A stretch of DNA of 64,000 nucleotides from Antrihabitans auranticaus (GTDB lineage: Bacteria; Actinomycetota; Actinomycetes; Mycobacteriales; Mycobacteriaceae). Within the stretch, counting starts at the first letter, position 1. The number at the start of each line of letters is the position of its first letter. The translations under genes were made by a program, and so were the position numbers. Below the pieces are notes generated by a model that had not been told where the DNA came from, searched no databases, and worked only from the letters and a program-made list of their open reading frames with translations. Where the stretch lies: contig NZ_JAEMNW010000009.1 of NCBI RefSeq assembly GCF_016481275.1, positions 62,001 through 126,000 on the forward strand, read 5' to 3'. Shown piece by piece: positions 1-64,000 of the stretch.

Positions 1-13
1 TAGAATTCATTTA

Positions 14-862
14 GTGCCGGTGAATCCAGACCTCTATGCCCAAGTTGAAGCTGCGCGTCGCCAAATCGCGGAGATTCCCGCTTATGTGCTACAAGACCTT
101 GAAGGTTACGGTTCCGATCTAGCCGACTTGGTGTCCGGCGTAGATGAGACCGCCGACTTCCTCAGTTCCGTCGAAGATCAGATACGCCAGATCGACTTCG
201 CGTTGATCGCTCGGGCGTGGAAGAACTTCCGCAGCCGGATGCCGTTCAACTGGTCTGATGAGGCTGGCTTGCCTTCGAGCGATGACCTCAAACAAGTCAC
301 CGAAACAGACGGAATCCCGATTGTCTACGTGCCCAGAGGCGATATCGTTGGTGCGTTACTGGGCGCTGGCTCTCGCGATGACCGCATTGCCATCCTGCTC
401 AGCCGCAGGGATGACGTACTCGAAGATTGCCGACTTGCTCTCAGGAAGAAAGCCGACACCGCCAAATGCACTCGGCCACAACACCATTTGGTCGAACTCG
501 CGATCGACAGCTACTTAGACGGTCACTGCGAGGCAGCTCAAACGCTTGCCGTCTGTGTGTGCGACAAGTTCATCCGGGACGACATCGCGAGGTCGCAGGC
601 TGACGCAGTTGTCGCGGCTACAATCGGTGATCTTGACGACGATTTCGAAGCCGACCGATTGCGCATTGCGTTAGTTCGTGCTCCGCTTGTCCCGTTCCTT
701 GCCAAGTGGTTTCCCGGGTCGAATTACCCGGTTCCCGTCAAGCTGAATCGAAACATTACTGTTCACCAGCCGACGCCAGACCATTTGAACCCGGCAAACG
801 GGTTATTGGCAGTCATGCTGGCCACCAGTTTGCTGTACGGGGCGGTCGACCAACGTTCATAG
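14..862 (+). CDS. Hypothetical protein with HEPN-like C-terminus
   Basis: A 282-residue soluble protein with no recognised named family. The reading frame is open to the left edge of the window, so the GTG at 14 may be internal and the protein may begin upstream. The C-terminal part is helical in character and ends with LNRNITVHQPTP followed by a hydrophobic NGLLAVMLATSLL segment. R246-x4-H251 fits the R-x4-6-H signature of HEPN ribonucleases, and the residues after it resemble tails I remember from other HEPN-type proteins. It is the first of four neighbouring loci with such a motif, which suggests toxin or anti-phage RNase activity; that function is inference. Codon use is less GC-biased than in the core genes further right, as expected for an accessory gene. 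Confidence 0.6.
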   Translation: MPVNPDLYAQVEAARRQIAEIPAYVLQDLEGYGSDLADLVSGVDETADFLSSVEDQIRQIDFALIARAWKNFRSRMPFNWSDEAGLPSSDDLKQVTETDGIPIVYVPRGDIVGALLGAGSRDDRIAILLSRRDDVLEDCRLALRKKADTAKCTRPQHHLVELAIDSYLDGHCEAAQTLAVCVCDKFIRDDIARSQADAVVAATIGDLDDDFEADRLRIALVRAPLVPFLAKWFPGSNYPVPVKLNRNITVHQPTPDHLNPANGLLAVMLATSLLYGAVDQRS

Positions 863-1387
863 GAAAGCAGGTCAGAATCGAGATTGCGCGGCGGGTGAAG
901 CGCCGACTCGTCGAGTCTGCTGCCGCGGCCCTACTATCGCTAACCTCGTCAGGTATTGATCGCCTCGTGGACAGTTAGAGGCCGAGACATTGTTGTTGTC
1001 GCAGAGCCCGGTGGTCTTGACCTCATGCCATGACCTGAGATTCCAATTTCGCGCTGGGGCAAGTAAGTTCTTCGCAAATTGTGCGCCGAACCGGGTATTC
1101 CGGCCCGGATTCGCGCGAAGTCGACCGCAACCTCCTGGCGTCTGGAGGCCGCAAGTTCGATATACACTTACGGGCTTTGGCCTGACTGCGACAGGCAGGG
1201 CGAGGTCGCTTTCTTCACAAAACCATTCGCTGGTCAACGTGGGCGAAATGATGCTGTCGCTGTTCGGATCAACGATGCGAACGTCGACGTTTTGGTTCGA
1301 CCTTCCACACGAGCCAACTCCGAGGAGCGGCTCGTACCCTGATGACCGCATGAAACGACGGGGTTGGGTCATCGTGTGGCCAGGAAC
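863..1387. other. Gene-poor interval, possible gene remnant
   Basis: No convincing intact gene is visible between the first CDS and the convergent minus-strand gene. A plus-strand frame from 1079 (TTG) to 1342 would give 87 residues with a reasonably protein-like composition, but it has no clear ribosome binding site and its frame is closed by a stop just upstream. It could be the tail of a decayed gene. The remaining open frames on both strands look like chance arginine- and serine-rich frames. Confidence 0.4.
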
Positions 1388-2494
1388 TCATCCGTTCATG
1401 CCGTAGTCGAACTCGCTGTCTTTGTGCTCGATGTACTGCGCGACGGTTCCTTCTTTGAGATTGTCAAGCGCAAGCTGAACGGACGCATTGTCGAAACCAA
1501 CTGGTAGTCCAGACTCCAGCCAGGGAAAGTAGGGGAGTGATGTGAACCACGCTTCGATCCGATCAATTATCGATACAACGTCCTTCGCTTGATCTGGCGT
1601 GAGGGCGGGCTGCCACAGCATGAACTGATCAGTGAAGACCCCGCGCGCGGTCTCGATCGTGTGGTATCCAGGTGCCCATTCGACAAAAATGCCATCAGCC
1701 AGTCGCCCGCCACCGCCATGCAAGAGCGTGTTCCGGTATTCCCGCGCCAAGTAGCTAAGGTCACTATGCGCGACTTTGTCACCTGCCGCCATTCTGCCCG
1801 TTGTGGCAAGGGAAAACTGGTCTGACCAAGATGCGCTGAAGAGGCGGTCGACCGAGAAGTCGTCCTCCAGAGCTGCCGCAGAGAACCCTGTCAACAGCAC
1901 CAAGCGGTGTTGCACTAATGAGAAGTAGCCGGCGAGCAACGCGGTTGCAAGATAGGCGATTTCGTGCTCGCGATCCAATTTCACCTGGATGCCCCCGGCG
2001 ATGTTCATAAGGTCTCCCTCAAGGCGGTCGGAAGGTTCATGCGGAGGTTGCAAGGTCATTCTCAGGCCAGGTTGCCCGTCATTCTCGAGCGCCTCATTGA
2101 GCTTTGCTCTAAAGTAGGAGACGAAGCCAGCGTAGCGACCGTGCTGGTTGAGAACTCTGACATTGTTTGTCTGCCTTTGCATTTCAACCGCTGGTTCGAC
2201 AACCATCGTCTGAATCGTCTTGACTGCGCTGCGCAATTTCTGCTCAATATCTAGTGCCAGGGCGCTCGGCTCGTCGCCTCTGCTTTCGGTCACCCAGATA
2301 TAAAGTTTGATCCCGAAGACCGTGAAGCGCAGCTCGCATGGGATCGATTTGTAAGAAAACGCCAGATCCCAGCGCGTCTTATCCGTTCGGGGTGCATCCG
2401 CGGCCCCGCGGCTCAGCAGTGCAAGGTGAAGTAGTTGACTCATCGTCGCAAATGTATTTTCAAGGGGATACTCGAACCTGCGGAGGTTTGTCAT
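1388..2494 (-). CDS. Hypothetical protein with HEPN-like motif
   Basis: A 368-residue soluble protein of unknown family. An N-terminal mixed alpha/beta portion is followed by a helical C-terminal half. The sequence EYRNTLLHGG contains R254-x4-H259, which matches the HEPN ribonuclease signature with a polar residue after the Arg. The ATG at 2494 overlaps the stop of a 31-codon ORF (ATGA), so translation is probably coupled. The gene is the last of a minus-strand operon behind the ApeA-like gene ending at 2596. An RNase or RNase-partner role in the same defence unit is inference from the motif and the operon. A purely structural or antitoxin role cannot be excluded. Confidence 0.65.
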   Translation of the reverse strand: MTNLRRFEYPLENTFATMSQLLHLALLSRGAADAPRTDKTRWDLAFSYKSIPCELRFTVFGIKLYIWVTESRGDEPSALALDIEQKLRSAVKTIQTMVVEPAVEMQRQTNNVRVLNQHGRYAGFVSYFRAKLNEALENDGQPGLRMTLQPPHEPSDRLEGDLMNIAGGIQVKLDREHEIAYLATALLAGYFSLVQHRLVLLTGFSAAALEDDFSVDRLFSASWSDQFSLATTGRMAAGDKVAHSDLSYLAREYRNTLLHGGGGRLADGIFVEWAPGYHTIETARGVFTDQFMLWQPALTPDQAKDVVSIIDRIEAWFTSLPYFPWLESGLPVGFDNASVQLALDNLKEGTVAQYIEHKDSEFDYGMNG

Positions 2495-2586
2495 ATCGGC
2501 CGGGTCATTCTGAGGTAAGCCGAACTCGCGAAGCTGTCGGGATGAGAGGTAGCCAACGTCTTTGCCAGCTCTTCGGGATGCGCCAT
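2491..2586 (-). CDS. Small 31-residue ORF, translationally coupled
   Basis: This short ORF begins with ATG at 2586 and is preceded by a strong Shine-Dalgarno (AGGAG, about 6 bases upstream). It begins MAHPEELAKT and ends in TGA at 2493-2491, overlapping the ATG of the 368-residue gene as ATGA. The only good ribosome binding site for the downstream gene is therefore this one. It may be a genuine microprotein, or a leader that sets expression of the next gene by translational coupling. A third possibility is the true N-terminus of the downstream protein displaced by an indel, since the two frames differ by one base. No similarity is recognised. Confidence 0.5.
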   Translation of the reverse strand: MAHPEELAKTLATSHPDSFASSAYLRMTRPI

Positions 2587-2595
2587 TGCAATCTC

Positions 2596-4101
2596 CTATC
2601 GCGTAATGCCGGTGGAAACTGAGTTCGGGTTAGCATCTGCGTCGATCCAACCGAGTTCCGTTGCCACCGTCGCTGTGTTGGCGCGATGAAACGCGAAGTC
2701 GCGGGAAATCTGAATGCACGTAGCGACCTCTTGGGGCGTTACTCCGGCCCTGAGGAGTATCAGTACCTGCAGCATCCAAGGTGTCACCCAGTTCAGGACC
2801 GTCCAGCGGTCCAACTTGCGGTGAAGGGGTTCAGGATCCGGGTCGTTTGACTTGAGTTGGTGGGCCAGCTCGTCGCGTGCGGCTACCAGGCGGAGTGCGA
2901 AGCCGGGGACTGACTCAAAGACTTCAGGTAGCACATTGTTGACCTCAGCGACTACCTCGACTACACGTTCAACGAAGCTGATCTCGTCGATGTGAGCGAG
3001 CGCATCGTCGAAGCACTTAGTTGCAGTGGCCTCGTCGGCGATGCCGTCTTCGACTAATTGTGTAACCCCGGCCTTCTTTGCCGCTTTGCGAGCGGCCTTG
3101 AGGCTCTTGCCTTCTGGCGGCTGAAACCGCTTACGGTCTTTCCATAGCCGCCGGTGGATGCCCTCGACGACCGCAGCTTGGGCAAGCAACTGCACCTGAA
3201 TGGGACCTCCGGGTGGGTGGGCAACCGGATCCGTCAGGCCGTCAAGCCGATGATGGAGCGTGAGAAATCGAGCGAAGCGCTCGATCGTGAGGCACTCAGG
3301 GGCGAGCAGCGGCTCAGGGCGAAGTCCGTGCGGCGTATCGTGGGCGCGCCTGCTCAGAACTTCGGTCCATGTGTTGGCTCCTTCGCGTCTGACCTGCACT
3401 CTGAAAATTGTCAACGGCTTTCGCAGAGCGATCTTCATGAAGGTCAGACACGCGTAGACGATGTCGTCGACCATTCCGTTCAGCGGGACATTCTTGTGTG
3501 CGACATACCGTAGCCACGATCCGTCCTCATCGGAGTCGGTGTCGAGGGCGCCCGTTTCGCCGACGGGAGCTTTTTTCTGCTCCGCCCAAACTCGTGGCAT
3601 CCAGCCTGGGGCGTCGAGTTGGAATCGCACGGCCTCGTAGTAGTCATCCTCGTCGTGCAACGTGTCACCGATCAGCAGGTACCGAATCCGGTAGATCGGG
3701 TCACCGGTCATGACTGCGTCGCCGCCATGGTTCTGAGCGAAGAGGCCGGTCGCCCACGTTCCATCGACGAGGTGGGCGTGCAGGGTCGCTGGCTGAAACG
3801 CGGCGACTCTGTCGGCCGGCGGTGCGAATGTCAGTTTCGTGTGTCCCGGATTGTCGTCTTCGACCTCGTGGAAATGAACATCGTCGACCAGTGAATTCGC
3901 CAGCACTGCCGCTGGTTGCTCACCTCGGCCGTGGGTCAGCGTCCCGACCGACACGCGGTCGGGGGTGCCTGCCAACCAGAAGGTTCCGCGCGTTTCGATC
4001 ATAGGCGTGAAGATATCCGCCGTTAAGTTGTGCAACCGTGTCGGTTCACCAGCCCTGCCGAAAAGCGTTGCAGGAATCGCTTTCTGGCTACGTCCTGTCA
4101 A
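2596..4101 (-). CDS. ApeA-like HEPN anti-phage protein
   Basis: This 501-residue soluble protein matches the layout of ApeA-type defence proteins. The beta-rich N-terminal domain contains TRGTFWLAG and GTLTHGRGE, like the ApeA N-terminal domain pattern. A helical C-terminal HEPN domain carries AARDELAHQL with R409-x4-H414, the expected RNase catalytic pair. ApeA proteins are known to abort phage infection through HEPN RNA cleavage. The assignment here rests on remembered family patterns, not a search. It is the first gene of a minus-strand operon: ten bases separate it from the 31-codon ORF, whose ribosome binding site lies at its stop. Confidence is good for HEPN and moderate for ApeA specifically. 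Confidence 0.65.
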   Translation of the reverse strand: MTGRSQKAIPATLFGRAGEPTRLHNLTADIFTPMIETRGTFWLAGTPDRVSVGTLTHGRGEQPAAVLANSLVDDVHFHEVEDDNPGHTKLTFAPPADRVAAFQPATLHAHLVDGTWATGLFAQNHGGDAVMTGDPIYRIRYLLIGDTLHDEDDYYEAVRFQLDAPGWMPRVWAEQKKAPVGETGALDTDSDEDGSWLRYVAHKNVPLNGMVDDIVYACLTFMKIALRKPLTIFRVQVRREGANTWTEVLSRRAHDTPHGLRPEPLLAPECLTIERFARFLTLHHRLDGLTDPVAHPPGGPIQVQLLAQAAVVEGIHRRLWKDRKRFQPPEGKSLKAARKAAKKAGVTQLVEDGIADEATATKCFDDALAHIDEISFVERVVEVVAEVNNVLPEVFESVPGFALRLVAARDELAHQLKSNDPDPEPLHRKLDRWTVLNWVTPWMLQVLILLRAGVTPQEVATCIQISRDFAFHRANTATVATELGWIDADANPNSVSTGITR

Positions 4102-4575
4102 GCCATAGAGCGATGCGCACGTCGGCGAGAGTCTATCCGGGGAATTCGGTCAGTTCGAAACTTGTGAGCACTTTCGTGCGTCGCGGCCGCCAGCGCGTCG
4201 TCCGCACGCCCTCGCATTTGAAAACGTCGCGATGTCTGACTGCTACGTGGCACGCGTGTGACCACCGGGCACACGAGTGCGCTTGGTCGCCGAGAAATGG
4301 ACTTCGACATCTTGCGAAACCTCGATGCCTGAATGCGTCGGGCAACCGTGAAGCGTTGCGCCGGATCTCATTTGGCCGCGGATTGATCGTAATTGGTGAT
4401 CGGCTCTGGGAGGTTGGTCGGCTAAACTGCGCGCTGATGGCGATGCTCGCGGTCCCACCCTCGACGCGTCGTGGCTGGCGTGGCACACGTTTTCTTCAAG
4501 CCGTTCCGAAACCGTCCGGTTCGGTTCGCCCAATTGTGAAGTGCCGCAAGGCTGCATCTCAAGAGGTCACGTACT
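4102..4575. promoter_or_regulatory. Divergent promoter region of the island
   Basis: About 470 bases separate the ApeA-like operon (leftward) from the split gene at 4576 (rightward). No protein-like frame with a ribosome binding site is seen inside it. It must hold promoters for both directions, but no clear -35/-10 pair or perfect palindrome stands out by eye. The GTG start at 4576 is preceded by AAGAGG, a plausible Shine-Dalgarno. Confidence 0.4.
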
Positions 4576-5262
4576 GTGTTGGTAGTGTGGACGAAACCTG
4601 ACCCAGCCGCGCTGCGGCGCTATGCGGGCCTTCCGGCAAAGTTGCAGCTGTCCGATTATCTAGCGACGATGATTTCTGAGCCTGTTCAATGGGTCACCGT
4701 TCTCCGGAGACTCGGACCTGGTATTGATTTCAGCGTGATTTCGCCGATTCTTGTGGAGTTATCTCACTTAGAAGATGTCCTGGCGACCACCGATCATTCG
4801 ATAAACGATCTCGGCGAACCAAGCTATGACGGAGAGAGGGAACCCGCATTTCGCGACGGGCTGACGAGCGCACCCGATGGCTACGACCTGCATCTTTTCG
4901 TAAACGTTCGCTGGGTTCCACCGGGCACTGCTGATCCAATCATTGAGTTCGCTCCCGCGTTCCTGTGGTGGCTTGGGCTTGTTTCCCGGTCCGATGGAAC
5001 TATGTACCGGGTTACGAGCGACGGCCGCGTAGAGGAAGTCGTTAGAGTTCTTCGACCTGCACCTGGAGAGTACGAAGTGAGCGTGAGCGCTCCACACCTT
5101 CGGAAGTTCCTCTCTGTGCGAGCGTTAGCCCTCGTGCTACAGCATTCGCATAGCCGCTCCACGGACTCGTTGTCAGGCGGTCGTATAGATCTCAAATCCG
5201 CACAAAGGTCGCATCATTTGACTACACCGGATTTGCTGCTGCGAGCGGTCTCTACGTGGTGA
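4576..5262 (+). pseudogene. N-terminal fragment of a frameshifted gene
   Basis: This frame gives 228 residues that read as normal protein up to about APHLRKFLSVRALALVLQ and then turn into low-quality sequence before the stop at 5262. The next frame (ORF at 5256) is open back to 5154 and reads FDYTGFAAASGLYVVNLLGK across the overlap, which continues the protein sensibly. I therefore read 4576-6218 as one gene of about 545 codons broken by a single-base-scale indel between 5154 and 5259. It could be a decayed gene, a sequencing error or, less likely, programmed frameshifting. The family is of unknown function. Confidence 0.55.
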
Positions 5263-6218
5263 ACTTGCTCGGCAAGCACGTGGTGTACCCGTTTGTTGCG
5301 CCAGGCGCGCATCCTGACGATCCCCAGCGGCCGGAGAAATACCAAGAATTTATTGTGGATGTTGACCCGGCAACGGGCGCGGAGATTCGATCGAGCTGCG
5401 AGCGTGAGTCGGATACCTTCTTAACACCAGTTTTCTTCAACTCCGACGTCCTGACCAAGTATCGGGATAACCCGGAGCGCTACAAGGTGCAGCGGCTGGA
5501 CGTCACGTGCCATGGGTTGTGGATGATAGACATCGATATTAACGACGAGGGCCTAGTTCAAGTCTGGCTTGGCGACATAGTTAATCTCCCCGAGATAGAA
5601 CGCGAGCATTGGCTCAACTACAACGTCGCCCCCAGAGGCGGGGTAACCATTACGAGGGCGCTACGTGATCTGGCTGGTGAGTGGGTAGCAGACGAACGTC
5701 CTGATCCAGCGGCTCTTCGGAACGCGCGTTCCGACCTGAACGCCACATTCCGCACTAGGTATGGAGTGGACCTCTACAGAGATCTGAGCGCTGCGGACGC
5801 ACGAGATTTCGAATGTCTTGCTCTTTGTTCAAATTCTACTGATCGTCAACGCGATTACGGCATCATCATTCTCGCCAAAGGACTAGTTGAAGCTATCGAT
5901 GTGAAGGTGCTTCGACGGCTCGCGGGGCTGGATGAGAATGCCCCGTCTCTAAACGCGCTGCAGAAACTTATCGAGACATTGGGCGGCAACGCGAACGTGA
6001 TATTGGGTCCGCTTCGCCTTCTTCAGGGCCTTCGCTCGACGGGCGCAGCCCATGTGAAGGGAAACAATTTCGAGTCCACACTGGCTAAGGCCGGCCTCCT
6101 TCCGCTACCTCCGGACAAGCAGTTCGAGCAGATCGTCGAACGCGCAACGTTTGCGCTGCAGTCTCTAACGCAACTCTTTAATGGCGAGACTGTCGAATGC
6201 GAGGGAGCTGCAGGCTGA
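5256..6218 (+). pseudogene. C-terminal fragment of a frameshifted gene, HEPN-like tail
   Basis: From the GTG at 5256 this frame encodes 320 residues; the frame itself is open from 5154. It contains YQEFIVDVDP, TFLTPVFFNSDVLTKYRDNP and WLNYNVAPRGGVT, which fit a pattern I remember from a widespread uncharacterised family of longer single-chain proteins. That supports a fused origin with the 4576 frame. The C-terminus has LRSTGAAHVKGNNFE, an R260-x5-H266 motif compatible with a HEPN RNase. The gene ends just before a bidirectional terminator hairpin. If the break is real the locus is probably inactive; if it is an assembly error it is a fourth HEPN-type member of the island. Confidence 0.6.
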
Positions 6219-6243
6219 TACGTGCGAACAGGTAGAGTTCGCA

Positions 6244-6280
6244 CGACGCTCCTGGGAACTAGTACTTCCCAGGAGCGTCG
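6244..6280. terminator. Bidirectional hairpin terminator
   Basis: A perfect 15-base inverted repeat, CGACGCTCCTGGGAA at 6244-6258 and its complement at 6266-6280, encloses a 7-base loop. It lies between two genes that end facing each other (6218 plus strand, 6301 minus strand). There is no long T tract, which is usual for actinobacterial terminators. Confidence 0.8.
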
Positions 6281-6300
6281 CTTCCCCAATCCCACGAGTC

Positions 6301-6480
6301 CTACGTGATGTCGACCGTAGGGGCCCCCGGTGCGTTATTGCGCACCGAATCGATTCCATTCAGCGCACTGGACTTCGTTCCGTACGACTGGCTCGTGGCG
6401 ATGATCTCGCCGTTCGCGGCCTTCAGGTTGAAGTAGTACCTTCCGGCGGCGTTCGTGTCTAAGACGAATCTCGCACTCAT
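6301..6480 (-). CDS. DUF1508 (YegP-like) small protein
   Basis: This 59-residue protein starts at ATG 6480 behind an excellent Shine-Dalgarno (GGAGGTGA, about 6 bases upstream). It begins MSARFVLDTNAAGRYYFNLK, and later has EIIATSQSYGTKSSALNGI and SVRNNAPGA. That is the hallmark of a single DUF1508/YegP repeat, a small beta-sheet fold of unknown function often found near stress and accessory genes. Family members contain one or two repeats; this one has a single complete repeat. It is convergent with the split HEPN-like gene, with the hairpin terminator between them. Confidence 0.88.
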   Translation of the reverse strand: MSARFVLDTNAAGRYYFNLKAANGEIIATSQSYGTKSSALNGIDSVRNNAPGAPTVDIT

Positions 6481-6946
6481 CGGAGTTCACCTCCTTCCGT
6501 CTCGAACTGGCTGGACGAGGTGCCCAACGCGACTCCGACACTAGGGGCACATGTGGTACATCCGGCCGCGACACGCCCTAGATTTAGCAGTTTCTCGAGA
6601 AACTCAACGAAACACACTAACGTGGCGTAGTTGCAAGATGAACGATGTAATCCTTCGCATGCTCGACGGACGCCACGCCTGTGCGACGTGTCGGGCCGAC
6701 GATGTGCTCTGAATGGTGTGGGACGCAGAACGGCGCCGATTGCAGGCTTGGGCATGACACACCGCTCTAGCGGGCACGGTCGCGATTGTCGCGAGTTCGA
6801 GTGCCCCAAGTTCGGACGGCACCCTGATCAGCGCGCTATTCGGTGCGGCGTTCGGAAGGCAGTCCAACGACGACGTCCACAATTTGCGATAGGCACCGGC
6901 TAGGTTGCGATGGCGGTTGTTCCCTCGATCTGTAGGGTTGGCGCTG
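6481..6946. other. Intergenic interval with palindrome and possible decayed ORF
   Basis: No intact gene is supported. A perfect 16-base palindrome, AGTTTCTCGAGAAACT, sits at 6589-6604, about 110 bases upstream of the DUF1508 start, and is a possible operator. On the plus strand from ATG 6638 the frame reads MNDVILRMLDGRHACATC and onward to about 6895 with two in-frame stops. This may be a decayed coding sequence, but no family is recognised. Confidence 0.4.
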
Positions 6947-7492
6947 ATGGTTGTCGCCGATATATTCAATGGTCCCGCGCTTGCCAAGGCGAAGCTTGCG
7001 GGTCCGCTGCCGCGCCGTTGGTTGCACGTGCAGGGTGTAGGGACACAGGCCCAACAAATCGCGGAGGTGTTCGGCGATGACGCCGAGGACCTGATCGCCG
7101 CATGCTGGTTACACGACATAGGATATGCACCCGCGTTGGCGCACACCGGGTTTCACCCCCTGGATGGCGCGAGGTTCCTGCGGGCCGAAGGCTGGTCTGA
7201 GCGTGTCTGCGGCCTGGTCGCGCATCACTCGTTTGCAGATCTCGAGGCAGACCTTCGCGGGGTCGAGGGGTTGGACGAGTTCGACGACGAAGACTCGGCG
7301 GTTCGCGATGCGGTCTGGTACTGCGACATGACGACCGGCCCGAGCGGCGAGCGGGTCGATGTGGACCAGCGGCTCGAAGAGATTGTGTCTCGCTACGGCC
7401 CTGCAGATGTGGTGTCGCAGTTCGTAAGTCGTGCGCGAGGCGAGCTCGTCGCCGCGGTGGAGCGTACGGAGCGCAAGATACGCGCGGCGTGA
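6947..7492 (+). CDS. HD-domain phosphohydrolase
   Basis: This 181-residue metal-dependent HD-superfamily protein has the expected metal ligands in order: RWLHVQGV (first His), ACWLHDIGYAP (the HD doublet) and CGLVAHHS, with later acidic residues in WYCDMTTGP. HD proteins of this size hydrolyse phosphomonoesters or phosphodiesters of nucleotides; the substrate cannot be told. I choose ATG 6947 because the residues upstream of it are not protein-like and AGGG lies about nine bases before it. The stop TGA at 7490-7492 directly abuts the stop of the convergent NUDIX gene, so the two genes have no spacer between them. Confidence 0.85.
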   Translation: MVVADIFNGPALAKAKLAGPLPRRWLHVQGVGTQAQQIAEVFGDDAEDLIAACWLHDIGYAPALAHTGFHPLDGARFLRAEGWSERVCGLVAHHSFADLEADLRGVEGLDEFDDEDSAVRDAVWYCDMTTGPSGERVDVDQRLEEIVSRYGPADVVSQFVSRARGELVAAVERTERKIRAA

Positions 7493-7867
7493 TCAGCCGA
7501 TATAGGGCTCAGCCGACTTGGCGTATCCGTGATCGATCCGCAGTCGTACTGACGGATGGATTTCCAGCCCGTCCAGTTCGTCTCTACCCACCCAGCGAAC
7601 TATCTTTGACTCGTCAGATGGTCGGAGCTCGCCGCCAATAGGCTTGGCGCGCAAACAGATCGAGAACTGTTGGCGGACTTCGCCGTTGGTGTACGCCATG
7701 ACATGGTTTGGATTGGTGTACAGGCCGACAATCCCGATGACTTCGGTGTCGATGCCGGTCTCTTCGCGCGTCTCGCGGACTGCGGTCTCGGCGATGTGCT
7801 CGCCGACGTCCTGGCCGCCCCCGGGAATCGCCCAAAGACCATTGTCGGTCCGCTGAATTAGCAACAC
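7493..7867 (-). CDS. NUDIX hydrolase, 5' end apparently frameshifted
   Basis: This small NUDIX pyrophosphohydrolase carries a complete NUDIX box from GGGQDVGEH to RETREETGI (G-x5-E-x7-REx2EExGI). Such enzymes cleave nucleoside diphosphate derivatives, often for nucleotide-pool sanitation. The 124 residues counted from GTG 7867 lack the first strand of the fold. Upstream in the same frame the sequence still reads as NUDIX protein (VYIVVAATAFVLDDQDRVLL) but has no start codon before a stop. An ATG at 7962 with a good AGGAG lies in another frame. A one-base indel between about 7870 and 7960 would restore a normal-length protein. It is convergent with the HD gene. Confidence 0.8.
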   Translation of the reverse strand: MLLIQRTDNGLWAIPGGGQDVGEHIAETAVRETREETGIDTEVIGIVGLYTNPNHVMAYTNGEVRQQFSICLRAKPIGGELRPSDESKIVRWVGRDELDGLEIHPSVRLRIDHGYAKSAEPYIG

Positions 7868-8097
7868 CCGGTCTTGGTCGTCGAGTACGAAGGCTGTCGC
7901 CGCGACAACGATGTAAACGCCCGAATTGCAGTGGCGGAAGGTCTTTCGGCCCCATTCCCCATCGTTCTCCTATTTCGCCTGCTCAACTGGCGTACGGTCA
8001 GCTGGATTCGAGGCCGGGATCCGGTCTCCGGTCCAGGCGAGTCCGCAGTAACTGCCTATCTGCTCATGCGATCGATCAGTGCGAATGAGGGAACCAG

Positions 8098-9177
8098 ATG
8101 TCGATCAGAAGTCGTCGGAGACGTGCGACAGGCGTGCTCGCCCCGTGCGTCGTCACGGCCCTGACCCTCGCAGGCTCAGCTTGCTCCCGGTCGACTGAAC
8201 CCAGCACCGAGGAGTCTGACCAAAGTGCAGGGGAGTCGCTGCAGATCGTGCTGGGTTCGCAGCCGCAGGCGTCGCAGGTCCCGCTGGTCTACGGCGTGGG
8301 CCACAACGCAGGGGACTTCGGTCTGGACATCGGTGTCGACCAGAACGTCACGGTATTCGATACTCACACCGACGCGGTGAAGACCTTGCTCGACGGTGAT
8401 GCGCAGATTATGGCGACGTCGTTCTCCGCGATCCTTGATCTGCGTGAGCAGGGCGAGGACGTCAAGATGTTCTGCCCGTACGTCAGTATGGACGACTTCG
8501 TCCTGGCCGGCGCCAACGGTGTGAACACTGCTGGTCAACTGTTCGAACCGTCGACGCGGGTGGGCATCGACAGTCCTGGAGGCGCTGGAGCCATCGTCCT
8601 CAACGCGCTGCTCAGTGGCATCGGCGAGCCCCGTGACGTCCACGAGATCCCGAATCGGCAGATCATCGAAAGCTCGAGTGCTCGAACGGAAGCGTGGGCC
8701 ACGGGCCAGCTGGATGCAACGGTGATCCATGACACGCAGTACGACGGTGCTCAGCAAACGGTGAACGGACCGGTGCTGATCGCGACCCTCTACGAGAATG
8801 CACCCGGTTTCATCAAGGTTGCTCAGGCCGCGAAGGCGGATTGGCTCGACGAGAACCGCGAACTAGCCGCCAGGTACTGCGCCACCACGCTGCGCGCGAT
8901 GACGGCACTGAAAAGCGACTTCGCTCTGTTCCAGGCCTCGGTCGACGAATACGTAAAAGATCCCCCCTCGGAAGAATCTCTCAGAGAGCTGTTCGACCTC
9001 ATCCAGAGGTATCCGTTCTGGACCGCCGACGGCGGGCTCTCCGACGACAGCGTCGAGTTCATGATCGGCATCGCGACCGAGTCGGACGTCCTGACCCAAC
9101 CGATGAATGCTGCCGACGTCGTCGACCGTGAGACGTTGCGTCGGGCCGTCGAACTCGCGAACACGCCGGCCGGATAG
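8098..9177 (+). CDS. ABC transporter substrate-binding lipoprotein (NMT1/SsuA-like)
   Basis: This 359-residue exported protein has an Arg-rich signal peptide ending in a lipobox-like GSAC (Cys29). It is then a periplasmic-binding fold of the NitT/TauT/NMT1 type: LQIVLGSQPQASQVPLVYG near the mature N-terminus, followed by GVDQNVTVFDT, a DAVKTLLDGDAQIMAT segment and a VGIDSPGGAGAIVLN segment. Such proteins bind nitrate-like, sulfonate, taurine or pyrimidine-precursor substrates for an ABC importer. No permease or ATPase gene lies next to it, so it is an orphan in this window and its ligand is unknown. The ATG at 8098 has AGGGAA upstream. Confidence 0.82.
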   Translation: MSIRSRRRRATGVLAPCVVTALTLAGSACSRSTEPSTEESDQSAGESLQIVLGSQPQASQVPLVYGVGHNAGDFGLDIGVDQNVTVFDTHTDAVKTLLDGDAQIMATSFSAILDLREQGEDVKMFCPYVSMDDFVLAGANGVNTAGQLFEPSTRVGIDSPGGAGAIVLNALLSGIGEPRDVHEIPNRQIIESSSARTEAWATGQLDATVIHDTQYDGAQQTVNGPVLIATLYENAPGFIKVAQAAKADWLDENRELAARYCATTLRAMTALKSDFALFQASVDEYVKDPPSEESLRELFDLIQRYPFWTADGGLSDDSVEFMIGIATESDVLTQPMNAADVVDRETLRRAVELANTPAG

Positions 9178-9452
9178 TCGCCGAGCTGTGGGCGATGCAT
9201 CTGAAACCATGCTGAGGAGTAGGGGAGCCGAAGGCATCGTGATCGCCTGCTCGGCCTCGGCGGGCTCGTCGTGCGCTGCGGGTTCGCGCTTCGGCATGAT
9301 CCGCAAAAAGTTCGAGCGAGCGTGAATCAAACAGTGTGGTATTGATCGACAGCACTTGCCATTTCGCACGATGTCCTGCGCCTTCTCAGAGACGGTTGCA
9401 ATGTCGGGCGTTGGACTGAATTGGTCGCCACTGCGAACGTATCGTGGGTGTC

Positions 9453-10286
9453 ATGACGTCCGCTTCCGGTGAGTTGCATCTAGGGCACGTCATGGCGGCT
9501 TCGGGTCTTGCCGCCTCCGATGTCCTCTTTGTGCGCCACACCTTCGGTACCGGTGGACTCAGTCGCGGCGCCTCCTCGGAGGAGATAATCGGCTACACCC
9601 AGCGTCAGGATTTGCGGCCCGGCAAGATGCCGGCCGATCCGCCCGCGACATGGCTAGTCTTCGCGGCAGACGGCGGCCGCCGTTCCCGGTTTCAGACCGC
9701 CTACGCAAACGCGGGCGAACTCGTCGAGAAGCAGACGGCAGCCCATCGGTACTTCGATCTTCGCGAGTCTGATGCCATGAGTTCTCTCAGAAATCGACTT
9801 GTCGTTGAGTGGCCCGCTGACACCATCAATTGGGCCAAGCTTGGCGGACACGCCGAGCGCCTGCCTATCCTCGAGATTGCCGATCCCGAAATGGTCGTCT
9901 TCCCGGGATACGACCTAGTGCTGATCGACTACAACCAGCTTCAGTTCATGGTGGAAGACCCGAGGTGGGCCGAGTGGCGGGTCGCCCTCAACGCTGTGCA
10001 GGGGATCTACTTGATCGCCGACAGGAGCACGGGGCAAATGTATGTCGGCAAGGCTGACGGGGGCGAGCGGATTTTCGGACGATGGCGAAACTATGCGAGA
10101 GATGGCCATGGAGGCAACTTGGCTCTCAAAGCATTGATCGGCCTCGACCCCGACCATCGGAAGCACTTCGTCTTCAGCATCCTTCGTGTGTTCGGGCCGA
10201 ACGCGACAACAAGGGAAGTCGATGTTGCTGAAAGTCACTACAAGAAGGCACTTTTGACGAAGACATTCGGTCTCAACCGTAACTAG
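9453..10286 (+). CDS. GIY-YIG nuclease-domain protein
   Basis: This 277-residue protein (or 280 from GTG 9444) has a C-terminal GIY-YIG nuclease domain: VQGIYLIADRSTGQMYVGKA supplies the GIY and YVG elements, followed by RIFGRWRNYARDGHGGN with the expected Arg. The N-terminal 170 residues are not recognised. They include GYTQRQDLRPGKMP, PPATWLVFAADGGRRSRF and a VVEWPADTINWAKL segment, which may form a specificity domain. Proteins of this build act in DNA cleavage, as homing, restriction-like or repair nucleases. No mate gene is adjacent. No clear Shine-Dalgarno decides the start. Confidence 0.78.
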   Translation: MTSASGELHLGHVMAASGLAASDVLFVRHTFGTGGLSRGASSEEIIGYTQRQDLRPGKMPADPPATWLVFAADGGRRSRFQTAYANAGELVEKQTAAHRYFDLRESDAMSSLRNRLVVEWPADTINWAKLGGHAERLPILEIADPEMVVFPGYDLVLIDYNQLQFMVEDPRWAEWRVALNAVQGIYLIADRSTGQMYVGKADGGERIFGRWRNYARDGHGGNLALKALIGLDPDHRKHFVFSILRVFGPNATTREVDVAESHYKKALLTKTFGLNRN

Positions 10287-10407
10287 ACTTCGCTGTCGTA
10301 TCGCGAACACTCACCGAAGTCGCGCGTGTCGACGGTTCCACACGGTTCGCACGACTCCCGCCGAGAATCCACCCATCGACCATGAATACGGCAGCCATGG
10401 AGCGAAG

Positions 10408-11754
10408 TCAGCACATATTTCGAGGTTGGCCGGTTGCGGCGAGGACGCCCTGCCACAGGCGGCCTTCGATGTTCACCTTCTTGCGCGATGACACGGCCAG
10501 TGGAATGGGTACGTGTGTAAATCGCCGGCGCCACAGTCCTACGACGATGTCCGTCTTGCCGGCCATCCCGGCGTCGACCGCGGCGAATCCGAGAAGTTGG
10601 CAAAAGGCGGCGTCTCGGGTGTTGGCAGGCAAACTGCGAATCATGTAGCTGGGGTCGATATATTTCAGGCTCACGTCGAGTCCGGAGTCTCTGCACAGCG
10701 GCGGAATTCGATCTTTCAAGAACACACCGATGTCTCCGTATCGCGCGTTGCCGGACGCGTCTTGTCCCTCGGGTGCTGCAAGCAGATCTTGCCCAGCGCC
10801 CTCTGCGACGAGGACAACGGCGTGCCCGTCGCGTCGAATCAGGTCTTTGATCACCCCAACCAAACCTTCGGTACTGAACGGGCTTTCAGGGATCAGGCAG
10901 GCGCCGACACAGGCGTCGGCCATTGCTGCGAAGCCGGCGATGAAGCCGGAGTCGCGGCCCATCAGTTTCACCAGACCGATGCCGTTGCGGTGGCAAGATG
11001 CTTCGACGTACGCCGCTCGGGTGGCGGTACGGGCTGCGGCGACGGCGGTTTCGAAGCCGAAAGAGGTTTCGACGAAGGAGATGTCGTTGTCGATGGTCTT
11101 GGGAACGCCGATCACGCCGATTGCCAGGCCGCGTTTACGGACCTCGTCTGCGATCGTGTGGGCGCCTTTCAGTGTGCCGTCGCCGCCGATGGTGAACAGC
11201 AGGCCGATTCCGAGACGTTCCAGGGTGTCGACCATGTCCACGGGGGATTGGGCGCCGCGGGAGGTGCCGATGACTGTTCCGCCGCGTTCCTGGATCCAGC
11301 TGACGCCTTGGCTGGTGAGCTCGATTTCGTTGTCGCCGTATCGTTCGACGAGACCTTCGAAGCCGAAGCGGAGGCCGACCACGTCGCGGACGCCGTACTT
11401 CTCGCGGAGGCCGATGACGATGGCGCGGACCGCGTCGTTGAGGCCGGGGCAGAGGCCCCCGCAGGTGACGATGGCGGCTTTGAGTTTCGCGGGGTCGAAA
11501 AAGATCCGTTCTCGTGGGCCGGCCAACTCGAACGAGGTCGGTTCGACCCCTCGCAGTACGTGGTCGCGTACGTGCTCGAGGTCGTCTCGGAACAGGACTC
11601 GGTTGGTCGCGTCGATAAAGCTTGTGTCCCGCAGCGGCGATGGGAATGTGCACTCGCCGAGGTCGGCTACTTCGAAGTCTGCTTGCGTGGGCGGCATCGG
11701 TTCGACCTCGGAATCTGTTGATCTAGTAGCTATTCGGGCAAGGGTAGACCGCAT
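10408..11754 (-). CDS. ATP-dependent 6-phosphofructokinase, group II/III type
   Basis: This cytosolic glycolytic enzyme phosphorylates fructose 6-phosphate to the 1,6-bisphosphate. The 448-residue length is that of the long PPi-PFK-like clade. Visible motifs are VTCGGLCPGLNDAVR (nucleotide loop), TIGGDGTLKGA, GVPKTIDNDI (catalytic TIDND), KLMGRDSGFIA and GCVGACLIPE-type substrate contacts. GGDG with Gly after the Asp indicates ATP rather than pyrophosphate use, whereas the Lys in PKTID is shared with PPi enzymes; the trypanosomal ATP-PFKs have the same combination. The start could also be ATG 11697 (MPPTQADFEV), because the first 19 residues are poorly protein-like. The next gene on the same strand, a GntR regulator, ends 169 bases upstream. 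Confidence 0.9.
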   Translation of the reverse strand: MRSTLARIATRSTDSEVEPMPPTQADFEVADLGECTFPSPLRDTSFIDATNRVLFRDDLEHVRDHVLRGVEPTSFELAGPRERIFFDPAKLKAAIVTCGGLCPGLNDAVRAIVIGLREKYGVRDVVGLRFGFEGLVERYGDNEIELTSQGVSWIQERGGTVIGTSRGAQSPVDMVDTLERLGIGLLFTIGGDGTLKGAHTIADEVRKRGLAIGVIGVPKTIDNDISFVETSFGFETAVAAARTATRAAYVEASCHRNGIGLVKLMGRDSGFIAGFAAMADACVGACLIPESPFSTEGLVGVIKDLIRRDGHAVVLVAEGAGQDLLAAPEGQDASGNARYGDIGVFLKDRIPPLCRDSGLDVSLKYIDPSYMIRSLPANTRDAAFCQLLGFAAVDAGMAGKTDIVVGLWRRRFTHVPIPLAVSSRKKVNIEGRLWQGVLAATGQPRNMC

Positions 11755-11923
11755 TGGGCGCCCGGCCGACCGGTTTGCAGCGGTTTCTACCGCTTGTCTG
11801 TTCGATCCTCGACGTGACAGAGGTCCCGAAGCCGCGATGACACGCCTGACCTACGTTGCTCATCCGGCCGATCACGGCCGCTATGGCCGCAGCGGATCGA
11901 ATAATCGAGTTCAGGTGCGACGG

Positions 11924-12637
11924 TCAGTCGCTGTCACTGCCGATTCCCGCGACGCGCACGATGATTTCCTCGACTTTGTCGAGGTGCTGTCGCATGGAAT
12001 TGCTCGCATCGGCGAAGTCGCCGGACTCGATTGCGTCGTACAGGCGTCGGTGCTCGGCGTTCGACGCTTCGCGGCGTTCGGCGATTGTGGCGTTCAACAT
12101 TCGTGACTGCTCGGCAAGTGCGTCGCGGATATCGGCGACGACGTGGCTGAAGACGTGATTGCCGGATGCGTTGGCTATGGCCAGGTGGAATCTGAAATCC
12201 AGATCGACCCAGCGGGCTGGGTCTTCCTCCGAGTCCATCTGTTCGACAATCGAACGTAGTTCTGCAAGTTGGTCATTCGTACGCCGTCGCGCTGCCCAGC
12301 CGGCTGCCGGCACTTCGATGTACGGTCGCGCCTCGAGGAGGTCTCGCGTCGAGAACCGTCCGTAATTCGGACCGCTGACACTCGATGCGATGACCACGGT
12401 GCCGGACCCGGTTTTCGTCGACGTCAATCCGAGCGTTTGCAGCGACCGCAACGCCTCGCGGATGACCGAACGGCTCACGCTGTACCGCTCCGCTAGCGCG
12501 GCTTCCGGCGGCAACTTGACGCCGATCGGTAGCTCCGCACTCTCGATCGACGCTCGCAGGTCTTCGAATACCGACTCGGTGGCGTTGCGGCGAACGAAAG
12601 CACTCGATCGTGTTGCCCATTCATTCGGCAATGTCAT
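11924..12637 (-). CDS. FadR-type GntR transcriptional regulator
   Basis: This 237-residue regulator has an N-terminal winged helix (SVFEDLRASIESAELPIG, then PEAALAERYSVSRSVIREAL) and a C-terminal all-helical FCD ligand-binding domain. FCD metal ligands are likely in DLDFRFHLAIANASGN and NAEHRRLYDAI. FadR/FCD regulators usually sense small carboxylic acids and repress a neighbouring metabolic operon. The flanking genes are phosphofructokinase and TerD, neither an obvious target, so the regulon is not clear from position. An inverted repeat upstream (12713-12768) may be its own operator. Confidence 0.9.
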   Translation of the reverse strand: MTLPNEWATRSSAFVRRNATESVFEDLRASIESAELPIGVKLPPEAALAERYSVSRSVIREALRSLQTLGLTSTKTGSGTVVIASSVSGPNYGRFSTRDLLEARPYIEVPAAGWAARRRTNDQLAELRSIVEQMDSEEDPARWVDLDFRFHLAIANASGNHVFSHVVADIRDALAEQSRMLNATIAERREASNAEHRRLYDAIESGDFADASNSMRQHLDKVEEIIVRVAGIGSDSD

Positions 12638-12712
12638 TGGCGCCTACTTCGCCTCGTTTCGAACAGATCCCCGTCGATTGAACTGGCTGAAGCCTAGCAA
12701 GCCGGACCGGCA

Positions 12713-12768
12713 GCCTGACAGATATGCGCGGCAGGGTGCGCGCGCCGTTGAAAATCCCGATGTCAGGC
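12713..12768. promoter_or_regulatory. Inverted repeat upstream of the GntR gene
   Basis: GCCTGACA at 12713-12720 is matched by its exact complement TGTCAGGC at 12761-12768, forty bases apart. A further short palindrome, CTGTCAGACAG, lies at about 12786. They fall in the 277-base gap upstream of the leftward GntR gene and could bind that dimeric regulator. The spacing is wide, so chance is possible. Confidence 0.3.
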
Positions 12769-12914
12769 AACCAGAGGGCGCTGTGCTGTCAGACAGATGT
12801 GGACTGGTGGACCTCATCGAAAGTTCACCACGGCTCGTCGATTTCGTTCCCGCGCCGGTCCCGCTCTCTGTCTGGTTGGCGGACAGACAAATGGGCCAAA
12901 TCCAGCCTCGAGGA

Positions 12915-13496
12915 CTACAGCATCGCGAAGCGGAGAAGGGCTTGTTTGTCGCCCTGCTTGATTTTGCCGTTTCGATTCAGAACTTCGAGCTGCCACGTGT
13001 TGCCGTTGCGGAACGCCCGCGCGACTGCACAGGCATTGTCCTGGCCCAGCAGGCTCGGCCAGATGTCTGCCACCTGCTGCGTGCTGCCGCCTGTGGCGTC
13101 GTAGATCTTGAACGAGACGTTGTTTGCCTTCTCGAACGAACTGCCCTTCTTGAACGCGGCTGCCACGAAGACGATGGAAGTGATCGCAGGTGCGAGATTG
13201 GCGAACGTGACGTTGACGGTCTCGTCGTCGCCGGACGCGGCTCCAGTCTGCTCGTCGCCGCTATGCAGCACGGATCCGTTGCCCATCGGATCGAGGCTGT
13301 CGAGCCCTGCGAAACGGACAGGGTCGCCACCTTGCATCAGGATGGCGATCAGATCCAGATCAACACCCCGCTTGCGGCGCATTATCCCGAGTACGCCGCC
13401 GGAGGCGCCCGACGACGGGTCCCACGAGACGCCGATCGCCATGTTGGTAACGCCAGCGAGGTCGGCGGGCCCAGATTCCTTGGACAGTGTGATCAT
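12915..13496 (-). CDS. TerD-family stress protein
   Basis: This 193-residue TerD-domain protein is of the tellurite-resistance/stress family, whose members bind calcium and act in membrane-associated stress responses. The N-terminus shows the family pattern ITLSKESG and then IGVSWDPSS; the middle has VDLDLIAILM and HSGDEQTGAASGDDETVNV, the acidic Ca-binding region. The C-terminal half has FEKANNVSFKIYDATGG and NTWQLEVLNRNGKIKQGD, with GDKQALLRFAML at the end. AGGA precedes the ATG. It stands alone, without the TerZ/TerA/TerB genes of full ter operons. Confidence 0.92.
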   Translation of the reverse strand: MITLSKESGPADLAGVTNMAIGVSWDPSSGASGGVLGIMRRKRGVDLDLIAILMQGGDPVRFAGLDSLDPMGNGSVLHSGDEQTGAASGDDETVNVTFANLAPAITSIVFVAAAFKKGSSFEKANNVSFKIYDATGGSTQQVADIWPSLLGQDNACAVARAFRNGNTWQLEVLNRNGKIKQGDKQALLRFAML

Positions 13497-13733
13497 TGCT
13501 GCATCCTATTCTGCGTGTCTTAACAGGAGTTTCGTGGTCGCAAGCATCGGCCGTCGTGATGCTTGCGCGGGTGCGTCGAATTCATCGTCGACTTCGAACA
13601 ATGTCGGACAATCCGGGCGCCATGCCTCCAACATATATGTTGCCCGTTCTGCGGTCGGGGCCTTGGAGGTCACCGATCGACAACCGAAGGGACTGAGACT
13701 GTGGTGCAGCAGCACCCCTGATCTCGCAGGCAA

Positions 13734-14408
13734 TTACCCGCCGGGTCGTGAGTGCGGCGCAGCAGCGGAGAACTCCTGTTCGGGCCGTCCCGTGGTTCCG
13801 TAGCGCAGCCCGATCGTTACGTCCCCGGAAGTGGCCATGGCCGCGAGGTAGCGTTGGGCCGTGGCGCGAGAAACGCCTGTAGCGGCTGCCACCTCGGCTG
13901 CGGACATCGGTTGGTCGGACGTCTGCAGGGCATGCAGCACAAGCGCTTTCGTCGGAGATGCCTGAGCGCTTGCGTGCTGGAGACTTGCGATCTTCGGGCG
14001 CAGCGCGTCCAGCGCCGCGTCGACTGCGTCTGCTGACACAGTCGGTGGTGACAGGATCTTTCGGTATCTCGCGTACCCTGCCAACCGGGCGGCAAGTTCG
14101 GTCGGGGCAAACGGTTTGACCAGAAACCCCAGCGCGCCGGCTGCGATCGCCTCACGCACGGTGTGCGACTCGATGGCCGCGGTGAGCATGATGGCGTCGC
14201 CGCGCAGTTCGCGAACGAAGTCCACCCCTGATCCGTCAGGGAGGTAGACGTCGACCAAGGCAAGGTCGACAGGCTCTACTTTGCGGGCGGACGCGAGTGT
14301 GGTCACGGTCGCCTGGACCGTGAAACCTGGCATGGCAGAAACAATTCCAGCGTGCATGCTGGCCACGCGGAAGTCGTCGTCGACGACCAGAACCGTCAGG
14401 TCTCCCAC
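13734..14408 (-). CDS. Response regulator, CitB/DctR family
   Basis: This 224-residue response regulator has a receiver domain beginning LTVLVVDDDFRVAS, the phospho-acceptor Asp53 in LALVDVYLPDGSG and the conserved Lys in FLVKPFAP. The C-terminal region has a winged-helix-like DNA-binding segment (MSAAEVAAATGVSRATAQRY). The GTG at 14408 is preferred over the longer frame because GAGGAG lies six to seven bases before it. It overlaps the last 13 bases of the histidine kinase gene, giving translational coupling. Such systems switch on uptake of C4- or tri-carboxylates, which fits the MFS carrier in the same operon. Confidence 0.9.
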   Translation of the reverse strand: MGDLTVLVVDDDFRVASMHAGIVSAMPGFTVQATVTTLASARKVEPVDLALVDVYLPDGSGVDFVRELRGDAIMLTAAIESHTVREAIAAGALGFLVKPFAPTELAARLAGYARYRKILSPPTVSADAVDAALDALRPKIASLQHASAQASPTKALVLHALQTSDQPMSAAEVAAATGVSRATAQRYLAAMATSGDVTIGLRYGTTGRPEQEFSAAAPHSRPGG

Positions 14409-16090
14409 CGTGTCTCCTCGCGCAAGTTCGAATCCTGCATGACACCGGGCAGCCGCGCGATGAACTCGGCACCACACAGACGCCGGTCAGGGTCTCCCGG
14501 GCTCGACAGCCTCAAGTCCCCGCCAATTCCTCGCGCCAGCTGGCGCGACAGTGCCAACCCGATCCCGCGTCCGCCCGGTATGCCCGAAGCGCGTTTGGTC
14601 GACGTTCCCTCGGTGAACAGCTGATCGACAAAGTCCGCGCCGACGCCTACACCACTGTCCGCTACAACGATGTGCAGGGTCGAATCTTCTTGCAACAGTT
14701 CGACTTCGACTTCCTTGACGTCGCCCGGCGCGCCGCCGGCTGCGTCGATGGCGTTGTCCAGGAGGTTGCCGAGCACGGTAGTTACGTCGACGGGCAGCGT
14801 CAACCGCCCGGGAACCCAAGTGTTTTCGCCGATCGTCAAGGTGACACCCGCCTCGCGCGCACTTGCTGCCTTGGCTGCCAGGAAAGCCTGGATGAAGGGG
14901 TCGCTGATGGTGTCGATGCCTGGCACGGCCGAGCCGAGCGGTCCGGATCCGAGGAGGTCCGCCACATACTGACCGGCCTCTTCGACGTGACCGGCGTGCA
15001 GTAACCCGTTGAGAAGGTGCAGCCGGTTGGCGAACTCGTGTCGCTGTGCGCGCAGCGCCGTGCTCATCAGCTGGACGGCGTCGAGCTGGCGTGTCAACGA
15101 TTCCACGTCGGTGCGATCGCGTACGACGAGAACAGTGCCGAGGTCGTGGCCGTCGCGCACGACCCGACGAGCCGACACGATGACGATATGGTCGCCGACA
15201 GTCGCCAGCGTCGGGGTGGAGTCGGCCGCGGTGAACACGTCGAGTACCCGGGGAGTCAGTCCGATCTCAGCCACAGGGCGGCCGGATCGATCGTCGACCT
15301 GCAGTAGGCGGCGCGCCTCGTCGTTGACGAAGGTAGTGCGCCACTGTGCATCCGCGGCCAGAACACCTTCGCCGACACCGTGCAGCACCGCCGCCTGTCC
15401 GCGCACCATCTCGGCCATCTCGGTGGGCCGCAGACCTAGGGTCAGTCCACGCCAGCGGCGCTGCAGCAGGACCGACCCTATGACGCCGACCAGTAGAGCC
15501 ACCCCGCCGAGTAGCGCCGAGATTCGGAGGTTGCTGTCCAGTTGACGGCGCACATCCCGCGTCGAGATTCCCACACTCAATTCGCCGACGACTCGGTCCG
15601 AATTCGGCTCCCGGACAGGGACTTTGCCAGTGACGGCCGGACCTAGCGTCCCGGTTTCGTCCTGCACTTCCTCTTTGCCGGCGAGCGCGCGCGAGGGGTC
15701 GGTGCTCACAGGGGTACCCAGGTTGTCCGCGTTGGGGTGAGCCAATCGCAAACCTCTGCTGTCGGTGATGACCACGAACAGCACATCGGTGCTCTGCGCA
15801 ACCTCCGTCGCGATCGTTTGCAAAGGACCGGAGTCGAGTTCGGCCTTGAATTCTGGGCCGGTTGGCCGCGGGTTCGCGTCATAGCCGGCGACGGCGGCTC
15901 GAACCTCCGGAGCAAGGGCGACGACGCGGGCCACATCGAGAGCGCGGATGCCGTACTCGTCGGCGATGCGACTTCGGGTGAACGCGGCGAACATGCCGAA
16001 GGCGACGATCGATGTCAACGCCACGACCACGAGTTGCAGCACCAGTACCTGGGTTGCGAGCCTCAGGTCGATGCGACCTCTCGTGGCCAT
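14396..16090 (-). CDS. Sensor histidine kinase, CitA/DcuS family
   Basis: This 564-residue membrane kinase starts at ATG 16090 (MATRGRIDLRL). An N-terminal membrane helix (about residues 12-32) leads into an extracytoplasmic PAS-like sensor with VLFVVITDSRGLRLAHPN, a second helix near 190-215, and a cytoplasmic PAS domain (VGEGVLAADAQWRTTFVND). The kinase core has the H box RHEFANRLHLLNGLL with His351, the N box LGNLLDNAIDAAG and glycine boxes DSGVGVG and GRGIGLAL. This arrangement is specific to citrate/fumarate-type sensors. The gene sits between the MFS carrier (31 bases upstream) and its response regulator (overlapping), implying one operon. Confidence 0.92.
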   Translation of the reverse strand: MATRGRIDLRLATQVLVLQLVVVALTSIVAFGMFAAFTRSRIADEYGIRALDVARVVALAPEVRAAVAGYDANPRPTGPEFKAELDSGPLQTIATEVAQSTDVLFVVITDSRGLRLAHPNADNLGTPVSTDPSRALAGKEEVQDETGTLGPAVTGKVPVREPNSDRVVGELSVGISTRDVRRQLDSNLRISALLGGVALLVGVIGSVLLQRRWRGLTLGLRPTEMAEMVRGQAAVLHGVGEGVLAADAQWRTTFVNDEARRLLQVDDRSGRPVAEIGLTPRVLDVFTAADSTPTLATVGDHIVIVSARRVVRDGHDLGTVLVVRDRTDVESLTRQLDAVQLMSTALRAQRHEFANRLHLLNGLLHAGHVEEAGQYVADLLGSGPLGSAVPGIDTISDPFIQAFLAAKAASAREAGVTLTIGENTWVPGRLTLPVDVTTVLGNLLDNAIDAAGGAPGDVKEVEVELLQEDSTLHIVVADSGVGVGADFVDQLFTEGTSTKRASGIPGGRGIGLALSRQLARGIGGDLRLSSPGDPDRRLCGAEFIARLPGVMQDSNLREETRWET

Positions 16091-16121
16091 GGGTGGCAGC
16101 GTACCGCCAACTCTGCCGACG

Positions 16122-17495
16122 TCAGACCGGGTTGATGTCGTCCAGCGCCCGACCGCTGGTCCGCGGACCGAGCGGCACCAGGACGGCGACCGCGATCCCC
16201 AAGGCGACCACGACGACCGCGAACATCGCCACGGACCCATAGTGGCCGAGCACCGGGATCAAGATGAACGGCAGCGCGGCGCTCGACAGGCGAGAAAGGG
16301 AGTACGTCCAGCCAACTGCGGTGGCGCGCACATCGCTGGGGAAGATCTCGGCCTGGTAGACGTGGTAGACGTTGGAGAAAACGTTGGCTGCGGCGGTGGT
16401 GAGCAAACCGAAGACGACTATTGCTGTGGGGTCACTCACCGTTGCAAATGCGATGCCGCACAACGCCATCGCCCCCGCGCTTGCAATGATCAGATACTTG
16501 CGTTCCCATCGTGCCAACAACGGGATGGACAGCAGCGAACCCAGCGGATACCCGAGGAACGACAGCGCAGTGAACAGCAGCGAGGACGTGACGTCGAAGC
16601 CGCGGTCGACCAGCACCAGGGCCGCCAATGTCCCGAACCCGTAGTACCCGAACGGCTGGAACAGATGGAATACCGCAAGCATGACCATGCGCGCCCGATA
16701 CGGTGACTGATGCAGGCGGGCAGCGGGTTTCGTCGGTATCGCAGGCGGCGACGTGAACTCTTGGATGGGGTCGACAGGCGCGCTCGTGCCGGTCTGGAAC
16801 CGCTGCAGGGCTGCTTCTGCTTCGCCATTGCGGCCGCGGCCGGCGAGCCAGCGCGGGGATTCGGGCAGTCCGCGCCGCATCGCCACGACGAGGACCGCGC
16901 CCGCGGCGCCGATCAGCAGCAAAATCCGCCAGCCTGCGATGCCTGCGATGACGTGTCCGGTCAGGCCCATAGACAGGAATCCCAGGACGGGTACCGCCAA
17001 GAACGAGCACGTATACGCCCAAGCTGCCAGCCGTCCACGATGGGCCGCGGGAAGAACGTCGGAGAGGTAGGCGTCGGCGACGGGGTACTCGGCTCCGATC
17101 CCGACCCCGGCCAAGAATCGCGCGACGACCAGAACCGCGAGATTCGGGGCGAACGCAGCGACCAGGCTGCACACCGAAAACCACACGAGGTTGATCATGA
17201 ACGCTCGTCGTCGACCGATCCGGTCGGCGATGTGACCGAAAGCCGCTGCGCCGAAGAACATTCCGACGAACGACGACGCCATGATGAGCATCAGCGTTGT
17301 CCCGCCCAGACCGTACTCGGTCTTCAGCGCGGTCCCGATGGCGCTCGACACAAAGATCTCGTAGACCTCGAAGAACAAGCCGAGCCCGATTGCCACCACT
17401 ACCTTGCGATGAACTGGACCTACCGGCAAAGCGTCGAGACGACGGCCGATATCACTACGTTTAGCGGGAGAGTCGATCTCTGCTGTCAGCGTCAT
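16122..17495 (-). CDS. MFS transporter, metabolite:proton symporter type
   Basis: This 457-residue integral membrane carrier has about twelve hydrophobic helices. The cytoplasmic loop motif between helices 2 and 3 reads GHIADRIGRRRAFM, the classical MFS signature, and VGIGAEYPVADAYLSD follows in helix 4. The sequence resembles carriers for organic acids or aromatic acids in actinobacteria. It is the first gene of an operon with a CitA/CitB-type two-component system, which points to a carboxylate substrate sensed outside the cell; the exact substrate is not determinable. Confidence 0.88.
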   Translation of the reverse strand: MTLTAEIDSPAKRSDIGRRLDALPVGPVHRKVVVAIGLGLFFEVYEIFVSSAIGTALKTEYGLGGTTLMLIMASSFVGMFFGAAAFGHIADRIGRRRAFMINLVWFSVCSLVAAFAPNLAVLVVARFLAGVGIGAEYPVADAYLSDVLPAAHRGRLAAWAYTCSFLAVPVLGFLSMGLTGHVIAGIAGWRILLLIGAAGAVLVVAMRRGLPESPRWLAGRGRNGEAEAALQRFQTGTSAPVDPIQEFTSPPAIPTKPAARLHQSPYRARMVMLAVFHLFQPFGYYGFGTLAALVLVDRGFDVTSSLLFTALSFLGYPLGSLLSIPLLARWERKYLIIASAGAMALCGIAFATVSDPTAIVVFGLLTTAAANVFSNVYHVYQAEIFPSDVRATAVGWTYSLSRLSSAALPFILIPVLGHYGSVAMFAVVVVALGIAVAVLVPLGPRTSGRALDDINPV

Positions 17496-17738
17496 TGCCG
17501 TTACATTCCTTGACTTTTCGGATGTTCGGGCGGGTCCGATGTCCGTGTGAATCGAAGTTATCGACCCGCGGCGGCAATGGCGCGCTTGTGCTCACAAGCA
17601 GCGCAACGCGCAATCTGGGCGTTCTGCGCATTCTGCTCACACGAGAAGGCGGTTGGCGGAGGATCCGTCGAGTGGCGGTCGCGGTATCAGCCTGGTCGGC
17701 GGGGTATGCGGTGGCGTCCCGCGGTGAGAGAGGTGGAC

Positions 17739-18098
17739 TCAGCCCGGGCCGTCGGGATGCGCAAGGTCGTAGGCGCGGGAGAGTTTCTTGGGGACGACCA
17801 TGCGCCACGCGTCGACGACGAACTCGCGGGCCTCGGTCGGATCCAGTGCCGCGAGCGTGGAGTGGACCCAATTGAAGCGCAAATCCGACTCCGCCGGGAG
17901 CTGGAACTTGTGCGGCTCGCTCGCGACGAGGGCCGCCCGCTCCTCCTTGGGGAACGCGAAGCCCATGACGCTCTCGTCGAGGGAGAACGCCACGTAGACG
18001 ATCTGCCCGACGCGGAACTTCAACGCTCCGCGTACGTACACCTGATACGAGCGCTCCAACCTGGTGCCCAGCGCCCGAACGTCATCGACTACCGCCAT
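17739..18098 (-). CDS. MmcQ/YjbR-family protein
   Basis: This 119-residue protein belongs to the MmcQ/YjbR (DUF419) family, with a double-wing fold thought to bind DNA or nucleotides. Supporting patterns are VYVAFSLDESVMGFAFPKEE, then PHKFQLPAESDLRFNWVHST and a FVVDAWRMVVPKKL tail; the Trp-containing segment after FNW is a family hallmark. It stands between the MFS operon and the SDR gene with its own spacing, and no functional link to neighbours is evident. Confidence 0.85.
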   Translation of the reverse strand: MAVVDDVRALGTRLERSYQVYVRGALKFRVGQIVYVAFSLDESVMGFAFPKEERAALVASEPHKFQLPAESDLRFNWVHSTLAALDPTEAREFVVDAWRMVVPKKLSRAYDLAHPDGPG

Positions 18099-18260
18099 GC
18101 TCGGAGCCCTTCGATCGTGGGGCGGTGCGTGCCGCCCGTGCGGACGTTGACCAGTATCCGCAGTTCAGAGGTCTTCGTCGATGTAGATTCGGCAACTACG
18201 CGCCGAAACTACGACGCCGGACCCACTTCGTCGAAGACCTGCCGTATTTCATCGTGCAAT

Positions 18261-19118
18261 TCAGGCGTCGAGGAACAGGTCGAGTTGAAGTGCGTCATCG
18301 CCGCCGACCACGCGGTAGGGGTCGAAGTCGGTGATTCCGCGGGCTGCCAGTAGGTCGTCGTCGATGAAAAAGTTTCCGGTGGTCTCCGTACCGGGGGAGG
18401 TGAGAACGGCGTAGGCGGCGTCCGCCATGATCGCCGGGGTTCGGGAGTTCGCGACCATCTCATCGCCGCCGAGCACGTTCTGGACCGCGGCGCTGGCGAT
18501 CGTGGTGCGCGGCCAGAGTGAGTTGACACCGATGCCGTCGGTGCGCAGCTCCTCTGCCAATCCCAAAGTGGTGAGCGACATTCCGTACTTGGCGATGGTG
18601 TACGCCAGCATCCGACCGGCCCATTTCGGGTTGAGGTTGAGTGGCGGCGACAGGGTCAAGATATGTGGGTTGCGCCCGTTGCCTGCCGATTTCCGCAATG
18701 CGGGCAGGCAGAGTTTGGCCAGCAGGAAGCTGCCGCGGCAGTTGATGTCCTGCATCAGGTCGTAGCGCTTCATCGAAATCTCGTCGGAGAGCGACAGGTC
18801 GATGGCAGAGGCGTTGTTGACGACGATGTCGATGTCGCCAAAGTGGTCGATGGTCTGCTGGACGGCGTGTTCGACCTGGCTGTCGATTCGGACGTCGCCT
18901 ACGACCTTCAGTACCGTGCCGCCTGCAGCCTCCAATTCGGCGGCCGCAGTGTGAATAGTGCCGGGTAGCTTGGGATGTGGAGTGTCGGTCTTCGCGATGA
19001 GGGTGATGTTGGCGCCGTCGGCGGCAGCGCGTTTGGCGATCTCGAGGCCGATGCCGCGACTGCCGCCGGACATGATCATGGTCCGGCCGGCGAGCGATTC
19101 GGTTGAGCGCAGGGTCAT
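18261..19118 (-). CDS. Short-chain dehydrogenase/reductase (HSDL2-like)
   Basis: This 285-residue SDR starts at ATG 19118 (MTLRSTESLAGRTM). The Rossmann signature is MSGGSRGIGLEIAKRAA and the NNAS motif follows at VVNNASAI. The catalytic Tyr/Lys are in MLAYTIAKYGMS, with the Ser region in THPILTLSPPLN-like sequence (HILTLSPPLNLNPKW). This pattern matches hydroxysteroid-dehydrogenase-like-2 type proteins that act on acyl or steroid substrates. It is the last gene of an operon with a phytoene-desaturase-like oxidoreductase, a DUF3556 protein and an acyl-CoA ligase, which supports a lipid-modifying role. Confidence 0.9.
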   Translation of the reverse strand: MTLRSTESLAGRTMIMSGGSRGIGLEIAKRAAADGANITLIAKTDTPHPKLPGTIHTAAAELEAAGGTVLKVVGDVRIDSQVEHAVQQTIDHFGDIDIVVNNASAIDLSLSDEISMKRYDLMQDINCRGSFLLAKLCLPALRKSAGNGRNPHILTLSPPLNLNPKWAGRMLAYTIAKYGMSLTTLGLAEELRTDGIGVNSLWPRTTIASAAVQNVLGGDEMVANSRTPAIMADAAYAVLTSPGTETTGNFFIDDDLLAARGITDFDPYRVVGGDDALQLDLFLDA

Positions 19119-19153
19119 CGGGGGCTCTTTTGTCGATGTCGTGAAAAAAATGA

Positions 19154-20575
19154 TCAGCGTGCGCGATCGAGGTAACGCAGTGCTCGTTGCGCGGCATTGG
19201 CGCCGCACATTCCGTGTGCACCCGGCCCCGGCGGTGTTGCCGCAGAGCAGATGTACATGCCCGGAATGCGCAACGAGTAGGGGTCGACCGCGACCCGCGG
19301 ACCGAACACCAGTTGCCGGATATCCTTTGCGCCGGTGACGATGTCGCCGCCGACGTAGTTGGCGTTGTATTTGGCCATCTGTGTGGTGGTTCGGACTGTG
19401 TAGCCGACGATGCGGTCCCGGAACCCGGGCGCGAACCGCTCGATCTGGTCGACGATCGCCTGGGTCGCGTCGCCTGTATATCCATGTGGCACATGGGCGT
19501 ACGTCCACAGCGGGTGAACGTCGCCGACCGAGCGCTGCGGGTCCGCAAGGTACTGCTGCCCGACGAGAACGAACGGCCGCTCAGGCATTCGCCCGGCATG
19601 GATGTCGCGTTCGGTGGCGGCAATCTCTGCGTAGGCCCCGCCGAGGTGGACTGTGCCGGCGCGGCGGGCCGCGTCGTTGGTCCAGGGCACACCGCCGTCG
19701 ACCGCGAAGTCGACCTTGAAGGCACCTGGCCCGTGGCGGAATCTGCGGAACGCGCGTGCGACCCGGTTCGGCAACCGGTTCCCCAGGATGTCCGCGGTCG
19801 CACCGGGAGCCAGGTCGAACATCGTGATGTCGGTACGCGGCAGCTGCGTGGCCGCACTGATCCTGACACCGGTTTCGATCTTGCCGCCCAGATCGGTGAG
19901 CTTCGCTGCCAACGCGTTCGTGATCGCTCCCGAACCGCCGGCCGCGACCGGCCAGCCGTGGCGGTGGCCCGCCGCGATGATCCCGAGCCCGATCGCCGAC
20001 GTCATCGGATAGTGCAGCGGCCGGAAGGTATGTGCCGCAACACCGCCGAACAGCGCCCGTGCTTCTTCGGTGCGGAACAACCGGGCTAGCACCGAACCCG
20101 GGAGCACGGTCGGCGCACCGAATCGCGCCAACGTCAACGGGTGCGTCGGGAAGCGTACGAGCGGACCCATGATGTCCTCGGCCAGCGCATCGAACCGCCG
20201 CGACGGTTGTCCGAACGCCATCTCCCAGCGCGGCCCGTCGCGACCCAGCAGCGCAGACGTGACCTCGATCGACTGGTGCAACACCCCTGCTTTGCCGGAA
20301 TCGAGCGGGTGTACGCAATCGATCTCCGGGCGTCGCCACTCGAGGCCGTATTCGTGGAGGCCGAGGCTGTTCAGGAACGTCGACCCGACGGCCATGGGGT
20401 GGATCGCAGAGCAGTGGTCGTGGCGCAGGCCGGGCACAATCGCTTCGCTGGACCGTGCCCCGCCACCGATCTCCTCGGCGGCTTCCACGACCGTCACATC
20501 CACACCCGCCGCGGCGAGCGCGACCGCAGCGGCGAGCCCGTTCGGGCCCGCCCCCACAACGATTGCGGTACTCAT
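19154..20575 (-). CDS. FAD-dependent oxidoreductase, phytoene-desaturase-like
   Basis: This 473-residue flavoprotein starts at ATG 20575 (MSTAIVVGAGPNGLAAAV), where the dinucleotide-binding GxGxxG motif opens the mature protein, so the longer frame upstream is not coding. The acidic end of the second strand is VTVVEAAEEIGGG. The C-terminal FAD contact is in PPGPGAHGMCGANAA. The family includes carotenoid desaturases and related isoprenoid or lipid oxidoreductases; no carotenoid genes are nearby, so a lipid substrate is more likely. Thirty-five bases separate it from the downstream SDR. Confidence 0.88.
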   Translation of the reverse strand: MSTAIVVGAGPNGLAAAVALAAAGVDVTVVEAAEEIGGGARSSEAIVPGLRHDHCSAIHPMAVGSTFLNSLGLHEYGLEWRRPEIDCVHPLDSGKAGVLHQSIEVTSALLGRDGPRWEMAFGQPSRRFDALAEDIMGPLVRFPTHPLTLARFGAPTVLPGSVLARLFRTEEARALFGGVAAHTFRPLHYPMTSAIGLGIIAAGHRHGWPVAAGGSGAITNALAAKLTDLGGKIETGVRISAATQLPRTDITMFDLAPGATADILGNRLPNRVARAFRRFRHGPGAFKVDFAVDGGVPWTNDAARRAGTVHLGGAYAEIAATERDIHAGRMPERPFVLVGQQYLADPQRSVGDVHPLWTYAHVPHGYTGDATQAIVDQIERFAPGFRDRIVGYTVRTTTQMAKYNANYVGGDIVTGAKDIRQLVFGPRVAVDPYSLRIPGMYICSAATPPGPGAHGMCGANAAQRALRYLDRAR

Positions 20576-20722
20576 TGCTCGACTCCTACTCGTTCCGGTC
20601 CTCGCAGATGGTCGACTGCGCGGCCGTTCCGGTCCTCGCTCGTTCCTCGCTGCGATCCTCGCGTTCGCTGCGTCTCCGGCTCGTGCCTCGTCGCGATCCT
20701 CACTCGCCTTCGTCTTTGCGGA
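20576..20722. repeat. Pyrimidine-rich intergenic repeat
   Basis: The gap between the DUF3556 gene and the oxidoreductase is strongly C/T-rich on the plus strand. It contains an exact 15-base direct repeat, CGTTCCGGTCCTCGC, at 20591-20605 and 20625-20639. GCGATCCTC recurs at about 20652 and 20693. On the coding strand these read as repeated GAGGATCGC / GCGAGGACCGGAACG units. They look like dispersed actinobacterial intergenic repeats rather than genes. Confidence 0.6.
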
Positions 20723-20723
20723 C

Positions 20724-22499
20724 TCATGACACGGACGCGGCCGTCGCTGCACGGGCCCACTCGACGGTCAGCGGGATCGGTCCATTCGGCAGCCACGGCT
20801 GCTCGTTGACCGCATCCGCTACGCGCCAGGTTCCGGTCTCGATCACTCCGAGCGCCGCGTCGATCAGCTTGTAGTGCTGCACACCGCTGCCGATCGCTTC
20901 CGATTCCACCCAGGCGATGATGCACTCGCCCGGCTCGAACTGTGCCTCGTCCTGCACGGCGTGGACGAAATCTTCGTTGTGCATGTGGCCGTCGCCGAAG
21001 TTGAAGCCCAGCACGGAGTTACAGAGGAATTCGGCCTCACGGACATCGCGGCTGTCGATGTCGGGGACACGTGCCAGCAGCAGCGAGAACAGCCCACGGG
21101 CCTGGCTGTGCAGGGTGCGCCAGCCGATGGTGCGCTGCAGGTGCAGTTCGGCGAGGTTCTTCGGCATGCCGGCTTCGATGAACTGGTCGATCTGATTCTT
21201 CGCAGACTTGGTGACCCGATTGAGTTTGTCCTCGGTTCCCGGTGCGAACGACCACACCGCTGAGGCCCAGTTGCCGGCGTACTGCCGCATCGACGGCAGG
21301 AACGACACCTTGTCCGGGCGCAGGTTGCCCAGCACCGGGAAGAACAGCAGCGCGGCGAGAACGACGAGGCCGAGCCAGGCGGGGGACATGTCCCAAGGAG
21401 CGAAACCTTCGCTGTTCGGGAAACCGATGAACAAGAAGATTGCGGCATAGGCGAACAACACATTCCATTCCAGCGGCACTGCCAACGGGAACGTCGAAAT
21501 GATGAAGACGTGGAAGACCACCATGAACAGTGCCGCGGCGATCGTCACGTAGATGTTGGTGGAGAAGAACAGGATCAACGGGACAACGATCTCGGGGATC
21601 GTGCCACCGACGTGTGCCATGACGTGCGCGACCCAGGAGGGCCGCAGGTCGCGCGGGAAGTCGCGGTAGAACTTTCGCTTGATGGCCTTGAACGGCATCG
21701 ACGGACTGTTGGACACCATCGGCGACACGACGTTGGAGAAATGCTTGCCGAATTTGGAGAAGCCGGCACAGATCCACACCGTGACGATCAACAGCTTCAA
21801 CGCGATGATCATGTTCACAAACGGGAAGATCGTGAAGATGATCAATGCCGGCAGGTACTGCTCACCGCGGGCACCGAGAAAGATCACCTTGTCCCGCAGA
21901 CCGTTCAGGATCAGCAATGTGATGGGGGCGATCAACAGCGGCGGGTTGATGAGCCCGGACGTGTTGTCCGGCAACGCGGCCGACAGTCCATCGCTCGCCA
22001 CACCCGGAGCGACCAACGCCACGACCAGGCTTGCCAGGAACGCGACGTAGATAGTGACATCGAAGCGCGTACGCCGATCGCCGTTGGTTCCCGGCACCCA
22101 CTTCCACGGCCGCATCCGGATCGTGTTCACCTTGGCCCAGAACAAGATTCCACCGGTCATCGGCTTGAGCTTGCCCGCAAGCGGACCCCACGAACCGGCC
22201 AGATTCAACGATTCCAGTAACACCGTCCAGACGATCGCCTTCTGATAGACGATCGGCTCGTTCCACCATTCGGCCACGTGCCAGAACGCCGGTAGCCCCG
22301 ATGTGGCGTTCGCGATCGAGACGCCCACGATCGAATACAGCACGACGATCTTCATCAGATAGATCACGTGCAGCACGTAGGGCGAACCGAACCCGTTCTC
22401 GGCCCAATCCGTTGCGTTGATGCGCATTCGTTCCATCAGCGGCATCTGGACGAACTCGTCCGGATCCACCGCGGGAAACTGCGGTTGTGTGAATCCCAT
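20724..22499 (-). CDS. DUF3556 polytopic membrane protein
   Basis: This 591-residue protein has many hydrophobic helices between about residues 45 and 395 and a soluble C-terminal region of roughly 170 residues. The N-terminus MGFTQPQFPAVDPDEFVQMP and the later ATDWAENGFGSPYVLH are characteristic of the DUF3556 family, found mainly in mycolic-acid actinobacteria and of unknown function. It lies in an operon between an acyl-CoA ligase (41 bases upstream) and a phytoene-desaturase-like oxidoreductase, so a role in membrane lipid modification or transport is likely but inferred. Confidence 0.88.
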   Translation of the reverse strand: MGFTQPQFPAVDPDEFVQMPLMERMRINATDWAENGFGSPYVLHVIYLMKIVVLYSIVGVSIANATSGLPAFWHVAEWWNEPIVYQKAIVWTVLLESLNLAGSWGPLAGKLKPMTGGILFWAKVNTIRMRPWKWVPGTNGDRRTRFDVTIYVAFLASLVVALVAPGVASDGLSAALPDNTSGLINPPLLIAPITLLILNGLRDKVIFLGARGEQYLPALIIFTIFPFVNMIIALKLLIVTVWICAGFSKFGKHFSNVVSPMVSNSPSMPFKAIKRKFYRDFPRDLRPSWVAHVMAHVGGTIPEIVVPLILFFSTNIYVTIAAALFMVVFHVFIISTFPLAVPLEWNVLFAYAAIFLFIGFPNSEGFAPWDMSPAWLGLVVLAALLFFPVLGNLRPDKVSFLPSMRQYAGNWASAVWSFAPGTEDKLNRVTKSAKNQIDQFIEAGMPKNLAELHLQRTIGWRTLHSQARGLFSLLLARVPDIDSRDVREAEFLCNSVLGFNFGDGHMHNEDFVHAVQDEAQFEPGECIIAWVESEAIGSGVQHYKLIDAALGVIETGTWRVADAVNEQPWLPNGPIPLTVEWARAATAASVS

Positions 22500-22540
22500 G
22501 GCACTTTCTCCTATGTCGGGTTCTCTTGGTTGTAGAAAGG

Positions 22541-24001
22541 TCAGGCGCTGGCCGGTGCTGTGAGCGACCGGCGCAGCGACGGCTTGTCGAGCTTTCCGAC
22601 GGCGTTCTTGGGAAGCGCGTCGAGAACGGTAATCTGAACGGGTAGTTTGTATTTCGACATGTTCAGCTGCACATATTGGAAGATCTGATCGGCCGTGAGA
22701 ACAGCTCCGGAGTTCAGCGCGACGAACAGCACTGGCTCCTCGCCGTAGGTTGCGCTGCTACGGCCGACGACAGCGGCTTCCGCCACCTCCGACAGTTGGT
22801 AGACGACGCTCTCGATCTCCTTGGGGTAGATGTTCTCGCCGCCGCGGATGATCATGTCCTTCGCACGGTCCACGAGCATGAGGTAGCCGTCGTCATCGAA
22901 TCGCCCGATATCGCCGGTGTGCAGCCACCCGTCGATCACCGTGCTGGCTGTGTCTTCGGGGCGATTCAGATAGCCGCGCATCACATTCGGGCCCGCGATG
23001 ACGACCTCGCCTGCCTCGCCGTCGGCAACCGGGTTGCCGTCGTGGTCGATGATCCGAATCGTTTGGCCAGACAGTGGAAGGCCGACGGTACCGGGCTTGC
23101 GCGGCCCATCCAATGGGTTGATGGTACTTGCGCAGGTTCCCTCCGACAGGCCGTAGCCCTCGACAAGAGGTATGCCGTAACGGCTTTCGAACTTCTCGAG
23201 CAGTTCGACGCTTGCCGGCGCCGCGCCGCACACGGCGAACCGCACTGCCGAGGTGTCCGGCGCCAATGCTGGTGGAAGGTCGGCCAACATTGTGTAAATC
23301 GTTGGGACGGCGGAGAAATAGGTGGCGCGGCTCTGTTCGAGCCGGTCGAAGAACGTCTTCGCGCTGAACCTGCCGGCAATCGTTGCGCGCCCACCGACGA
23401 GCAGTGGCGACAGTGTGCTGACCACGATTCCGTTGACATGGAACAACGGCAGAATCAACAAACTGTGGTCGTCTTCGTTCAAGTGGAATGCGTCGATCAC
23501 CATGCCGCACATGGCATTCAGGTTCGTGTGGTCGAGCATGACGCCCTTCGGGCGCCCCGTGGTTCCGCTGGTGTAGATGAGCAGGGCAAGCGCGTCGTCG
23601 GACGGTTCCGCCATGGTGTGAGCGTCGAGTTGCTCGGCGATCAGATCGGCCGGGCTGAGGACCGTGACACCGAAATCGGCGTGCTGATCGGCGATGAGGA
23701 CCTTCGCTGCTGCGTCGGATCCCTGGTAGGCAACCTCGGCAGCGACGAGCGCCGGGTTGATCGGAGTGACGGCGGCACCCAAACGCCATGCTGCGAAAAG
23801 GGATACGACGAGCGACGCATTGTTGGGCAGCTTCACCGCGACTACATCGCCGGGGCCGACTCCATGTGCGGCAAGCGTATCGGCCGCGCGCTGTACCGCG
23901 TCGGCGAACTGCGCGTTGTTCATGTCGACGTCGTCGTCGGCGACGCAGGGTGCGTCGGGGTTCTGGCGGCTTCGGTAGTCGGGCAATTCGGCGAGATGCA
24001 T
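22541..24001 (-). CDS. Acyl-CoA ligase (FadD-type)
   Basis: This 486-residue member of the adenylate-forming family activates a carboxylic acid to acyl-AMP and then acyl-CoA. Motifs are LLIYTSGTTGRPKGVM (P-loop, A3), VEGYGLSEGTCA (A5), GWLHTGDIGRFDDDGYL (A7) and DRAKDMIIRGGENIYPKEIE (A8), with the catalytic Lys in PKNAVGKLDKPSL (A10). ATG 24001 is chosen because the preceding 14 residues are not protein-like. It opens the operon controlled, probably, by the PucR-type regulator whose gene ends at 24128 on the same strand. Confidence 0.92.
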   Translation of the reverse strand: MHLAELPDYRSRQNPDAPCVADDDVDMNNAQFADAVQRAADTLAAHGVGPGDVVAVKLPNNASLVVSLFAAWRLGAAVTPINPALVAAEVAYQGSDAAAKVLIADQHADFGVTVLSPADLIAEQLDAHTMAEPSDDALALLIYTSGTTGRPKGVMLDHTNLNAMCGMVIDAFHLNEDDHSLLILPLFHVNGIVVSTLSPLLVGGRATIAGRFSAKTFFDRLEQSRATYFSAVPTIYTMLADLPPALAPDTSAVRFAVCGAAPASVELLEKFESRYGIPLVEGYGLSEGTCASTINPLDGPRKPGTVGLPLSGQTIRIIDHDGNPVADGEAGEVVIAGPNVMRGYLNRPEDTASTVIDGWLHTGDIGRFDDDGYLMLVDRAKDMIIRGGENIYPKEIESVVYQLSEVAEAAVVGRSSATYGEEPVLFVALNSGAVLTADQIFQYVQLNMSKYKLPVQITVLDALPKNAVGKLDKPSLRRSLTAPASA

Positions 24002-24103
24002 GAGGACAGTCCTGGGGTGGTCGTCTCGAACTGGACGCCTCAAACGCTATGAACTTGTGAGCGCCACCACACCGTCGTCAATCGACGAAGTCTCGAAGCA
24101 TTG

Positions 24104-24120
24104 TTGTCCCCTGGGGACAA
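24104..24120. promoter_or_regulatory. Perfect palindrome upstream of the FadD operon
   Basis: TTGTCCCCTGGGGACAA is a perfect 17-base palindrome around a central T. It lies between the stop of the PucR-type regulator and the start of the acyl-CoA ligase, about 105 bases upstream of the ligase ATG. It could also be a short hairpin, but there is no U tract after it in the minus-strand direction. An operator for the adjacent regulator is the favoured reading. Confidence 0.5.
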
Positions 24121-24127
24121 AAAACGG

Positions 24128-25411
24128 TCAGGCGGTCGCGATGAGCACCGCAGGTCCGTACCAATGGCAGACGAGTAACGCGAGTTCGACATCTAGTCGG
24201 TCGTCGCCGATTTCCGACCCACGACGTGCGACGGCGCGACCGACCCGGTACTTGACGGAATTGGCATGCAGGTCGAGTTCCTGTGCCGCTGCTTTGAAGC
24301 TGGAGCCGGCGCGCAAGAAGATCCGAAGGGTCTCCCGGAGCCGGGCGTCGTTCGGGGTGTTCTCGGCAAGCGGGCCGAGCACTTCGGTGACCCACTCGCG
24401 GACCTCCGCCACATTCCCACCGAGAAGGGCCGCGGCCGACAATCCCGGGTCGTTCGCCGCTACGACGGTCAGGCCTGCCCCGGCCCGGGTCAGTGCAACT
24501 GTGCGTGCGCGCTGCGCCTGCCGATGTGAGTGACGAAAACCGTCGACGCCGGCGCCGACGGTGCCGATCGCGATGCTCGGCGGATCGGGATGGGTTCGCG
24601 TGACCTCGCGGATCGTCGACTCGAACCCGGCGGGTCTGGACTTGAAAGGCAGCCACGCCCATCCGCTCGTTCGATCGGCGGCGGCGAAAAGCGGGCCTGC
24701 GTCGGCACGGATTGCCGTTGCAAGCTCGCGTCCGAACCGCTGCAGGCGGGTGAGTTCGTTGTTGTCCATCTCGGCGTCCGGGTACCACATGACCAACGCA
24801 ACGTGGTGCCAGCGCAGTGGATATCCGATTGTCGCGGTCGCCGTGTCCAGATCGATCGACGTCCCCCCGGCGAGAACCTCACGCACCCGCAATGCCCGCA
24901 CGCTGTTCTGGTTCTCCAGCCAGCGTTCGCGTTCGCCCTCGTAGACCGCGACGACTTCCTGCGAAACCCGATCGATGTAGGCGAACATCGTGCTCGTGAA
25001 CGTCTCGATGACGGCGATCCGGGTCGTCGGGTCCATCGCGGTCGCGCGCATCTCTGCGAAGACCATCTCGGTCAGCCGACGCTGGCCGAGCCGATATGCG
25101 CGTACGAGTGCGTTGACCGACACACCGTGCTGAGCAAGGCGCCTTGCGTACTCGAGCGCAGCGGCAGGAGCAGTGATTCGTTCGACTGCAATGTCATGAC
25201 GCAGTGCATGCAAGATGGTGTCGACGTTCCCCTCGACGCTCGCACCCAGCAATTCGATCGTTCGGGTGTCGCCGCGCAACTCAGGGATTTCCTCCGCGAG
25301 AACGGTGCTGATCGTCGAGCTGACATCGGTCACGCGCTCGTTCATCCGGGTGGCGATGTCCTCGACGTATCGGCCTACCTCGACGTCGCTGTCGGAACGC
25401 GGCTTCGGCAT
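24128..25411 (-). CDS. PucR/CdaR-type transcriptional regulator
   Basis: This 427-residue regulator has an N-terminal helical sensor (about 1-160), a central GGDEF-like alpha/beta domain (about 165-320) and a C-terminal PucR HTH: FKAAAQELDLHANSVKYRVG. ATG 25411 (MPKPRSDSDVEV) is preferred to the longer frame because conserved-looking sequence begins there. PucR-type proteins activate adjacent catabolic operons in response to a ligand. Here the operon of acyl-CoA ligase, DUF3556 protein and oxidoreductases starts 126 bases beyond its stop on the same strand. Confidence 0.88.
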   Translation of the reverse strand: MPKPRSDSDVEVGRYVEDIATRMNERVTDVSSTISTVLAEEIPELRGDTRTIELLGASVEGNVDTILHALRHDIAVERITAPAAALEYARRLAQHGVSVNALVRAYRLGQRRLTEMVFAEMRATAMDPTTRIAVIETFTSTMFAYIDRVSQEVVAVYEGERERWLENQNSVRALRVREVLAGGTSIDLDTATATIGYPLRWHHVALVMWYPDAEMDNNELTRLQRFGRELATAIRADAGPLFAAADRTSGWAWLPFKSRPAGFESTIREVTRTHPDPPSIAIGTVGAGVDGFRHSHRQAQRARTVALTRAGAGLTVVAANDPGLSAAALLGGNVAEVREWVTEVLGPLAENTPNDARLRETLRIFLRAGSSFKAAAQELDLHANSVKYRVGRAVARRGSEIGDDRLDVELALLVCHWYGPAVLIATA

Positions 25412-25605
25412 AGCTCGACGGTAGAGCGTCCGGAACACGCGTCAGGTCGATTTCGCGACTTCCGCCTTCGTTGTCTTCGGAAGACAATCGGCGGGTGAAA
25501 CTGTGGCTTTCGAAGACGTTCCGAGTCGTTTCACGCGAGCGCGAAAGCGACGACCTGATCGAATCCCGCAAGCAATATTGGCCACTGCGTGAATCGCGAG
25601 TCCGA

Positions 25606-26526
25606 CTATGGGAGATCCGTGGTCAGAGCGAAACGGTCGATCAGCTCTGCCAGCTCGATCGGTTGATCGCTTTGTACCGAGTGGCTCGCACCCGCAACCT
25701 TGTGCACGACGGCGGACGAGTTCCGGCGCAGGAACTCTGCTTCGTCCTCGTCCGTGACGAACGGTGAATTAGCGCCCCGGACAAGGAGAGTCGGTACCGT
25801 AGAGGCGCCGAGAATGGACCAGAGAGGGCTGAAATCCATCGGTTTGTCCAGCGCGTCGTAGCGCCAGGTCCATTGGCCGTCGCTGCCTAGGCGGGCGTTG
25901 TGCAGGACGCCGCGGCGCAGCGACGTACGGCTACGTGAGGGGCTCGCGGCAACGGTCGCGTCGAGGATTTCGGTGAACGTCGCGTACGAGCGCGGTCCTG
26001 CGACGAGAGCTGTCGAGCCGCGCTGTACTCGACTCAGCTGGGCGAGTCGCTCGTGTGAGGCCGGTGTCACGTCGACCATGATGCGTCGTCGAAACCCGGA
26101 AAAATGCTCTTCGAGGGCGAGTGCGGTAAGCCCACCCAGTGACATACCGACCACCGTCGACGCGTCCGGCGCCAATTGCTGCACCACGGGTGCGAGGGTG
26201 GCGGCGTTCGTCGTGGGGGAGTAGTCGCGGTCCGGTCGCCAGGCCGAGTGGCCATGGCCTGGCAGATCGATCGCGAGTGCCGATAGGTCCGGGTGTGCTC
26301 GTAGCAGGGCGAGAATGACGGCGTCCCAGGTGTGAGCGTTCTGCCCACCGCCGTGGAGGAAGACCACGTCGATCGGTCCGGTGCCCCAACGCAGTCCGCC
26401 GACATCGGCGGTAGCGATGCGCGAGACGGTCGGAGCCGACCACGGCAGACCGATCTCGTTCGCTGTCTCCTCGAGGAGTGCGAATTCCGATCCTGCGTAC
26501 GCATGTGCTGCTGCGGCGTCGTCCAT
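25606..26526 (-). CDS. Alpha/beta hydrolase
   Basis: This 306-residue cytosolic hydrolase starts at ATG 26526 (MDDAAAAHAYAG). The oxyanion-hole motif is FLHGGGQNAHTWD, the nucleophile elbow is VVGMSLGGLTAL (Ser in G-x-S-x-G), and the C-terminal His is in KVAGASHSVQSDQP. The acid is probably in the LVRGANSPFVTDED region. Substrate is unknown; esters or C-C bond substrates are both common. It follows the DUF445 gene by 31 bases and probably shares its KstR-like-controlled promoter. Confidence 0.9.
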   Translation of the reverse strand: MDDAAAAHAYAGSEFALLEETANEIGLPWSAPTVSRIATADVGGLRWGTGPIDVVFLHGGGQNAHTWDAVILALLRAHPDLSALAIDLPGHGHSAWRPDRDYSPTTNAATLAPVVQQLAPDASTVVGMSLGGLTALALEEHFSGFRRRIMVDVTPASHERLAQLSRVQRGSTALVAGPRSYATFTEILDATVAASPSRSRTSLRRGVLHNARLGSDGQWTWRYDALDKPMDFSPLWSILGASTVPTLLVRGANSPFVTDEDEAEFLRRNSSAVVHKVAGASHSVQSDQPIELAELIDRFALTTDLP

Positions 26527-26557
26527 GTTGTCGATTCTGTCAGGAGTACCCCGAGGG

Positions 26558-27790
26558 TCAGGCTCCGAGCACGAGGTGCAGCTGAAGCTCACCGACGAGG
26601 AATCCGAGCACGGCGCCGACGACGATGATCTTCCATTCGTCTTGTTTGAAAGCCGGCCGCAACAGGTCTTCGTACTCCTCGTTGGTCATCGTCACCATCT
26701 TCTCCTCCAAGAAGCTTGGCAAATCGACTGTGCCACCAGCGAGCCCGCTCAACTCGACGCCGCGAGTCTTGATCCGCTCGATTACCATTGCCGCCACTTT
26801 GCGCTTGACGCCCTGGTACTGGAAACCACCGACCAGTTTGACTACGGGCTTTGCGAAGCCGGCTTGATCGTCGACCGCGCGATCGACCTCGCGCTCGACC
26901 AGGAACAGGAACTGATCCGACTTGGGTCCGGTGAGCATCGCCTCGAGCATGTTCTCGGGCGTCAGAATCTCGGCGGCGACGATATGCGCGTAGTCGCGGG
27001 TGACTTCTGCGCGCCGCTTATGGAAGACGCCCTGCCACGTATAGCCGAGGATGCGCTTCGGCTTGGCCGGGCGGAAGATCATTTGCAGTGCGAGCCAGTC
27101 GGTTATCAGACCGGTCAGCGCACCGAACACCGGTAACACCCAGGGTGAATGCGTTGCGGCATAAGCGAACACCTGAACCACGCCGATCGCGAACCCGAAT
27201 GGTATCCCCACATTGCAGATGAAGCGGAGTTCCTTCTTGCCTGTGGTTCGGAACAGTCGCACCGTCAGCGCCTTGTCGCGCGTCATCGCATTGATCGCGA
27301 GCGCGCGGATGTCTATGACGTCGTCCACCTTTTCGCGCATCTCCCGCAACATTCGCTCCACGACTGCGGGCACGCTGTCGGTGACGCGATCGAGCAGGAG
27401 AGTCTTCACCGGTGGCGGCGTGACATCCCACAGCCCGGGTCGAGTCTCTTCGAATACCGCGACGGTGAGGTCTTCGACCATCTCGCGCATCGGATCGGCG
27501 AGCTTCACCATCATGTCGTCGACGTCGATGCGGTCGATGATTTCCTGTGGGTTGAGAATTCTGCCCATCAGCAGGTCGATGGCGATCGATGCGATGCGCT
27601 CGACGCCGCGCGGAACGATGCCCTGCCAACCGAGGAACGGTTTGATGCCGACGAACTCGAGCGGTCGGAACATCATTTCGACCGCGGCCAGTTTCGTCAC
27701 GTATCCGATGAACGCCGCGATGAACGGCATCGACGCATAGAGATACCAGTGATCCTGCAGATCTTGCACAAAGCTGTTCAGGACCCTCAC
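26558..27790 (-). CDS. DUF445-family membrane protein
   Basis: This 410-residue protein of the DUF445 family is anchored by an N-terminal helix (ASMPFIAAFIGYVTKLAAVE) and a C-terminal helix (IIVVGAVLGFLVGELQLHLV), with another hydrophobic segment near residues 190-240. The repeated GYVTKLAAVEMMFRP and ITDWLALQMIFRPAKPKR elements are the diagnostic internal duplication of the family. Its function is not established; related proteins affect membrane or sporulation processes. It starts a two-gene operon with the alpha/beta hydrolase. Two KstR-like palindromes lie 50 and 106 bases upstream of its GTG/ATG start region. Confidence 0.9.
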   Translation of the reverse strand: MRVLNSFVQDLQDHWYLYASMPFIAAFIGYVTKLAAVEMMFRPLEFVGIKPFLGWQGIVPRGVERIASIAIDLLMGRILNPQEIIDRIDVDDMMVKLADPMREMVEDLTVAVFEETRPGLWDVTPPPVKTLLLDRVTDSVPAVVERMLREMREKVDDVIDIRALAINAMTRDKALTVRLFRTTGKKELRFICNVGIPFGFAIGVVQVFAYAATHSPWVLPVFGALTGLITDWLALQMIFRPAKPKRILGYTWQGVFHKRRAEVTRDYAHIVAAEILTPENMLEAMLTGPKSDQFLFLVEREVDRAVDDQAGFAKPVVKLVGGFQYQGVKRKVAAMVIERIKTRGVELSGLAGGTVDLPSFLEEKMVTMTNEEYEDLLRPAFKQDEWKIIVVGAVLGFLVGELQLHLVLGA

Positions 27791-27839
27791 CCCATCGCTT
27801 CTGTTCGCGGTGTAACGACCCGCGAGCCTGTTCTTGTCC

Positions 27840-27853
27840 GAGAACTTGTTCTA
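27840..27853. promoter_or_regulatory. KstR-like operator half-match (site 1)
   Basis: GAGAACTTGTTCTA matches the KstR consensus TnnAACnnGTTnnA at all specified positions except the first T. It lies 50 bases upstream of the DUF445 start. KstR is the TetR-type repressor of sterol and lipid catabolism in mycobacteria and rhodococci. Confidence 0.55.
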
Positions 27854-27895
27854 ACAACGTCCGATTCTCGGCAGCCTGGTGTGAGTTTAGTACAG

Positions 27896-27909
27896 TAGAA
27901 CCTGTTCTA
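27896..27909. promoter_or_regulatory. KstR-like operator (site 2)
   Basis: TAGAACCTGTTCTA is a perfect palindrome with six-base arms and fits the KstR consensus TnnAACnnGTTnnA at every specified position. It lies 106 bases upstream of the DUF445 gene. Two sites in tandem make chance less likely. Another TetR-family regulator with a similar site is the main alternative. Confidence 0.65.
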
Positions 27910-27976
27910 GAAAGTCCGTGGCGTCAGCTGTGGATCACGGCAGCACGGGCGCTGCGGCTGCCAGGGGTGGATCACC

Positions 27977-28786
27977 TCACCCCGTGGTTCGGCGCCACTT
28001 CGTCCGGGTGTAGGCGACCCGGAAACCTTTACGCTCGGCGTTGCGCTGCGAGCCGCTGCCGGCTTCGGCCACCATCATGGCGAGGTCGCAGCCGCGCTCG
28101 TCGGCGAATCGCATCCTTTCGGCCAGGAGCGCGGCTTGCAGGCCGCGGCGCCGCAGCTCCGGCACGGTTGCCGATCCTGCGAACAGCGCGACGCCGTCAT
28201 GCAGGGTCAGGACTCCCGCTGCGCCCGCCAGCCCATCGAACTCTGCGACGAAACAGACGCTGTCGGCACGCTCGGCGGTGATCGCGCCGACCCCGCGGAG
28301 GAAATCCTCGAGTTCGGGGTGCTCGTGGGCCCAGCCGCGCGCACTGACGTCGCTCCATAATTCGGCCTCGCCGGCGTCGATCGTTCGCACGGTAACGCCT
28401 TGGGGGAGGGGAGTGTTCGGCGCCGAGACGTCCCGGTACACGACGTGGCTGACTTCGATTGGCAGGTAACTACGTTCGGCGAGCAATCGCAGTGCTCCGA
28501 CGCCGGCCAGCGGGCAGACCTCGTGATCTATTTCCGCACCTCGATCCAGGAAGAAGCGTTCGAACTCGTCGAGGGTCTGCGGAGTGAGTTCTTCGAAAAC
28601 GCCGAGCCCGAAACTCTGCGTGACGGGCGAGTCCACACCGTCGAACACCGCGAATGCGCCCCCGCGCTCGAGCCACTCGGCACCGCAGCTGGGATCGAGT
28701 CGGCGGTGTGCGGCAGCGAACGCCATGCAGCCGCGGCCCTCGGCGGCTTCGAGACGGCGGGCAAGGTCGAGATCCGAGAACGGCAT
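27977..28786 (-). CDS. GNAT N-acetyltransferase
   Basis: This 269-residue acetyltransferase starts at ATG 28786 (MPFSDLDLARRLEA). The C-terminal GNAT fold has the acetyl-CoA pyrophosphate-binding pattern ATVPELRRRGLQAALLAERM (R-x-x-G-x-G/A type), preceded by VCFVAEFDGLAGAAGVLTL. The N-terminal half is a degenerate GNAT-like domain often seen in this size class. The acceptor substrate is unknown. The methyltransferase gene diverges from it, with about 125 bases between starts. Confidence 0.87.
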   Translation of the reverse strand: MPFSDLDLARRLEAAEGRGCMAFAAAHRRLDPSCGAEWLERGGAFAVFDGVDSPVTQSFGLGVFEELTPQTLDEFERFFLDRGAEIDHEVCPLAGVGALRLLAERSYLPIEVSHVVYRDVSAPNTPLPQGVTVRTIDAGEAELWSDVSARGWAHEHPELEDFLRGVGAITAERADSVCFVAEFDGLAGAAGVLTLHDGVALFAGSATVPELRRRGLQAALLAERMRFADERGCDLAMMVAEAGSGSQRNAERKGFRVAYTRTKWRRTTG

Positions 28787-28909
28787 AGGTGTTGTGTTTA
28801 CAGGCGATCGACCAATCGGTGCAATGTACTTTCGCATGAACGATCCATCGGCGAATCTCGTATCCAGGACAGGCAACATCGACTCATCGCGGACAAACGG
28901 AGGCAGGGC

Positions 28910-29759
28910 GTGGGCGAGTTCGATCTCACGAACGACAAGCAGGCGATCGCATGGGACGGTGATGCCGGCGCGTACTGGGCCGCCAACGCCGCACAATTGG
29001 ACCGATCGCTCGCGGGCTACACCGCGCGCTTTCTGACGGCCGCGGCAATCGAGCCTACCGATCGGGTACTCGACATAGGTTGTGGCACAGGACAAACCAC
29101 GCGCGCGGCAGCAGAAGCGGCGTTCGAGGGCTCCGCGTTGGGTGTGGATCTCTCGCTCCGAATGATCGAGCATGCCCGCGAGCTCGCGAACGCGCGGGGG
29201 ATTGCCAACGCCGAGTTCGAGCAGGGCGATGTTCAGATTCACCCCTTTCTCAGTGCCTCTATCGACGTCGCAATTTCGCGCACCGGCTGCATGTTCTTCG
29301 GTCGACCCGACGTCGCGTATGCGAATATCGCTCGTGCGTTGCGGCCGGGCGGGCGCATGGCGCTGCTGGTCTGGCAGAGCGTCGACCGGAACGAATGGTT
29401 CAGCGAACTCATGACCGCGCTCAACGGTCGCCCGCTCACGCCACCGCCCGACGAACCGGGACCGTTCGCCTTCGCCGATCCGAATCGGGTCACCGCGATC
29501 CTTACCGCGGCGGGGTTCGTCGACGTCGATTTCGAAGACGTCCGCGCGTCGAATCATTTCGGCGACGACGCGGCCACGGCGGAAACGTTCGTACTCGGCC
29601 TGCTCGATTGGCTCATTCGAGACCTCGACGATGCCGGTCGCGAACGTGCCCGGGAACGCCTGCGCACGACACTCGCCGCTCATGACGAGCGAGGGCGTCA
29701 TGTTCGGGTCTGCCGCATGGCTGATCACGTGCCGGAAAGCAGAGGCCCGCAGCACCTGA
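28910..29759 (+). CDS. SAM-dependent class I methyltransferase, 3' frameshift
   Basis: This methyltransferase starts at GTG 28910 behind GGAGG. SAM-binding motif I is VLDIGCGTGQTTRAAAEAA, motif II LGVDLSLRMIEHAR, motif III FEQGDVQIHPF and the post-motif RALRPGGRMALLVWQS. It reads well to about residue 258 (TLAAHD). The unshifted frame then runs on to 29938 through non-protein-like sequence overlapping the next gene. A one-base shift between about 29680 and 29700 gives EGVMFGSAAWLITCRKA and a stop at 29757-29759, the ending expected for the family. Substrate unknown. Either a real mutation or a sequencing indel is possible. Confidence 0.82.
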
Positions 29760-29789
29760 TCGTTATAGGTGCTGCCTATCATCGCGACA

Positions 29790-30539
29790 ATGACGTGGTT
29801 ACAGGGTTGGTGGCACAACGAGGTAGTCGATGGCTACAAGGGCCCGCTGCTGGCAGGGTTTGTCGTATTCATTGTGACTTTCCTGGTTACCCGCACGATC
29901 ACGCGGCTGATCCGGGCCGGTCGGGGGCCGTTTCATAACATCAGCAGCGGCGGCGTCCATATGCACCACTCCACACCTGGTGTCATTCTGCTGATAGTCG
30001 GCGGTTTCATGGGGGTCGGCGCCCCGCCGCTGTCGGGTTGGACATACGCAGCGGCCGTGCTGGTCGGCGCCGGTTCGTCGCTGGTACTGGACGAGTTCGC
30101 GATGATCTTCCGGCTGCAAGACGTGTATTGGTCGCAGGAAGGCCAGCTTTCGGTCAACATGGTCACCCTCGCTGCCGCGTGCGTCGGCTTCGCAGTATGC
30201 GGGTTGTCGCCCGTCGGTGTGAACGGCCTCGCCGGCACCGAAGTTGTTGTGCGTGGCGGGCTCGTCAGTGCGCTAATGGTGAACCTGTTGTTGGTGACGC
30301 TCACCGCCCTGAAGGGCAAATACCCGACGGCGTTGATCGGCCTGTTCGTTTCCCCGGTGGCGTGGGTCGCGGCAGCTCGCCTTGCGCGCCCGACCTCGCC
30401 CTGGGCGCGGTGGCGCTACTCAGCGAAGGAGTTGGCGCACGCTCGACGGCGCGCTGCCGCGTTCGACGATCGCTGGGCCCCCGTCCGGCGGCACTGGGAC
30501 GACTTCATCGGCGGTGCCCCGACACAGGCCCCGCAGTGA
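29790..30539 (+). CDS. Polytopic membrane protein of unknown function
   Basis: This 249-residue protein starts at ATG 29790 (MTWLQGWWHNEVVDG). It has about six hydrophobic helices: near residues 18-38, 63-83, 87-107, 128-150, 163-185 and 190-205. A His-rich segment SSGGVHMHHSTPG sits before the second helix and could bind metal. The basic C-terminal tail (WRYSAKELAHARRRAAAFDD) is probably cytoplasmic. No named family is recognised. It follows the methyltransferase closely on the same strand and converges with the fasciclin gene across a hairpin. Confidence 0.7.
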   Translation: MTWLQGWWHNEVVDGYKGPLLAGFVVFIVTFLVTRTITRLIRAGRGPFHNISSGGVHMHHSTPGVILLIVGGFMGVGAPPLSGWTYAAAVLVGAGSSLVLDEFAMIFRLQDVYWSQEGQLSVNMVTLAAACVGFAVCGLSPVGVNGLAGTEVVVRGGLVSALMVNLLLVTLTALKGKYPTALIGLFVSPVAWVAAARLARPTSPWARWRYSAKELAHARRRAAAFDDRWAPVRRHWDDFIGGAPTQAPQ

Positions 30540-30549
30540 CGCCGGCACA

Positions 30550-30571
30550 GTGCCGCTCGGCCGAGCGGCAC
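30550..30571. terminator. Palindromic hairpin between convergent genes
   Basis: GTGCCGCTCGG at 30550-30560 is followed immediately by its exact complement CCGAGCGGCAC at 30561-30571. The GC-rich stem lies between the stop of the membrane protein gene (30539) and the stop of the fasciclin gene (30580), so it probably terminates transcription from both sides. Confidence 0.75.
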
Positions 30572-30579
30572 GTGTGTCT

Positions 30580-31248
30580 CTACTGTGGCGTGAGGACCGA
30601 ATCAATCAGGTAGACAGTGGCATTCGCGGTACTGACCCCACCGCAGATGACTGCGGCGTCGTTGACCTTCAGGCTGTCGCCCGACCCTGTGACGTTCACC
30701 GTGCCGCCCTCGACCGTCGTCTGCGTGCCTGCGATCGCGTCCGGCGCGATCCGGCCCGGAACCACGTGGTAGGTGAGGATCTTTTCGAGAGTTGCCTTGT
30801 CGGTCTTCAGGGTTTCCAGAGTCGCAGGATCGACCTTGGCGAAGGCGTCGTCGACCGGGGCGAAGACGGTGAACTCGCCGCCGTTGAGGGTGTCGACCAG
30901 GTTGACCTGCGGATTCAGTTGTCCCGACACCGCTGCGGTCAGGGTGGTCAGGATCGGGTTGTTGGATGCCGCGACCGCGACCGGCTCGGCAGCCATGCCT
31001 TCGACCGACCCGGGGCCGGTGGGAACCTGCTCGGCATATCCCGCGCAGCCTGGACCCACCAGGCTGGCTCCGGCGGCTTCGGCACCCGACGAGGGCGCCA
31101 TGGATCCCGTCGTCATCGCCGCGGCCGACGTCGTTGCGGACTCGGCAGAATCCGAAGACGAGTCGTCCGACGAACATGCTGTGCCGCCGAACAAAGCCAG
31201 CGCTCCTACGCCGAGTACTGCCGCAGCCATTCTTGCGTTGGTTCTCAC
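30580..31248 (-). CDS. Fasciclin-domain lipoprotein (MPT70/MPT83-like)
   Basis: This 222-residue exported protein starts at GTG 31248, preceded by AAGGAA. The signal peptide ends in a GTAC lipobox-like site (Cys25), followed by a Ser/Ala-rich linker. The single fasciclin (FAS1) domain runs from [13 protein letters not shown], through [15 protein letters not shown] and the H box [11 protein letters not shown], to [11 protein letters not shown]. Mycobacterial relatives MPT70 and MPT83 are secreted or surface-anchored antigens implicated in adhesion. Its upstream region carries repeated GATGC boxes shared with the neighbouring MerR-type regulator gene. Confidence 0.92.
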
Positions 31249-31295
31249 GGTGTTCCTTCTTTCCTGATGCACACGGGAGCGGGTTCGCCACCGAA

Positions 31296-31371
31296 ACGAT
31301 GCATAAACGATGCATGCTGACCTGTTCCAGTGTGACACCGATCACGAGAAATTGCATCGTTTACGCATCGA
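31296..31371. promoter_or_regulatory. Repeated GATGC-box operator upstream of the fasciclin gene
   Basis: Two exact direct copies of ACGATGCAT lie at 31296-31304 and 31307-31315 (11-base period). In inverted orientation, TTGCATCGT at 31352 and ACGCATCGA at 31363 repeat the core GCATCG with the same 11-base period. A similar pair lies upstream of the MerR-type gene. The phasing to one helical turn and the shared presence point to sites for that regulator. Confidence 0.65.
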
Positions 31372-31388
31372 TTACTTTTCGTTGGGGT

Positions 31389-32267
31389 TCACAGCAGTTG
31401 ATCGACGGCGTCGCGCAGTCCGTTCACCCAGCGCGCCGGTTTCGGTAGCTCGACCGCGTCCCATCCAGGTCCTGCCACGAGCGCGCCGACATCGGCCTCG
31501 AGGATCGCGCGCACCGCGTCGACGTCCGCAGTACGTGAGGTCTGCGCCCACAGCACGACTTTGGCGACTCCGCGGCGATGAACGAGCAGGTCGGTCAGTG
31601 CCGCGTGCGGCACGGAAGCGCCGAGCATGAGGACGGCGACACCGTTCTCGCACAGCGCCGCCCGCAACGCCTCGAGCGGAAGGCTGTGTGACTCTTCGTC
31701 TGTGCACGCCAGTACCACGGTCGCGGCAGCCTCGCCGGGCAGGAGTTGGACGCGCTGCAGGCAGCGGGTCACGATCCAGGACAACATGTGTTCGACATCG
31801 ATGCAGTTCTGCCCAGCCGTTTGGCGGGCGTCGATCGCGTTGAAAACCGGACGGCACAACGAATCCCACGTCTCGATCACCCCGTGGTGGACGAGGTGAT
31901 CGTCCACGATCCGAGTGGCCGCTGGTGCGTCCAGGCGCAACGCGGCGGCGAGGAGTGCGCCGGAATCGGTCGGCGGACGCGGGTTCGCGGCGATAGCTTT
32001 ACGAGCCGCCTGCGCGGGAGTCTGCCCCTCGTCGATCAAGGCATGCATGCGTTGGAGGACAGCGATGTCGGCGTCGGTGTAGAGGCGGTGCCGGCCAGGG
32101 CGATGGCTTGTCGGACCGATGCCGTAGCGGCGAGTCCAACTGCGCAAGGTCGCTGTCGGAATCCCGAGCAAACGCGCCACCGCGCGAACGGTGTAGGCCG
32201 AAGATTCCAGCTCTGGATCGTGGGCGTCGACGGCGGATTCGCCCGCATTCCGCTTCTTCAGGTTCAA
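31389..32267 (-). CDS. MerR-type regulator with B12-binding-like domain (LitR/CarH family)
   Basis: This 292-residue regulator has an N-terminal MerR HTH (YTVRAVARLLGIPTATLRSW, then RRYGIGPTSHRPGRHRLYT), a helical bundle and a C-terminal cobalamin-binding-like Rossmann domain (TDEESHSLPLEALRAAL, VLMLGASVPHAALTDL). LitR/CarH proteins repress light-induced genes using adenosylcobalamin as a light sensor. The helical bundle keeps E159-H160, but the Trp of the CarH W-x9-EH motif is Gln149 here; His194 is a plausible cobalt ligand. It may therefore bind B12 without the usual photochemistry. The TTG start follows GAGGAG at an unusually short distance, so the start is uncertain. The same boxes lie upstream of this gene and of the fasciclin gene. 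Confidence 0.82.
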   Translation of the reverse strand: MNLKKRNAGESAVDAHDPELESSAYTVRAVARLLGIPTATLRSWTRRYGIGPTSHRPGRHRLYTDADIAVLQRMHALIDEGQTPAQAARKAIAANPRPPTDSGALLAAALRLDAPAATRIVDDHLVHHGVIETWDSLCRPVFNAIDARQTAGQNCIDVEHMLSWIVTRCLQRVQLLPGEAAATVVLACTDEESHSLPLEALRAALCENGVAVLMLGASVPHAALTDLLVHRRGVAKVVLWAQTSRTADVDAVRAILEADVGALVAGPGWDAVELPKPARWVNGLRDAVDQLL

Positions 32268-32421
32268 TGCTCCTCTTCCGCCGTTCGATGAGCTCTCGAC
32301 CGTCCGAATTACCGTCGGGCTCGGCCGGCAGAGGCGCGCGCGGCGTCTGGCGGAGTCGGGACCCTCCGATCCGCACCTTTGTCGCAGAACAATTGGCGCG
32401 TGTGAAGATCATACGTCGAAT

Positions 32422-32440
32422 CGATGCATAAGTGATGCGT
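32422..32440. promoter_or_regulatory. GATGC-box pair upstream of the MerR/B12 regulator
   Basis: CGATGCAT at 32422-32429 and TGATGCGT at 32433-32440 repeat the core GATGC with an 11-base period, exactly as upstream of the fasciclin gene. The site is about 155 bases before the regulator's presumed start, suggesting autoregulation. Confidence 0.6.
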
Positions 32441-32514
32441 ACGGCGTAGATGGCGCGCTGGACCTGGACTTTTCGGACAAGTCGCCGCCATGACCGCCCG
32501 ACGCCTGGCCGAGA

Positions 32515-33108
32515 CTATCCGGCTCGTACCGGATAACGAAGGTGGATGACGCGGTCGCCTTCGACGACTCGAGGGTTTTCGAGGACGGTCTGGTCGGTGA
32601 CGACATCGCCGAAAAACCGTTTGCCGGCTCCGAGTACTACGGGCACGAGATCGATGTCGACCATGTCGACGAGTCCGGCTGAAAAGGCCTGGGCGCCGAC
32701 GTTGCCCGCACTGATCGACACGTCGCGATCGCCGGCGAAGACCTTGGCTTGCTCGATCGCGCTGCGGACGCCGTCGGTGACGAAGGTGAACGGCGCGTCC
32801 GGGAACAGCCAATCGGTGGGGGCGTCGTGAGTGACCACGAACACCGCACCGCCCGCGGCGGGCCTGCCGTGCCAGCCGTTGGTGAGGTCGAACAGGTGGC
32901 GGCCGATGACCGCGGCGCCGACCTGCGGCCAGGTTTCGTTCATGTAGTCGGCGCTGGCGCGGCTGACGTGAAAGGTTCGCTCCGGATCGCCGGGGGCGGT
33001 AGCTACGTCGCCGTTGCCGTACCAGTCGAACATGGGTCCGACGCGGTCGTGCGGGTCGGCGATGAAACCGTCGAGCGACATCACGGCCGACATCACCACC
33101 CTGCCCAT
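32515..33108 (-). CDS. Dihydrofolate reductase-family protein (RibD C-terminal type)
   Basis: This 197-residue reductase of the RibD-C/DHFR superfamily has SAVMSLDGFIADPHD at the N-terminus, AAVIGRHLFDLTNGWHG and VFVVTHDAP in the middle, and the NADPH-binding VSISAGNVGAQAFSAGLVD and PVVLGAGKRFF. Such stand-alone members reduce pterin-like or unknown substrates. It is the last gene of an ArsR-SRPBCC-reductase operon; its ATG lies one base after the SRPBCC stop. Confidence 0.92.
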   Translation of the reverse strand: MGRVVMSAVMSLDGFIADPHDRVGPMFDWYGNGDVATAPGDPERTFHVSRASADYMNETWPQVGAAVIGRHLFDLTNGWHGRPAAGGAVFVVTHDAPTDWLFPDAPFTFVTDGVRSAIEQAKVFAGDRDVSISAGNVGAQAFSAGLVDMVDIDLVPVVLGAGKRFFGDVVTDQTVLENPRVVEGDRVIHLRYPVRAG

Positions 33109-33109
33109 G

Positions 33110-33577
33110 TCACCACTGCCTGGCGAGCACTGCGTCGAGTGCCGCGTAGCTCTCGTTCATCCCGGATTCCATTCCGGAGGACAGCATGCCGTCGCGCTCC
33201 TCTTGGGTGAGGAACTGGCTCACCACAACAAGTTTCGTGGTCTCGTCGCCGAGGTCGACAAACGTATTTGTCTCGACGAGGACGTGTCCTGGTTGGCCGT
33301 CCCATTCGAATGTGTAGGACAGTCGGTCCTCCGGGCTGATCTCGCGGAAACGTCCCTCGAACCCGAAAGTGTCACCGTCGGCGCGCTCCACGAACCGCCA
33401 ATGGCCGCCGCGCTCGAACTCCCAGCGCTCGATGTCCATGTCGTTGCCTCGCGCCCACCATTGGGCAAGCAGGTCCGGCTTGGTGAATGCCGCCCAGACT
33501 CGGCTTCGCGGCGCGGCGAAGACCCGCTCCACGTGGATTTCGCGTTCGATGGCGGTCGAGACTGTACTCGTGGTCAT
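33110..33577 (-). CDS. SRPBCC (AHSA1-like) protein
   Basis: This 155-residue START/Bet v1-like protein is of the AHSA1 type, with a hydrophobic ligand cavity. It shows FAAPRSRVWAAFTKPDLLAQ, WWARGNDMDIERWEFERGG, GRFREISPEDRLSYTFEWDG and a C-terminal helix GMNESYAALDAVLA. ATG 33577 follows AGGAG and starts two bases after the ArsR stop. ArsR-AHSA1-DHFR trios are common in actinobacteria, where the ArsR protein represses the set; the ligand is not known. Confidence 0.92.
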   Translation of the reverse strand: MTTSTVSTAIEREIHVERVFAAPRSRVWAAFTKPDLLAQWWARGNDMDIERWEFERGGHWRFVERADGDTFGFEGRFREISPEDRLSYTFEWDGQPGHVLVETNTFVDLGDETTKLVVVSQFLTQEERDGMLSSGMESGMNESYAALDAVLARQW

Positions 33578-33579
33578 TG

Positions 33580-33909
33580 CTACTCCTCGGTCCGTCGCAG
33601 AAATCGTTCGAGACGGTCCAGTCGCTGCCCCAAAGCGCGCTGGTAGGAACTGATCCATTCGGCCTCCTGCGCAAGCGCATTCGTGCCGAGCGTGCAGTAG
33701 CGCACCCGCCCGCGCTTCTCGGTGGAGACGAGTCCGGCGTCTTCGAGCAGTTGCACGTGCTTCTTGATGCCGGTCAGCGTCATCTCGAAGCGGTCAGCGA
33801 GATCGCTGATCGTTCGAGACCCGTCGCCGAGCAGGTCGACGATGCCGCGGCGGGTCGGGTCGGCCAGCGCGGCGAATGTGTTGTCTAGGGCGGAATACTG
33901 AACCATCAA
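33580..33909 (-). CDS. ArsR-family transcriptional repressor
   Basis: This 109-residue winged-helix repressor reads MVQYSALDNTFAALADPTRR at the start, then RTISDLADRFEMTLTGIKKH as the recognition HTH and KRGRVRYCTLGT as the wing. It lacks the Cys metal-binding motif of ArsR/SmtB metal sensors, which fits the subgroup paired with AHSA1 proteins. It is the first gene of the three-gene operon and probably autoregulates it. Confidence 0.93.
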   Translation of the reverse strand: MMVQYSALDNTFAALADPTRRGIVDLLGDGSRTISDLADRFEMTLTGIKKHVQLLEDAGLVSTEKRGRVRYCTLGTNALAQEAEWISSYQRALGQRLDRLERFLRRTEE

Positions 33910-34279
33910 GTTCAGTATTGCAACAGGGTGTGGACGGTGTCAACGGTCTGGGTTGTCCGCAGTGGACTCCTCGGCCACGCCAAGCGTGCTGTTCGCGACG
34001 TCACGCGCGCCGCTGCGGAAGCTGCTCGTGCGGCCGGCGAGCTCGGTCGGCAGCCGAGCGAAGCCCAAGCAAGGTAGTCATCCGACGTGACGCGTAGATG
34101 ACGTCGGGTGAACGTGCCGGTGAACATCGGGCTGCTGGTGCAGGCTGAACCGCCCACCGCGGAACCTGTTGTAGTGCAAGCGTAAAGCCGTGATTTTAAA
34201 TGTTGCGGCGGGGAGCAGTCTCTGAGAGCCTTTGGCGGCGAACTCGGTGATCGCCGTGTTCTGACGACTCGAGGAGACA
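33910..34279. other. Intergenic interval with stem-loop
   Basis: No protein-like ORF with a ribosome binding site is seen. An 11-base inverted repeat (TCATCCGACGT at 34078-34088 and ACGTCGGGTGA at 34101-34111, one G-T pair) could form a stem with a 12-base loop. The interval holds divergent promoters for the ArsR operon and the small secreted protein; 34240-34279 is the likely leader of the latter. Confidence 0.45.
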
Positions 34280-34285
34280 GTGAGA

Positions 34286-34531
34286 ATGATCAAGAAGCTT
34301 GCCGTTGTGTCAGCAATAGCCGCCGGCACGTTTTTCGCCGGCGCAGCGACCGCAGCTGCCGCGCAGCCCGCGGCACCGGGCCCGGATGACTTGGTTGTCG
34401 GCGTCGTGCCGGGAGTGACCTACATTTCGTATGCAACCGGAGAAGCGGCGTTTCTGTCCGGCGCGGGCTCGGTTATCTACGACAACACCGGCTACCACGT
34501 AGTCGACGCCACGGGTGCGCCGGTCTTCTGA
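34286..34531 (+). CDS. Small secreted protein
   Basis: This 81-residue protein begins MIKKLAVVSAIAAGTFFAG and has a clear Sec signal peptide with likely cleavage after ATAAAAQ (about residue 26). The mature part is roughly 55 residues, with GVVPGVTYISYATGEAAFLS and ending VDATGAPVF; it contains no Cys. GAGGAG about ten bases upstream serves ATG 34286; the GTG at 34280 is too close to it. No family or function is recognised. Confidence 0.75.
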   Translation: MIKKLAVVSAIAAGTFFAGAATAAAAQPAAPGPDDLVVGVVPGVTYISYATGEAAFLSGAGSVIYDNTGYHVVDATGAPVF

Positions 34532-34555
34532 CGCCGAGCGTACGGTGACGGCGCG

Positions 34556-35290
34556 CTATGCGCCGTAACCGTCGGTGCCAGCGCGCGTCATGACAATGTT
34601 CGGGATGACGGCTCGCGACGAGAGTTGCAGGATTGCCGCCACCATTTCGACGATGTCGTTGACCTCCAGCATCTCGTTAGGCGGAATCGTGTCCTGCGTC
34701 CATTTGCTCATGTCGGTGTCGACGTAGCCGGGAGCGATTGTGGTGGCGCTGATTCCCCGACCGGACTCCTCGGCGTTGAGGGTCTGTGTGAGGGAGATCA
34801 GCGCCGCCTTCGTTGCGCCGTAAACGGCGAGTCCACGCTCGGCGTACACACCGGTAATCGAGGCCAGGGAAACAACTTTCGCGCCCCGATCGGGGTTTTC
34901 CGTCGCCCCCGCGCGCAGTAGTGGCAGCGACTGCTGGAGTAGCTGGAACGGCGCGCGGACGTTCACGGCGAATGTTTTGTCGAATCGGCGCAGCGGAAAG
35001 TCCGCTATGTTTCCTGCAGTTCCGACGCCGGCGTTGAGAATCAACGCGGTCATCGACCCGTGGCGTTTTTCATGCTCCTCGGTGAGTCGGACGAGGTGTT
35101 CGGGGTCGGACAGGTCGCCTGCGATCGCACGGACGGCGGTGCCGTCGGCGGCGAGGTCCTGTGCGACGGTCTCGAGACGCTCCGGATCCCGCGCGGTGAC
35201 GGTCAGCGAATATCCCATGTGGGCAAGTCGTTTCGCAACGCCCAGGCCGATGCCCCGCGACGCTCCTGTGACCAGTGCGGACTTCGTCAT
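34556..35290 (-). CDS. Short-chain dehydrogenase/reductase
   Basis: This classical 244-residue SDR starts at ATG 35290 (MTKSALVTGASRGIGLGVAK). It has LILNAGVGTAG as the NNAG-type motif, the catalytic Ser in KVVSLASITGV, and Tyr/Lys in LAVYGATKAAL. The C-terminus GYVDTDMSKW is typical. Its start overlaps the stop of the phosphotransferase gene (ATGA), making it the third gene of a fatty-acid-type operon. It probably oxidises a hydroxyacyl or alcohol intermediate. Confidence 0.93.
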   Translation of the reverse strand: MTKSALVTGASRGIGLGVAKRLAHMGYSLTVTARDPERLETVAQDLAADGTAVRAIAGDLSDPEHLVRLTEEHEKRHGSMTALILNAGVGTAGNIADFPLRRFDKTFAVNVRAPFQLLQQSLPLLRAGATENPDRGAKVVSLASITGVYAERGLAVYGATKAALISLTQTLNAEESGRGISATTIAPGYVDTDMSKWTQDTIPPNEMLEVNDIVEMVAAILQLSSRAVIPNIVMTRAGTDGYGA

Positions 35291-36309
35291 GCTGATGCCT
35301 TTCCTAGGGCGCGCAGTCCGGCGGCCATGAATTCGGGGGTGGCTTCGGCTGCGTGGACGGCGCCGCTGCCGGAATCGGATCCTTGCAGGGCTCGGTGCGT
35401 GATGCCTTCGCCGATGATGCCGAGTTTGAAGTTGGCGAGGGCGACGTAGAAGTCCCACGCAACGAGGTCGCGCCCGGATGCTGCCGCGTACGTCTGCGCG
35501 AGCGTGTCGGCCGACGGAATGCGTGGGCTCGTCCAGGCTGCCTGCGTGCCGAGCACCAGGTCGAATATCGGCGAACGGTAGACGCACATGAGCGCGACGT
35601 CGGTGAGCGGGTCGCCGAGGGTCGAGAGTTCCCAGTCGACAACAGCACGAACGATCGTCGGATCAGCGGTGTCGAGGATGGTGTTGTCGATCCGGAAGTC
35701 GCCGTGCACGATCGACGCGCTGGACGACTGGGGGAGCGCCTCGGTGAGCGCGTCGTGTAGGGCCGCGACGTCGGGAAGGTCGCGAGTCTTCACCCGATCC
35801 CATTGTCCCGCCCAGAGTTTCAGCTGCCGGGTGAAGAATCCCTCGGGCCGGCCGAAGGTGTCGAGTCCTACGGCGCGATAGTCGACGGCGTGCAGGTCTG
35901 CGAGCACCTTCACGAGCGTCGAGGTAGTTGCTTCGACTTGTTCGTCGGACAGGCGTCCGAGCTCGGATTGTTCGCGGATCACCTGGCCGTCGACGAATTC
36001 CACAACCGTCATCGGCGCTCCCAACGCTGCACCGTCGGCGTCGAAGGCAACGGTCTTCGCGACCGGCACGGGGGTTCCCTGCAGACCGCGCGCAACTTTG
36101 TATTCGCGGGCCATGTCGTGCGCTGACGGGGTCAACCCGCTCGTCGGCGGGCGACGGACCACCCAGGTCGACACGTCGTCGTATGCCTTGAAGGTCAGGT
36201 TCGAGCGACCACCGCTGATCAGCTCGACCCGCAGCTCGCCGGATACTGCCACACCGCTGTCGACGAGGTACTGGCGCAACGCGGCAATGTCCATGCCCGG
36301 CAGGCTCAT
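35287..36309 (-). CDS. Phosphotransferase (APH/ACAD10-like kinase domain)
   Basis: This 340-residue aminoglycoside-phosphotransferase-fold kinase has the catalytic loop IVHGDFRIDNTILD, the metal-binding DWELSTLGDPLTDVA and a nucleotide-binding N-lobe with GGRSNLTFKAYD. Members next to acyl-CoA dehydrogenases resemble the kinase half of ACAD10/ACAD11, which phosphorylates 4-hydroxyacyl-CoA before elimination during catabolism. Stop and start codons overlap as ATGA with both the upstream dehydrogenase and the downstream SDR. That ordered trio strongly suggests hydroxy-fatty-acid breakdown. Confidence 0.92.
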   Translation of the reverse strand: MSLPGMDIAALRQYLVDSGVAVSGELRVELISGGRSNLTFKAYDDVSTWVVRRPPTSGLTPSAHDMAREYKVARGLQGTPVPVAKTVAFDADGAALGAPMTVVEFVDGQVIREQSELGRLSDEQVEATTSTLVKVLADLHAVDYRAVGLDTFGRPEGFFTRQLKLWAGQWDRVKTRDLPDVAALHDALTEALPQSSSASIVHGDFRIDNTILDTADPTIVRAVVDWELSTLGDPLTDVALMCVYRSPIFDLVLGTQAAWTSPRIPSADTLAQTYAAASGRDLVAWDFYVALANFKLGIIGEGITHRALQGSDSGSGAVHAAEATPEFMAAGLRALGKASA

Positions 36310-37535
36310 TCGGCTGCCTCACGGGCGGCCCGCTTCGCCGCGCCGACGACTCGCTTCGCAATCGCCCAGCGATGGACCTCGGACGGGCCGTCGTAGACGC
36401 GGAACGGTCGCACCTCGCGCGACAGCCGCGCCAAAGGCAGATCCTCGGACACGCCGAGCCCGCCGCACATCTGAACACTGCGATCGACAATTCGGAAGAT
36501 TGCTTCGGCACCATAAGTCTTGGCGATCGCAGTGGAGTTCGATGCCGGGTCGCCCTGGTCGAGTTCCCAGCAGGCGCGGACCAGCAGCGCGCGGGTCGCC
36601 GCGATGTCGATCTCGTTGTCCGCGACCATCTTCTGGATCATGCCGAGATCGCCCAGGGTGGCGCCGAAGCCTTGGCGCTGCGCAACATGTGCGACGGCGA
36701 CGTCGTGGGCGCGGCGAGCCGCTCCGAGCCAGCGCATGACGTGCGTCATCCGGGCGGGTCCGAGACGGACCTGTGCGTACTCGAATCCGCGGTCGACTTC
36801 GCCGAGCACCGCTGAATCGGGAACGAACACGTCGTCGAAGGACACTTCGCAGTGCCCGCCGATCATCGACTTGTCCAGGGTGCCGATGTGGCGTCCGACG
36901 CGGATGCCCGGTGTGTCCGTGGGTGCCAGGAACATCGTGGCGCCACCGCGCAGGCCGGGCTCGCCGGACGTGCGGGCCATGATGATGAAGAATCCGGCGC
37001 CGTCGGCACCGGTGATGAACCACTTCTGCCCGTTGATCCGCCACCCACCCGGTGCGGGCACCGCGCGGGTCGACAGTGCTGCCGGATCGGACCCCGCACC
37101 GGGCGCGGGCTCTGTCATGGCGAATGCAGATCGGACGTCACCGTGGGCCAGCGGCTCGAGAAATCGCTGCTTCTGGTCCGGGCTGGCGATGTGGGCGAGC
37201 ATGTGGACGTTGCCTTCGTCCGGTGCGGCGATGTTGAGCGCCAACGGGCCGAACAGCGAATATCCGGCCTCCTCGAAGACAGGCGCGCGGTCGGACATGT
37301 TCAAACCCTGGCCGCCGAGTTCGACCGGAGCGTGGGGTGCAAATACTCCCGCGGCCTTGGCTGCGGCCTGCAACTCGATCCGAACATCGTCGCCACCCGC
37401 AGCAGCGATGTCGCCGCCGTGGCGGTCTTCGATCGGTAGAACCACCTCGCGGGTAAAGGCGCGCGTGCGCTCGATCAGCGAAGCCACCTCGGGCGTGTAA
37501 GTCAGGTCGATTGGCACAGCGTCACTCCACATCAT
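36306..37535 (-). CDS. Acyl-CoA dehydrogenase (ACAD10/11-like)
   Basis: This 409-residue flavoprotein of the acyl-CoA dehydrogenase family has FAMTEPAPGAGSDPAAL (flavin/substrate contact) and NGQKWFITGADGAGFFI. The C-terminal helical domain shows KTYGAEAIFRIVDRSVQMCGGLGVSEDLPLA and RPFRVYDGPSEVHRWAIA. This C-terminus resembles the dehydrogenase half of ACAD10/ACAD11. It opens a three-gene operon with a phosphotransferase and an SDR. A regulator gene diverges upstream, with a symmetric dyad in between. Confidence 0.93.
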   Translation of the reverse strand: MMWSDAVPIDLTYTPEVASLIERTRAFTREVVLPIEDRHGGDIAAAGGDDVRIELQAAAKAAGVFAPHAPVELGGQGLNMSDRAPVFEEAGYSLFGPLALNIAAPDEGNVHMLAHIASPDQKQRFLEPLAHGDVRSAFAMTEPAPGAGSDPAALSTRAVPAPGGWRINGQKWFITGADGAGFFIIMARTSGEPGLRGGATMFLAPTDTPGIRVGRHIGTLDKSMIGGHCEVSFDDVFVPDSAVLGEVDRGFEYAQVRLGPARMTHVMRWLGAARRAHDVAVAHVAQRQGFGATLGDLGMIQKMVADNEIDIAATRALLVRACWELDQGDPASNSTAIAKTYGAEAIFRIVDRSVQMCGGLGVSEDLPLARLSREVRPFRVYDGPSEVHRWAIAKRVVGAAKRAAREAAE

Positions 37536-37599
37536 CGAAATCTGTTCAGTCCGGGGCGATCGATCACTCGGTCCTGAACGGGTCGGCTCGTCAACAATC

Positions 37600-37635
37600 G
37601 CATATCAAATACGCAGAAGTCAAAGGGTGATATGC
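37600..37635. promoter_or_regulatory. Dyad between dehydrogenase operon and XRE-TetR regulator
   Basis: GCATATCA at 37600-37607 is mirrored exactly by TGATATGC at 37628-37635, with 20 bases between. The site is central in the 173-base gap between divergent genes, in an AT-richer stretch. It is a good candidate operator for the adjacent fusion regulator. Confidence 0.6.
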
Positions 37636-37708
37636 AGTTTAGCGACGTCCCGACCACGAGCTGCTATGGTCGTTGTGTTCAGGTTTTCCGAACAACTTGG
37701 GGTTGGTA

Positions 37709-38551
37709 ATGGGAACAGCAGTACACGAGGCGATCAGGTCCGCGCGTATCGCGGCGGGCCTATCGCTGCGCGAGTTGGCCAGTCGGATCGATGTGAGTCC
37801 GGCAACCCTGAGCGCAATCGAAAACGGTAAGACCGGTGTATCCGTCGATCGCCTGCAGGTTGTGGCCGATGCGCTGAAAACGACCGCGGCAGCCCTGCTC
37901 GACCCGTCGTCCGGAACGACCGCGGGACTCGAACAAGTCGGCCGCCGTTCGGACGGCGCAACAGGAGCGTGGCGCGAGTTTCTGCCTATGTCGATCGATC
38001 CGGTGTTGGCAGCCGCGATCGAAGGCTTCGTCGACACGGGCTACCACGGTGCCACCATGCGTTCCATCGCGACTCGAGCGGGGATGAGCGTGCCCGGTGT
38101 CTATCACCATTACCGCGACAAGCAGGACATCTTGGCCCGCATTCTCGACCTAACGATGGACGAGTTGCACTGGCGCGCTCGGGCGGCGCGTGCGGAGGGC
38201 GGTTCGAGCGTGGTCCGTGTCGCCTTGATCGTCGAGGCGCTGGCTCTCTATCACACGCATCGGCGAGAATTGGCGTTCATCGGAGCCAGCGAGATGCGCA
38301 GTCTCGAACCTGACAACCGCGCACGAATCACCGAGTCGCGCAACGAACTACAACATATGCTCGATCGCGAGATCGACGGCGCGATTGCGGCGGGGGAGTT
38401 GGGCTCGCGGCATCCGCGCGACGCCGGACGCGCGATCTCGACGATGTGTACCTCGTTGCCGCAGTGGTTCCGGATCGACGGTCCTTCGACTCCCGAGCAG
38501 ATCGCGCGCGAGTACGCCGATTTCGCCCTCGACCTCCTGCGCAGGACGTAG
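37709..38551 (+). CDS. XRE-TetR fusion transcriptional regulator
   Basis: This 280-residue regulator has two different DNA-binding domains. Residues 1-70 form an XRE-type HTH (AGLSLRELASRIDVSPATLS, then ENGKTGVSVDRL). Residues about 95-145 form a TetR HTH (FVDTGYHGATMRSIATRAGM, SVPGVYHHYRDKQDIL), followed by a TetR ligand-binding C-terminal domain. ATG 37709 is chosen because the residues before it are not protein-like. It diverges from the acyl-CoA dehydrogenase operon and probably represses it in the absence of an acyl-CoA ligand. Most TetR proteins lack the XRE module, so operator recognition may be bipartite. Confidence 0.88.
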   Translation: MGTAVHEAIRSARIAAGLSLRELASRIDVSPATLSAIENGKTGVSVDRLQVVADALKTTAAALLDPSSGTTAGLEQVGRRSDGATGAWREFLPMSIDPVLAAAIEGFVDTGYHGATMRSIATRAGMSVPGVYHHYRDKQDILARILDLTMDELHWRARAARAEGGSSVVRVALIVEALALYHTHRRELAFIGASEMRSLEPDNRARITESRNELQHMLDREIDGAIAAGELGSRHPRDAGRAISTMCTSLPQWFRIDGPSTPEQIAREYADFALDLLRRT

Positions 38552-38821
38552 CAGCTTTCCCGCTACGCCGGCGGGTGCTGCTACATAGTCTTGCTTCTCG
38601 AGGCCCGACCGGTCGGGGGAGTCGGCAGTGCCCCGCAGGTCTCGGCGCCGATGTCGTCGGCAGGTTTCCGCAGCACTGGAATGTTGTCGCACACGAGGAT
38701 CTGCGGATGATGGAAGCGAGCGGGTCGTCGAGCAGCTGATCTGCACCTGGCAACACCATTACCATCGGTTACCCGGACACTAAAGTGATTGCGTCGGGTC
38801 GGCGTTCGGTAAGGGGCGACT

Positions 38822-39976
38822 GTGGCGGCTGGTTCGTCGAGCCTGGTCTGGGCCGCGATACTGGCGGCCTTTGTAATCCTGTGCGGACTTGCCACTGCCT
38901 GGGCGTGGACGCTCGATCGCGAACGCAGTTACCTCCTCCTGATATCGGCCGGTACGGCGGTCTACTCGGTCGGCCTGTGGGTGCAGCTGACCGGTGTGTT
39001 TCCCGGGATCCTGTTCGATCTGTTCGTTGGCGCGCTGTCTACGGTCGTAGCACCTCTTCTGGCAATGGAAGCGTTGGTACGCCGCACAATTCACCGCACA
39101 CTCGGGTACCGATTCGCAATCGGTGCCGTCACCACGGTGCTGGCAGGCGTGATCTGGTTCGGTGTCGTCCATCCAGATGTCGTGTGGCGCGTTCGTGTCG
39201 AGGACTACGTCTTTGCCGCGGTGCTCATCTACGGCTCGCTTCGGGCACGGTTGCTGACAAGCGGCAGGTCAGGGGACCCAGTTCTGTTCTGCGCGCTGGT
39301 TGCGATCGGCCTGTTCTGCCTCGGGCGATCGTGGTTCGGTGTCTCGGCTGACGCATTGCACTCGGGTGCCGTGTTCGGCACCGAGGTCTTTGTGGCGCCC
39401 GTTTATGCGCTGTTCACGATCATGATTCTCCCGGTCGTCGCGACGATCGTTCCGCAGGAGGTCTCCGCAGTCATCGGCGTGCTGCGCTTCGAGCGGGACA
39501 CCGATGGATTGACGGGTGTTCTCAACCGTCGAGGCTTCATGGTCGAGGCACAGCGAATGATCGACGACGAAAGCCTCGCACCCGTCACGCTGGTGCTGTG
39601 CGACCTCGATCATTTCAAGCGTTTGAACGACCAGTTCGGGCACCAGGCAGGCGACGAGGTGCTGCGCGAGTTCGGCAGGGCGCTACGCGAATCGGCGCGG
39701 AACCTCGATCGGGTCGGCCGGGTCGGCGGCGAAGAATTCGCGATCCTGCTCGCCTCGTCGAGCAGCATCAGGGGCTTCGAGTTCGCCGAGAGAATGCGAA
39801 CGCGGCTGTCGTCGGAGACTTTCACGTCCGTTCCGCCCCAGCATCGCGTCACGGCGAGCTTCGGCGTCGCTTCGACAGGCGGAACCCAGACTCTCGACGA
39901 TCTGATTCGGGAGCCTGACACTCGGATGTATCAGGCGAAGGCAGCCGGTCGCGATCGGTCGTGGCCGGCCAGCTGA
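38822..39976 (+). CDS. Membrane diguanylate cyclase (GGDEF)
   Basis: This 384-residue protein has an N-terminal membrane region of six or more helices (about residues 8-205) and a C-terminal GGDEF domain. The active-site motif is GGEEF in RVGRVGGEEFAILL, preceded at the standard five-residue spacing by the RxxD inhibitory site (RNLD). FERDTDGLTGVLNRRGFM and LVLCDLDHFKRLNDQFGHQAGD are the other conserved elements. It should make cyclic di-GMP from two GTP and be feedback-inhibited by it. The GTG at 38822 follows AAGGGG. No other c-di-GMP gene is nearby. Confidence 0.92.
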   Translation: MAAGSSSLVWAAILAAFVILCGLATAWAWTLDRERSYLLLISAGTAVYSVGLWVQLTGVFPGILFDLFVGALSTVVAPLLAMEALVRRTIHRTLGYRFAIGAVTTVLAGVIWFGVVHPDVVWRVRVEDYVFAAVLIYGSLRARLLTSGRSGDPVLFCALVAIGLFCLGRSWFGVSADALHSGAVFGTEVFVAPVYALFTIMILPVVATIVPQEVSAVIGVLRFERDTDGLTGVLNRRGFMVEAQRMIDDESLAPVTLVLCDLDHFKRLNDQFGHQAGDEVLREFGRALRESARNLDRVGRVGGEEFAILLASSSSIRGFEFAERMRTRLSSETFTSVPPQHRVTASFGVASTGGTQTLDDLIREPDTRMYQAKAAGRDRSWPAS

Positions 39977-39985
39977 TAGCACCCC

Positions 39986-40825
39986 TCAGGCGCGAATGAT
40001 TTCGGCCAGCGGGCCGACGGGGTCGCCGTCGCCGAGGATCTGGATGGCGACGTGGTCGGCACCTGCTGCGAGGTGAGCATCGACCTGTTCCCGAACGTTC
40101 GCGGCAGCACCGTGAGCCACGAGCGCGTCGATCAACGCGTCGCTCCCGCCGTCGGCAATGTCGGCGTCGGTCCAGCCGAGGCGTTTCAGGTTCGAGACGT
40201 AGTTCGTCAGGTGCAGATACGGCCGGTCGACCGGCGGCCGGCCGACCGCGCGGGCCGCGTACGGGTCCGTGTCGAGAACGACCTTGTGCTCGGGTGCGAG
40301 CAAAACGTTGTCGCCGAGTTGTTCGCGCGCGAATCGCGTATGAGTGGGCGGCGTCAGATACGGATGAGCGCCGAGTGCACGATCAGCTGACAGCCTAAGC
40401 ATCCGCGGACCGAGTGCGGCGAGCACTCGACGTTCGGCCGGTACCTGTTTTTCGTCGAGCACGTCGAGATAACGGCTCACCGCGTCGTACGGCTTTTCGT
40501 ATTCTGCGGTGGCTTCGGGATGGCCCGCGCCGACGCCGAGGTAGAAACGGCCCGGGAACTTGTCTTCCAGTTCGAAGTATTCGTCCGCGATCGCTGCCGG
40601 GTCGGTGTTCCAGATATTGACGATGCCCGTAGCCACGGTGATGTTCTCGGTCGCATCGAGGACCGTGCGAATCGGACGGAGGTGCTTGGGCGATCCGCCG
40701 AGCCAAATGGTGCCGTAGCCCAGCTCTTCGATCGCGCGTGCCTGATCGGGTGCGAACTTGCCGAACCACCCCCATACTCCGTGCGTGCCGAAGCGTGCGA
40801 TGTGTGCGGACTTGTCGAGGGTCAT
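39986..40825 (-). CDS. LLM-class F420-dependent oxidoreductase
   Basis: This 279-residue TIM-barrel flavin/deazaflavin enzyme of the luciferase-like monooxygenase class has THGVWGWFGKFAPDQARAIE and LGYGTIWLGGSP at the N-terminus, VATGIVNIWNTDPAAIADEY and FYLGVGAGHPEATAEY in the barrel. The sequence resembles the actinobacterial group expected to use coenzyme F420. The substrate is unknown. Nine bases separate its stop from that of the convergent diguanylate cyclase. The carboxylesterase gene ends 44 bases upstream on the same strand. Confidence 0.88.
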   Translation of the reverse strand: MTLDKSAHIARFGTHGVWGWFGKFAPDQARAIEELGYGTIWLGGSPKHLRPIRTVLDATENITVATGIVNIWNTDPAAIADEYFELEDKFPGRFYLGVGAGHPEATAEYEKPYDAVSRYLDVLDEKQVPAERRVLAALGPRMLRLSADRALGAHPYLTPPTHTRFAREQLGDNVLLAPEHKVVLDTDPYAARAVGRPPVDRPYLHLTNYVSNLKRLGWTDADIADGGSDALIDALVAHGAAANVREQVDAHLAAGADHVAIQILGDGDPVGPLAEIIRA

Positions 40826-40869
40826 GGTGGTAACAACCGGAATTGCCGACGGCTATTCCGACTCCACTT

Positions 40870-42393
40870 CTACGCAGACGCGCTGCGCCGGTAGAAGCCC
40901 TCGTAGCCTTCCCACGCCAAGCGCTGCGGACGGTGCGGATCGTGCACGACGCGGGGTGGATCGTCGATAAGGAGGGTCCGGCGCTCGGGGATCGTGTACG
41001 ACGGCCACGACGGCAGTGGCTCGCCCGTTCGCGCGAACGCCAGCCAATTGCCCTGCATGTTCCGGGAGACGGATCGCAACGCGCTTCGACCACCGAGAAG
41101 GGTTGTCGCTCGACCGAATACGCCGTCCTGGGCGCCGAAGAGCGGGACGAGCTCCATCGCATGCGTTGCACCGAGTCCGGCACGGTTCAGCAGGCGGGTC
41201 GCGAAATCGAAGCGGTACATGTAGGTCGGCGCATGTGCCGAGTGTGCCTGCGCCACGTCGACACTCGGGTGGAAGAACGTCACGTCGCTACCGATTGCCA
41301 AGGCCGCCTTCCGGTTCGGATAGCCCGGATACGCCGCAAGGACGCGGTCTTGGACGTCCGGGTCCGTCACACGGAACATGTCGGCGATCATCGACGGCCG
41401 CGTCGGCAACGCGTCCGGGATTCGCGCGAACAGGCTGCTTTCCCTTCGATTCGTCCCGATGATCAGAGGTACGCGATGCGCGGTTCCGGCGCGGAACGCC
41501 TCGACGGGCCAGGTGGGGAAGTAGTCGCCGTCGATCACTGGCTCGAGTGGGAAGTGGCCGGGGATCTCGTCCGCAACCCGGCGATACAGCGCCATCATTG
41601 CCGCGCCGAGTTCCTTCGGCGTTGCCCTTTCGAGGGCAGTTCTCGCTGAAGATGTTGTGGCACCGAGCAGTTCGATGTAGGACTCAGCCCACCGTGCCGA
41701 ATCGTCTTTATCGTGCGCCCAGTGCGCCGGCGAACTCTGCGCGATGGCGCGATGGAACAACCCGCGTGCGGCGGGTGTGACCAGCAGCGAGGTCACCGCG
41801 TTGCCTCCGGCGGATTCGCCGAAGATGGTGACGTTGTCCGGATCCCCGCCGAATGCGGCAATGTTGCGCTGCACCCACTGCAGGGCCGCCACCTGATCGC
41901 GCAGACCCAAATTGCTTTCGATCGGTCGCTCGGGCGTGGAGAAGGTGCTCAGGTCCAGGTAACCGAGTGGGCCGAGGCGATAGTTCATCGACACGAACAC
42001 GATGTCACCGTGCTCCGCCAGCCGGATGCCGTTGTACAACTCCAGCGCGGACGTACCGACCAGGTAACCGCCGCCGTGGACGAAGACCATTACGGGCCGC
42101 GGCCGCTCGCTCGAATCCGCCGGCGCGACGACGTTGAGGGTCAGGCAGTCCTCGCTGAGCGGTTGGAACTTCCCCACTCCCAGGCCCGCGCCCCATGGGG
42201 GTTGGCATGACGCGTTGCGGAATCGCGTTGCGTCGAGGGTGTTTTGCCAGGGCGTGACTGATTGCGGTGCGCGCCAGCGGAGGTTGGCAACGGGCGGCGC
42301 CGCGTACGGAATCGAGCGCCACCGCAGTACGCCACCCTCGCGGCGCCCCTGGACCCGACCGTCGGCGGTCTCGATTGCAGCAGAGGATGGCAT
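40870..42393 (-). CDS. Carboxylesterase (type B)
   Basis: This 507-residue serine esterase starts at ATG 42393 (MPSSAAIETADGRVQG). It shows the family course: the N-terminal Cys-containing EDCLTLNVVAPAD signature, VMVFVHGGGYLVG (oxyanion hole), and the nucleophile Ser194 in TIFGESAGGNAVTS. The C-terminal catalytic His probably lies in GLGATHAMELVPLFG. No signal peptide is seen, so it is cytoplasmic. Type-B carboxylesterases cleave carboxylic esters of varied alcohols. It diverges from the acyl-CoA ligase at 42437 with only 43 bases between starts, so both may share control. Confidence 0.92.
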   Translation of the reverse strand: MPSSAAIETADGRVQGRREGGVLRWRSIPYAAPPVANLRWRAPQSVTPWQNTLDATRFRNASCQPPWGAGLGVGKFQPLSEDCLTLNVVAPADSSERPRPVMVFVHGGGYLVGTSALELYNGIRLAEHGDIVFVSMNYRLGPLGYLDLSTFSTPERPIESNLGLRDQVAALQWVQRNIAAFGGDPDNVTIFGESAGGNAVTSLLVTPAARGLFHRAIAQSSPAHWAHDKDDSARWAESYIELLGATTSSARTALERATPKELGAAMMALYRRVADEIPGHFPLEPVIDGDYFPTWPVEAFRAGTAHRVPLIIGTNRRESSLFARIPDALPTRPSMIADMFRVTDPDVQDRVLAAYPGYPNRKAALAIGSDVTFFHPSVDVAQAHSAHAPTYMYRFDFATRLLNRAGLGATHAMELVPLFGAQDGVFGRATTLLGGRSALRSVSRNMQGNWLAFARTGEPLPSWPSYTIPERRTLLIDDPPRVVHDPHRPQRLAWEGYEGFYRRSASA

Positions 42394-42436
42394 GTCAGTC
42401 ACCGTATCCGCGGGTCGTTCGGTCGACAATAGGCCT

Positions 42437-43900
42437 ATGACGCACCAGCTGAGCACTCTCGTGTCGGCGAGCGATCGAACTGCGCTCAGGTTCGGGGATC
42501 GTTCGTGGTCGTACGCCGAACTGGTCGCGGCTGCGGACCGCTTGGCGCGTGTCATGACCGCGGCGGGCCTACGCGGCGAACGTGTCGCACTTGCCCTGCC
42601 GAATTGCTCGGAGCTGGTGCTCTGTTACCTGGCCTGCTTTGCCTCGGGAGCGGTCGCGACACCGTTCAACACACGGTACGCACCGCCGGAGCTCGAGCAA
42701 GCGCTTCGCCGGGCACGCCCGCGCTGGCTCATCACGCATTCAGAAAAACTTGCCGACCTCGCCCGAATCGATGCGGCCGTTCTCGATTCAGTTCGCGTAC
42801 TGGTCGTCGGTGACTCGCCCGGCAGGTACGAGGGGTTCGGGACGCTGCGCGCGCCGTCCGATTCGGGCGAGCCGATTGCACCGGACCCCGATGCGCCGGC
42901 TGTCATGTTCTTCACCTCAGGTTCGACTGGACGGCCGAAAGGTGTTGTTCACAGCCATCGTTCGGCACTCGGCGTGCTGACAAGCACGTCCGAAGCCTTG
43001 GGCGGTGTCACGGCGGACGACGTGACTCAGGTTGTCGAACCGCTGGTCCACGTCAGCGGCTTCATCGGCACGATGACCACCCTGATGGCGGGCGGAACAG
43101 TCGCCCTCTACGACGGCTTCGACCCCCTCCGGTACGTGGACGCGCTGCAGCAGCATCGTCCGACCCTCGTGTGCACACACATCGACATCATCGCGCAGGT
43201 GCTGCGGCAACCGGGGATGCGGCGCGAGTGGTTCGCATCGCTGCGCGGTGTCTACACCGGCGGGGATACAGTTCCGGCGGCGCTGCAACGAGAGTTCTTG
43301 GCGGCCAGCGGATTACCCATCTGTGTCGGCTGGGGCATGACGGAAGCGATCTGGTTGACAATCAACCGCGAGCCGCGCCTGGATCGAGATGGGTGCATAG
43401 GCGTGCCTGTTTCGGGGGTCGAGGTCCGAGTCGATGAGGCGACGGGAGAACTGCTCGTGCGCGGGCCTATGGTGCTGGACCACTACTGGGAGGACGAAAC
43501 TCTCACCGCCGCAACCCTCACGGACGGCTGGCTACACACCGGAGACCTCGGCGAACAGGATGCCGACGGCGTCTGGTGGTTCACCGGCCGAAGCAAGGAC
43601 ATCATCGTGCGTCGAACGTCGAAGATCACCTCGGGCGAAGTGGAGTCGATCCTCGACCAGCATCCCGGCGTCGCCGCGGCTGCGGTGATCGGGGTCCCGG
43701 ATCCAGAGGAAGGTCAGGTTCCAGTCGCGTTCGTCGTGGCGCGAAACGCTGCAGTTCTGACTGTCGACGACCTACTTTCGTTCTTGCGCAACCGGATTGC
43801 CGAATACAAGATCCCGGCACGCGTACACTTCCGGACCGAGCTTCCCCTCACGACGAGTGGCAAGCTCAACCGCCGTGAACTGAAGGAAGAAGTACCGTGA
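42437..43900 (+). CDS. Acyl-CoA synthetase (AMP-binding)
   Basis: This 487-residue adenylate-forming ligase has VMFFTSGSTGRPKGVVHSH (A3), ICVGWGMTEAIWLT (A5), GWLHTGDLGEQDADGVWW (A7) and RSKDIIVRRTSKITSGEVES (A8), with the catalytic Lys in LTTSGKLNRRELK. The RRTSKI in place of the usual RGGENI is a divergent but seen variant. ATG 42437 is chosen because upstream residues are the antisense of the esterase. Its substrate is a carboxylic acid of unknown type; the divergent carboxylesterase may supply it. Confidence 0.92.
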   Translation: MTHQLSTLVSASDRTALRFGDRSWSYAELVAAADRLARVMTAAGLRGERVALALPNCSELVLCYLACFASGAVATPFNTRYAPPELEQALRRARPRWLITHSEKLADLARIDAAVLDSVRVLVVGDSPGRYEGFGTLRAPSDSGEPIAPDPDAPAVMFFTSGSTGRPKGVVHSHRSALGVLTSTSEALGGVTADDVTQVVEPLVHVSGFIGTMTTLMAGGTVALYDGFDPLRYVDALQQHRPTLVCTHIDIIAQVLRQPGMRREWFASLRGVYTGGDTVPAALQREFLAASGLPICVGWGMTEAIWLTINREPRLDRDGCIGVPVSGVEVRVDEATGELLVRGPMVLDHYWEDETLTAATLTDGWLHTGDLGEQDADGVWWFTGRSKDIIVRRTSKITSGEVESILDQHPGVAAAAVIGVPDPEEGQVPVAFVVARNAAVLTVDDLLSFLRNRIAEYKIPARVHFRTELPLTTSGKLNRRELKEEVP

Positions 43901-43919
43901 GCTAGGCGCCCGGAAGGAT

Positions 43920-44867
43920 TCATGCTCGAACGAAAGTGGCAGCGCGGCTTGCGATTCCGATTCCTGCGCGCGCTACGGTGTGCACGAGCGGGGCAGCGCG
44001 ACCCTGCCGGAACATGGCCGCGTACTCGTGGGCGAAGCTTTCGATGGAGCGCGGCGGTCGACCGGTGAGGTCCTCGACCGCGCTGCTGACCGTCGCACCG
44101 GCGCCTGCGCGAAACATCTCGGCCATCTCGGCGAGGTGCTGGATGTACCAGTCCGGATGGCCCTGTCGCCGTATGACTTTGGCCGCCATTATCGGAGGTG
44201 TGCCGACATACCGGACGTGCTGCTCGGTTGCGTCAGCGAGCACTGCGGCGAGCTGCGCGTAGTCGAACGCGCGGGGTCCGGTGATGTCGTAGACACGGTC
44301 GTGGTGGGTGTCGTCGGTCAAGACCGCAGCGGCGGCGGCGGCAATGTCGCGGGCATCGACCATGGCAATAAGCGCGCCGTCCATCGGAGCGGCGAGCAGC
44401 CCGACCCGTGCGACCATCGGCGCTGCTGTCGCGAGCAGGTTCTGCATGAAGAAGCCGGGACGCAAGAAGGTGAACGGCACGCCGGTTTCTTCGATCCGAT
44501 GCTCGGTGTGCCAATGCTGACGACCGATCTCTGCTGGTCCGCCCGGTGAGATCGACGCCGCGATTCCAGACACTTTGACGATGTGGCCCACGCCGTTGCG
44601 TACCGCAGCGTCGACGGCATTGCCCTGTAGCTCGGCTTGCCGAAGGTCCTGAACCGACACCAGGAAGAGTCGGTCGACCCCCTGCATCGCCCGGTCCAGT
44701 GAGCCTGAATCGGCCAAGTCGCCGGCAGCCAGTTCGACACCGAGGTCGGTCAGCGCTCCCGCTTTGGAGGGGGTTCGGACCAAGGCGCGCAAGGGTTTTC
44801 CCGAGTCGGTGAGCAGCCGCGCGACCTCGCCGCCAATTTTGCCGGTCGCTCCGATGACGAGAATCAT
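43920..44867 (-). CDS. NmrA-like NAD(P)-binding protein
   Basis: This 315-residue atypical SDR/NmrA-type protein has the N-terminal nucleotide-binding motif MILVIGATGKIGGEVARLL, an LAAGDLADSGSLDRAMQGVD segment and TFLRPGFFMQNLLAT. It lacks the usual SDR Tyr-x3-Lys pair in clear form, so it may act as a redox sensor or an isomerase/reductase. Its start overlaps the stop of the FAD monooxygenase gene (ATGA), so the two are co-translated and may handle the same aromatic compound. Confidence 0.9.
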   Translation of the reverse strand: MILVIGATGKIGGEVARLLTDSGKPLRALVRTPSKAGALTDLGVELAAGDLADSGSLDRAMQGVDRLFLVSVQDLRQAELQGNAVDAAVRNGVGHIVKVSGIAASISPGGPAEIGRQHWHTEHRIEETGVPFTFLRPGFFMQNLLATAAPMVARVGLLAAPMDGALIAMVDARDIAAAAAAVLTDDTHHDRVYDITGPRAFDYAQLAAVLADATEQHVRYVGTPPIMAAKVIRRQGHPDWYIQHLAEMAEMFRAGAGATVSSAVEDLTGRPPRSIESFAHEYAAMFRQGRAAPLVHTVARAGIGIASRAATFVRA

Positions 44868-46555
44868 GCGAGTCGTACTCCGCCCTGACGTGAGTGCATC
44901 GTGTGCGCGGCGATGGCCGCTGTTCCGCCGATCAGTGAGTGGTAGGACGCCGAAACGCGGTCCAGCCCCGCGATATCGGTCAGCGCGAACACGATTCGGT
45001 CAGGCCGCACGATCGCGAAATCGCCGCCGTGCCGGCCGAAGAAGTCGAATGCGTACCCATCGAGGTCCTCGACCGCGATCGTGCCGGGCTCGCACCGCGA
45101 CGCTCGGTTGCCGGGCCGGCTGACCGTCACATAACTCGCCCTCAATGTCGACCACACATCCTTGCCTTTCGCACCCAGGTGAATCTGTGGGTCGAGGTCG
45201 CGCCCGACCACTGTCCAGCCGTCACCCATGATGTTGTCGAGTGGCAGGATCCGGCCCTCCGCGGTGCGCACCTTCGGTTGCGGGAAGACATGTCCCGCCC
45301 CGCCGCGGCGTCCTGTGGCGACGAACGCTCCGGACGAATACTGGAGGTGGTGCTTGAACCGGCCCTCGGTCAAATAGGGCACCCGTGCCATTACTTTCAG
45401 CAGTGCGTCGCGAACCCTGGCGCCGCGCGGGTTGCGGGTCTGGACGAGGGCACCGGAGAGCCGTGTGAGTCGGGTCATGCGAGTGACGTGCGGGCGTCGT
45501 TCCTGTTCGTAGGTGTCGAGCACGGCCGGATCTGCGGTGCCGGCGATGACAGCGGCCAGCTTCCACGCCAGATTGTGGGCGTCACGCATACCGGAGCTGA
45601 GTCCCTGTCCTGCGAATGGCGGCATGAGGTGTGCAGCGTCGCCGGCGAGCAGTACCCGACCCGAGCGCCACCGCGCCGCCGACCGGGCATGAAACGTGTA
45701 GACGATGTGGCGCAGAATCGTGATCCGCTGCGGGTCGACCCACGGCGACACGAGCCGGCGCGCATTCTCGAGGGTCGCGACCTCGGCGTGGTCCTCGCCC
45801 GGCAACACCATGAACTCCCAGCGGTGGTGCGTCCCGGGCAGCGGCAGTGTCACAGCCGGCCGACCGGGGTTTCCGACGAATTGGAAACACGAGACATCTG
45901 CAAGCGGCTCTTCGAGTTTCGCGTCGACCACCAGCCACGGCTGAGCGTAGGTAGCCCCGCCGAAACCGATCGAACAGAGGGTCCGCACGGTGCTGCGCCC
46001 GCCATCGCACGCGACGACCCAACGCGCCCGGATCGGAGTCTGACGACCGTGGTCGGCGGTGCGGGACCACACGGTTATTCCATCGCCGTCATCGTGCAAA
46101 GCCTCGACTCGCACGCCCCGTCTGACCGTCACGTGCGGGAAACGCTCGACACCCTCGTGGAGCACGCGTTCGAGGTCTGGTTGGTAGAAGAAAGCGAGTT
46201 GTGGGAAGCCGTTGTGACCGCCGGAGGGACGCATGGTCACGAGGGGCTCGCCGTGCGCCGAGATGAATCGCGTGCTCTGGCCGAGATCCAGGTGGGGGAG
46301 CAGTTGATCGACGAGGCCTGCCGCTTGAAAGACGCGCAGTACTTCGTCGTCGGTCGATCCCGCGCGAGGCAGTGTGTGCGGTGTGTTGTCACGCTCGAGA
46401 ACGATGGTTCTGACTCCGGACTGGCCGAGCAGGTTCGCGAACATCGCGCCGACGGGCCCGTAGCCGACGATCACCACGTCGGCGTCGACGTCATCGCGTG
46501 GATGGGTATCGATAGGCGGGAAGTGTTGTGGCAGTGCGAGTTTTGAAGCGTTCAT
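44864..46555 (-). CDS. FAD-dependent monooxygenase, MhpA-like
   Basis: This 563-residue flavoprotein hydroxylase of the phenol/3-hydroxyphenylpropionate hydroxylase group shows the Rossmann motif VVIVGYGPVGAMFANLLGQ near residue 30, the DG-type WVVACDGGRSTVRTL and the FAD ribityl motif VLLAGDAAHLMPPFAGQGLS. It would insert oxygen into a phenolic ring using NAD(P)H. Ring-cleavage genes are not adjacent, so the pathway may be modification rather than full catabolism. It is downstream of a TetR gene, with several palindromes in the gap. Confidence 0.9.
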   Translation of the reverse strand: MNASKLALPQHFPPIDTHPRDDVDADVVIVGYGPVGAMFANLLGQSGVRTIVLERDNTPHTLPRAGSTDDEVLRVFQAAGLVDQLLPHLDLGQSTRFISAHGEPLVTMRPSGGHNGFPQLAFFYQPDLERVLHEGVERFPHVTVRRGVRVEALHDDGDGITVWSRTADHGRQTPIRARWVVACDGGRSTVRTLCSIGFGGATYAQPWLVVDAKLEEPLADVSCFQFVGNPGRPAVTLPLPGTHHRWEFMVLPGEDHAEVATLENARRLVSPWVDPQRITILRHIVYTFHARSAARWRSGRVLLAGDAAHLMPPFAGQGLSSGMRDAHNLAWKLAAVIAGTADPAVLDTYEQERRPHVTRMTRLTRLSGALVQTRNPRGARVRDALLKVMARVPYLTEGRFKHHLQYSSGAFVATGRRGGAGHVFPQPKVRTAEGRILPLDNIMGDGWTVVGRDLDPQIHLGAKGKDVWSTLRASYVTVSRPGNRASRCEPGTIAVEDLDGYAFDFFGRHGGDFAIVRPDRIVFALTDIAGLDRVSASYHSLIGGTAAIAAHTMHSRQGGVRLA

Positions 46556-46585
46556 GGGCGTTGCTTTTCTCTTCGGGGCGCTGGT

Positions 46586-46631
46586 CGTTCAGCTTGAACG
46601 ACGATTTCCTCAATGTTGAGAGTACCCTCAG
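46586..46631. promoter_or_regulatory. Cluster of palindromes in the monooxygenase promoter
   Basis: CGTTCAGCTTGAACG (46586-46600) is a perfect palindrome with six-base arms, CTCAATGTTGAG (46609-46620) another with five-base arms. TTGAGAGTACCCTCAG (46616-46631) is a near-palindrome. They lie 31-76 bases upstream of the monooxygenase start and downstream of the TetR gene's stop. One or more is a likely TetR operator. Confidence 0.55.
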
Positions 46632-46691
46632 TTTTGCGAGCGTCAAGAGTGCGCACCGAGCAACAGCGGTGCGAAACCGTGCCGGCGAGCT

Positions 46692-47348
46692 TTATTCGCT
46701 GGTGTCGTCGGCGCTGAATTGCGCCGCAAGCGTGCTGGCCTCGCCGGTGGTGACGCCGAGCAGCCGAAGGGCGTACGCGACGAACTCGGCGTCCGCCGAG
46801 GAGTCGAGCTCACCATCCAGCTTGGCACGCACGCAGCCGATCAGTGCGCCCCCGATCACGTACTCCGCGAGCAGGGGCGTCGTTACCTGGAAGCGGCCTT
46901 CGTCGATCCCGCGGCGGACATCGATCAGTAGCCGCTCACCGAGCCGCTTCAACAATGATTCATGCGAAATAGCGACTCGAACGATCAGCCATCCCCACAC
47001 CGGATCGCTGGCCGTCGCGGCGAGGGTGCCGAAAAGAGCAGTCGTGACCTTCGCCGCCGGATCCGACAGTTCGCCCGTCAGCGCGTCCATCGCATGTCCG
47101 TGCAACTCGAGCGCGTCGTCGATGACAGCGTCGAGCAGTTCCTCCTTGGTGGAGAAATAGTTGTAGAAGGACCCGAACGCAAGATCGGCGGTTTCGGCGA
47201 TCTCGCCGATGGTTGCCGCGTCGACCCCCTTGCGGGCGATCACGGAACGGCCGGCCTCGACCAGCCGTGCGCGGGTCTCGGCCTTCCGACGCGCAGCCCG
47301 GTTCTGACGTCGATCGTCCGGGTGTGAAGTGTCGATCGATGGGGCCAT
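46692..47348 (-). CDS. TetR-family transcriptional regulator
   Basis: This 218-residue TetR repressor has an N-terminal HTH: VEAGRSVIARKGVDAATIGE, then IAETADLAFGSFYNYFSTKE and the ELLDAV helix. The C-terminal domain is helical and should bind a small hydrophobic ligand. It is followed on the same strand by the FAD monooxygenase/NmrA pair after 136 bases holding palindromes, so it probably represses them. It is preceded by a small membrane protein gene only five bases away. Confidence 0.92.
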   Translation of the reverse strand: MAPSIDTSHPDDRRQNRAARRKAETRARLVEAGRSVIARKGVDAATIGEIAETADLAFGSFYNYFSTKEELLDAVIDDALELHGHAMDALTGELSDPAAKVTTALFGTLAATASDPVWGWLIVRVAISHESLLKRLGERLLIDVRRGIDEGRFQVTTPLLAEYVIGGALIGCVRAKLDGELDSSADAEFVAYALRLLGVTTGEASTLAAQFSADDTSE

Positions 47349-47353
47349 TGCGG

Positions 47354-47674
47354 TCAGGAGGCGCCCGATTTGCGGCGTCTGATCAGCCAGCGCACCAGAA
47401 GTGCCCCGACGATCAGCAGAACGATCACGACGATGATCGTCACGATCAGTCCGCCTTTGCTCTTTTTCTTCTTCTTTTTCACCTTGGCAAGCGGGTCCGC
47501 GGTCGGTGCGGATTTGGTTACGACGTTCGAACTCGACGTGCCGCTCTTCTCGTGAACTTGCGCGAGGGTCGTCGTCTGCGCTGACGCAGTGGCCGTCGCC
47601 GAGAACATCATCGCAGTGGCGACAAGCAGTGCTGATACCAAAAGTATGAGTTTGCGGAGCATGTTCCTGAGCAT
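47354..47674 (-). CDS. Small exported membrane-anchored protein
   Basis: This 106-residue protein begins MLRNMLRKLILLVSALLVAT, an N-terminal signal/anchor with likely cleavage after ATASA. A central 45 residues are hydrophilic, then comes a Lys-rich KVKKKKKKSKGG and a C-terminal membrane helix (LIVTIIVVIVLLIVGALL) with an RRRK cytosolic end. The alternative ATG at 47662 is possible. The layout is a type I membrane protein with an exposed mid-section. No family is recognised. It stands five bases upstream of the TetR gene and is probably co-transcribed with it. Confidence 0.75.
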   Translation of the reverse strand: MLRNMLRKLILLVSALLVATAMMFSATATASAQTTTLAQVHEKSGTSSSNVVTKSAPTADPLAKVKKKKKKSKGGLIVTIIVVIVLLIVGALLVRWLIRRRKSGAS

Positions 47675-47874
47675 GCCAGCCGCGATCGCCGTCGGCCGAA
47701 GATCCGCGGGATCCGTGACCGTGTCTGGTCGGCTCCAGGGCCTCTGCCAGCGCGTTCCGCCCAACCGGTGCCCCGGTGAGGGCGCCTCGACAAAAGTGGC
47801 GTTGATCTCAAAAGGTTCCAGCTGTGGCCTAATCGATATGTAATCGAAGGGACCCAGAGGTGAGGAGGCGGTGT

Positions 47875-48018
47875 ATGGAGCTCATTGTGCTCGTCGCCGC
47901 TATTCCGATCCTCACAGTGCTCGGCCTGCTGATGATCGTGGCTCTGTTCTGGATCGAGATGCGTCGCATGGCCTTGGCATCCGGTCAGGCAGACACAGAG
48001 GCCGACCAGCGGCAGTAA
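47875..48018 (+). CDS. Small single-helix membrane protein
   Basis: This 47-residue ORF starts at ATG 47875 behind a strong Shine-Dalgarno (GGAGG, about six bases upstream). It begins MELIVLVAAIPILTVLGLLM and continues IVALFWIEMRRM, one long membrane helix with a charged, polar tail (ASGQADTEADQRQ). No family is recognised. It is convergent with the TylF-like gene ending at 48065. Confidence 0.7.
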   Translation: MELIVLVAAIPILTVLGLLMIVALFWIEMRRMALASGQADTEADQRQ

Positions 48019-48064
48019 GCCCGATGATGGGGCATCCAAGAGGGGGGCGTCCAAGACGCGTCCG

Positions 48065-48868
48065 CTACCGGGTTGCTGTCTTCCGCCAGTACGCGCCCGT
48101 CCAGTCGATCGTCTCGATCCGCTCCGATATTCCGTTGGTTGCGCGAAATTCGTCGACCGCTCGGCGACACCGGGAGAGTCCGTAGTCGTCGACGATCAAG
48201 TAGCCGCCGACGGACAGCTTCGAATACAGGTTCGTCAGGCCGTCCATGGTCGATTCGTACATGTCGCCGTCGAGGCGGACGATCGCGAGTTGTTCGATCG
48301 GTGCGGTCGGCAAGGTGTCCCTGAAGTAGCCCTCGAGGAACACGACTTGATCGTCGAGCAGGCCGTAGCGACGAAAGTTCTCCTCGACCTGGCTGCGGGA
48401 AATTGCGAGCTGTTTGAACCGGTACAGGAGGTCGCCCGCGTCGGCGGGGTACTTCTTTCGGTCCGGCCGCGGCAGACCCTGGAACGAATCCGCCACCCAG
48501 ACCCGCCGATCTCGTATGCCGTGCGCGTCGAGCATGCCGCGCATGAATATGCAGGCACCACCACGCCAGACACCGGTCTCGATGAAGTCACCCGGAACGT
48601 TGTCCGCGAGCACTCTTTCGACGCACGACCGCAGGCTCTTCAGCCGTGCGCGACCGATCATGGTGTGGGCCAACGCAGGCCAGTCCCGACCGTCTTCGCG
48701 GGCCTCGGGGCCAAGGCGTTTGAGCGCCAACCGCGGCGTCGTATGACCGTCCGCGGCATTCCACAAAGCCATCGTGAGCGTGTTGGACAACAAATCGATA
48801 TAGCGCGACCGGAGATGATCCTCGACATTTTTCTGGACGATCGTGCCTGAATTTTCTATGCTCTGCAT
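48065..48868 (-). CDS. TylF/MycF-like O-methyltransferase
   Basis: This 267-residue class I methyltransferase of the macrocin O-methyltransferase family shows the SAM motif FIETGVWRGGACIFMRGML, WVADSFQGLPRPD after it, the metal-site VRLDGDMYESTMDGL and LIVDDYGLSRCRRAVDEF. Family members methylate sugar hydroxyls using Mg. ATG 48868 (MQSIENSGTI) has AAAGGAA upstream. It is close to the PKS-glycosyltransferase operon at 50625 and could methylate its sugar, but it is on the opposite strand with a lipase gene between; that link is a guess. Confidence 0.88.
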   Translation of the reverse strand: MQSIENSGTIVQKNVEDHLRSRYIDLLSNTLTMALWNAADGHTTPRLALKRLGPEAREDGRDWPALAHTMIGRARLKSLRSCVERVLADNVPGDFIETGVWRGGACIFMRGMLDAHGIRDRRVWVADSFQGLPRPDRKKYPADAGDLLYRFKQLAISRSQVEENFRRYGLLDDQVVFLEGYFRDTLPTAPIEQLAIVRLDGDMYESTMDGLTNLYSKLSVGGYLIVDDYGLSRCRRAVDEFRATNGISERIETIDWTGAYWRKTATR

Positions 48869-48979
48869 CTCCGGTTTCCTTTCGGCCAAGCGCACAGATT
48901 CGAAATCGCTTCGAGATAAAACTCGTGCGCGATTGGTGTTTCTAAGGACTGCCTAACCGCGCACCGGGGGCGAAGCCCC

Positions 48980-50200
48980 TCAGCACGTTGTCGGGGTCGG
49001 CAAACCGGCGAATTTCTGCTCGAGCCACTCGACCGCTCTGGGCATACCGACCGCAGCCGCAGCGAGGTGGTCCAAAGGGTCGGTCGCGAACGAATAAACC
49101 GGAGTGCCGCCATCGCACCAGCGACGCATCAGCGCGTTGATCGAATCCAGCGGAATAAGCGCGTCCGTGGGACTGTGCCATTCGAAAATCGGTGCCGTCG
49201 GTACACCGGGGAACAGCTCGAGACTGTTCTCCGACAGCAATTGCCAACCCACGGGATCGTGGATGAAATCCGTGCGGTCGGTCAGTTCGCCCGCGCTTCG
49301 ATTGAAACCCCAGAACATGAGCTCGCCGTTGCAACCGTTGGCGGTGAGCCGTTGTAATTCCCTGCCTGTCGCATTCAGCTGACCGGATACATCGAGCCGG
49401 TCGGGATATTCACGCTCGAGACCGAACGCGGCCGCCATCGCCAAGCCGAATGCGGGATGGGGGTTGGTGCCGAGTCCCAGAGCCATCTTCACGAGGTTGA
49501 CGGGAGCTCCGCCCAGCGCCGCGCCGACGATGTCGAGTTCCGGTGCGTACTCGGGGGCAAGAGCCGCGGCCCATGCCGACGCCATACCGCCACCGGAGGC
49601 ACCGCCGATTCCGACCTTGCTGTTCGCCACTCGGAATTCCGGGACGCGCTGCACGGCTCGAATGCCGTCGAGCACGATCAGTCCGCCGAGTTTCGCTGCA
49701 CCATAAGCCATTTCGAGACCGAGATGATCTGGTAACGCGACCGCCCAACCACGCTCGAGGGCGATATTGAGGGCGGGGGCTTCCGGGACCTGCGCGGTGG
49801 GGTCGGTCGAATAGAGCTCGTTCGCGACCTTGCAGCGGGTGCCGAGCGAATTCACATAGTGCTGGTAGGACAGGAGTGGGCCATCGGGTACGTGGTTCGC
49901 CGGAATGACCATTGTGGTGTTGGCGGCGATCGGCCGGCCCTCGGAGTTCGTGCTCCGAAACAACACCTGCCACACCGCACTGCCCGGAAAGGCATCGAGC
50001 GGCGGCATCGGGCGAACGCGTAATGCGTCGCCGGGTGCGTATGCGGCGATATCGGCCGGCACCGAAAAGAACGGGTCAGGATCGGGAGTCGGTAGGAACG
50101 GCTGGGCTGGCGCCACGGCAGGTAGTCCCAGCGATCCGGCGCACGCAATGACCAGCCCGAGGACGAACGCTACTGCGGATCGGCGGACCTGCTGGCCCAT
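48980..50200 (-). CDS. Secreted lipase (LIP family)
   Basis: This 406-residue secretory lipase has an N-terminal signal peptide (MGQQVRRSAVAFVLGLVIAC), with likely cleavage near VAPAQP. The alpha/beta-hydrolase nucleophile is in KVGIGGASGGGMASAWAA (G-x-S-x-G). The acid is probably Asp in EWHSPTDALIPLDS, and the C-terminal His in TDPLDHLAAAAVG. Such actinobacterial and fungal-like lipases cleave acylglycerols outside the cell. It diverges from the PKS operon across about 420 bases. Confidence 0.9.
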   Translation of the reverse strand: MGQQVRRSAVAFVLGLVIACAGSLGLPAVAPAQPFLPTPDPDPFFSVPADIAAYAPGDALRVRPMPPLDAFPGSAVWQVLFRSTNSEGRPIAANTTMVIPANHVPDGPLLSYQHYVNSLGTRCKVANELYSTDPTAQVPEAPALNIALERGWAVALPDHLGLEMAYGAAKLGGLIVLDGIRAVQRVPEFRVANSKVGIGGASGGGMASAWAAALAPEYAPELDIVGAALGGAPVNLVKMALGLGTNPHPAFGLAMAAAFGLEREYPDRLDVSGQLNATGRELQRLTANGCNGELMFWGFNRSAGELTDRTDFIHDPVGWQLLSENSLELFPGVPTAPIFEWHSPTDALIPLDSINALMRRWCDGGTPVYSFATDPLDHLAAAAVGMPRAVEWLEQKFAGLPTPTTC

Positions 50201-50624
50201 GTCGCACACCCCTACTCGTCATGTCGTCCGCTTGCGGTGCCCGAGCGCTTTCAGCGCGGACGGACCGAGGCAACCGCAACGGATGCGCGAGCGAGACTAT
50301 GCCCTAGAAACTGCTCCACCACAATGGACCTAGGTAATCAGTTTTTTCGATTTGCGCCGTATTCCTCGGAACGCGGGACCGAAACCGACCTGATGCCGGT
50401 CTTTGTGCCGAAAACATGGTGTACATCCTGCCCTTGTGATCGAGCTGTGATTGTGCTCTACCGTCGCGCAGACGACCGTGGATTGCGCAAAATAAATTGC
50501 ATCTGCAGCGAGTCCCGAATTGGGTGTACGATCCCGATTCGGCCAATATTCGGGCAATCACGCAGACGAGCTAGGGCCGGGAACGGGTACAAGCTTTTTG
50601 CGGCTGATACCGGGCGGAGATGGA
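50201..50624. promoter_or_regulatory. Divergent promoter region of the PKS operon
   Basis: About 420 bases lie between the lipase start and the PKS start. The middle (50320-50570) is visibly AT-richer than its surroundings, as expected of promoters, and contains TGTGATCGAGCTGTGATTGT with TGTGAT repeated. No gene is seen. A longer PKS start at 50520 is possible, but its first 35 codons are not protein-like. Confidence 0.45.
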
Positions 50625-53600
50625 ATGGAGAGCGTGGCGCGGTCGGGCGACCAAGTTCTGGGGATCTCTCCGTTTTCAGAACCCAACGCCCGACACACTG
50701 TGGCTGTTGCGCGCGCCGGTGGTGTCGGCATCCTCGATCTGGGTCGCGATGTCCACGCTGCAGACGTTGCGCTCGCCGATATTTGCGAATGGTGGCAAGG
50801 CCCGTTCGGCGTACGTGTGCCGGCGGGATGCAAGTCGGACCCATTCGATGTTCCCGATCGGGTGGATACCGTCGTGCTCGCGTCGCTGGACGGCACTGCC
50901 GAATGGTTGCGGGCCGACCGGCGCTGGCGAGTTCTCGTAGAGGTGTGTTCGCTTGCGCAGGCGCGCGATGCCGTCCGAGTCGGCAGCCATGGACTCATCG
51001 CGCGCGGATGTGAGGGGGGCGGACGAGTAGGGCAGGCGACGACGTTCGTTCTGCTGCAGCAGCTCCTTGCCGACCCCGCCGTCGCTGTTCCGATCTGGGC
51101 CGCGGGCGGTATCGGCCTGCATACCGCCGCCGCAGCGGTGGCCGGAGGCGCGGCCGGTGTCGTGCTGGACACCCAGTTGGCCCTCGTCTCCGAGATGGAA
51201 CTTCCGCGCACAGTGACGGCCGCACTGCGCGCGATGGACGGAAGCGAAACGGCCGTCGTCGGCGGCCATCGTGTCTACGTTCGCCCGGATCTCTCTGTGC
51301 CGGAACCAGATTGGACTCCCGAGCAGGTCGCTGAAAGGCTCGGCGCACAGGACCTCCGAACCCAGTTGCTCCCCGTCGGCCAGGACGGTGCGCTCGCCGC
51401 AATGCTCGCCGACCGGTTCGGCACCGCGGGCGGAGTGGTGCAGGCGATTCGCAGCGCAATCCAGACGAATATCGCCGCTTCTGTCGAACACGCACCGCTC
51501 GGCGCCGGCGGACGGTTCGCAGCACGGCACGGTCTGCGTGTGAGCGCCGCGCAGGGGCCGATGACGCACGTCAGCGACAAGGCCGCGTTCGCTGCGGCAA
51601 TCGCGCGCGAGGGTGGTCTTCCCTTCCTGGCGCTCTCGCTCATGTCGGGAGACAAAACTCGCGCATTGCTCGAAGAAACCGCGACCGCGCTCGGCGCGGC
51701 CCCGTGGGGTGCGGGCATTCTCGGGTTCGTTCCCGCCGAGCTCCGCGAAGCGCAGTTGCAGGCCGTTCTTGCGGTGCGACCGCCGTACGCGCTGATTGCA
51801 GGCGGCCGACCCGCACAGGCGGCCGAATTGGAGAAGGCGGGCATAGCGACTTTCCTGCATGTGCCTTCGCCCGGTCTGCTGGACCAGTTCCTCGCGCAGG
51901 GTGCGCGCCGCTTCGTGTTCGAGGGACGCGAGTGCGGCGGACACGTCGGTCCGCGAACCAGTTTCGCGCTGTGGGAAGCGCAGATCGAGCGTCTCCTCGC
52001 CTTCGGCCGCGAGCACCCCGACCCCGAGCAATATTTCGACGGGGTCCAGGTTCTGTTCGCGGGCGGCATTCACGACGAACGCTCGGCCGCGATGGTCTCC
52101 ACCCTGGCGGCACCACTCGTCGCGCGCGGGGCCGGAATCGGCGTGCTGATGGGAACCGCGTATCTCTTCGCCGAGGAGGCTGTCGCGTCGGGCGCCATCG
52201 TGCCGACATTCCAGGAGGCCGCCCTGGGCTGCACCGACACCGTCCTACTCGATACGTCGCCGGGCCATTCGACTCGCTGTGTCGATTCGCCGTACGTCCG
52301 TGCGTTTCTCGACACAAAGCAGCGGATGATTGCCGACGGTGTTGGGCGGCAACAGATGTGGGCCGAACTCGAACAGCTCAATCTCGGCCGGTTGCGAATC
52401 GCCAGCAAGGGACTGCGGCGCCGCGGCGACGACATCGTCGCAGTGGCTGCGGGCGTTCAGCGCAGCGACGGCATGGTGATGATCGGCGACGTTGCCGCCC
52501 TGCGGTCGACGACGACCACGATCGCGGAGATTCACGACCGCGTCAGCGCCGGTGCGACCGACTTCCTCGCGACTCGTGCTGCCGAACTCGGAATCGGTTC
52601 CGTACCAACAGAAGTAAAGGGTTCCGCGCCGCTCGACATAGCGATCGTCGGCATGGCAGGCGTCTTTCCCCAAGCCGAAGACGCGGCACGCTACTGGTCG
52701 AACGTCCTCGACGGTGTCGATGCGATCACCGAAGTATCTGCCGATCGCTGGGATCCTGCGCTGTACTACGACTCGGATGCGGGCGGCCGGCCAGACGGGC
52801 ACAAAACGCCGTCCAAGTGGGGCGGCTTCGTGCCCTACATCGCGTTCGATGCCCTGGCTTACGGCATTCCGCCTGCTTCGCTCGCGGCGATCGAGCCGGT
52901 ACAACTACTCGCACTCGAGGTCGCCGCGCGGGCGCTGCGCGACGCCGGTTACCGGACCGTCGGTGGTGCCGGTCGGAGCTTCGATCGCGACCGCACATCG
53001 GTTATCTTCGGCACCGAACCGGGCAGCGACCTCAGCAACGCGTACGGCTTCAGAACACTGTTCCCGTCCTACTTCGGCGAGCTGCCGACCGGACTCGACG
53101 CTCATTTGCCGAAGCTCAGCGAGGACTCGTTCCCGGGTGTGCTCGGCAACGTGATCGCAGGCCGGATCGCCAACCGGCTCGATCTCGGTGGTGCGAACTA
53201 CACGGTCGACGCCGCGTGCGCCTCGTCGCTCGCCGCGCTGGACACCGCGTGCAAAGAGTTGAGCGCCGGCACGAGCGACATGGTGCTGTGCGGGGGAGCG
53301 GACACGCACAACAGCGTGTCGGACTACCTGCTCTTCTCGTCGGTCGGTGCGCTGTCGGCGAGCGGGCGCTGCCGCACCTTCGATTCCGCGGCTGACGGAA
53401 TCGCCATCGGCGAAGGCGTCGGCTGCCTCGTCCTCAAACGCTTGGTCGATGCCGAAAGCGACGGCGATCGCGTGTATGCGGTCGTCAAGGCGATCGCCGG
53501 CTCGAGTGACGGACGTTCGCTGGGGTTGACTGCACCGCGCGCGGACGGCCAGCGTCGGGCGATGGAGCGCGCCTACCTGATGGCCGGTGTTTCACCGGCG

Positions 53601-56600
53601 CAGGTGGGCCTCGTCGAAGCACACGGCACCGGAACAGTCGTCGGAGACCGAACCGAACTGGCGGCATTGACCGAAGTCTTCGCCGACGCAGGCGCGACGC
53701 CCGGTGCGTGCGCGCTCGGATCGGTGAAAAGTCAGATCGGGCACACGAAGTGTGCTGCGGGACTTGCCAGTCTGATCAAGACCGCACGCGCACTGTATGT
53801 CGGTGCGCGCCCACCGACCGGGAACGTCTCGACCCCGAACGGCTTCTGGGACACGGCCTCGAGCCCGTTCTACTTCGACTCCGTCGCCCGGCCGTGGCTT
53901 GCACCCGCGGGCGAACGGTTCGCCGGAGTCAGCTCGTTCGGGTTCGGCGGCACCAACTTTCACGCGGTTCTCGCGGGTTACGGCGGCGCGCCCGAACCTG
54001 CCCACGGCCGCGACGAGTGGCCCGCGGAGCTGTTCTGTTTCCGCGGTGCCGACCGTCAGGCAGCACAACGGTCGATGGAACGATTGGCCGACCTCCTCAC
54101 GGCCAACGACGCCGCGGGCAGACCGTGGCGGCTGCGCGACCTTGCGCGAACCGTTGCCGAAGAGTTCGGCGATTCCGGACGGCCCGTGCAGGTCGCGTTC
54201 GTGGCATCCGATCTCGATGACCTGATGAGCCGGCTTGCGTTGGCGCGAGACTCCGTCACGAGGCCCGGCGACGGTATCTTCGCCGCCGTCGGGCCGACGG
54301 CGGCGAAGACCGGGCGAGTGGCATTCCTGTATCCCGGCCAAGGCTCGCAGCGCGTCGGGATGCTGGCCGATCTGTTCGTCGCTTTCCCGCGGTTGCGACG
54401 GTTTTTGCGCCTCGGCAAGGACTGGTACCCACAGATGTACCCGCCCGCGACGTTCTCGCCCGACGATGCGGCTGCGCAGCGCGCAGACCTCACCGACACC
54501 CGGGTCGCGCAACCGGCACTGGGCGTTGCCGAACTGGCCATGACAGAGTTGCTCGCCACGTTGGGGATTCGGCCGGATGCCGCGGCGGGCCACAGCTACG
54601 GCGAGCTGGTCGCGCTGTATTCGGCAGGTGTCCTGTCCGACGTCGAGTTGCTCGATCTCAGTCGTGCCCGCGGTGCGGCAATCATTGCCGCCGCACGAAG
54701 TGCCGGCCAGGACGCCGGTGCGATGGCCGCTGTCAGTGGGAATGCCGAGCGTGTGCGGGCCGTGCTCGCGGCGCACACCGACTGCGAATCGGTGGTGCTG
54801 GCCAACCGCAATGCACCCGAGCAGACAGTGATTTCCGGCCCGACGGCGGCGATCGAGAGCGCGGTCGTCCGGCTCGGTTCGCAGGGTCTGCGTGCGACCA
54901 AACTTCCTGTGGCGTGCGCATTCCACAGCCCGGTCGTGGCGGGTGCGGCCGGCAGTCTCGGGCTAGCGATCGACAAGACTCACCTGGCCGCACCGTCGTT
55001 CCCAGTCTGGTCGAATTCGACGGCGGCGCCCTACCCGCGCAGTGTCGAGGCAGTTCGTGACCTGCTCGTCCGGCAGGTCGCAGAGCCGGTGCGCTTCGTC
55101 GAACAGATCGAGTCGATGTACGCCGCCGGCGTGCGGATCTTCGTCGAGGCGGGTCCGGGTCGCGTGCTGACGCAGCTCGTCGGCAAGATTCTCGGCGATC
55201 GCGAGCACACCGTCGTGGCATGTGACGCGCCCGGCGAATCCGGACTGCGCCGGCTGCTGTTTGCGCTCGCCGAACTCGCGGCCGCGGGCGTCGCGGTCGA
55301 CACGACTGCGCTGTTCAGGGGCCGAGACGCGCGAGCTGTTTCGCAGGCTGACCTGCCACGACGACCGGGCTGGTTGGTGAACGGTCAGCTGATCTGCACA
55401 GCGGACAGACAACACGTGCCCGGCAGTCTGCGCCCGGCGCGCGAACTCGAGACGCAAGTCCTTCCGCTGGCTGCTTTCGGTCCGGCGCCGACAGCGGCCC
55501 GCGACGATGTCGTGCTCGAGTTCCTGCGGTCGACGCGCGAACTGATGACTGCGCAGCGTGACGTCATGATGGGCTACCTCGGTACGACCGCTGCCGAACT
55601 TCCCGCCGCGCTGCCGGTGCATTCGGTGGCCGCCATCCCCGCGGTGGAAGCTCCCGAGTCGGCCGAGATCGTCACTGCCGCACCCGCAGTTCAATTCACG
55701 CCCGAGCGGGCTTTCGCGACGTTGCGTGCTGTCGTGAGCGAAAGGACAGGTTATCCGGCGGACATGCTGGACGCCGATCTCGACCTCGAAGGCGACCTCA
55801 GCATCGACTCGATCAAACGGATCGAGATCTTCGGAGTGCTGCGCGAGCGCATGGCGTTCCTGGGCGGTTCGGCGGCTGTCGACGAGTCCGCTGTCGAGGA
55901 ACTCGCACGACTCAAGACTCTGCAGATGATCGTGGATTGGCTTGTGAGCCGGTCTGATTCGGCGACAGCCGCCGTGCCCGCCGACGGGAACGGCGCTGCG
56001 GGAAGCGACCCAGCGCCGGTATCGGCGGGATGCGAGCGCTACGTGGTCGAGGTGCAGCCGTTGCCTGCCCTCGCGCCGAGTGCGGCAACGTCGTTGGCCG
56101 GACACAATGTCGTCGTTGTCGAATCCGGGTGCGACGTCGACCGCGAAGTAAGAATCTTGCTCGAACGGCACGGCGCCAAGGTGTGCCAACTGCAGGCAGA
56201 TGCCGACTGGAGCAAGGCAATTCGTAGCGCTGACGTGGTCGTGCACCTCGCGGGAATTGCCGCAGACACCGCGCCACTGCTGCCCGACAACTTTGCGCTG
56301 CTGCGGGAGTCGCTACTCGGTGGGGCAACTCGGCTTCTCGTGGCCACCGGTCTCGGCGGCAGGTTCGGTCGCGACAGTCACAGCAGAGGCGACGGGGCGG
56401 TCGGGTTGCACGGGCTGGTTCGAACGGCAGCACTGGAGTTCCCCGAAGTCGCCGCGCGCGCCGTCGATGTCGATCCCAAGGACGAACCCGAACGAATCGC
56501 TGCCGCGTTGATCGCCGAACTTTGTCTGACGGACCGGAGTGCCCCCGTTGTCGTGGGTTACCTCGACGGTGAGAGGGCGACGCCGATCGTCGTCGCAACA

Positions 56601-57530
56601 CCGCTGTCCGCAGGAGCACTGTCCGGGGAACGGCAGCCCGACGCGGCCGCACTCGGTCTCGGACCGTCGGCTGTCGTTCTGCTCACCGGTGGTGCTCGCG
56701 GCATCACCGCGAAGGTAGCGATGGGCCTGGCACGCGTGACCGGTTGCCACGTCGAACTGGTCGGGCGCACACCGCTTCCCGAGGCACCCGAATCGCCGGC
56801 AACCGCTGCGGCAACAGATCGAATTGCGTTGCGCCGCGCACTCATCGCACAGGGTATGCGAATTCCCGCCGACGTGGATGCCATGGCGACGCGCCTTCTC
56901 GCCGAGCGGGAAATCCGCAGCACGCTAGCCGTGCTGGATGGCAGTGCGGCGTCAGTTCGTTATCACGCCCTCGATATCCGGGACGCCGCGGCGGTTCGCA
57001 GGGTCGTCGACGACATCTATTCGCGGCACGGACGGCTCGACGGTGTCGTGCACGGCGCAGGAATTCTGGACGACCGCCTCACCAAAGACAAGTCGCCGCA
57101 ATCGTTCCGGAACGTCTTCGACACGAAGATCGAAGGTGCGCGCGCCATCGCGCGGGCGGTGCGGGAAGACCTGCGGTTCCTCGTGCTGTTCGGCAGTGTG
57201 TCCGGCGTCTTCGGAAATCGGGGCCAGGTCGACTACGCCGCGGCCAACGACGCACTCGACACCCTTGCGCATACGTGGGGCGCCCGCATCCCGGGGCGCG
57301 TGCTCGCCGTCGACTGGGGTCCCTGGGCCGCGACCGACGGCGGGATGGTGACGGCCGAATTGGTGCAGGAGTACGCGCGACGGGGTATCGGCGTGATCGA
57401 GCACGACGACGGGGTCGCGTGCTTGCTGCAGGAGTTGGCGTACGGCGGCGGCGACGACGTGCAGGTGCTGTACATGGCGGGGTCACCCGAAGGATTCGGC
57501 GCCGCGATGCCGGGTCGTGCTCGTGACTGA
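50625..57530 (+). CDS. PfaD-PfaA-like fusion synthase (NMO-NMO-KS-AT-ACP-KR)
   Basis: This 2301-residue multidomain lipid/polyketide synthase starts at ATG 50625 after GGCGGAG. Two PfaD-like nitronate-monooxygenase/enoyl-reductase domains come first (about 5-260 and 290-620); the first has GCEGGGRVG, the second ECGGHVG. The KS (from 668) has Cys865 in VDAACASSLAALD and the HGTG and GHTK His motifs. The AT (from 1233) has FLYPGQGSQRVGM and Ser1324 in GHSYGE. One ACP has Ser1729 in DLSIDSIKRIEI, the PUFA-synthase style. The KR (about 2010-2290) has LLTGGARGITAKVA. It should elongate and reduce an acyl chain. The gene overlaps the next by 14 bases. Confidence 0.9.
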   Translation: MESVARSGDQVLGISPFSEPNARHTVAVARAGGVGILDLGRDVHAADVALADICEWWQGPFGVRVPAGCKSDPFDVPDRVDTVVLASLDGTAEWLRADRRWRVLVEVCSLAQARDAVRVGSHGLIARGCEGGGRVGQATTFVLLQQLLADPAVAVPIWAAGGIGLHTAAAAVAGGAAGVVLDTQLALVSEMELPRTVTAALRAMDGSETAVVGGHRVYVRPDLSVPEPDWTPEQVAERLGAQDLRTQLLPVGQDGALAAMLADRFGTAGGVVQAIRSAIQTNIAASVEHAPLGAGGRFAARHGLRVSAAQGPMTHVSDKAAFAAAIAREGGLPFLALSLMSGDKTRALLEETATALGAAPWGAGILGFVPAELREAQLQAVLAVRPPYALIAGGRPAQAAELEKAGIATFLHVPSPGLLDQFLAQGARRFVFEGRECGGHVGPRTSFALWEAQIERLLAFGREHPDPEQYFDGVQVLFAGGIHDERSAAMVSTLAAPLVARGAGIGVLMGTAYLFAEEAVASGAIVPTFQEAALGCTDTVLLDTSPGHSTRCVDSPYVRAFLDTKQRMIADGVGRQQMWAELEQLNLGRLRIASKGLRRRGDDIVAVAAGVQRSDGMVMIGDVAALRSTTTTIAEIHDRVSAGATDFLATRAAELGIGSVPTEVKGSAPLDIAIVGMAGVFPQAEDAARYWSNVLDGVDAITEVSADRWDPALYYDSDAGGRPDGHKTPSKWGGFVPYIAFDALAYGIPPASLAAIEPVQLLALEVAARALRDAGYRTVGGAGRSFDRDRTSVIFGTEPGSDLSNAYGFRTLFPSYFGELPTGLDAHLPKLSEDSFPGVLGNVIAGRIANRLDLGGANYTVDAACASSLAALDTACKELSAGTSDMVLCGGADTHNSVSDYLLFSSVGALSASGRCRTFDSAADGIAIGEGVGCLVLKRLVDAESDGDRVYAVVKAIAGSSDGRSLGLTAPRADGQRRAMERAYLMAGVSPAQVGLVEAHGTGTVVGDRTELAALTEVFADAGATPGACALGSVKSQIGHTKCAAGLASLIKTARALYVGARPPTGNVSTPNGFWDTASSPFYFDSVARPWLAPAGERFAGVSSFGFGGTNFHAVLAGYGGAPEPAHGRDEWPAELFCFRGADRQAAQRSMERLADLLTANDAAGRPWRLRDLARTVAEEFGDSGRPVQVAFVASDLDDLMSRLALARDSVTRPGDGIFAAVGPTAAKTGRVAFLYPGQGSQRVGMLADLFVAFPRLRRFLRLGKDWYPQMYPPATFSPDDAAAQRADLTDTRVAQPALGVAELAMTELLATLGIRPDAAAGHSYGELVALYSAGVLSDVELLDLSRARGAAIIAAARSAGQDAGAMAAVSGNAERVRAVLAAHTDCESVVLANRNAPEQTVISGPTAAIESAVVRLGSQGLRATKLPVACAFHSPVVAGAAGSLGLAIDKTHLAAPSFPVWSNSTAAPYPRSVEAVRDLLVRQVAEPVRFVEQIESMYAAGVRIFVEAGPGRVLTQLVGKILGDREHTVVACDAPGESGLRRLLFALAELAAAGVAVDTTALFRGRDARAVSQADLPRRPGWLVNGQLICTADRQHVPGSLRPARELETQVLPLAAFGPAPTAARDDVVLEFLRSTRELMTAQRDVMMGYLGTTAAELPAALPVHSVAAIPAVEAPESAEIVTAAPAVQFTPERAFATLRAVVSERTGYPADMLDADLDLEGDLSIDSIKRIEIFGVLRERMAFLGGSAAVDESAVEELARLKTLQMIVDWLVSRSDSATAAVPADGNGAAGSDPAPVSAGCERYVVEVQPLPALAPSAATSLAGHNVVVVESGCDVDREVRILLERHGAKVCQLQADADWSKAIRSADVVVHLAGIAADTAPLLPDNFALLRESLLGGATRLLVATGLGGRFGRDSHSRGDGAVGLHGLVRTAALEFPEVAARAVDVDPKDEPERIAAALIAELCLTDRSAPVVVGYLDGERATPIVVATPLSAGALSGERQPDAAALGLGPSAVVLLTGGARGITAKVAMGLARVTGCHVELVGRTPLPEAPESPATAAATDRIALRRALIAQGMRIPADVDAMATRLLAEREIRSTLAVLDGSAASVRYHALDIRDAAAVRRVVDDIYSRHGRLDGVVHGAGILDDRLTKDKSPQSFRNVFDTKIEGARAIARAVREDLRFLVLFGSVSGVFGNRGQVDYAAANDALDTLAHTWGARIPGRVLAVDWGPWAATDGGMVTAELVQEYARRGIGVIEHDDGVACLLQELAYGGGDDVQVLYMAGSPEGFGAAMPGRARD

Positions 57531-60500
57531 CGCGGCACACGGCTCCAACGGACCGGCGGTGGCTATCGTCGGGATCGGCGCCCTGTTCCCCGGTGCCGGT
57601 GATGCAGAAACCTTCTGGCGCAACATAGTCGGCGGGGTCGACGCGATCTCGCAGGTCCCACCCACGCGGTGGGATCCCGAGTACTACCAGCCGGATCTGC
57701 CGGCCGCCAGTGATCGGCTCTACTGTCGGCGCGGTGGCTTCGTCGACGACCTCGCCTACTTCGACCCGGCCCCGTTCGGCATCATGCCGTTCGCTGCAGC
57801 CGGTTCGGAACCGGATCAAATGCTGGCCCTACGGGTCGCCACCGAGGTGATCACCGACATCGGCGGTCCAGAGCGGCTGCCTGACCGAAGCCGGGTCGGT
57901 GTGATCCTGGGACGTGGCGGCTACCTGTCCCCAGCGGGCGCGCGGCTCGATCAACGCGTGCGGACGGCGCGACAGCTGGTCACGACGTTGCGCGAGTTGG
58001 TACCCGACCTCGGTGAGGATCAGCTCGAACAGGTCCGCTCCGCGTTCCAGGAGCGGCTCGGACCCGAAAGACCGGAGGCCGCAATCGGCTTGGTGCCCAA
58101 CCTCGTCGCATCCCGCATCGCGAACCGGCTCGATCTGCAGGGCCCGGCGTATACGGTCGACGCGGCTTGTGCGTCGTCGCTACTGGCAGTCGACCACGCT
58201 GTCAGCGAACTTGCCACCGGCCGTTGTGATTTGGTCCTTGCCGGCGGGGTTCATCACACCCACGACATCACCTTCTGGTCGGTGTTCACCCAACTCGGCG
58301 CGTTGAGCCGCAGTGAGCAGATTCGCCCCTTCGATCAAAGTGCGGACGGGCTGCTGATCGGTGAAGGCACGGGCATGATTGCGCTGAAGCGACTCGCGGA
58401 CGCCGAGCGGGACGGCGACCGGATCTATGCGGTCGTCCGCGGTACCGGAATTTCGAGCGACGGCCGCGCATCGAGCCTGATGGCGCCGCGCACGGAAGGT
58501 CAAGTCCTCGCGCTGCAAAGGGCCTGGCGCACAGCGGGACTCGATCCGACCGCACCGGGAGCGATCGGACTGCTCGAGGCGCACGGAACCGCGACACCCG
58601 CCGGCGACGAGGCTGAACTTGCCACATTGACGACGGTTTTCGGTCTGGCTACGACGTCGGGACCGGACATCGGAATCGGTTCTGTGAAGTCCATGATCGG
58701 CCACACCATGCCTGCCGCGGGTATCGCTGGTCTCATCAAGGCGGTTCTCGCGGTGTACCACGGGGTCTTGCCGCCGACCTTGCACTGCGACGAACCGCAC
58801 CGCGCGTTCGCGGGTACCCGCTTCGCGCCCGTGACCGCCGCCCGACCGTGGAAAGAACCACTGACCGGTCCACGGCGGGCTGCCGTCAACGCCTTCGGCT
58901 TCGGCGGCATCAACGCACACGTGATCGTCGAACAAGCGCCTGGACCGAAGGTCGGCTCGCATCACACCGAAACCGATCGGGCTGCCGGCGCGGAGAGTCT
59001 TCTGCTGCTGTCCGGCGCAACTGTGGGCGATATCGCCGCAGCGCTCGATGTCGACGACGACGCGCTGCTCGAACAGGCCCGCCGTTGCGCGTCGACGGGT
59101 ACCGGCCCGGTCCGGCTGGCGATTGCCGCACCCGACGCCCGCCGGATAGCGCTGGCACGCAAGATCGTTGCCCGCGGAACGCCGTGGCGGGGCCGCAGCG
59201 ATGTCTATTTCGAGCCGCGCCGACTGATCACCGATCGCCGGCAGGTCGCGTTTCTCTTCCCGGGCCTGGAACCGACGTTTGCGCCACGGATCGAGGGGGT
59301 CGCCGCGCATTTCGGGCTTCCGCCAATCGAATTGAGCAGCGGCACGTCGTTCGTCGAGCAAGCGGTGAACGTGGTGGCAGTTAGCCGTTTGCTCGCAGCA
59401 GCCATGCACGAAATCGGTATCGAGCCAGGACTTCTGGCCGGTCATAGCCTCGGCGAATGGACAGCGATGGTCGCCGGCGGGATGTACCGGCGCGAGGATG
59501 CAGACGCCTTCATCGACTCGGTCGCCGACGACGGCGCTGATTCACCGGATGTCGTCTACGCCGCGCTCGGCTGCTCGGCCGCCGACGCTGTGACTGCGCT
59601 CGGTGCACTGCACGGTCCGGCGGATGTCGTCGTCACACATGACAATTGCCCGCATCAGTCGGTCGTGTGCGGTCACCCGCAGCGGATCGACGAGGCGATC
59701 GACCGCCTCCGTCAGGCAGGTGTACTTGCTCAGGTCGTGCCTATTCGGACGGGCTTTCACTCGCCGGTGATGGCCGACCACCTCGGTCCGGTCTACGACG
59801 CCTTCCACCGTTTGCCACCGCGTGCTGCCTCCGTCCCCGTGTGGTCCGCGACGTCGGTCGACAAGTTTCCGGACTCACCCGAGCAGATCCGCGCGCTCGT
59901 GATCAGGCATCTCGTCGAGCCCGTGCGCTTCCGGCCCTTGCTCGAGCGCCTGCACGCGGAAGGTGTCCGCGCATTCGTGCAGATCGGACCCGGCAGCCTG
60001 CCGGGATTCGTTGCAGACACGCTGCGGGGGAGCGAACACCTAGTTGTCGAAACCGCTGTTGCCGAACGTGATTCGCTGGTTCAGCTGTGGCGCGTCGCAG
60101 CGGCGTTGTGGGCCGCGGGTCTGAATCCACGGTTCGATCGGTTGCCTGGGATACAGCGGCCGGAGCGACGCACACCCGCAAAACCGTTGTCCTCGACCGC
60201 GATCAAGCTGGACCTCGGCAACCGGTCCATCATGCTCGGCGGTGCGCTGGCGCCACTCGTTCCGCAGCCGGCAGCAGCAACGTCGTCCCGAAGTCGGACT
60301 GCAGCGCTTGCGGACAGCGCGATTCTTGCCGAGTTCGACGCACTCGTCGCGGAGATGACGGCGCACACCGAGTCGGTGGTGCAGGCGTGGGCACAGACCG
60401 CCACGAATGTCGTCGCACTGCCCACGACGGCCACGACAACGCGCGTCATCTCACTCGAAACCATGCCCGAACTGATCGATCATTCGCTGATCGCGACCCC

Positions 60501-61965
60501 GGCGGGTTGGCATGATCCCTCGGACGGATTTCCCATCGTGCCGATCACCGGGATGCTCGAGATCATGGCGGACGCAGCCCGCGAGCTGTTGCCCGGTCGC
60601 GTCGTCATCGGCTGGTCGAATGTGCGGGCGATGCGCTGGCTCGTCGCCGCGCCGGCCACGACCGTCACGATCGACGCCGTCGTGGACGAGAGCGCACGAG
60701 ACGATGCCGAGTGCGTCACGGTGACCATAGCGGGTCATGCGACCGGCACAGTCCTACTGTCCGGACGCTATCCGCACCCGCCTGAACGCACGTCGGAGCT
60801 GCTCGACGGTGAGCGCCCGGCAGCGGTCTCCGCGGATCGAATCTACCGCGACAGAAGACTTTTCCACGGCCCACGATTCGCGGGCATTACGGAGCTCGTC
60901 TGCGACGCGGACTGGGGTGCGCGCGCGGTGCTGGTCAATCTGCCGACGCGGGGTGCGCTCTTCGACGCGGTCGGTCAGGTGATCGGGCATTGGGCGCAGG
61001 TGTCTCTCCAGGTCGATCGCACCGTGTTCCCGGTCGGGATCGATTCGATCGAGCTGTACGGCCCGCCGCAGCGGGATGGCGCCCTGCTGAAACAGACGGC
61101 GTGGATTCGTGAGGCCACGTCGACGACCCTGCGTGCGGATTCCGACCTGGTCGACGAGCGCGGCGCGCTGTGGGCCCGCGTGCAGGGTTGGACGAACAGC
61201 CGCATCGCGGGCGACGAGCGCAACTGGCAGATGCAGCTGCATCCCGATTCGCTCGGGCTGGGCACGATTGAGCCCGGCGGCTGGTGCCTCGTGGAGGAGC
61301 AGTGGCCCGACACCCGCACGCGCGAGTTGATCATGCGCAACTACATGTGTGCAGTCGAGCGCGACGCGTACGAACGCCTCGATCCGATGCACCAGCGGCG
61401 TTGGCTGCTCGGCCGGATTGCCGCCAAAGACGCCGTTCGTAACTGGCTGTGGGCCAACGGGACTGCGTCGGTCTACACGTGCGAGTTTGCGATCGATGCC
61501 AGTGTCACCGGTCGGCCGTATGCTGTTGGCCTGCCGAACCTCGACGAATTGCAGATCGCCCACGCGAATACGAACTGCCGCGGGCGTGCCGTGGGACTCG
61601 GCGTTGCCATGGTCGCCACCCACGCGGTCGGCATCAGTATCACAGCGGTTGGCGGCGACACCACGGAAGTGCCGCTCAGTGCGGGCGAGCGCGACCTCAT
61701 CCACCAGCTGCCCACGAGCGATCCCACCGTACTGCGCGCCCGGTTCGCCGCCGCGAAAGAGGCTGCGGCGCAGTTGGCCAACGAGGATGGGCCGCTCGCG
61801 GTTGCCGCGGTCCGACACAACGCCGACCAGGACGCGGATGTCACTGTCGAGCCGCTCGCGAGCTGTCCGCTACCGATCCACACGCGTCTGATTACCGTCG
61901 ACGACCAGCCCTTCGTCGTCGCGTGGACGCATTCACCGTCAGCCGACCGAGGAGACTCACGATGA
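57517..61965 (+). CDS. KS-AT-DH synthase with PPTase-like C-terminus
   Basis: This 1482-residue companion synthase starts at GTG 57517 (or 57523). The KS has Cys218 in VDAACASSLLAVD, His356 in EAHGTATPAG and His396 in IGHTMPAAG. The AT (about 575-900) has FLFPGLEP and Ser644 in GHSLGE. A hotdog dehydratase-like domain follows with PELIDHSLIATPAGW (His989) and FPIVPITGMLE. The end (about 1255-1470) resembles a fused phosphopantetheinyl transferase: WLLGRIAAKDAVR and AAAKEAAAQ (Lys1414, Glu1415). The usual G-I-D-x-E is GISIT (1372-1376), so its metal site looks lost. It overlaps the next gene by four bases. Confidence 0.88.
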   Translation: MLVTDAAHGSNGPAVAIVGIGALFPGAGDAETFWRNIVGGVDAISQVPPTRWDPEYYQPDLPAASDRLYCRRGGFVDDLAYFDPAPFGIMPFAAAGSEPDQMLALRVATEVITDIGGPERLPDRSRVGVILGRGGYLSPAGARLDQRVRTARQLVTTLRELVPDLGEDQLEQVRSAFQERLGPERPEAAIGLVPNLVASRIANRLDLQGPAYTVDAACASSLLAVDHAVSELATGRCDLVLAGGVHHTHDITFWSVFTQLGALSRSEQIRPFDQSADGLLIGEGTGMIALKRLADAERDGDRIYAVVRGTGISSDGRASSLMAPRTEGQVLALQRAWRTAGLDPTAPGAIGLLEAHGTATPAGDEAELATLTTVFGLATTSGPDIGIGSVKSMIGHTMPAAGIAGLIKAVLAVYHGVLPPTLHCDEPHRAFAGTRFAPVTAARPWKEPLTGPRRAAVNAFGFGGINAHVIVEQAPGPKVGSHHTETDRAAGAESLLLLSGATVGDIAAALDVDDDALLEQARRCASTGTGPVRLAIAAPDARRIALARKIVARGTPWRGRSDVYFEPRRLITDRRQVAFLFPGLEPTFAPRIEGVAAHFGLPPIELSSGTSFVEQAVNVVAVSRLLAAAMHEIGIEPGLLAGHSLGEWTAMVAGGMYRREDADAFIDSVADDGADSPDVVYAALGCSAADAVTALGALHGPADVVVTHDNCPHQSVVCGHPQRIDEAIDRLRQAGVLAQVVPIRTGFHSPVMADHLGPVYDAFHRLPPRAASVPVWSATSVDKFPDSPEQIRALVIRHLVEPVRFRPLLERLHAEGVRAFVQIGPGSLPGFVADTLRGSEHLVVETAVAERDSLVQLWRVAAALWAAGLNPRFDRLPGIQRPERRTPAKPLSSTAIKLDLGNRSIMLGGALAPLVPQPAAATSSRSRTAALADSAILAEFDALVAEMTAHTESVVQAWAQTATNVVALPTTATTTRVISLETMPELIDHSLIATPAGWHDPSDGFPIVPITGMLEIMADAARELLPGRVVIGWSNVRAMRWLVAAPATTVTIDAVVDESARDDAECVTVTIAGHATGTVLLSGRYPHPPERTSELLDGERPAAVSADRIYRDRRLFHGPRFAGITELVCDADWGARAVLVNLPTRGALFDAVGQVIGHWAQVSLQVDRTVFPVGIDSIELYGPPQRDGALLKQTAWIREATSTTLRADSDLVDERGALWARVQGWTNSRIAGDERNWQMQLHPDSLGLGTIEPGGWCLVEEQWPDTRTRELIMRNYMCAVERDAYERLDPMHQRRWLLGRIAAKDAVRNWLWANGTASVYTCEFAIDASVTGRPYAVGLPNLDELQIAHANTNCRGRAVGLGVAMVATHAVGISITAVGGDTTEVPLSAGERDLIHQLPTSDPTVLRARFAAAKEAAAQLANEDGPLAVAAVRHNADQDADVTVEPLASCPLPIHTRLITVDDQPFVVAWTHSPSADRGDSR

Positions 61966-62276
61966 CCGCAGCGACCGGTGACAGCCGGGTATTCGACGAG
62001 GTGGTGGCGATGCTCACCGAGGTGATCGGCGCGGACTTCCTGCTGGAGATCGATGTGACCCCCGAATCGTCGTTCAGTGACGACCTCGCCGTGGAGAGCG
62101 TCGAGTTCGTCGCGCTGGGGCAGAAGCTGCAGCAGCGCTACGGCGAAGACGTGAATTTCGTTGCCTTCGTTGCCGACCTGGACATCGACCAGATCACCGC
62201 GATGAACGTGGGCACCGTCGTGTCTTACATCGAGACCTGTCTCTCCGAGACGGCGGCACTGGGCGCCGATGGCTGA
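61962..62276 (+). CDS. Stand-alone acyl carrier protein
   Basis: This 104-residue acyl carrier protein starts at ATG 61962, overlapping the synthase stop as ATGA and served by GAGGAG. The four-helix pattern has the phosphopantetheine Ser in DDLAVESVEFVALGQKLQ, where VESVE replaces the common DSLD/DSIK. The C-terminal DLDIDQITAMNVGTVVSYIE is typical. It should carry the growing or finished acyl chain between the synthases and the following hydrolase or glycosyltransferase. It overlaps the hydrolase gene by eight bases. Confidence 0.88.
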   Translation: MTAATGDSRVFDEVVAMLTEVIGADFLLEIDVTPESSFSDDLAVESVEFVALGQKLQQRYGEDVNFVAFVADLDIDQITAMNVGTVVSYIETCLSETAALGADG

Positions 62277-63102
62277 CGTCACTGCTTCCGGCGTGCGATT
62301 TCACGTCGAGCGGATCGCGCCCCGCGGCATTGCGGCGGGGTCGCTGCCCACTGCTCCAACCGTGGTGTTCATGCACGGCATGGCGGTCGACGACATGGCC
62401 AGCTTCTACTTCACCCTTGCGGCGCCGCTCGCGGCCACCGGGGCCGACGTAATTCTGTACGACCAACGTGGACAGGGTTTGTCGGAGCGACCGCGGTCGG
62501 GTTACACGATCGACGACGCGGTCGCGGACCTGTTCGGGATTCTCGACGCCATGGCCGTGACCGAGCCGGTTGTGTTGATCGGCAACAGCTTCGGCGGCTT
62601 CGTCGCGGGTCACGCTGCGTTTGCGCGACCCGAGAGGGTTGCGGGAATAGTCTTCATCGAAGCCATCTGCGCCGGACCGGTTGCCGCGGACTGGGTGGAG
62701 AGCATGGTCAACTCGCTCAGTGTCACAGCGCTGAATTTGGAACATGAACGCACACACGAACAATGCGCAACCGCGGGGCTTCGCAAGTCCGCGAAGAAGC
62801 TGGGCAGTATTTACGATCTGCTCAACGGCACGACGCTGATCGAGGACTTGGCCGCCACGCCGCCGCTGCCCGAGCGCAGTCTGGCAGCCATCGAGTGCCC
62901 GACGCTCGCAATCTTCGGTGAGCATTCGTTTCTACTGCCCGCGGCCGACGACCTCGTACGGAACGTGCCCGACTGCGCGGTCGAAATCCTGCCCGACGTG
63001 AACCATTCGGTGCTCGTCGAAGCGACGGGTCCGTTGTGCGCCTTGATCGTCGATTGGCTCGTGAGGCTGGCTCCCGTCGAACTGGCGGTGGCAACGAGAT
63101 GA
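62269..63102 (+). CDS. Alpha/beta hydrolase (thioesterase-like release enzyme)
   Basis: This 277-residue alpha/beta hydrolase has the oxyanion motif VFMHGMAVDDMASFY, DQRGQGLSERP after strand 4, and the nucleophile elbow VLIGNSFGGFVAG. The acid is near IFGEHSFLLPAADD and the catalytic His in PDVNHSVLVEATG. In this operon it is the natural candidate for releasing the chain from the carrier protein, or for coupling it to an acceptor. That role is inferred from position. It starts inside the end of the ACP gene and overlaps the glycosyltransferase gene by four bases. Confidence 0.88.
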   Translation: MADVTASGVRFHVERIAPRGIAAGSLPTAPTVVFMHGMAVDDMASFYFTLAAPLAATGADVILYDQRGQGLSERPRSGYTIDDAVADLFGILDAMAVTEPVVLIGNSFGGFVAGHAAFARPERVAGIVFIEAICAGPVAADWVESMVNSLSVTALNLEHERTHEQCATAGLRKSAKKLGSIYDLLNGTTLIEDLAATPPLPERSLAAIECPTLAIFGEHSFLLPAADDLVRNVPDCAVEILPDVNHSVLVEATGPLCALIVDWLVRLAPVELAVATR

Positions 63103-64000
63103 GTCGATACCTGTTCGTGGTGCCGCCGCTGATCGGACACATCAATCCCACTCTCGACGTCGGTGCGGAGTTGACCGCGCGTGGTCACGAGGTCGCCTGG
63201 GTCGGTTACGCGCGCGTCCTCGATGATCTGCTCCCATTGGGAGCCCGTACTTTTCGGCTGCACGACGACGTCTCCGATGCTCATCTGCGAGCAGTGCACG
63301 AACACTGGCTCGGTTTGCGCGGAACTGCGGAATTGAAGTTCTTCTGGGAAGAGTTTCTGGTTCCGCTCGGCGACGCGATGCTGCCCGGTGTCGAAGATAC
63401 GATCGCGCTCTTCGCGCCGGATGTGCTCGTCGCCGACCAGCAGGCGCTCGCGGGTCCGGTCGCAGCAATGCGTGCCGGGCTGCCCTGGGCCACATCGGCG
63501 ACCACGTCCTCCGAGGTAGCCCGGCCACTGGCAGCGATGCCCAAGGTCGAAGAATGGGTCGTTGCGCAGATGACGGACTTCCAGCGTGCGCAGGGTGTTT
63601 CGGAACCTGTCGATCTGCGCTGGTCTCCTGAACTCGTCTTGGTCTTCTCATCGGAGGCGCTGGTCGGTTCGCTCGATGCAGTCCCGGCACACTTCGTATT
63701 CACCGGTCCCAGCATCGCGCCGAAGCCCGCGACCGGCGAGTTCCCCTGGGAATGGCTCGATTCCGGTCGCCGGACTGTGCTTGCCTCCCTGGGCACACTC
63801 AATGCCGAGGCGGGACGCGTCTTCTACAGCGCACTGGTCGACGCGCTCGCGGACGAGGGCGATCGAATGCAGGTAGTCATCGTGGCTCCACCCGGGGTGG
63901 TCGAGAACCCTCCCGAGCATGTTCTTGTCCGGGATTTCGTGCCCCAGCGCGAGTTGCTCGGACACGTCGACGCTGTCGTGACACATGGTGGTCACAACAC
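63099..64000 (+). CDS. UGT-like glycosyltransferase (partial, runs off window)
   Basis: The first 300 residues of a GT-B glycosyltransferase of the UGT/MGT family are visible. The N-terminal acceptor domain starts YLFVVPPLIGHINPTLDVGA (the GHxxP motif) with VLVADQQALAGPVAAMRAGL. The start of the donor domain has RTVLASLGTLN and VLVRDFVPQRELLGHVDAVV. The final THGGHNT is the beginning of the nucleotide-sugar signature, cut by the window end. It would add a sugar to the released lipid or polyketide. Overlap of start and stop codons ties it to the preceding four genes in one coupled operon. Confidence 0.9.
   Translation, partial: MSRYLFVVPPLIGHINPTLDVGAELTARGHEVAWVGYARVLDDLLPLGARTFRLHDDVSDAHLRAVHEHWLGLRGTAELKFFWEEFLVPLGDAMLPGVEDTIALFAPDVLVADQQALAGPVAAMRAGLPWATSATTSSEVARPLAAMPKVEEWVVAQMTDFQRAQGVSEPVDLRWSPELVLVFSSEALVGSLDAVPAHFVFTGPSIAPKPATGEFPWEWLDSGRRTVLASLGTLNAEAGRVFYSALVDALADEGDRMQVVIVAPPGVVENPPEHVLVRDFVPQRELLGHVDAVVTHGGHN

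Follow-up and report, generated by a model that had tools for sequence, protein, structure and literature searches.

An iterative synthase operon of Type M-like layout in Antrihabitans auranticaus, with a FabK-like tandem reductase and a predicted glycosylated product

Ten co-directional genes and the two synthases

The window, that is, the whole stretch of 64,000 nucleotides that was analysed, comprises bases 62001-126000 of a 184-kb contig in the 6.5-Mb genome of Antrihabitans auranticaus. Ten genes, all in one direction, occupy the stretch from 50625 to about 71567, with opposite-strand genes on both flanks; the last 7.6 kb lie beyond the window end, and coordinates past 64000 are extrapolated window coordinates from the same genome. 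The first gene, synthase 1 (50625..57530, plus strand; 2301 aa from its ATG), has the order tandem ER-KS-AT-single ACP-KR by Pfam and NCBIfam domains and begins with a tandem of FabK-like flavin TIM barrels (50625..52580, plus strand); an alternative upstream start, TTG at 50520, is possible. It is followed, always on the plus strand, by synthase 2 (57517..61965, 1482 aa), composed of KS, AT, DH and a degenerate PPTase domain, by a free acyl carrier protein (61962..62276, 104 aa; PF00550 at 24.3 bits, cut-off 20.8) whose start overlaps the synthase 2 stop by 4 bases, by an alpha/beta hydrolase with a GNSFG nucleophile motif (62269..63102), proposed to be the chain-release enzyme, and by the MGT/UGT-like glycosyltransferase GT_a, which has the UGT fold (63099..~64307) and is cut by the window end at 64000. 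The remaining plus-strand genes, all at extrapolated positions, encode a galactokinase-like GHMP protein (64300-65280), the methyltransferase MT_a (65312-67171), the glycosyltransferases GT_b (67193-68500) and GT_c (68497-69681) and the methyltransferase MT_b (69678-71567), which brings the UGT-fold glycosyltransferases of the operon to three. The overlaps at the first five junctions measure 14, 4, 8, 4 and 8 bases, and 4-base overlaps recur at GT_b/GT_c and GT_c/MT_b; MT_a is preceded by a gap of 31 bases and GT_b by one of 21 bases. An earlier note on this DNA had described five overlapping genes, and their common direction and their overlaps of 14, 4, 8 and 4 bases hold, as do the free ACP, the hydrolase and the UGT-type glycosyltransferase; the operon runs on, however, with five more genes.

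The same note had suggested O-methylation by a nearby TylF-like enzyme. The gene at 48065-48868 is a genuine member of that family (PF05711, 349.9 bits), and we rejected it as a member of the operon. No homologue was found in the 40-kb stretches of nine relatives or in 20 loci downstream of synthases, the upstream side lying outside the latter stretches. Because the gene is on the opposite strand, with a lipase gene in between, and no homologue occurs in the stretches examined, its participation is unlikely, and the operon has methyltransferases of its own in MT_a and MT_b.

The KS, AT and KR domains of synthase 1 all score over their Pfam cut-offs. Its one integral ACP, as the earlier note had it, carries a single DSI motif and reaches 20.3 bits for PP-binding, slightly below the cut-off of 20.8. 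In synthase 2, Pfam and NCBIfam detect KS, AT and DH, in agreement with the earlier description of a second KS-AT-DH synthase, which had overlooked the C-terminal PPTase domain. The residues that we take to be catalytic are present throughout: C/H/H in KS1, S/H in AT1, S in the ACP and S/Y/N in the KR of synthase 1, and C/H/H in KS2, S/H in AT2 and H/D in the DH of synthase 2. The active-site Cys of KS2 is kept in 71 of 72 aligned rows, the remaining row having a gap, so KS2 is not a chain-length factor. A structure model of synthase 2 (mean pLDDT 81.4) is confident in the DH part, which has a PKS dehydratase fold, and not in the PPTase part. Synthase 1 stays under the cut-off of 1010.1 bits of the PfaA model TIGR02813, reaching 919.7, and it has one ACP motif rather than tandem ACPs, which places it outside PfaA. 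Between them, the two synthase proteins hold, as domains recognized in sequence, everything that a fully reducing cycle requires, namely KS, AT, ACP, KR, DH and a flavin ER. Further AT matches occur elsewhere in the genome.

The C-terminal PPTase domain of synthase 2 is degenerate in this genome, scoring 15.2 bits with the ACPS model (cut-off 25). The same model gives 53.3 bits in one relative (L099), 65.9 in another (L055) and 22.7 in a third whose sequence is clipped at the locus end (L086), and it has no match in Skermania (L053). Nine of the 12 synthase 2 sequences readable that far have a GID/GVD motif, the Asp of which is presumably metal binding; the motif is replaced by GIS in the window, AIG in Skermania and GIG in an Actinomadura sequence (L141). 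Since the built-in PPTase is without key residues, phosphopantetheine is probably supplied in trans by another PPTase, and a genome search located two others elsewhere in this genome.

The tandem reductase

The N-terminal region of synthase 1 had been read in the earlier note as PfaD fused ahead of PfaA, and this assignment does not stand. The PfaD model TIGR02814 has no match at E ≤ 0.001 anywhere in this genome. In a search of 14 genomes, it gave some match in nine: all nine have matches of 20-33 bits, and two of them have true PfaD as well (492-657 bits). By contig number, none of these matches lies at the fused-synthase locus; in a control check of the model, three of 14 controls responded, one of them over the cut-off. 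The FabK model TIGR03151, by contrast, matches each half of the region separately (E values of 7.8e-16 and 2.4e-17), is the only NCBIfam family matching the reductase region and matches 40/40 members of the relatives' alignment. As its score in the window, 112.2 bits, is far under the cut-off of 453.1, the reductase is, by sequence, FabK-like and not FabK proper.

In an AlphaFold model of the reductase (mean pLDDT 93.2), strands and helices alternate in two barrel-like arrangements. FabK came first in the Foldseek ranking, with a TM by target of 0.85, and the solved structures of PfaD began at rank 41 with about 0.5; the PfaD chains are longer and the TM by query is close (0.43 for FabK versus 0.39-0.41 for PfaD), so the fold alone is weak evidence for FabK over PfaD, and the sequence models are the stronger evidence on the identity of the reductase. 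In a further comparison, 8/8 ordinary NMO-like homologues outscored both true PfaDs against the profile of either barrel, a result biased in that four of the eight had first been picked up because they resemble the window protein.

The two barrels are homologous to each other (hhalign probability 95, E 3.6e-8) and differ at the catalytic position. Barrel 1 (approximately residues 1-265) has Arg134 at the position of the catalytic His, and across 80 aligned rows, namely the window plus 79 relatives whose frames span 2000 aa or more, its xExGGR motif has Arg in 64 and His in one. Barrel 2 (approximately residues 300-650) has His440, with His in the xECGGH motif in 78 of the 80 rows. TIM-barrel enoyl reductases are dimers, and we infer that the tandem is a covalently linked pseudo-dimer in which a single site works. 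That barrel 1 acts as the structural partner is a guess based on this dimerism, and its conserved Arg may reflect function rather than decay.

Distribution and the conserved downstream block

The fused protein is patchily distributed, being found in one of four genomes of the genus, 10 of 401 genomes of the family and 10 of 396 genomes of a phylum survey, with this genome included in each count; the other three genomes of the genus have weak NMO matches only. A scan of named genomes returned at least 589 pattern stretches and at least 440 confirmed relatives; the architecture, whose survey among actinobacteria the earlier note had proposed, occurs in many of them. The 80 loci that were kept include Streptomyces, Actinomadura, Frankia (five loci: L075, L085, L113, L135 and L137), Pseudonocardiales, Acidimicrobiaceae and two Acidobacteriaceae; locus counts were taken from tblastn, since a simple gene caller makes errors where the G+C content is very high. 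Barrel 1 and the synthase share a single frame in 80/80 aligned rows. The fusion thus recurs in the window and 79 complete relatives and is not rare, and a single ACP motif, counted by regular expression, is present in 69 of these 79 relatives (two motifs in five, none in five), contrary to the earlier view that the fusion and the single ACP are unusual.

Behind the synthase, the order free ACP, hydrolase, glycosyltransferase is kept in most relatives examined. GT_a was searched for at 47 of the 80 kept loci, the closest relatives, in 46 genomes, of which 45 have a match; a homologue of 47-64% identity lies on the same strand, 8.8-14.6 kb behind the ER start, at 46 of the 47 loci, and the sole miss among the 46 genomes at E ≤ 1e-20 is Frankia sp. 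CIT1 (L075). More weight belongs to the family relatives and the phylum survey, which are less biased than the closest loci. A glycosyltransferase is found behind the synthase in eight of nine family relatives, with none in the stretch covered for the ninth (G004), and at seven of nine phylum-survey loci, which were chosen independently of the glycosyltransferase; at one of the two exceptions the stretch reaches only about 1.4 kb beyond the hydrolase (L183), and at the other neither glycosyltransferase nor ACP was found in the stretch covered (L186). Among 20 downstream loci, picked for having a glycosyltransferase match, the ACP is present in 20, the hydrolase in 19, a methyltransferase in 16 and a GHMP gene in eight; 18 of them sit behind kept loci, and the other two (L151 and L162) are further copies in the same genomes. 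The second copy L162 has the ACP-hydrolase-glycosyltransferase-methyltransferase block with no synthase 2 match in the preceding 3 kb, and in a metagenome bin (L071/L158) no synthase 2 was found in the interval that separates synthase 1 from the ACP; linkage of the block to the two synthases is therefore not strict. Distances among synthases and among glycosyltransferases are correlated over 27 loci (Mantel r 0.88; 0/5000 permutations as high); this co-divergence fits a lasting partnership, and it can also arise when linked genes are inherited together by vertical descent. The glycosylated long-chain or polyketide product foreseen in the earlier note is thus supported by gene content, including the linked glycosyltransferase in all three samples and the two additional ones in this operon.

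The full set of GHMP, MT_a, GT_b, GT_c and MT_b was found, among the nine relatives and 20 downstream loci compared, only in this genome and in Skermania. Skermania sp. ID1734 (L074) has the identical ten genes in identical order plus one extra hydrolase. GT_a and GT_c are paralogues, each Skermania copy being 46-47% identical to the window's other paralogue, and so are MT_a and MT_b (43%), a relationship that suggests duplication of a GT-MT pair. The best NCBIfam match of GT_a is a macrolide glycosyltransferase subfamily, at 190.2 bits against a cut-off of 260. The N-terminal part of the methyltransferase has no Pfam family over cut-off with E values up to 5, and the whole MT_a protein has no PDB match at E 0.01. 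In the GHMP protein, neither the APGR nor the MDQ string, which we take to be motifs of this family, occurs in any of 10 aligned copies.

Proposed pathway and relation to known systems

We consider it probable, with some reserve, that this is the operon of a Type M-like secondary lipid synthase, iterative and of type I, dedicated to a glycosylated product. The ATs would load malonyl units, and the integral ACP would carry the chain through repeated rounds of extension; KR and DH would act on the growing chain, and barrel 2 would reduce it in some or all cycles, with barrel 1 as its covalently attached structural partner. The chain would then be transferred to or from the free ACP and released by the hydrolase, after which GT_a would add the first sugar onto a hydroxyl. 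GT_b, GT_c, MT_a and MT_b could lengthen and methylate the sugar part, their action on the same molecule being suggested by this operon and one relative. The product, whose structure and biological role we infer, is likely a long-chain hydroxylated fatty acid or polyketide bearing one to three sugars, possibly methylated, because such a product is the simplest one for a fully reducing iterative synthase that is accompanied by a release enzyme and by one to three glycosyltransferases; glycosylation itself is predicted from gene order and co-divergence.

A more far-reaching proposal, which we put forward tentatively and would not favour at present, is that the ER of the whole synthase group, which is large and mainly actinobacterial, was built independently of PfaD, through duplication of a FabK/NMO-like barrel, the two copies forming a covalent pseudo-dimer and one of them having exchanged its catalytic His for a conserved Arg, that this asymmetric ER helps to set the reduction per cycle, and that the entire group is a dedicated glycolipid pathway masked by the labels PUFA-like, PfaD and hglE-like. 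One large synthase group tied to a conserved ACP-hydrolase-glycosyltransferase block yields a testable prediction, namely a glycosylated long-chain acyl product. The reductase mistaken for PfaD represents another branch of flavin TIM barrels, an asymmetric pair, and bears on when iterative synthases reduce. The enlarged sugar set of this genome and Skermania offers a natural series, one sugar gene versus three, for linking genes to glycan structure.

Other readings of the operon fare less well. Its three UGT-fold glycosyltransferases and two methyltransferases recall GPL/PGL loci, which use such enzymes, and this genome and Skermania belong to one family; a glycolipid of the cell envelope, akin to mycobacterial GPL/PGL and anchored by its long chain in the mycolate layer, is nevertheless unlikely, as the core is also present in Streptomyces, Actinomadura, Frankia and Acidobacteria, none of which is known to have such a layer, and the ten-gene operon contains no MmpL-like transporter or PapA-type gene. 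Somewhat less plausible still is that the product is no structural lipid but is secreted, as a polyketide glycoside that serves as a signal or antibiotic: the patchy distribution and the macrolide subfamily as best match of GT_a speak for it, but the GT_a score is under the cut-off of that subfamily and no dedicated exporter or regulator was found within the operon. The reading as a canonical PUFA synthase, in which a PfaD-PfaA fusion would serve to make polyunsaturated fatty acids for the membrane and the sugar genes would have no part, could claim the 919.7 bits with the PfaA model but is very improbable given that this score is below the cut-off, that one ACP stands against the 4-6 stated for PfaA in the available part of PMC3098273, that the genome has no PfaD match, that KS2 with its active-site Cys leaves no KS-CLF pair, and that a sugar gene is linked at most loci examined across the phylum.

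Returning to the dedicated glycolipid-type synthase that we prefer, no known product was found for any group member in the open-licence literature, and the portions available there contain no description that we found of the FabK-like tandem or of a phylum-wide glycosyltransferase partnership. Gordonic acid was considered as a product and rejected, as it is apparently an alpha-lipomycin intermediate made by the Streptomyces partner, according to the accessible part of PMC12187902. No link between Frankia vesicle-envelope mutants and the synthase was found in the available text of PMC12501873, a term search of another Frankia paper (PMC7308572) had no match, and nothing on the cluster was found in the available part of PMC9680422. 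The antiSMASH hglE-KS reports give, as far as their available sections go, a class label and no product (PMC8396431, PMC8510958).

The closest published layout is Type M, whose definition we assembled from the available parts of PMC3098273 and PMC13291983. In the former, Type M is listed in Actinosynnema mirum, three Frankia, Renibacterium salmoninarum and Streptomyces avermitilis, and it is among the types with uncharacterised products, 14 in that 2011 survey (Shulse & Allen 2011, PMC3098273); the accessible sections of the latter report that two Flavobacteriales carry fused genes, pfaDA and pfaBC-PPTase, similar to those of Renibacterium, and that Ottowia has a further pfaD-pfaA fusion (PMC13291983). 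The operon shares with this type the reductase fused N-terminal to a PfaA-like KS-AT-ACP-KR and a PfaBC-like KS-AT-DH protein, the PPTase domain that is fused to PfaBC in the genes resembling Renibacterium's (PMC13291983) scoring below its cut-off here; the group also includes the five Frankia loci. The novelty that the earlier note saw in the architecture is therefore lost to these partly available sources (PMC13291983, PMC3098273). It differs in that the Type M reductase is called PfaD/ER, whereas a tandem FabK-like pair is found here, and in the degeneration of the PPTase; no mention of the conserved hydrolase-glycosyltransferase block was found in the available Type M descriptions (PMC3098273, PMC13291983). 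By its domain layout, the operon fits a variant of Type M-like secondary lipid synthases and not a new architecture.

Heterocyst glycolipid synthases (Type F, hgl) likewise combine, in the text available to us, an iterative synthase with a dedicated glycosyltransferase (HglT), by which a long-chain glycolipid is completed (PMC11804610, PMC3098273). Their hglC is KS-CLF-AT and the cluster is without DH domains, as far as the accessible part of PMC3098273 describes it, whereas here the second synthase is KS-AT-DH, with the KS2 Cys kept, and the operon has a hydrolase as well as an ER fused to synthase 1. Canonical PUFA synthases (Types A/B) share the PfaA domain order KS-AT-ACP-KR; by the same partly available survey, they differ in that their ACPs stand in tandem, PfaD is a separate protein, and a CLF and two DH domains are present (PMC3098273). 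With FabK, whose catalytic His stands in an xEAGGH motif, the reductase shares the fold and, in barrel 2, the pattern xExGGH, but it is fused, doubled and far below the FabK cut-off. The ERb/ERc heterodimer of the thraustochytrid PUFA synthase is, in the available part of PMC13311796, also a pair of two non-identical TIM-barrel ERs; both of these keep the His, group with PfaD and not FabK and lie on separate subunits (PMC13311796), whereas the tandem described here is FabK-like and covalently joined, with one barrel lacking the His.

Proteins encoded beyond the synthase core

Past the end of the window, in the same-genome stretch L006, the operon encodes two methyltransferases, MT_a and MT_b, whose N-terminal parts lie at L006:3313-4150 and L006:7679-8500 (extrapolated window coordinates ~65312-66150 and ~69678-70500, respectively). 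When both proteins were searched, no Pfam family scored above cut-off over these N-terminal ~280 amino acids. The N-terminal part is present in 3 of 401 family genomes, and comparison of positions placed it in the cluster of this operon in each of them. Ahead of MT_a lies the galactokinase-like GHMP protein (window coordinates ~64300-65280, L006:2301-3281), which matches a PDB galactokinase at 2.7e-13. The strings APGR and MDQ, which we take to be motifs of such proteins, are both absent from all ten aligned copies, and the protein is perhaps a sugar-binding pseudo-kinase.

Genes upstream on the opposite strand

A secretory lipase (PF03583; 48980-50200, minus strand) is divergent from the operon. 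Among the nine relatives compared over 40-kb stretches, lipase homologues of ~48-52% identity lie ~1.6-1.7 kb upstream, likewise divergent, in G047 and G063, and in G026 one is found behind the core, at a distance of some 14 kb; none occurs in the stretches from the remaining six relatives. The TylF-type methyltransferase (48065-48868, minus strand), considered as an operon member, was rejected as such: the gene is real (349.9 bits) and lies outside the operon.

Related and separate loci

The relative G004 carries a locus (L067/L068) with a diverged fused synthase of 2564 amino acids and a second synthase of 1682 amino acids, with neither ACP nor glycosyltransferase behind them. The next same-strand gene has IFIVGNPRSGTT near its start and, judged by this motif, looks like a sulfotransferase. 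Elsewhere in the Antrihabitans genome, locus L008 (G000:C19:25000-44999) contains an open reading frame of 3140 amino acids that gives two AT matches and, ~5 kb further on, an ACPS match, together probably a FAS-I with its AcpS. Within the window, G+C is 0.57-0.62 over positions 1-14000, compared with 0.615-0.68 over the remainder.

Actinomadura xylanilytica has two glycosyltransferase copies on one contig (G743:C3:209361 and 1179290); around the first (L151) lie genes for an ACP, a hydrolase, a methyltransferase and a GHMP protein as well as a homologue of synthase 2. Allokutzneria sp. NRRL B-24872 (L173; G756:C157) has two true PfaD genes together with a FabK-type fused synthase, so that both kinds of reductase co-occur in a single genome.
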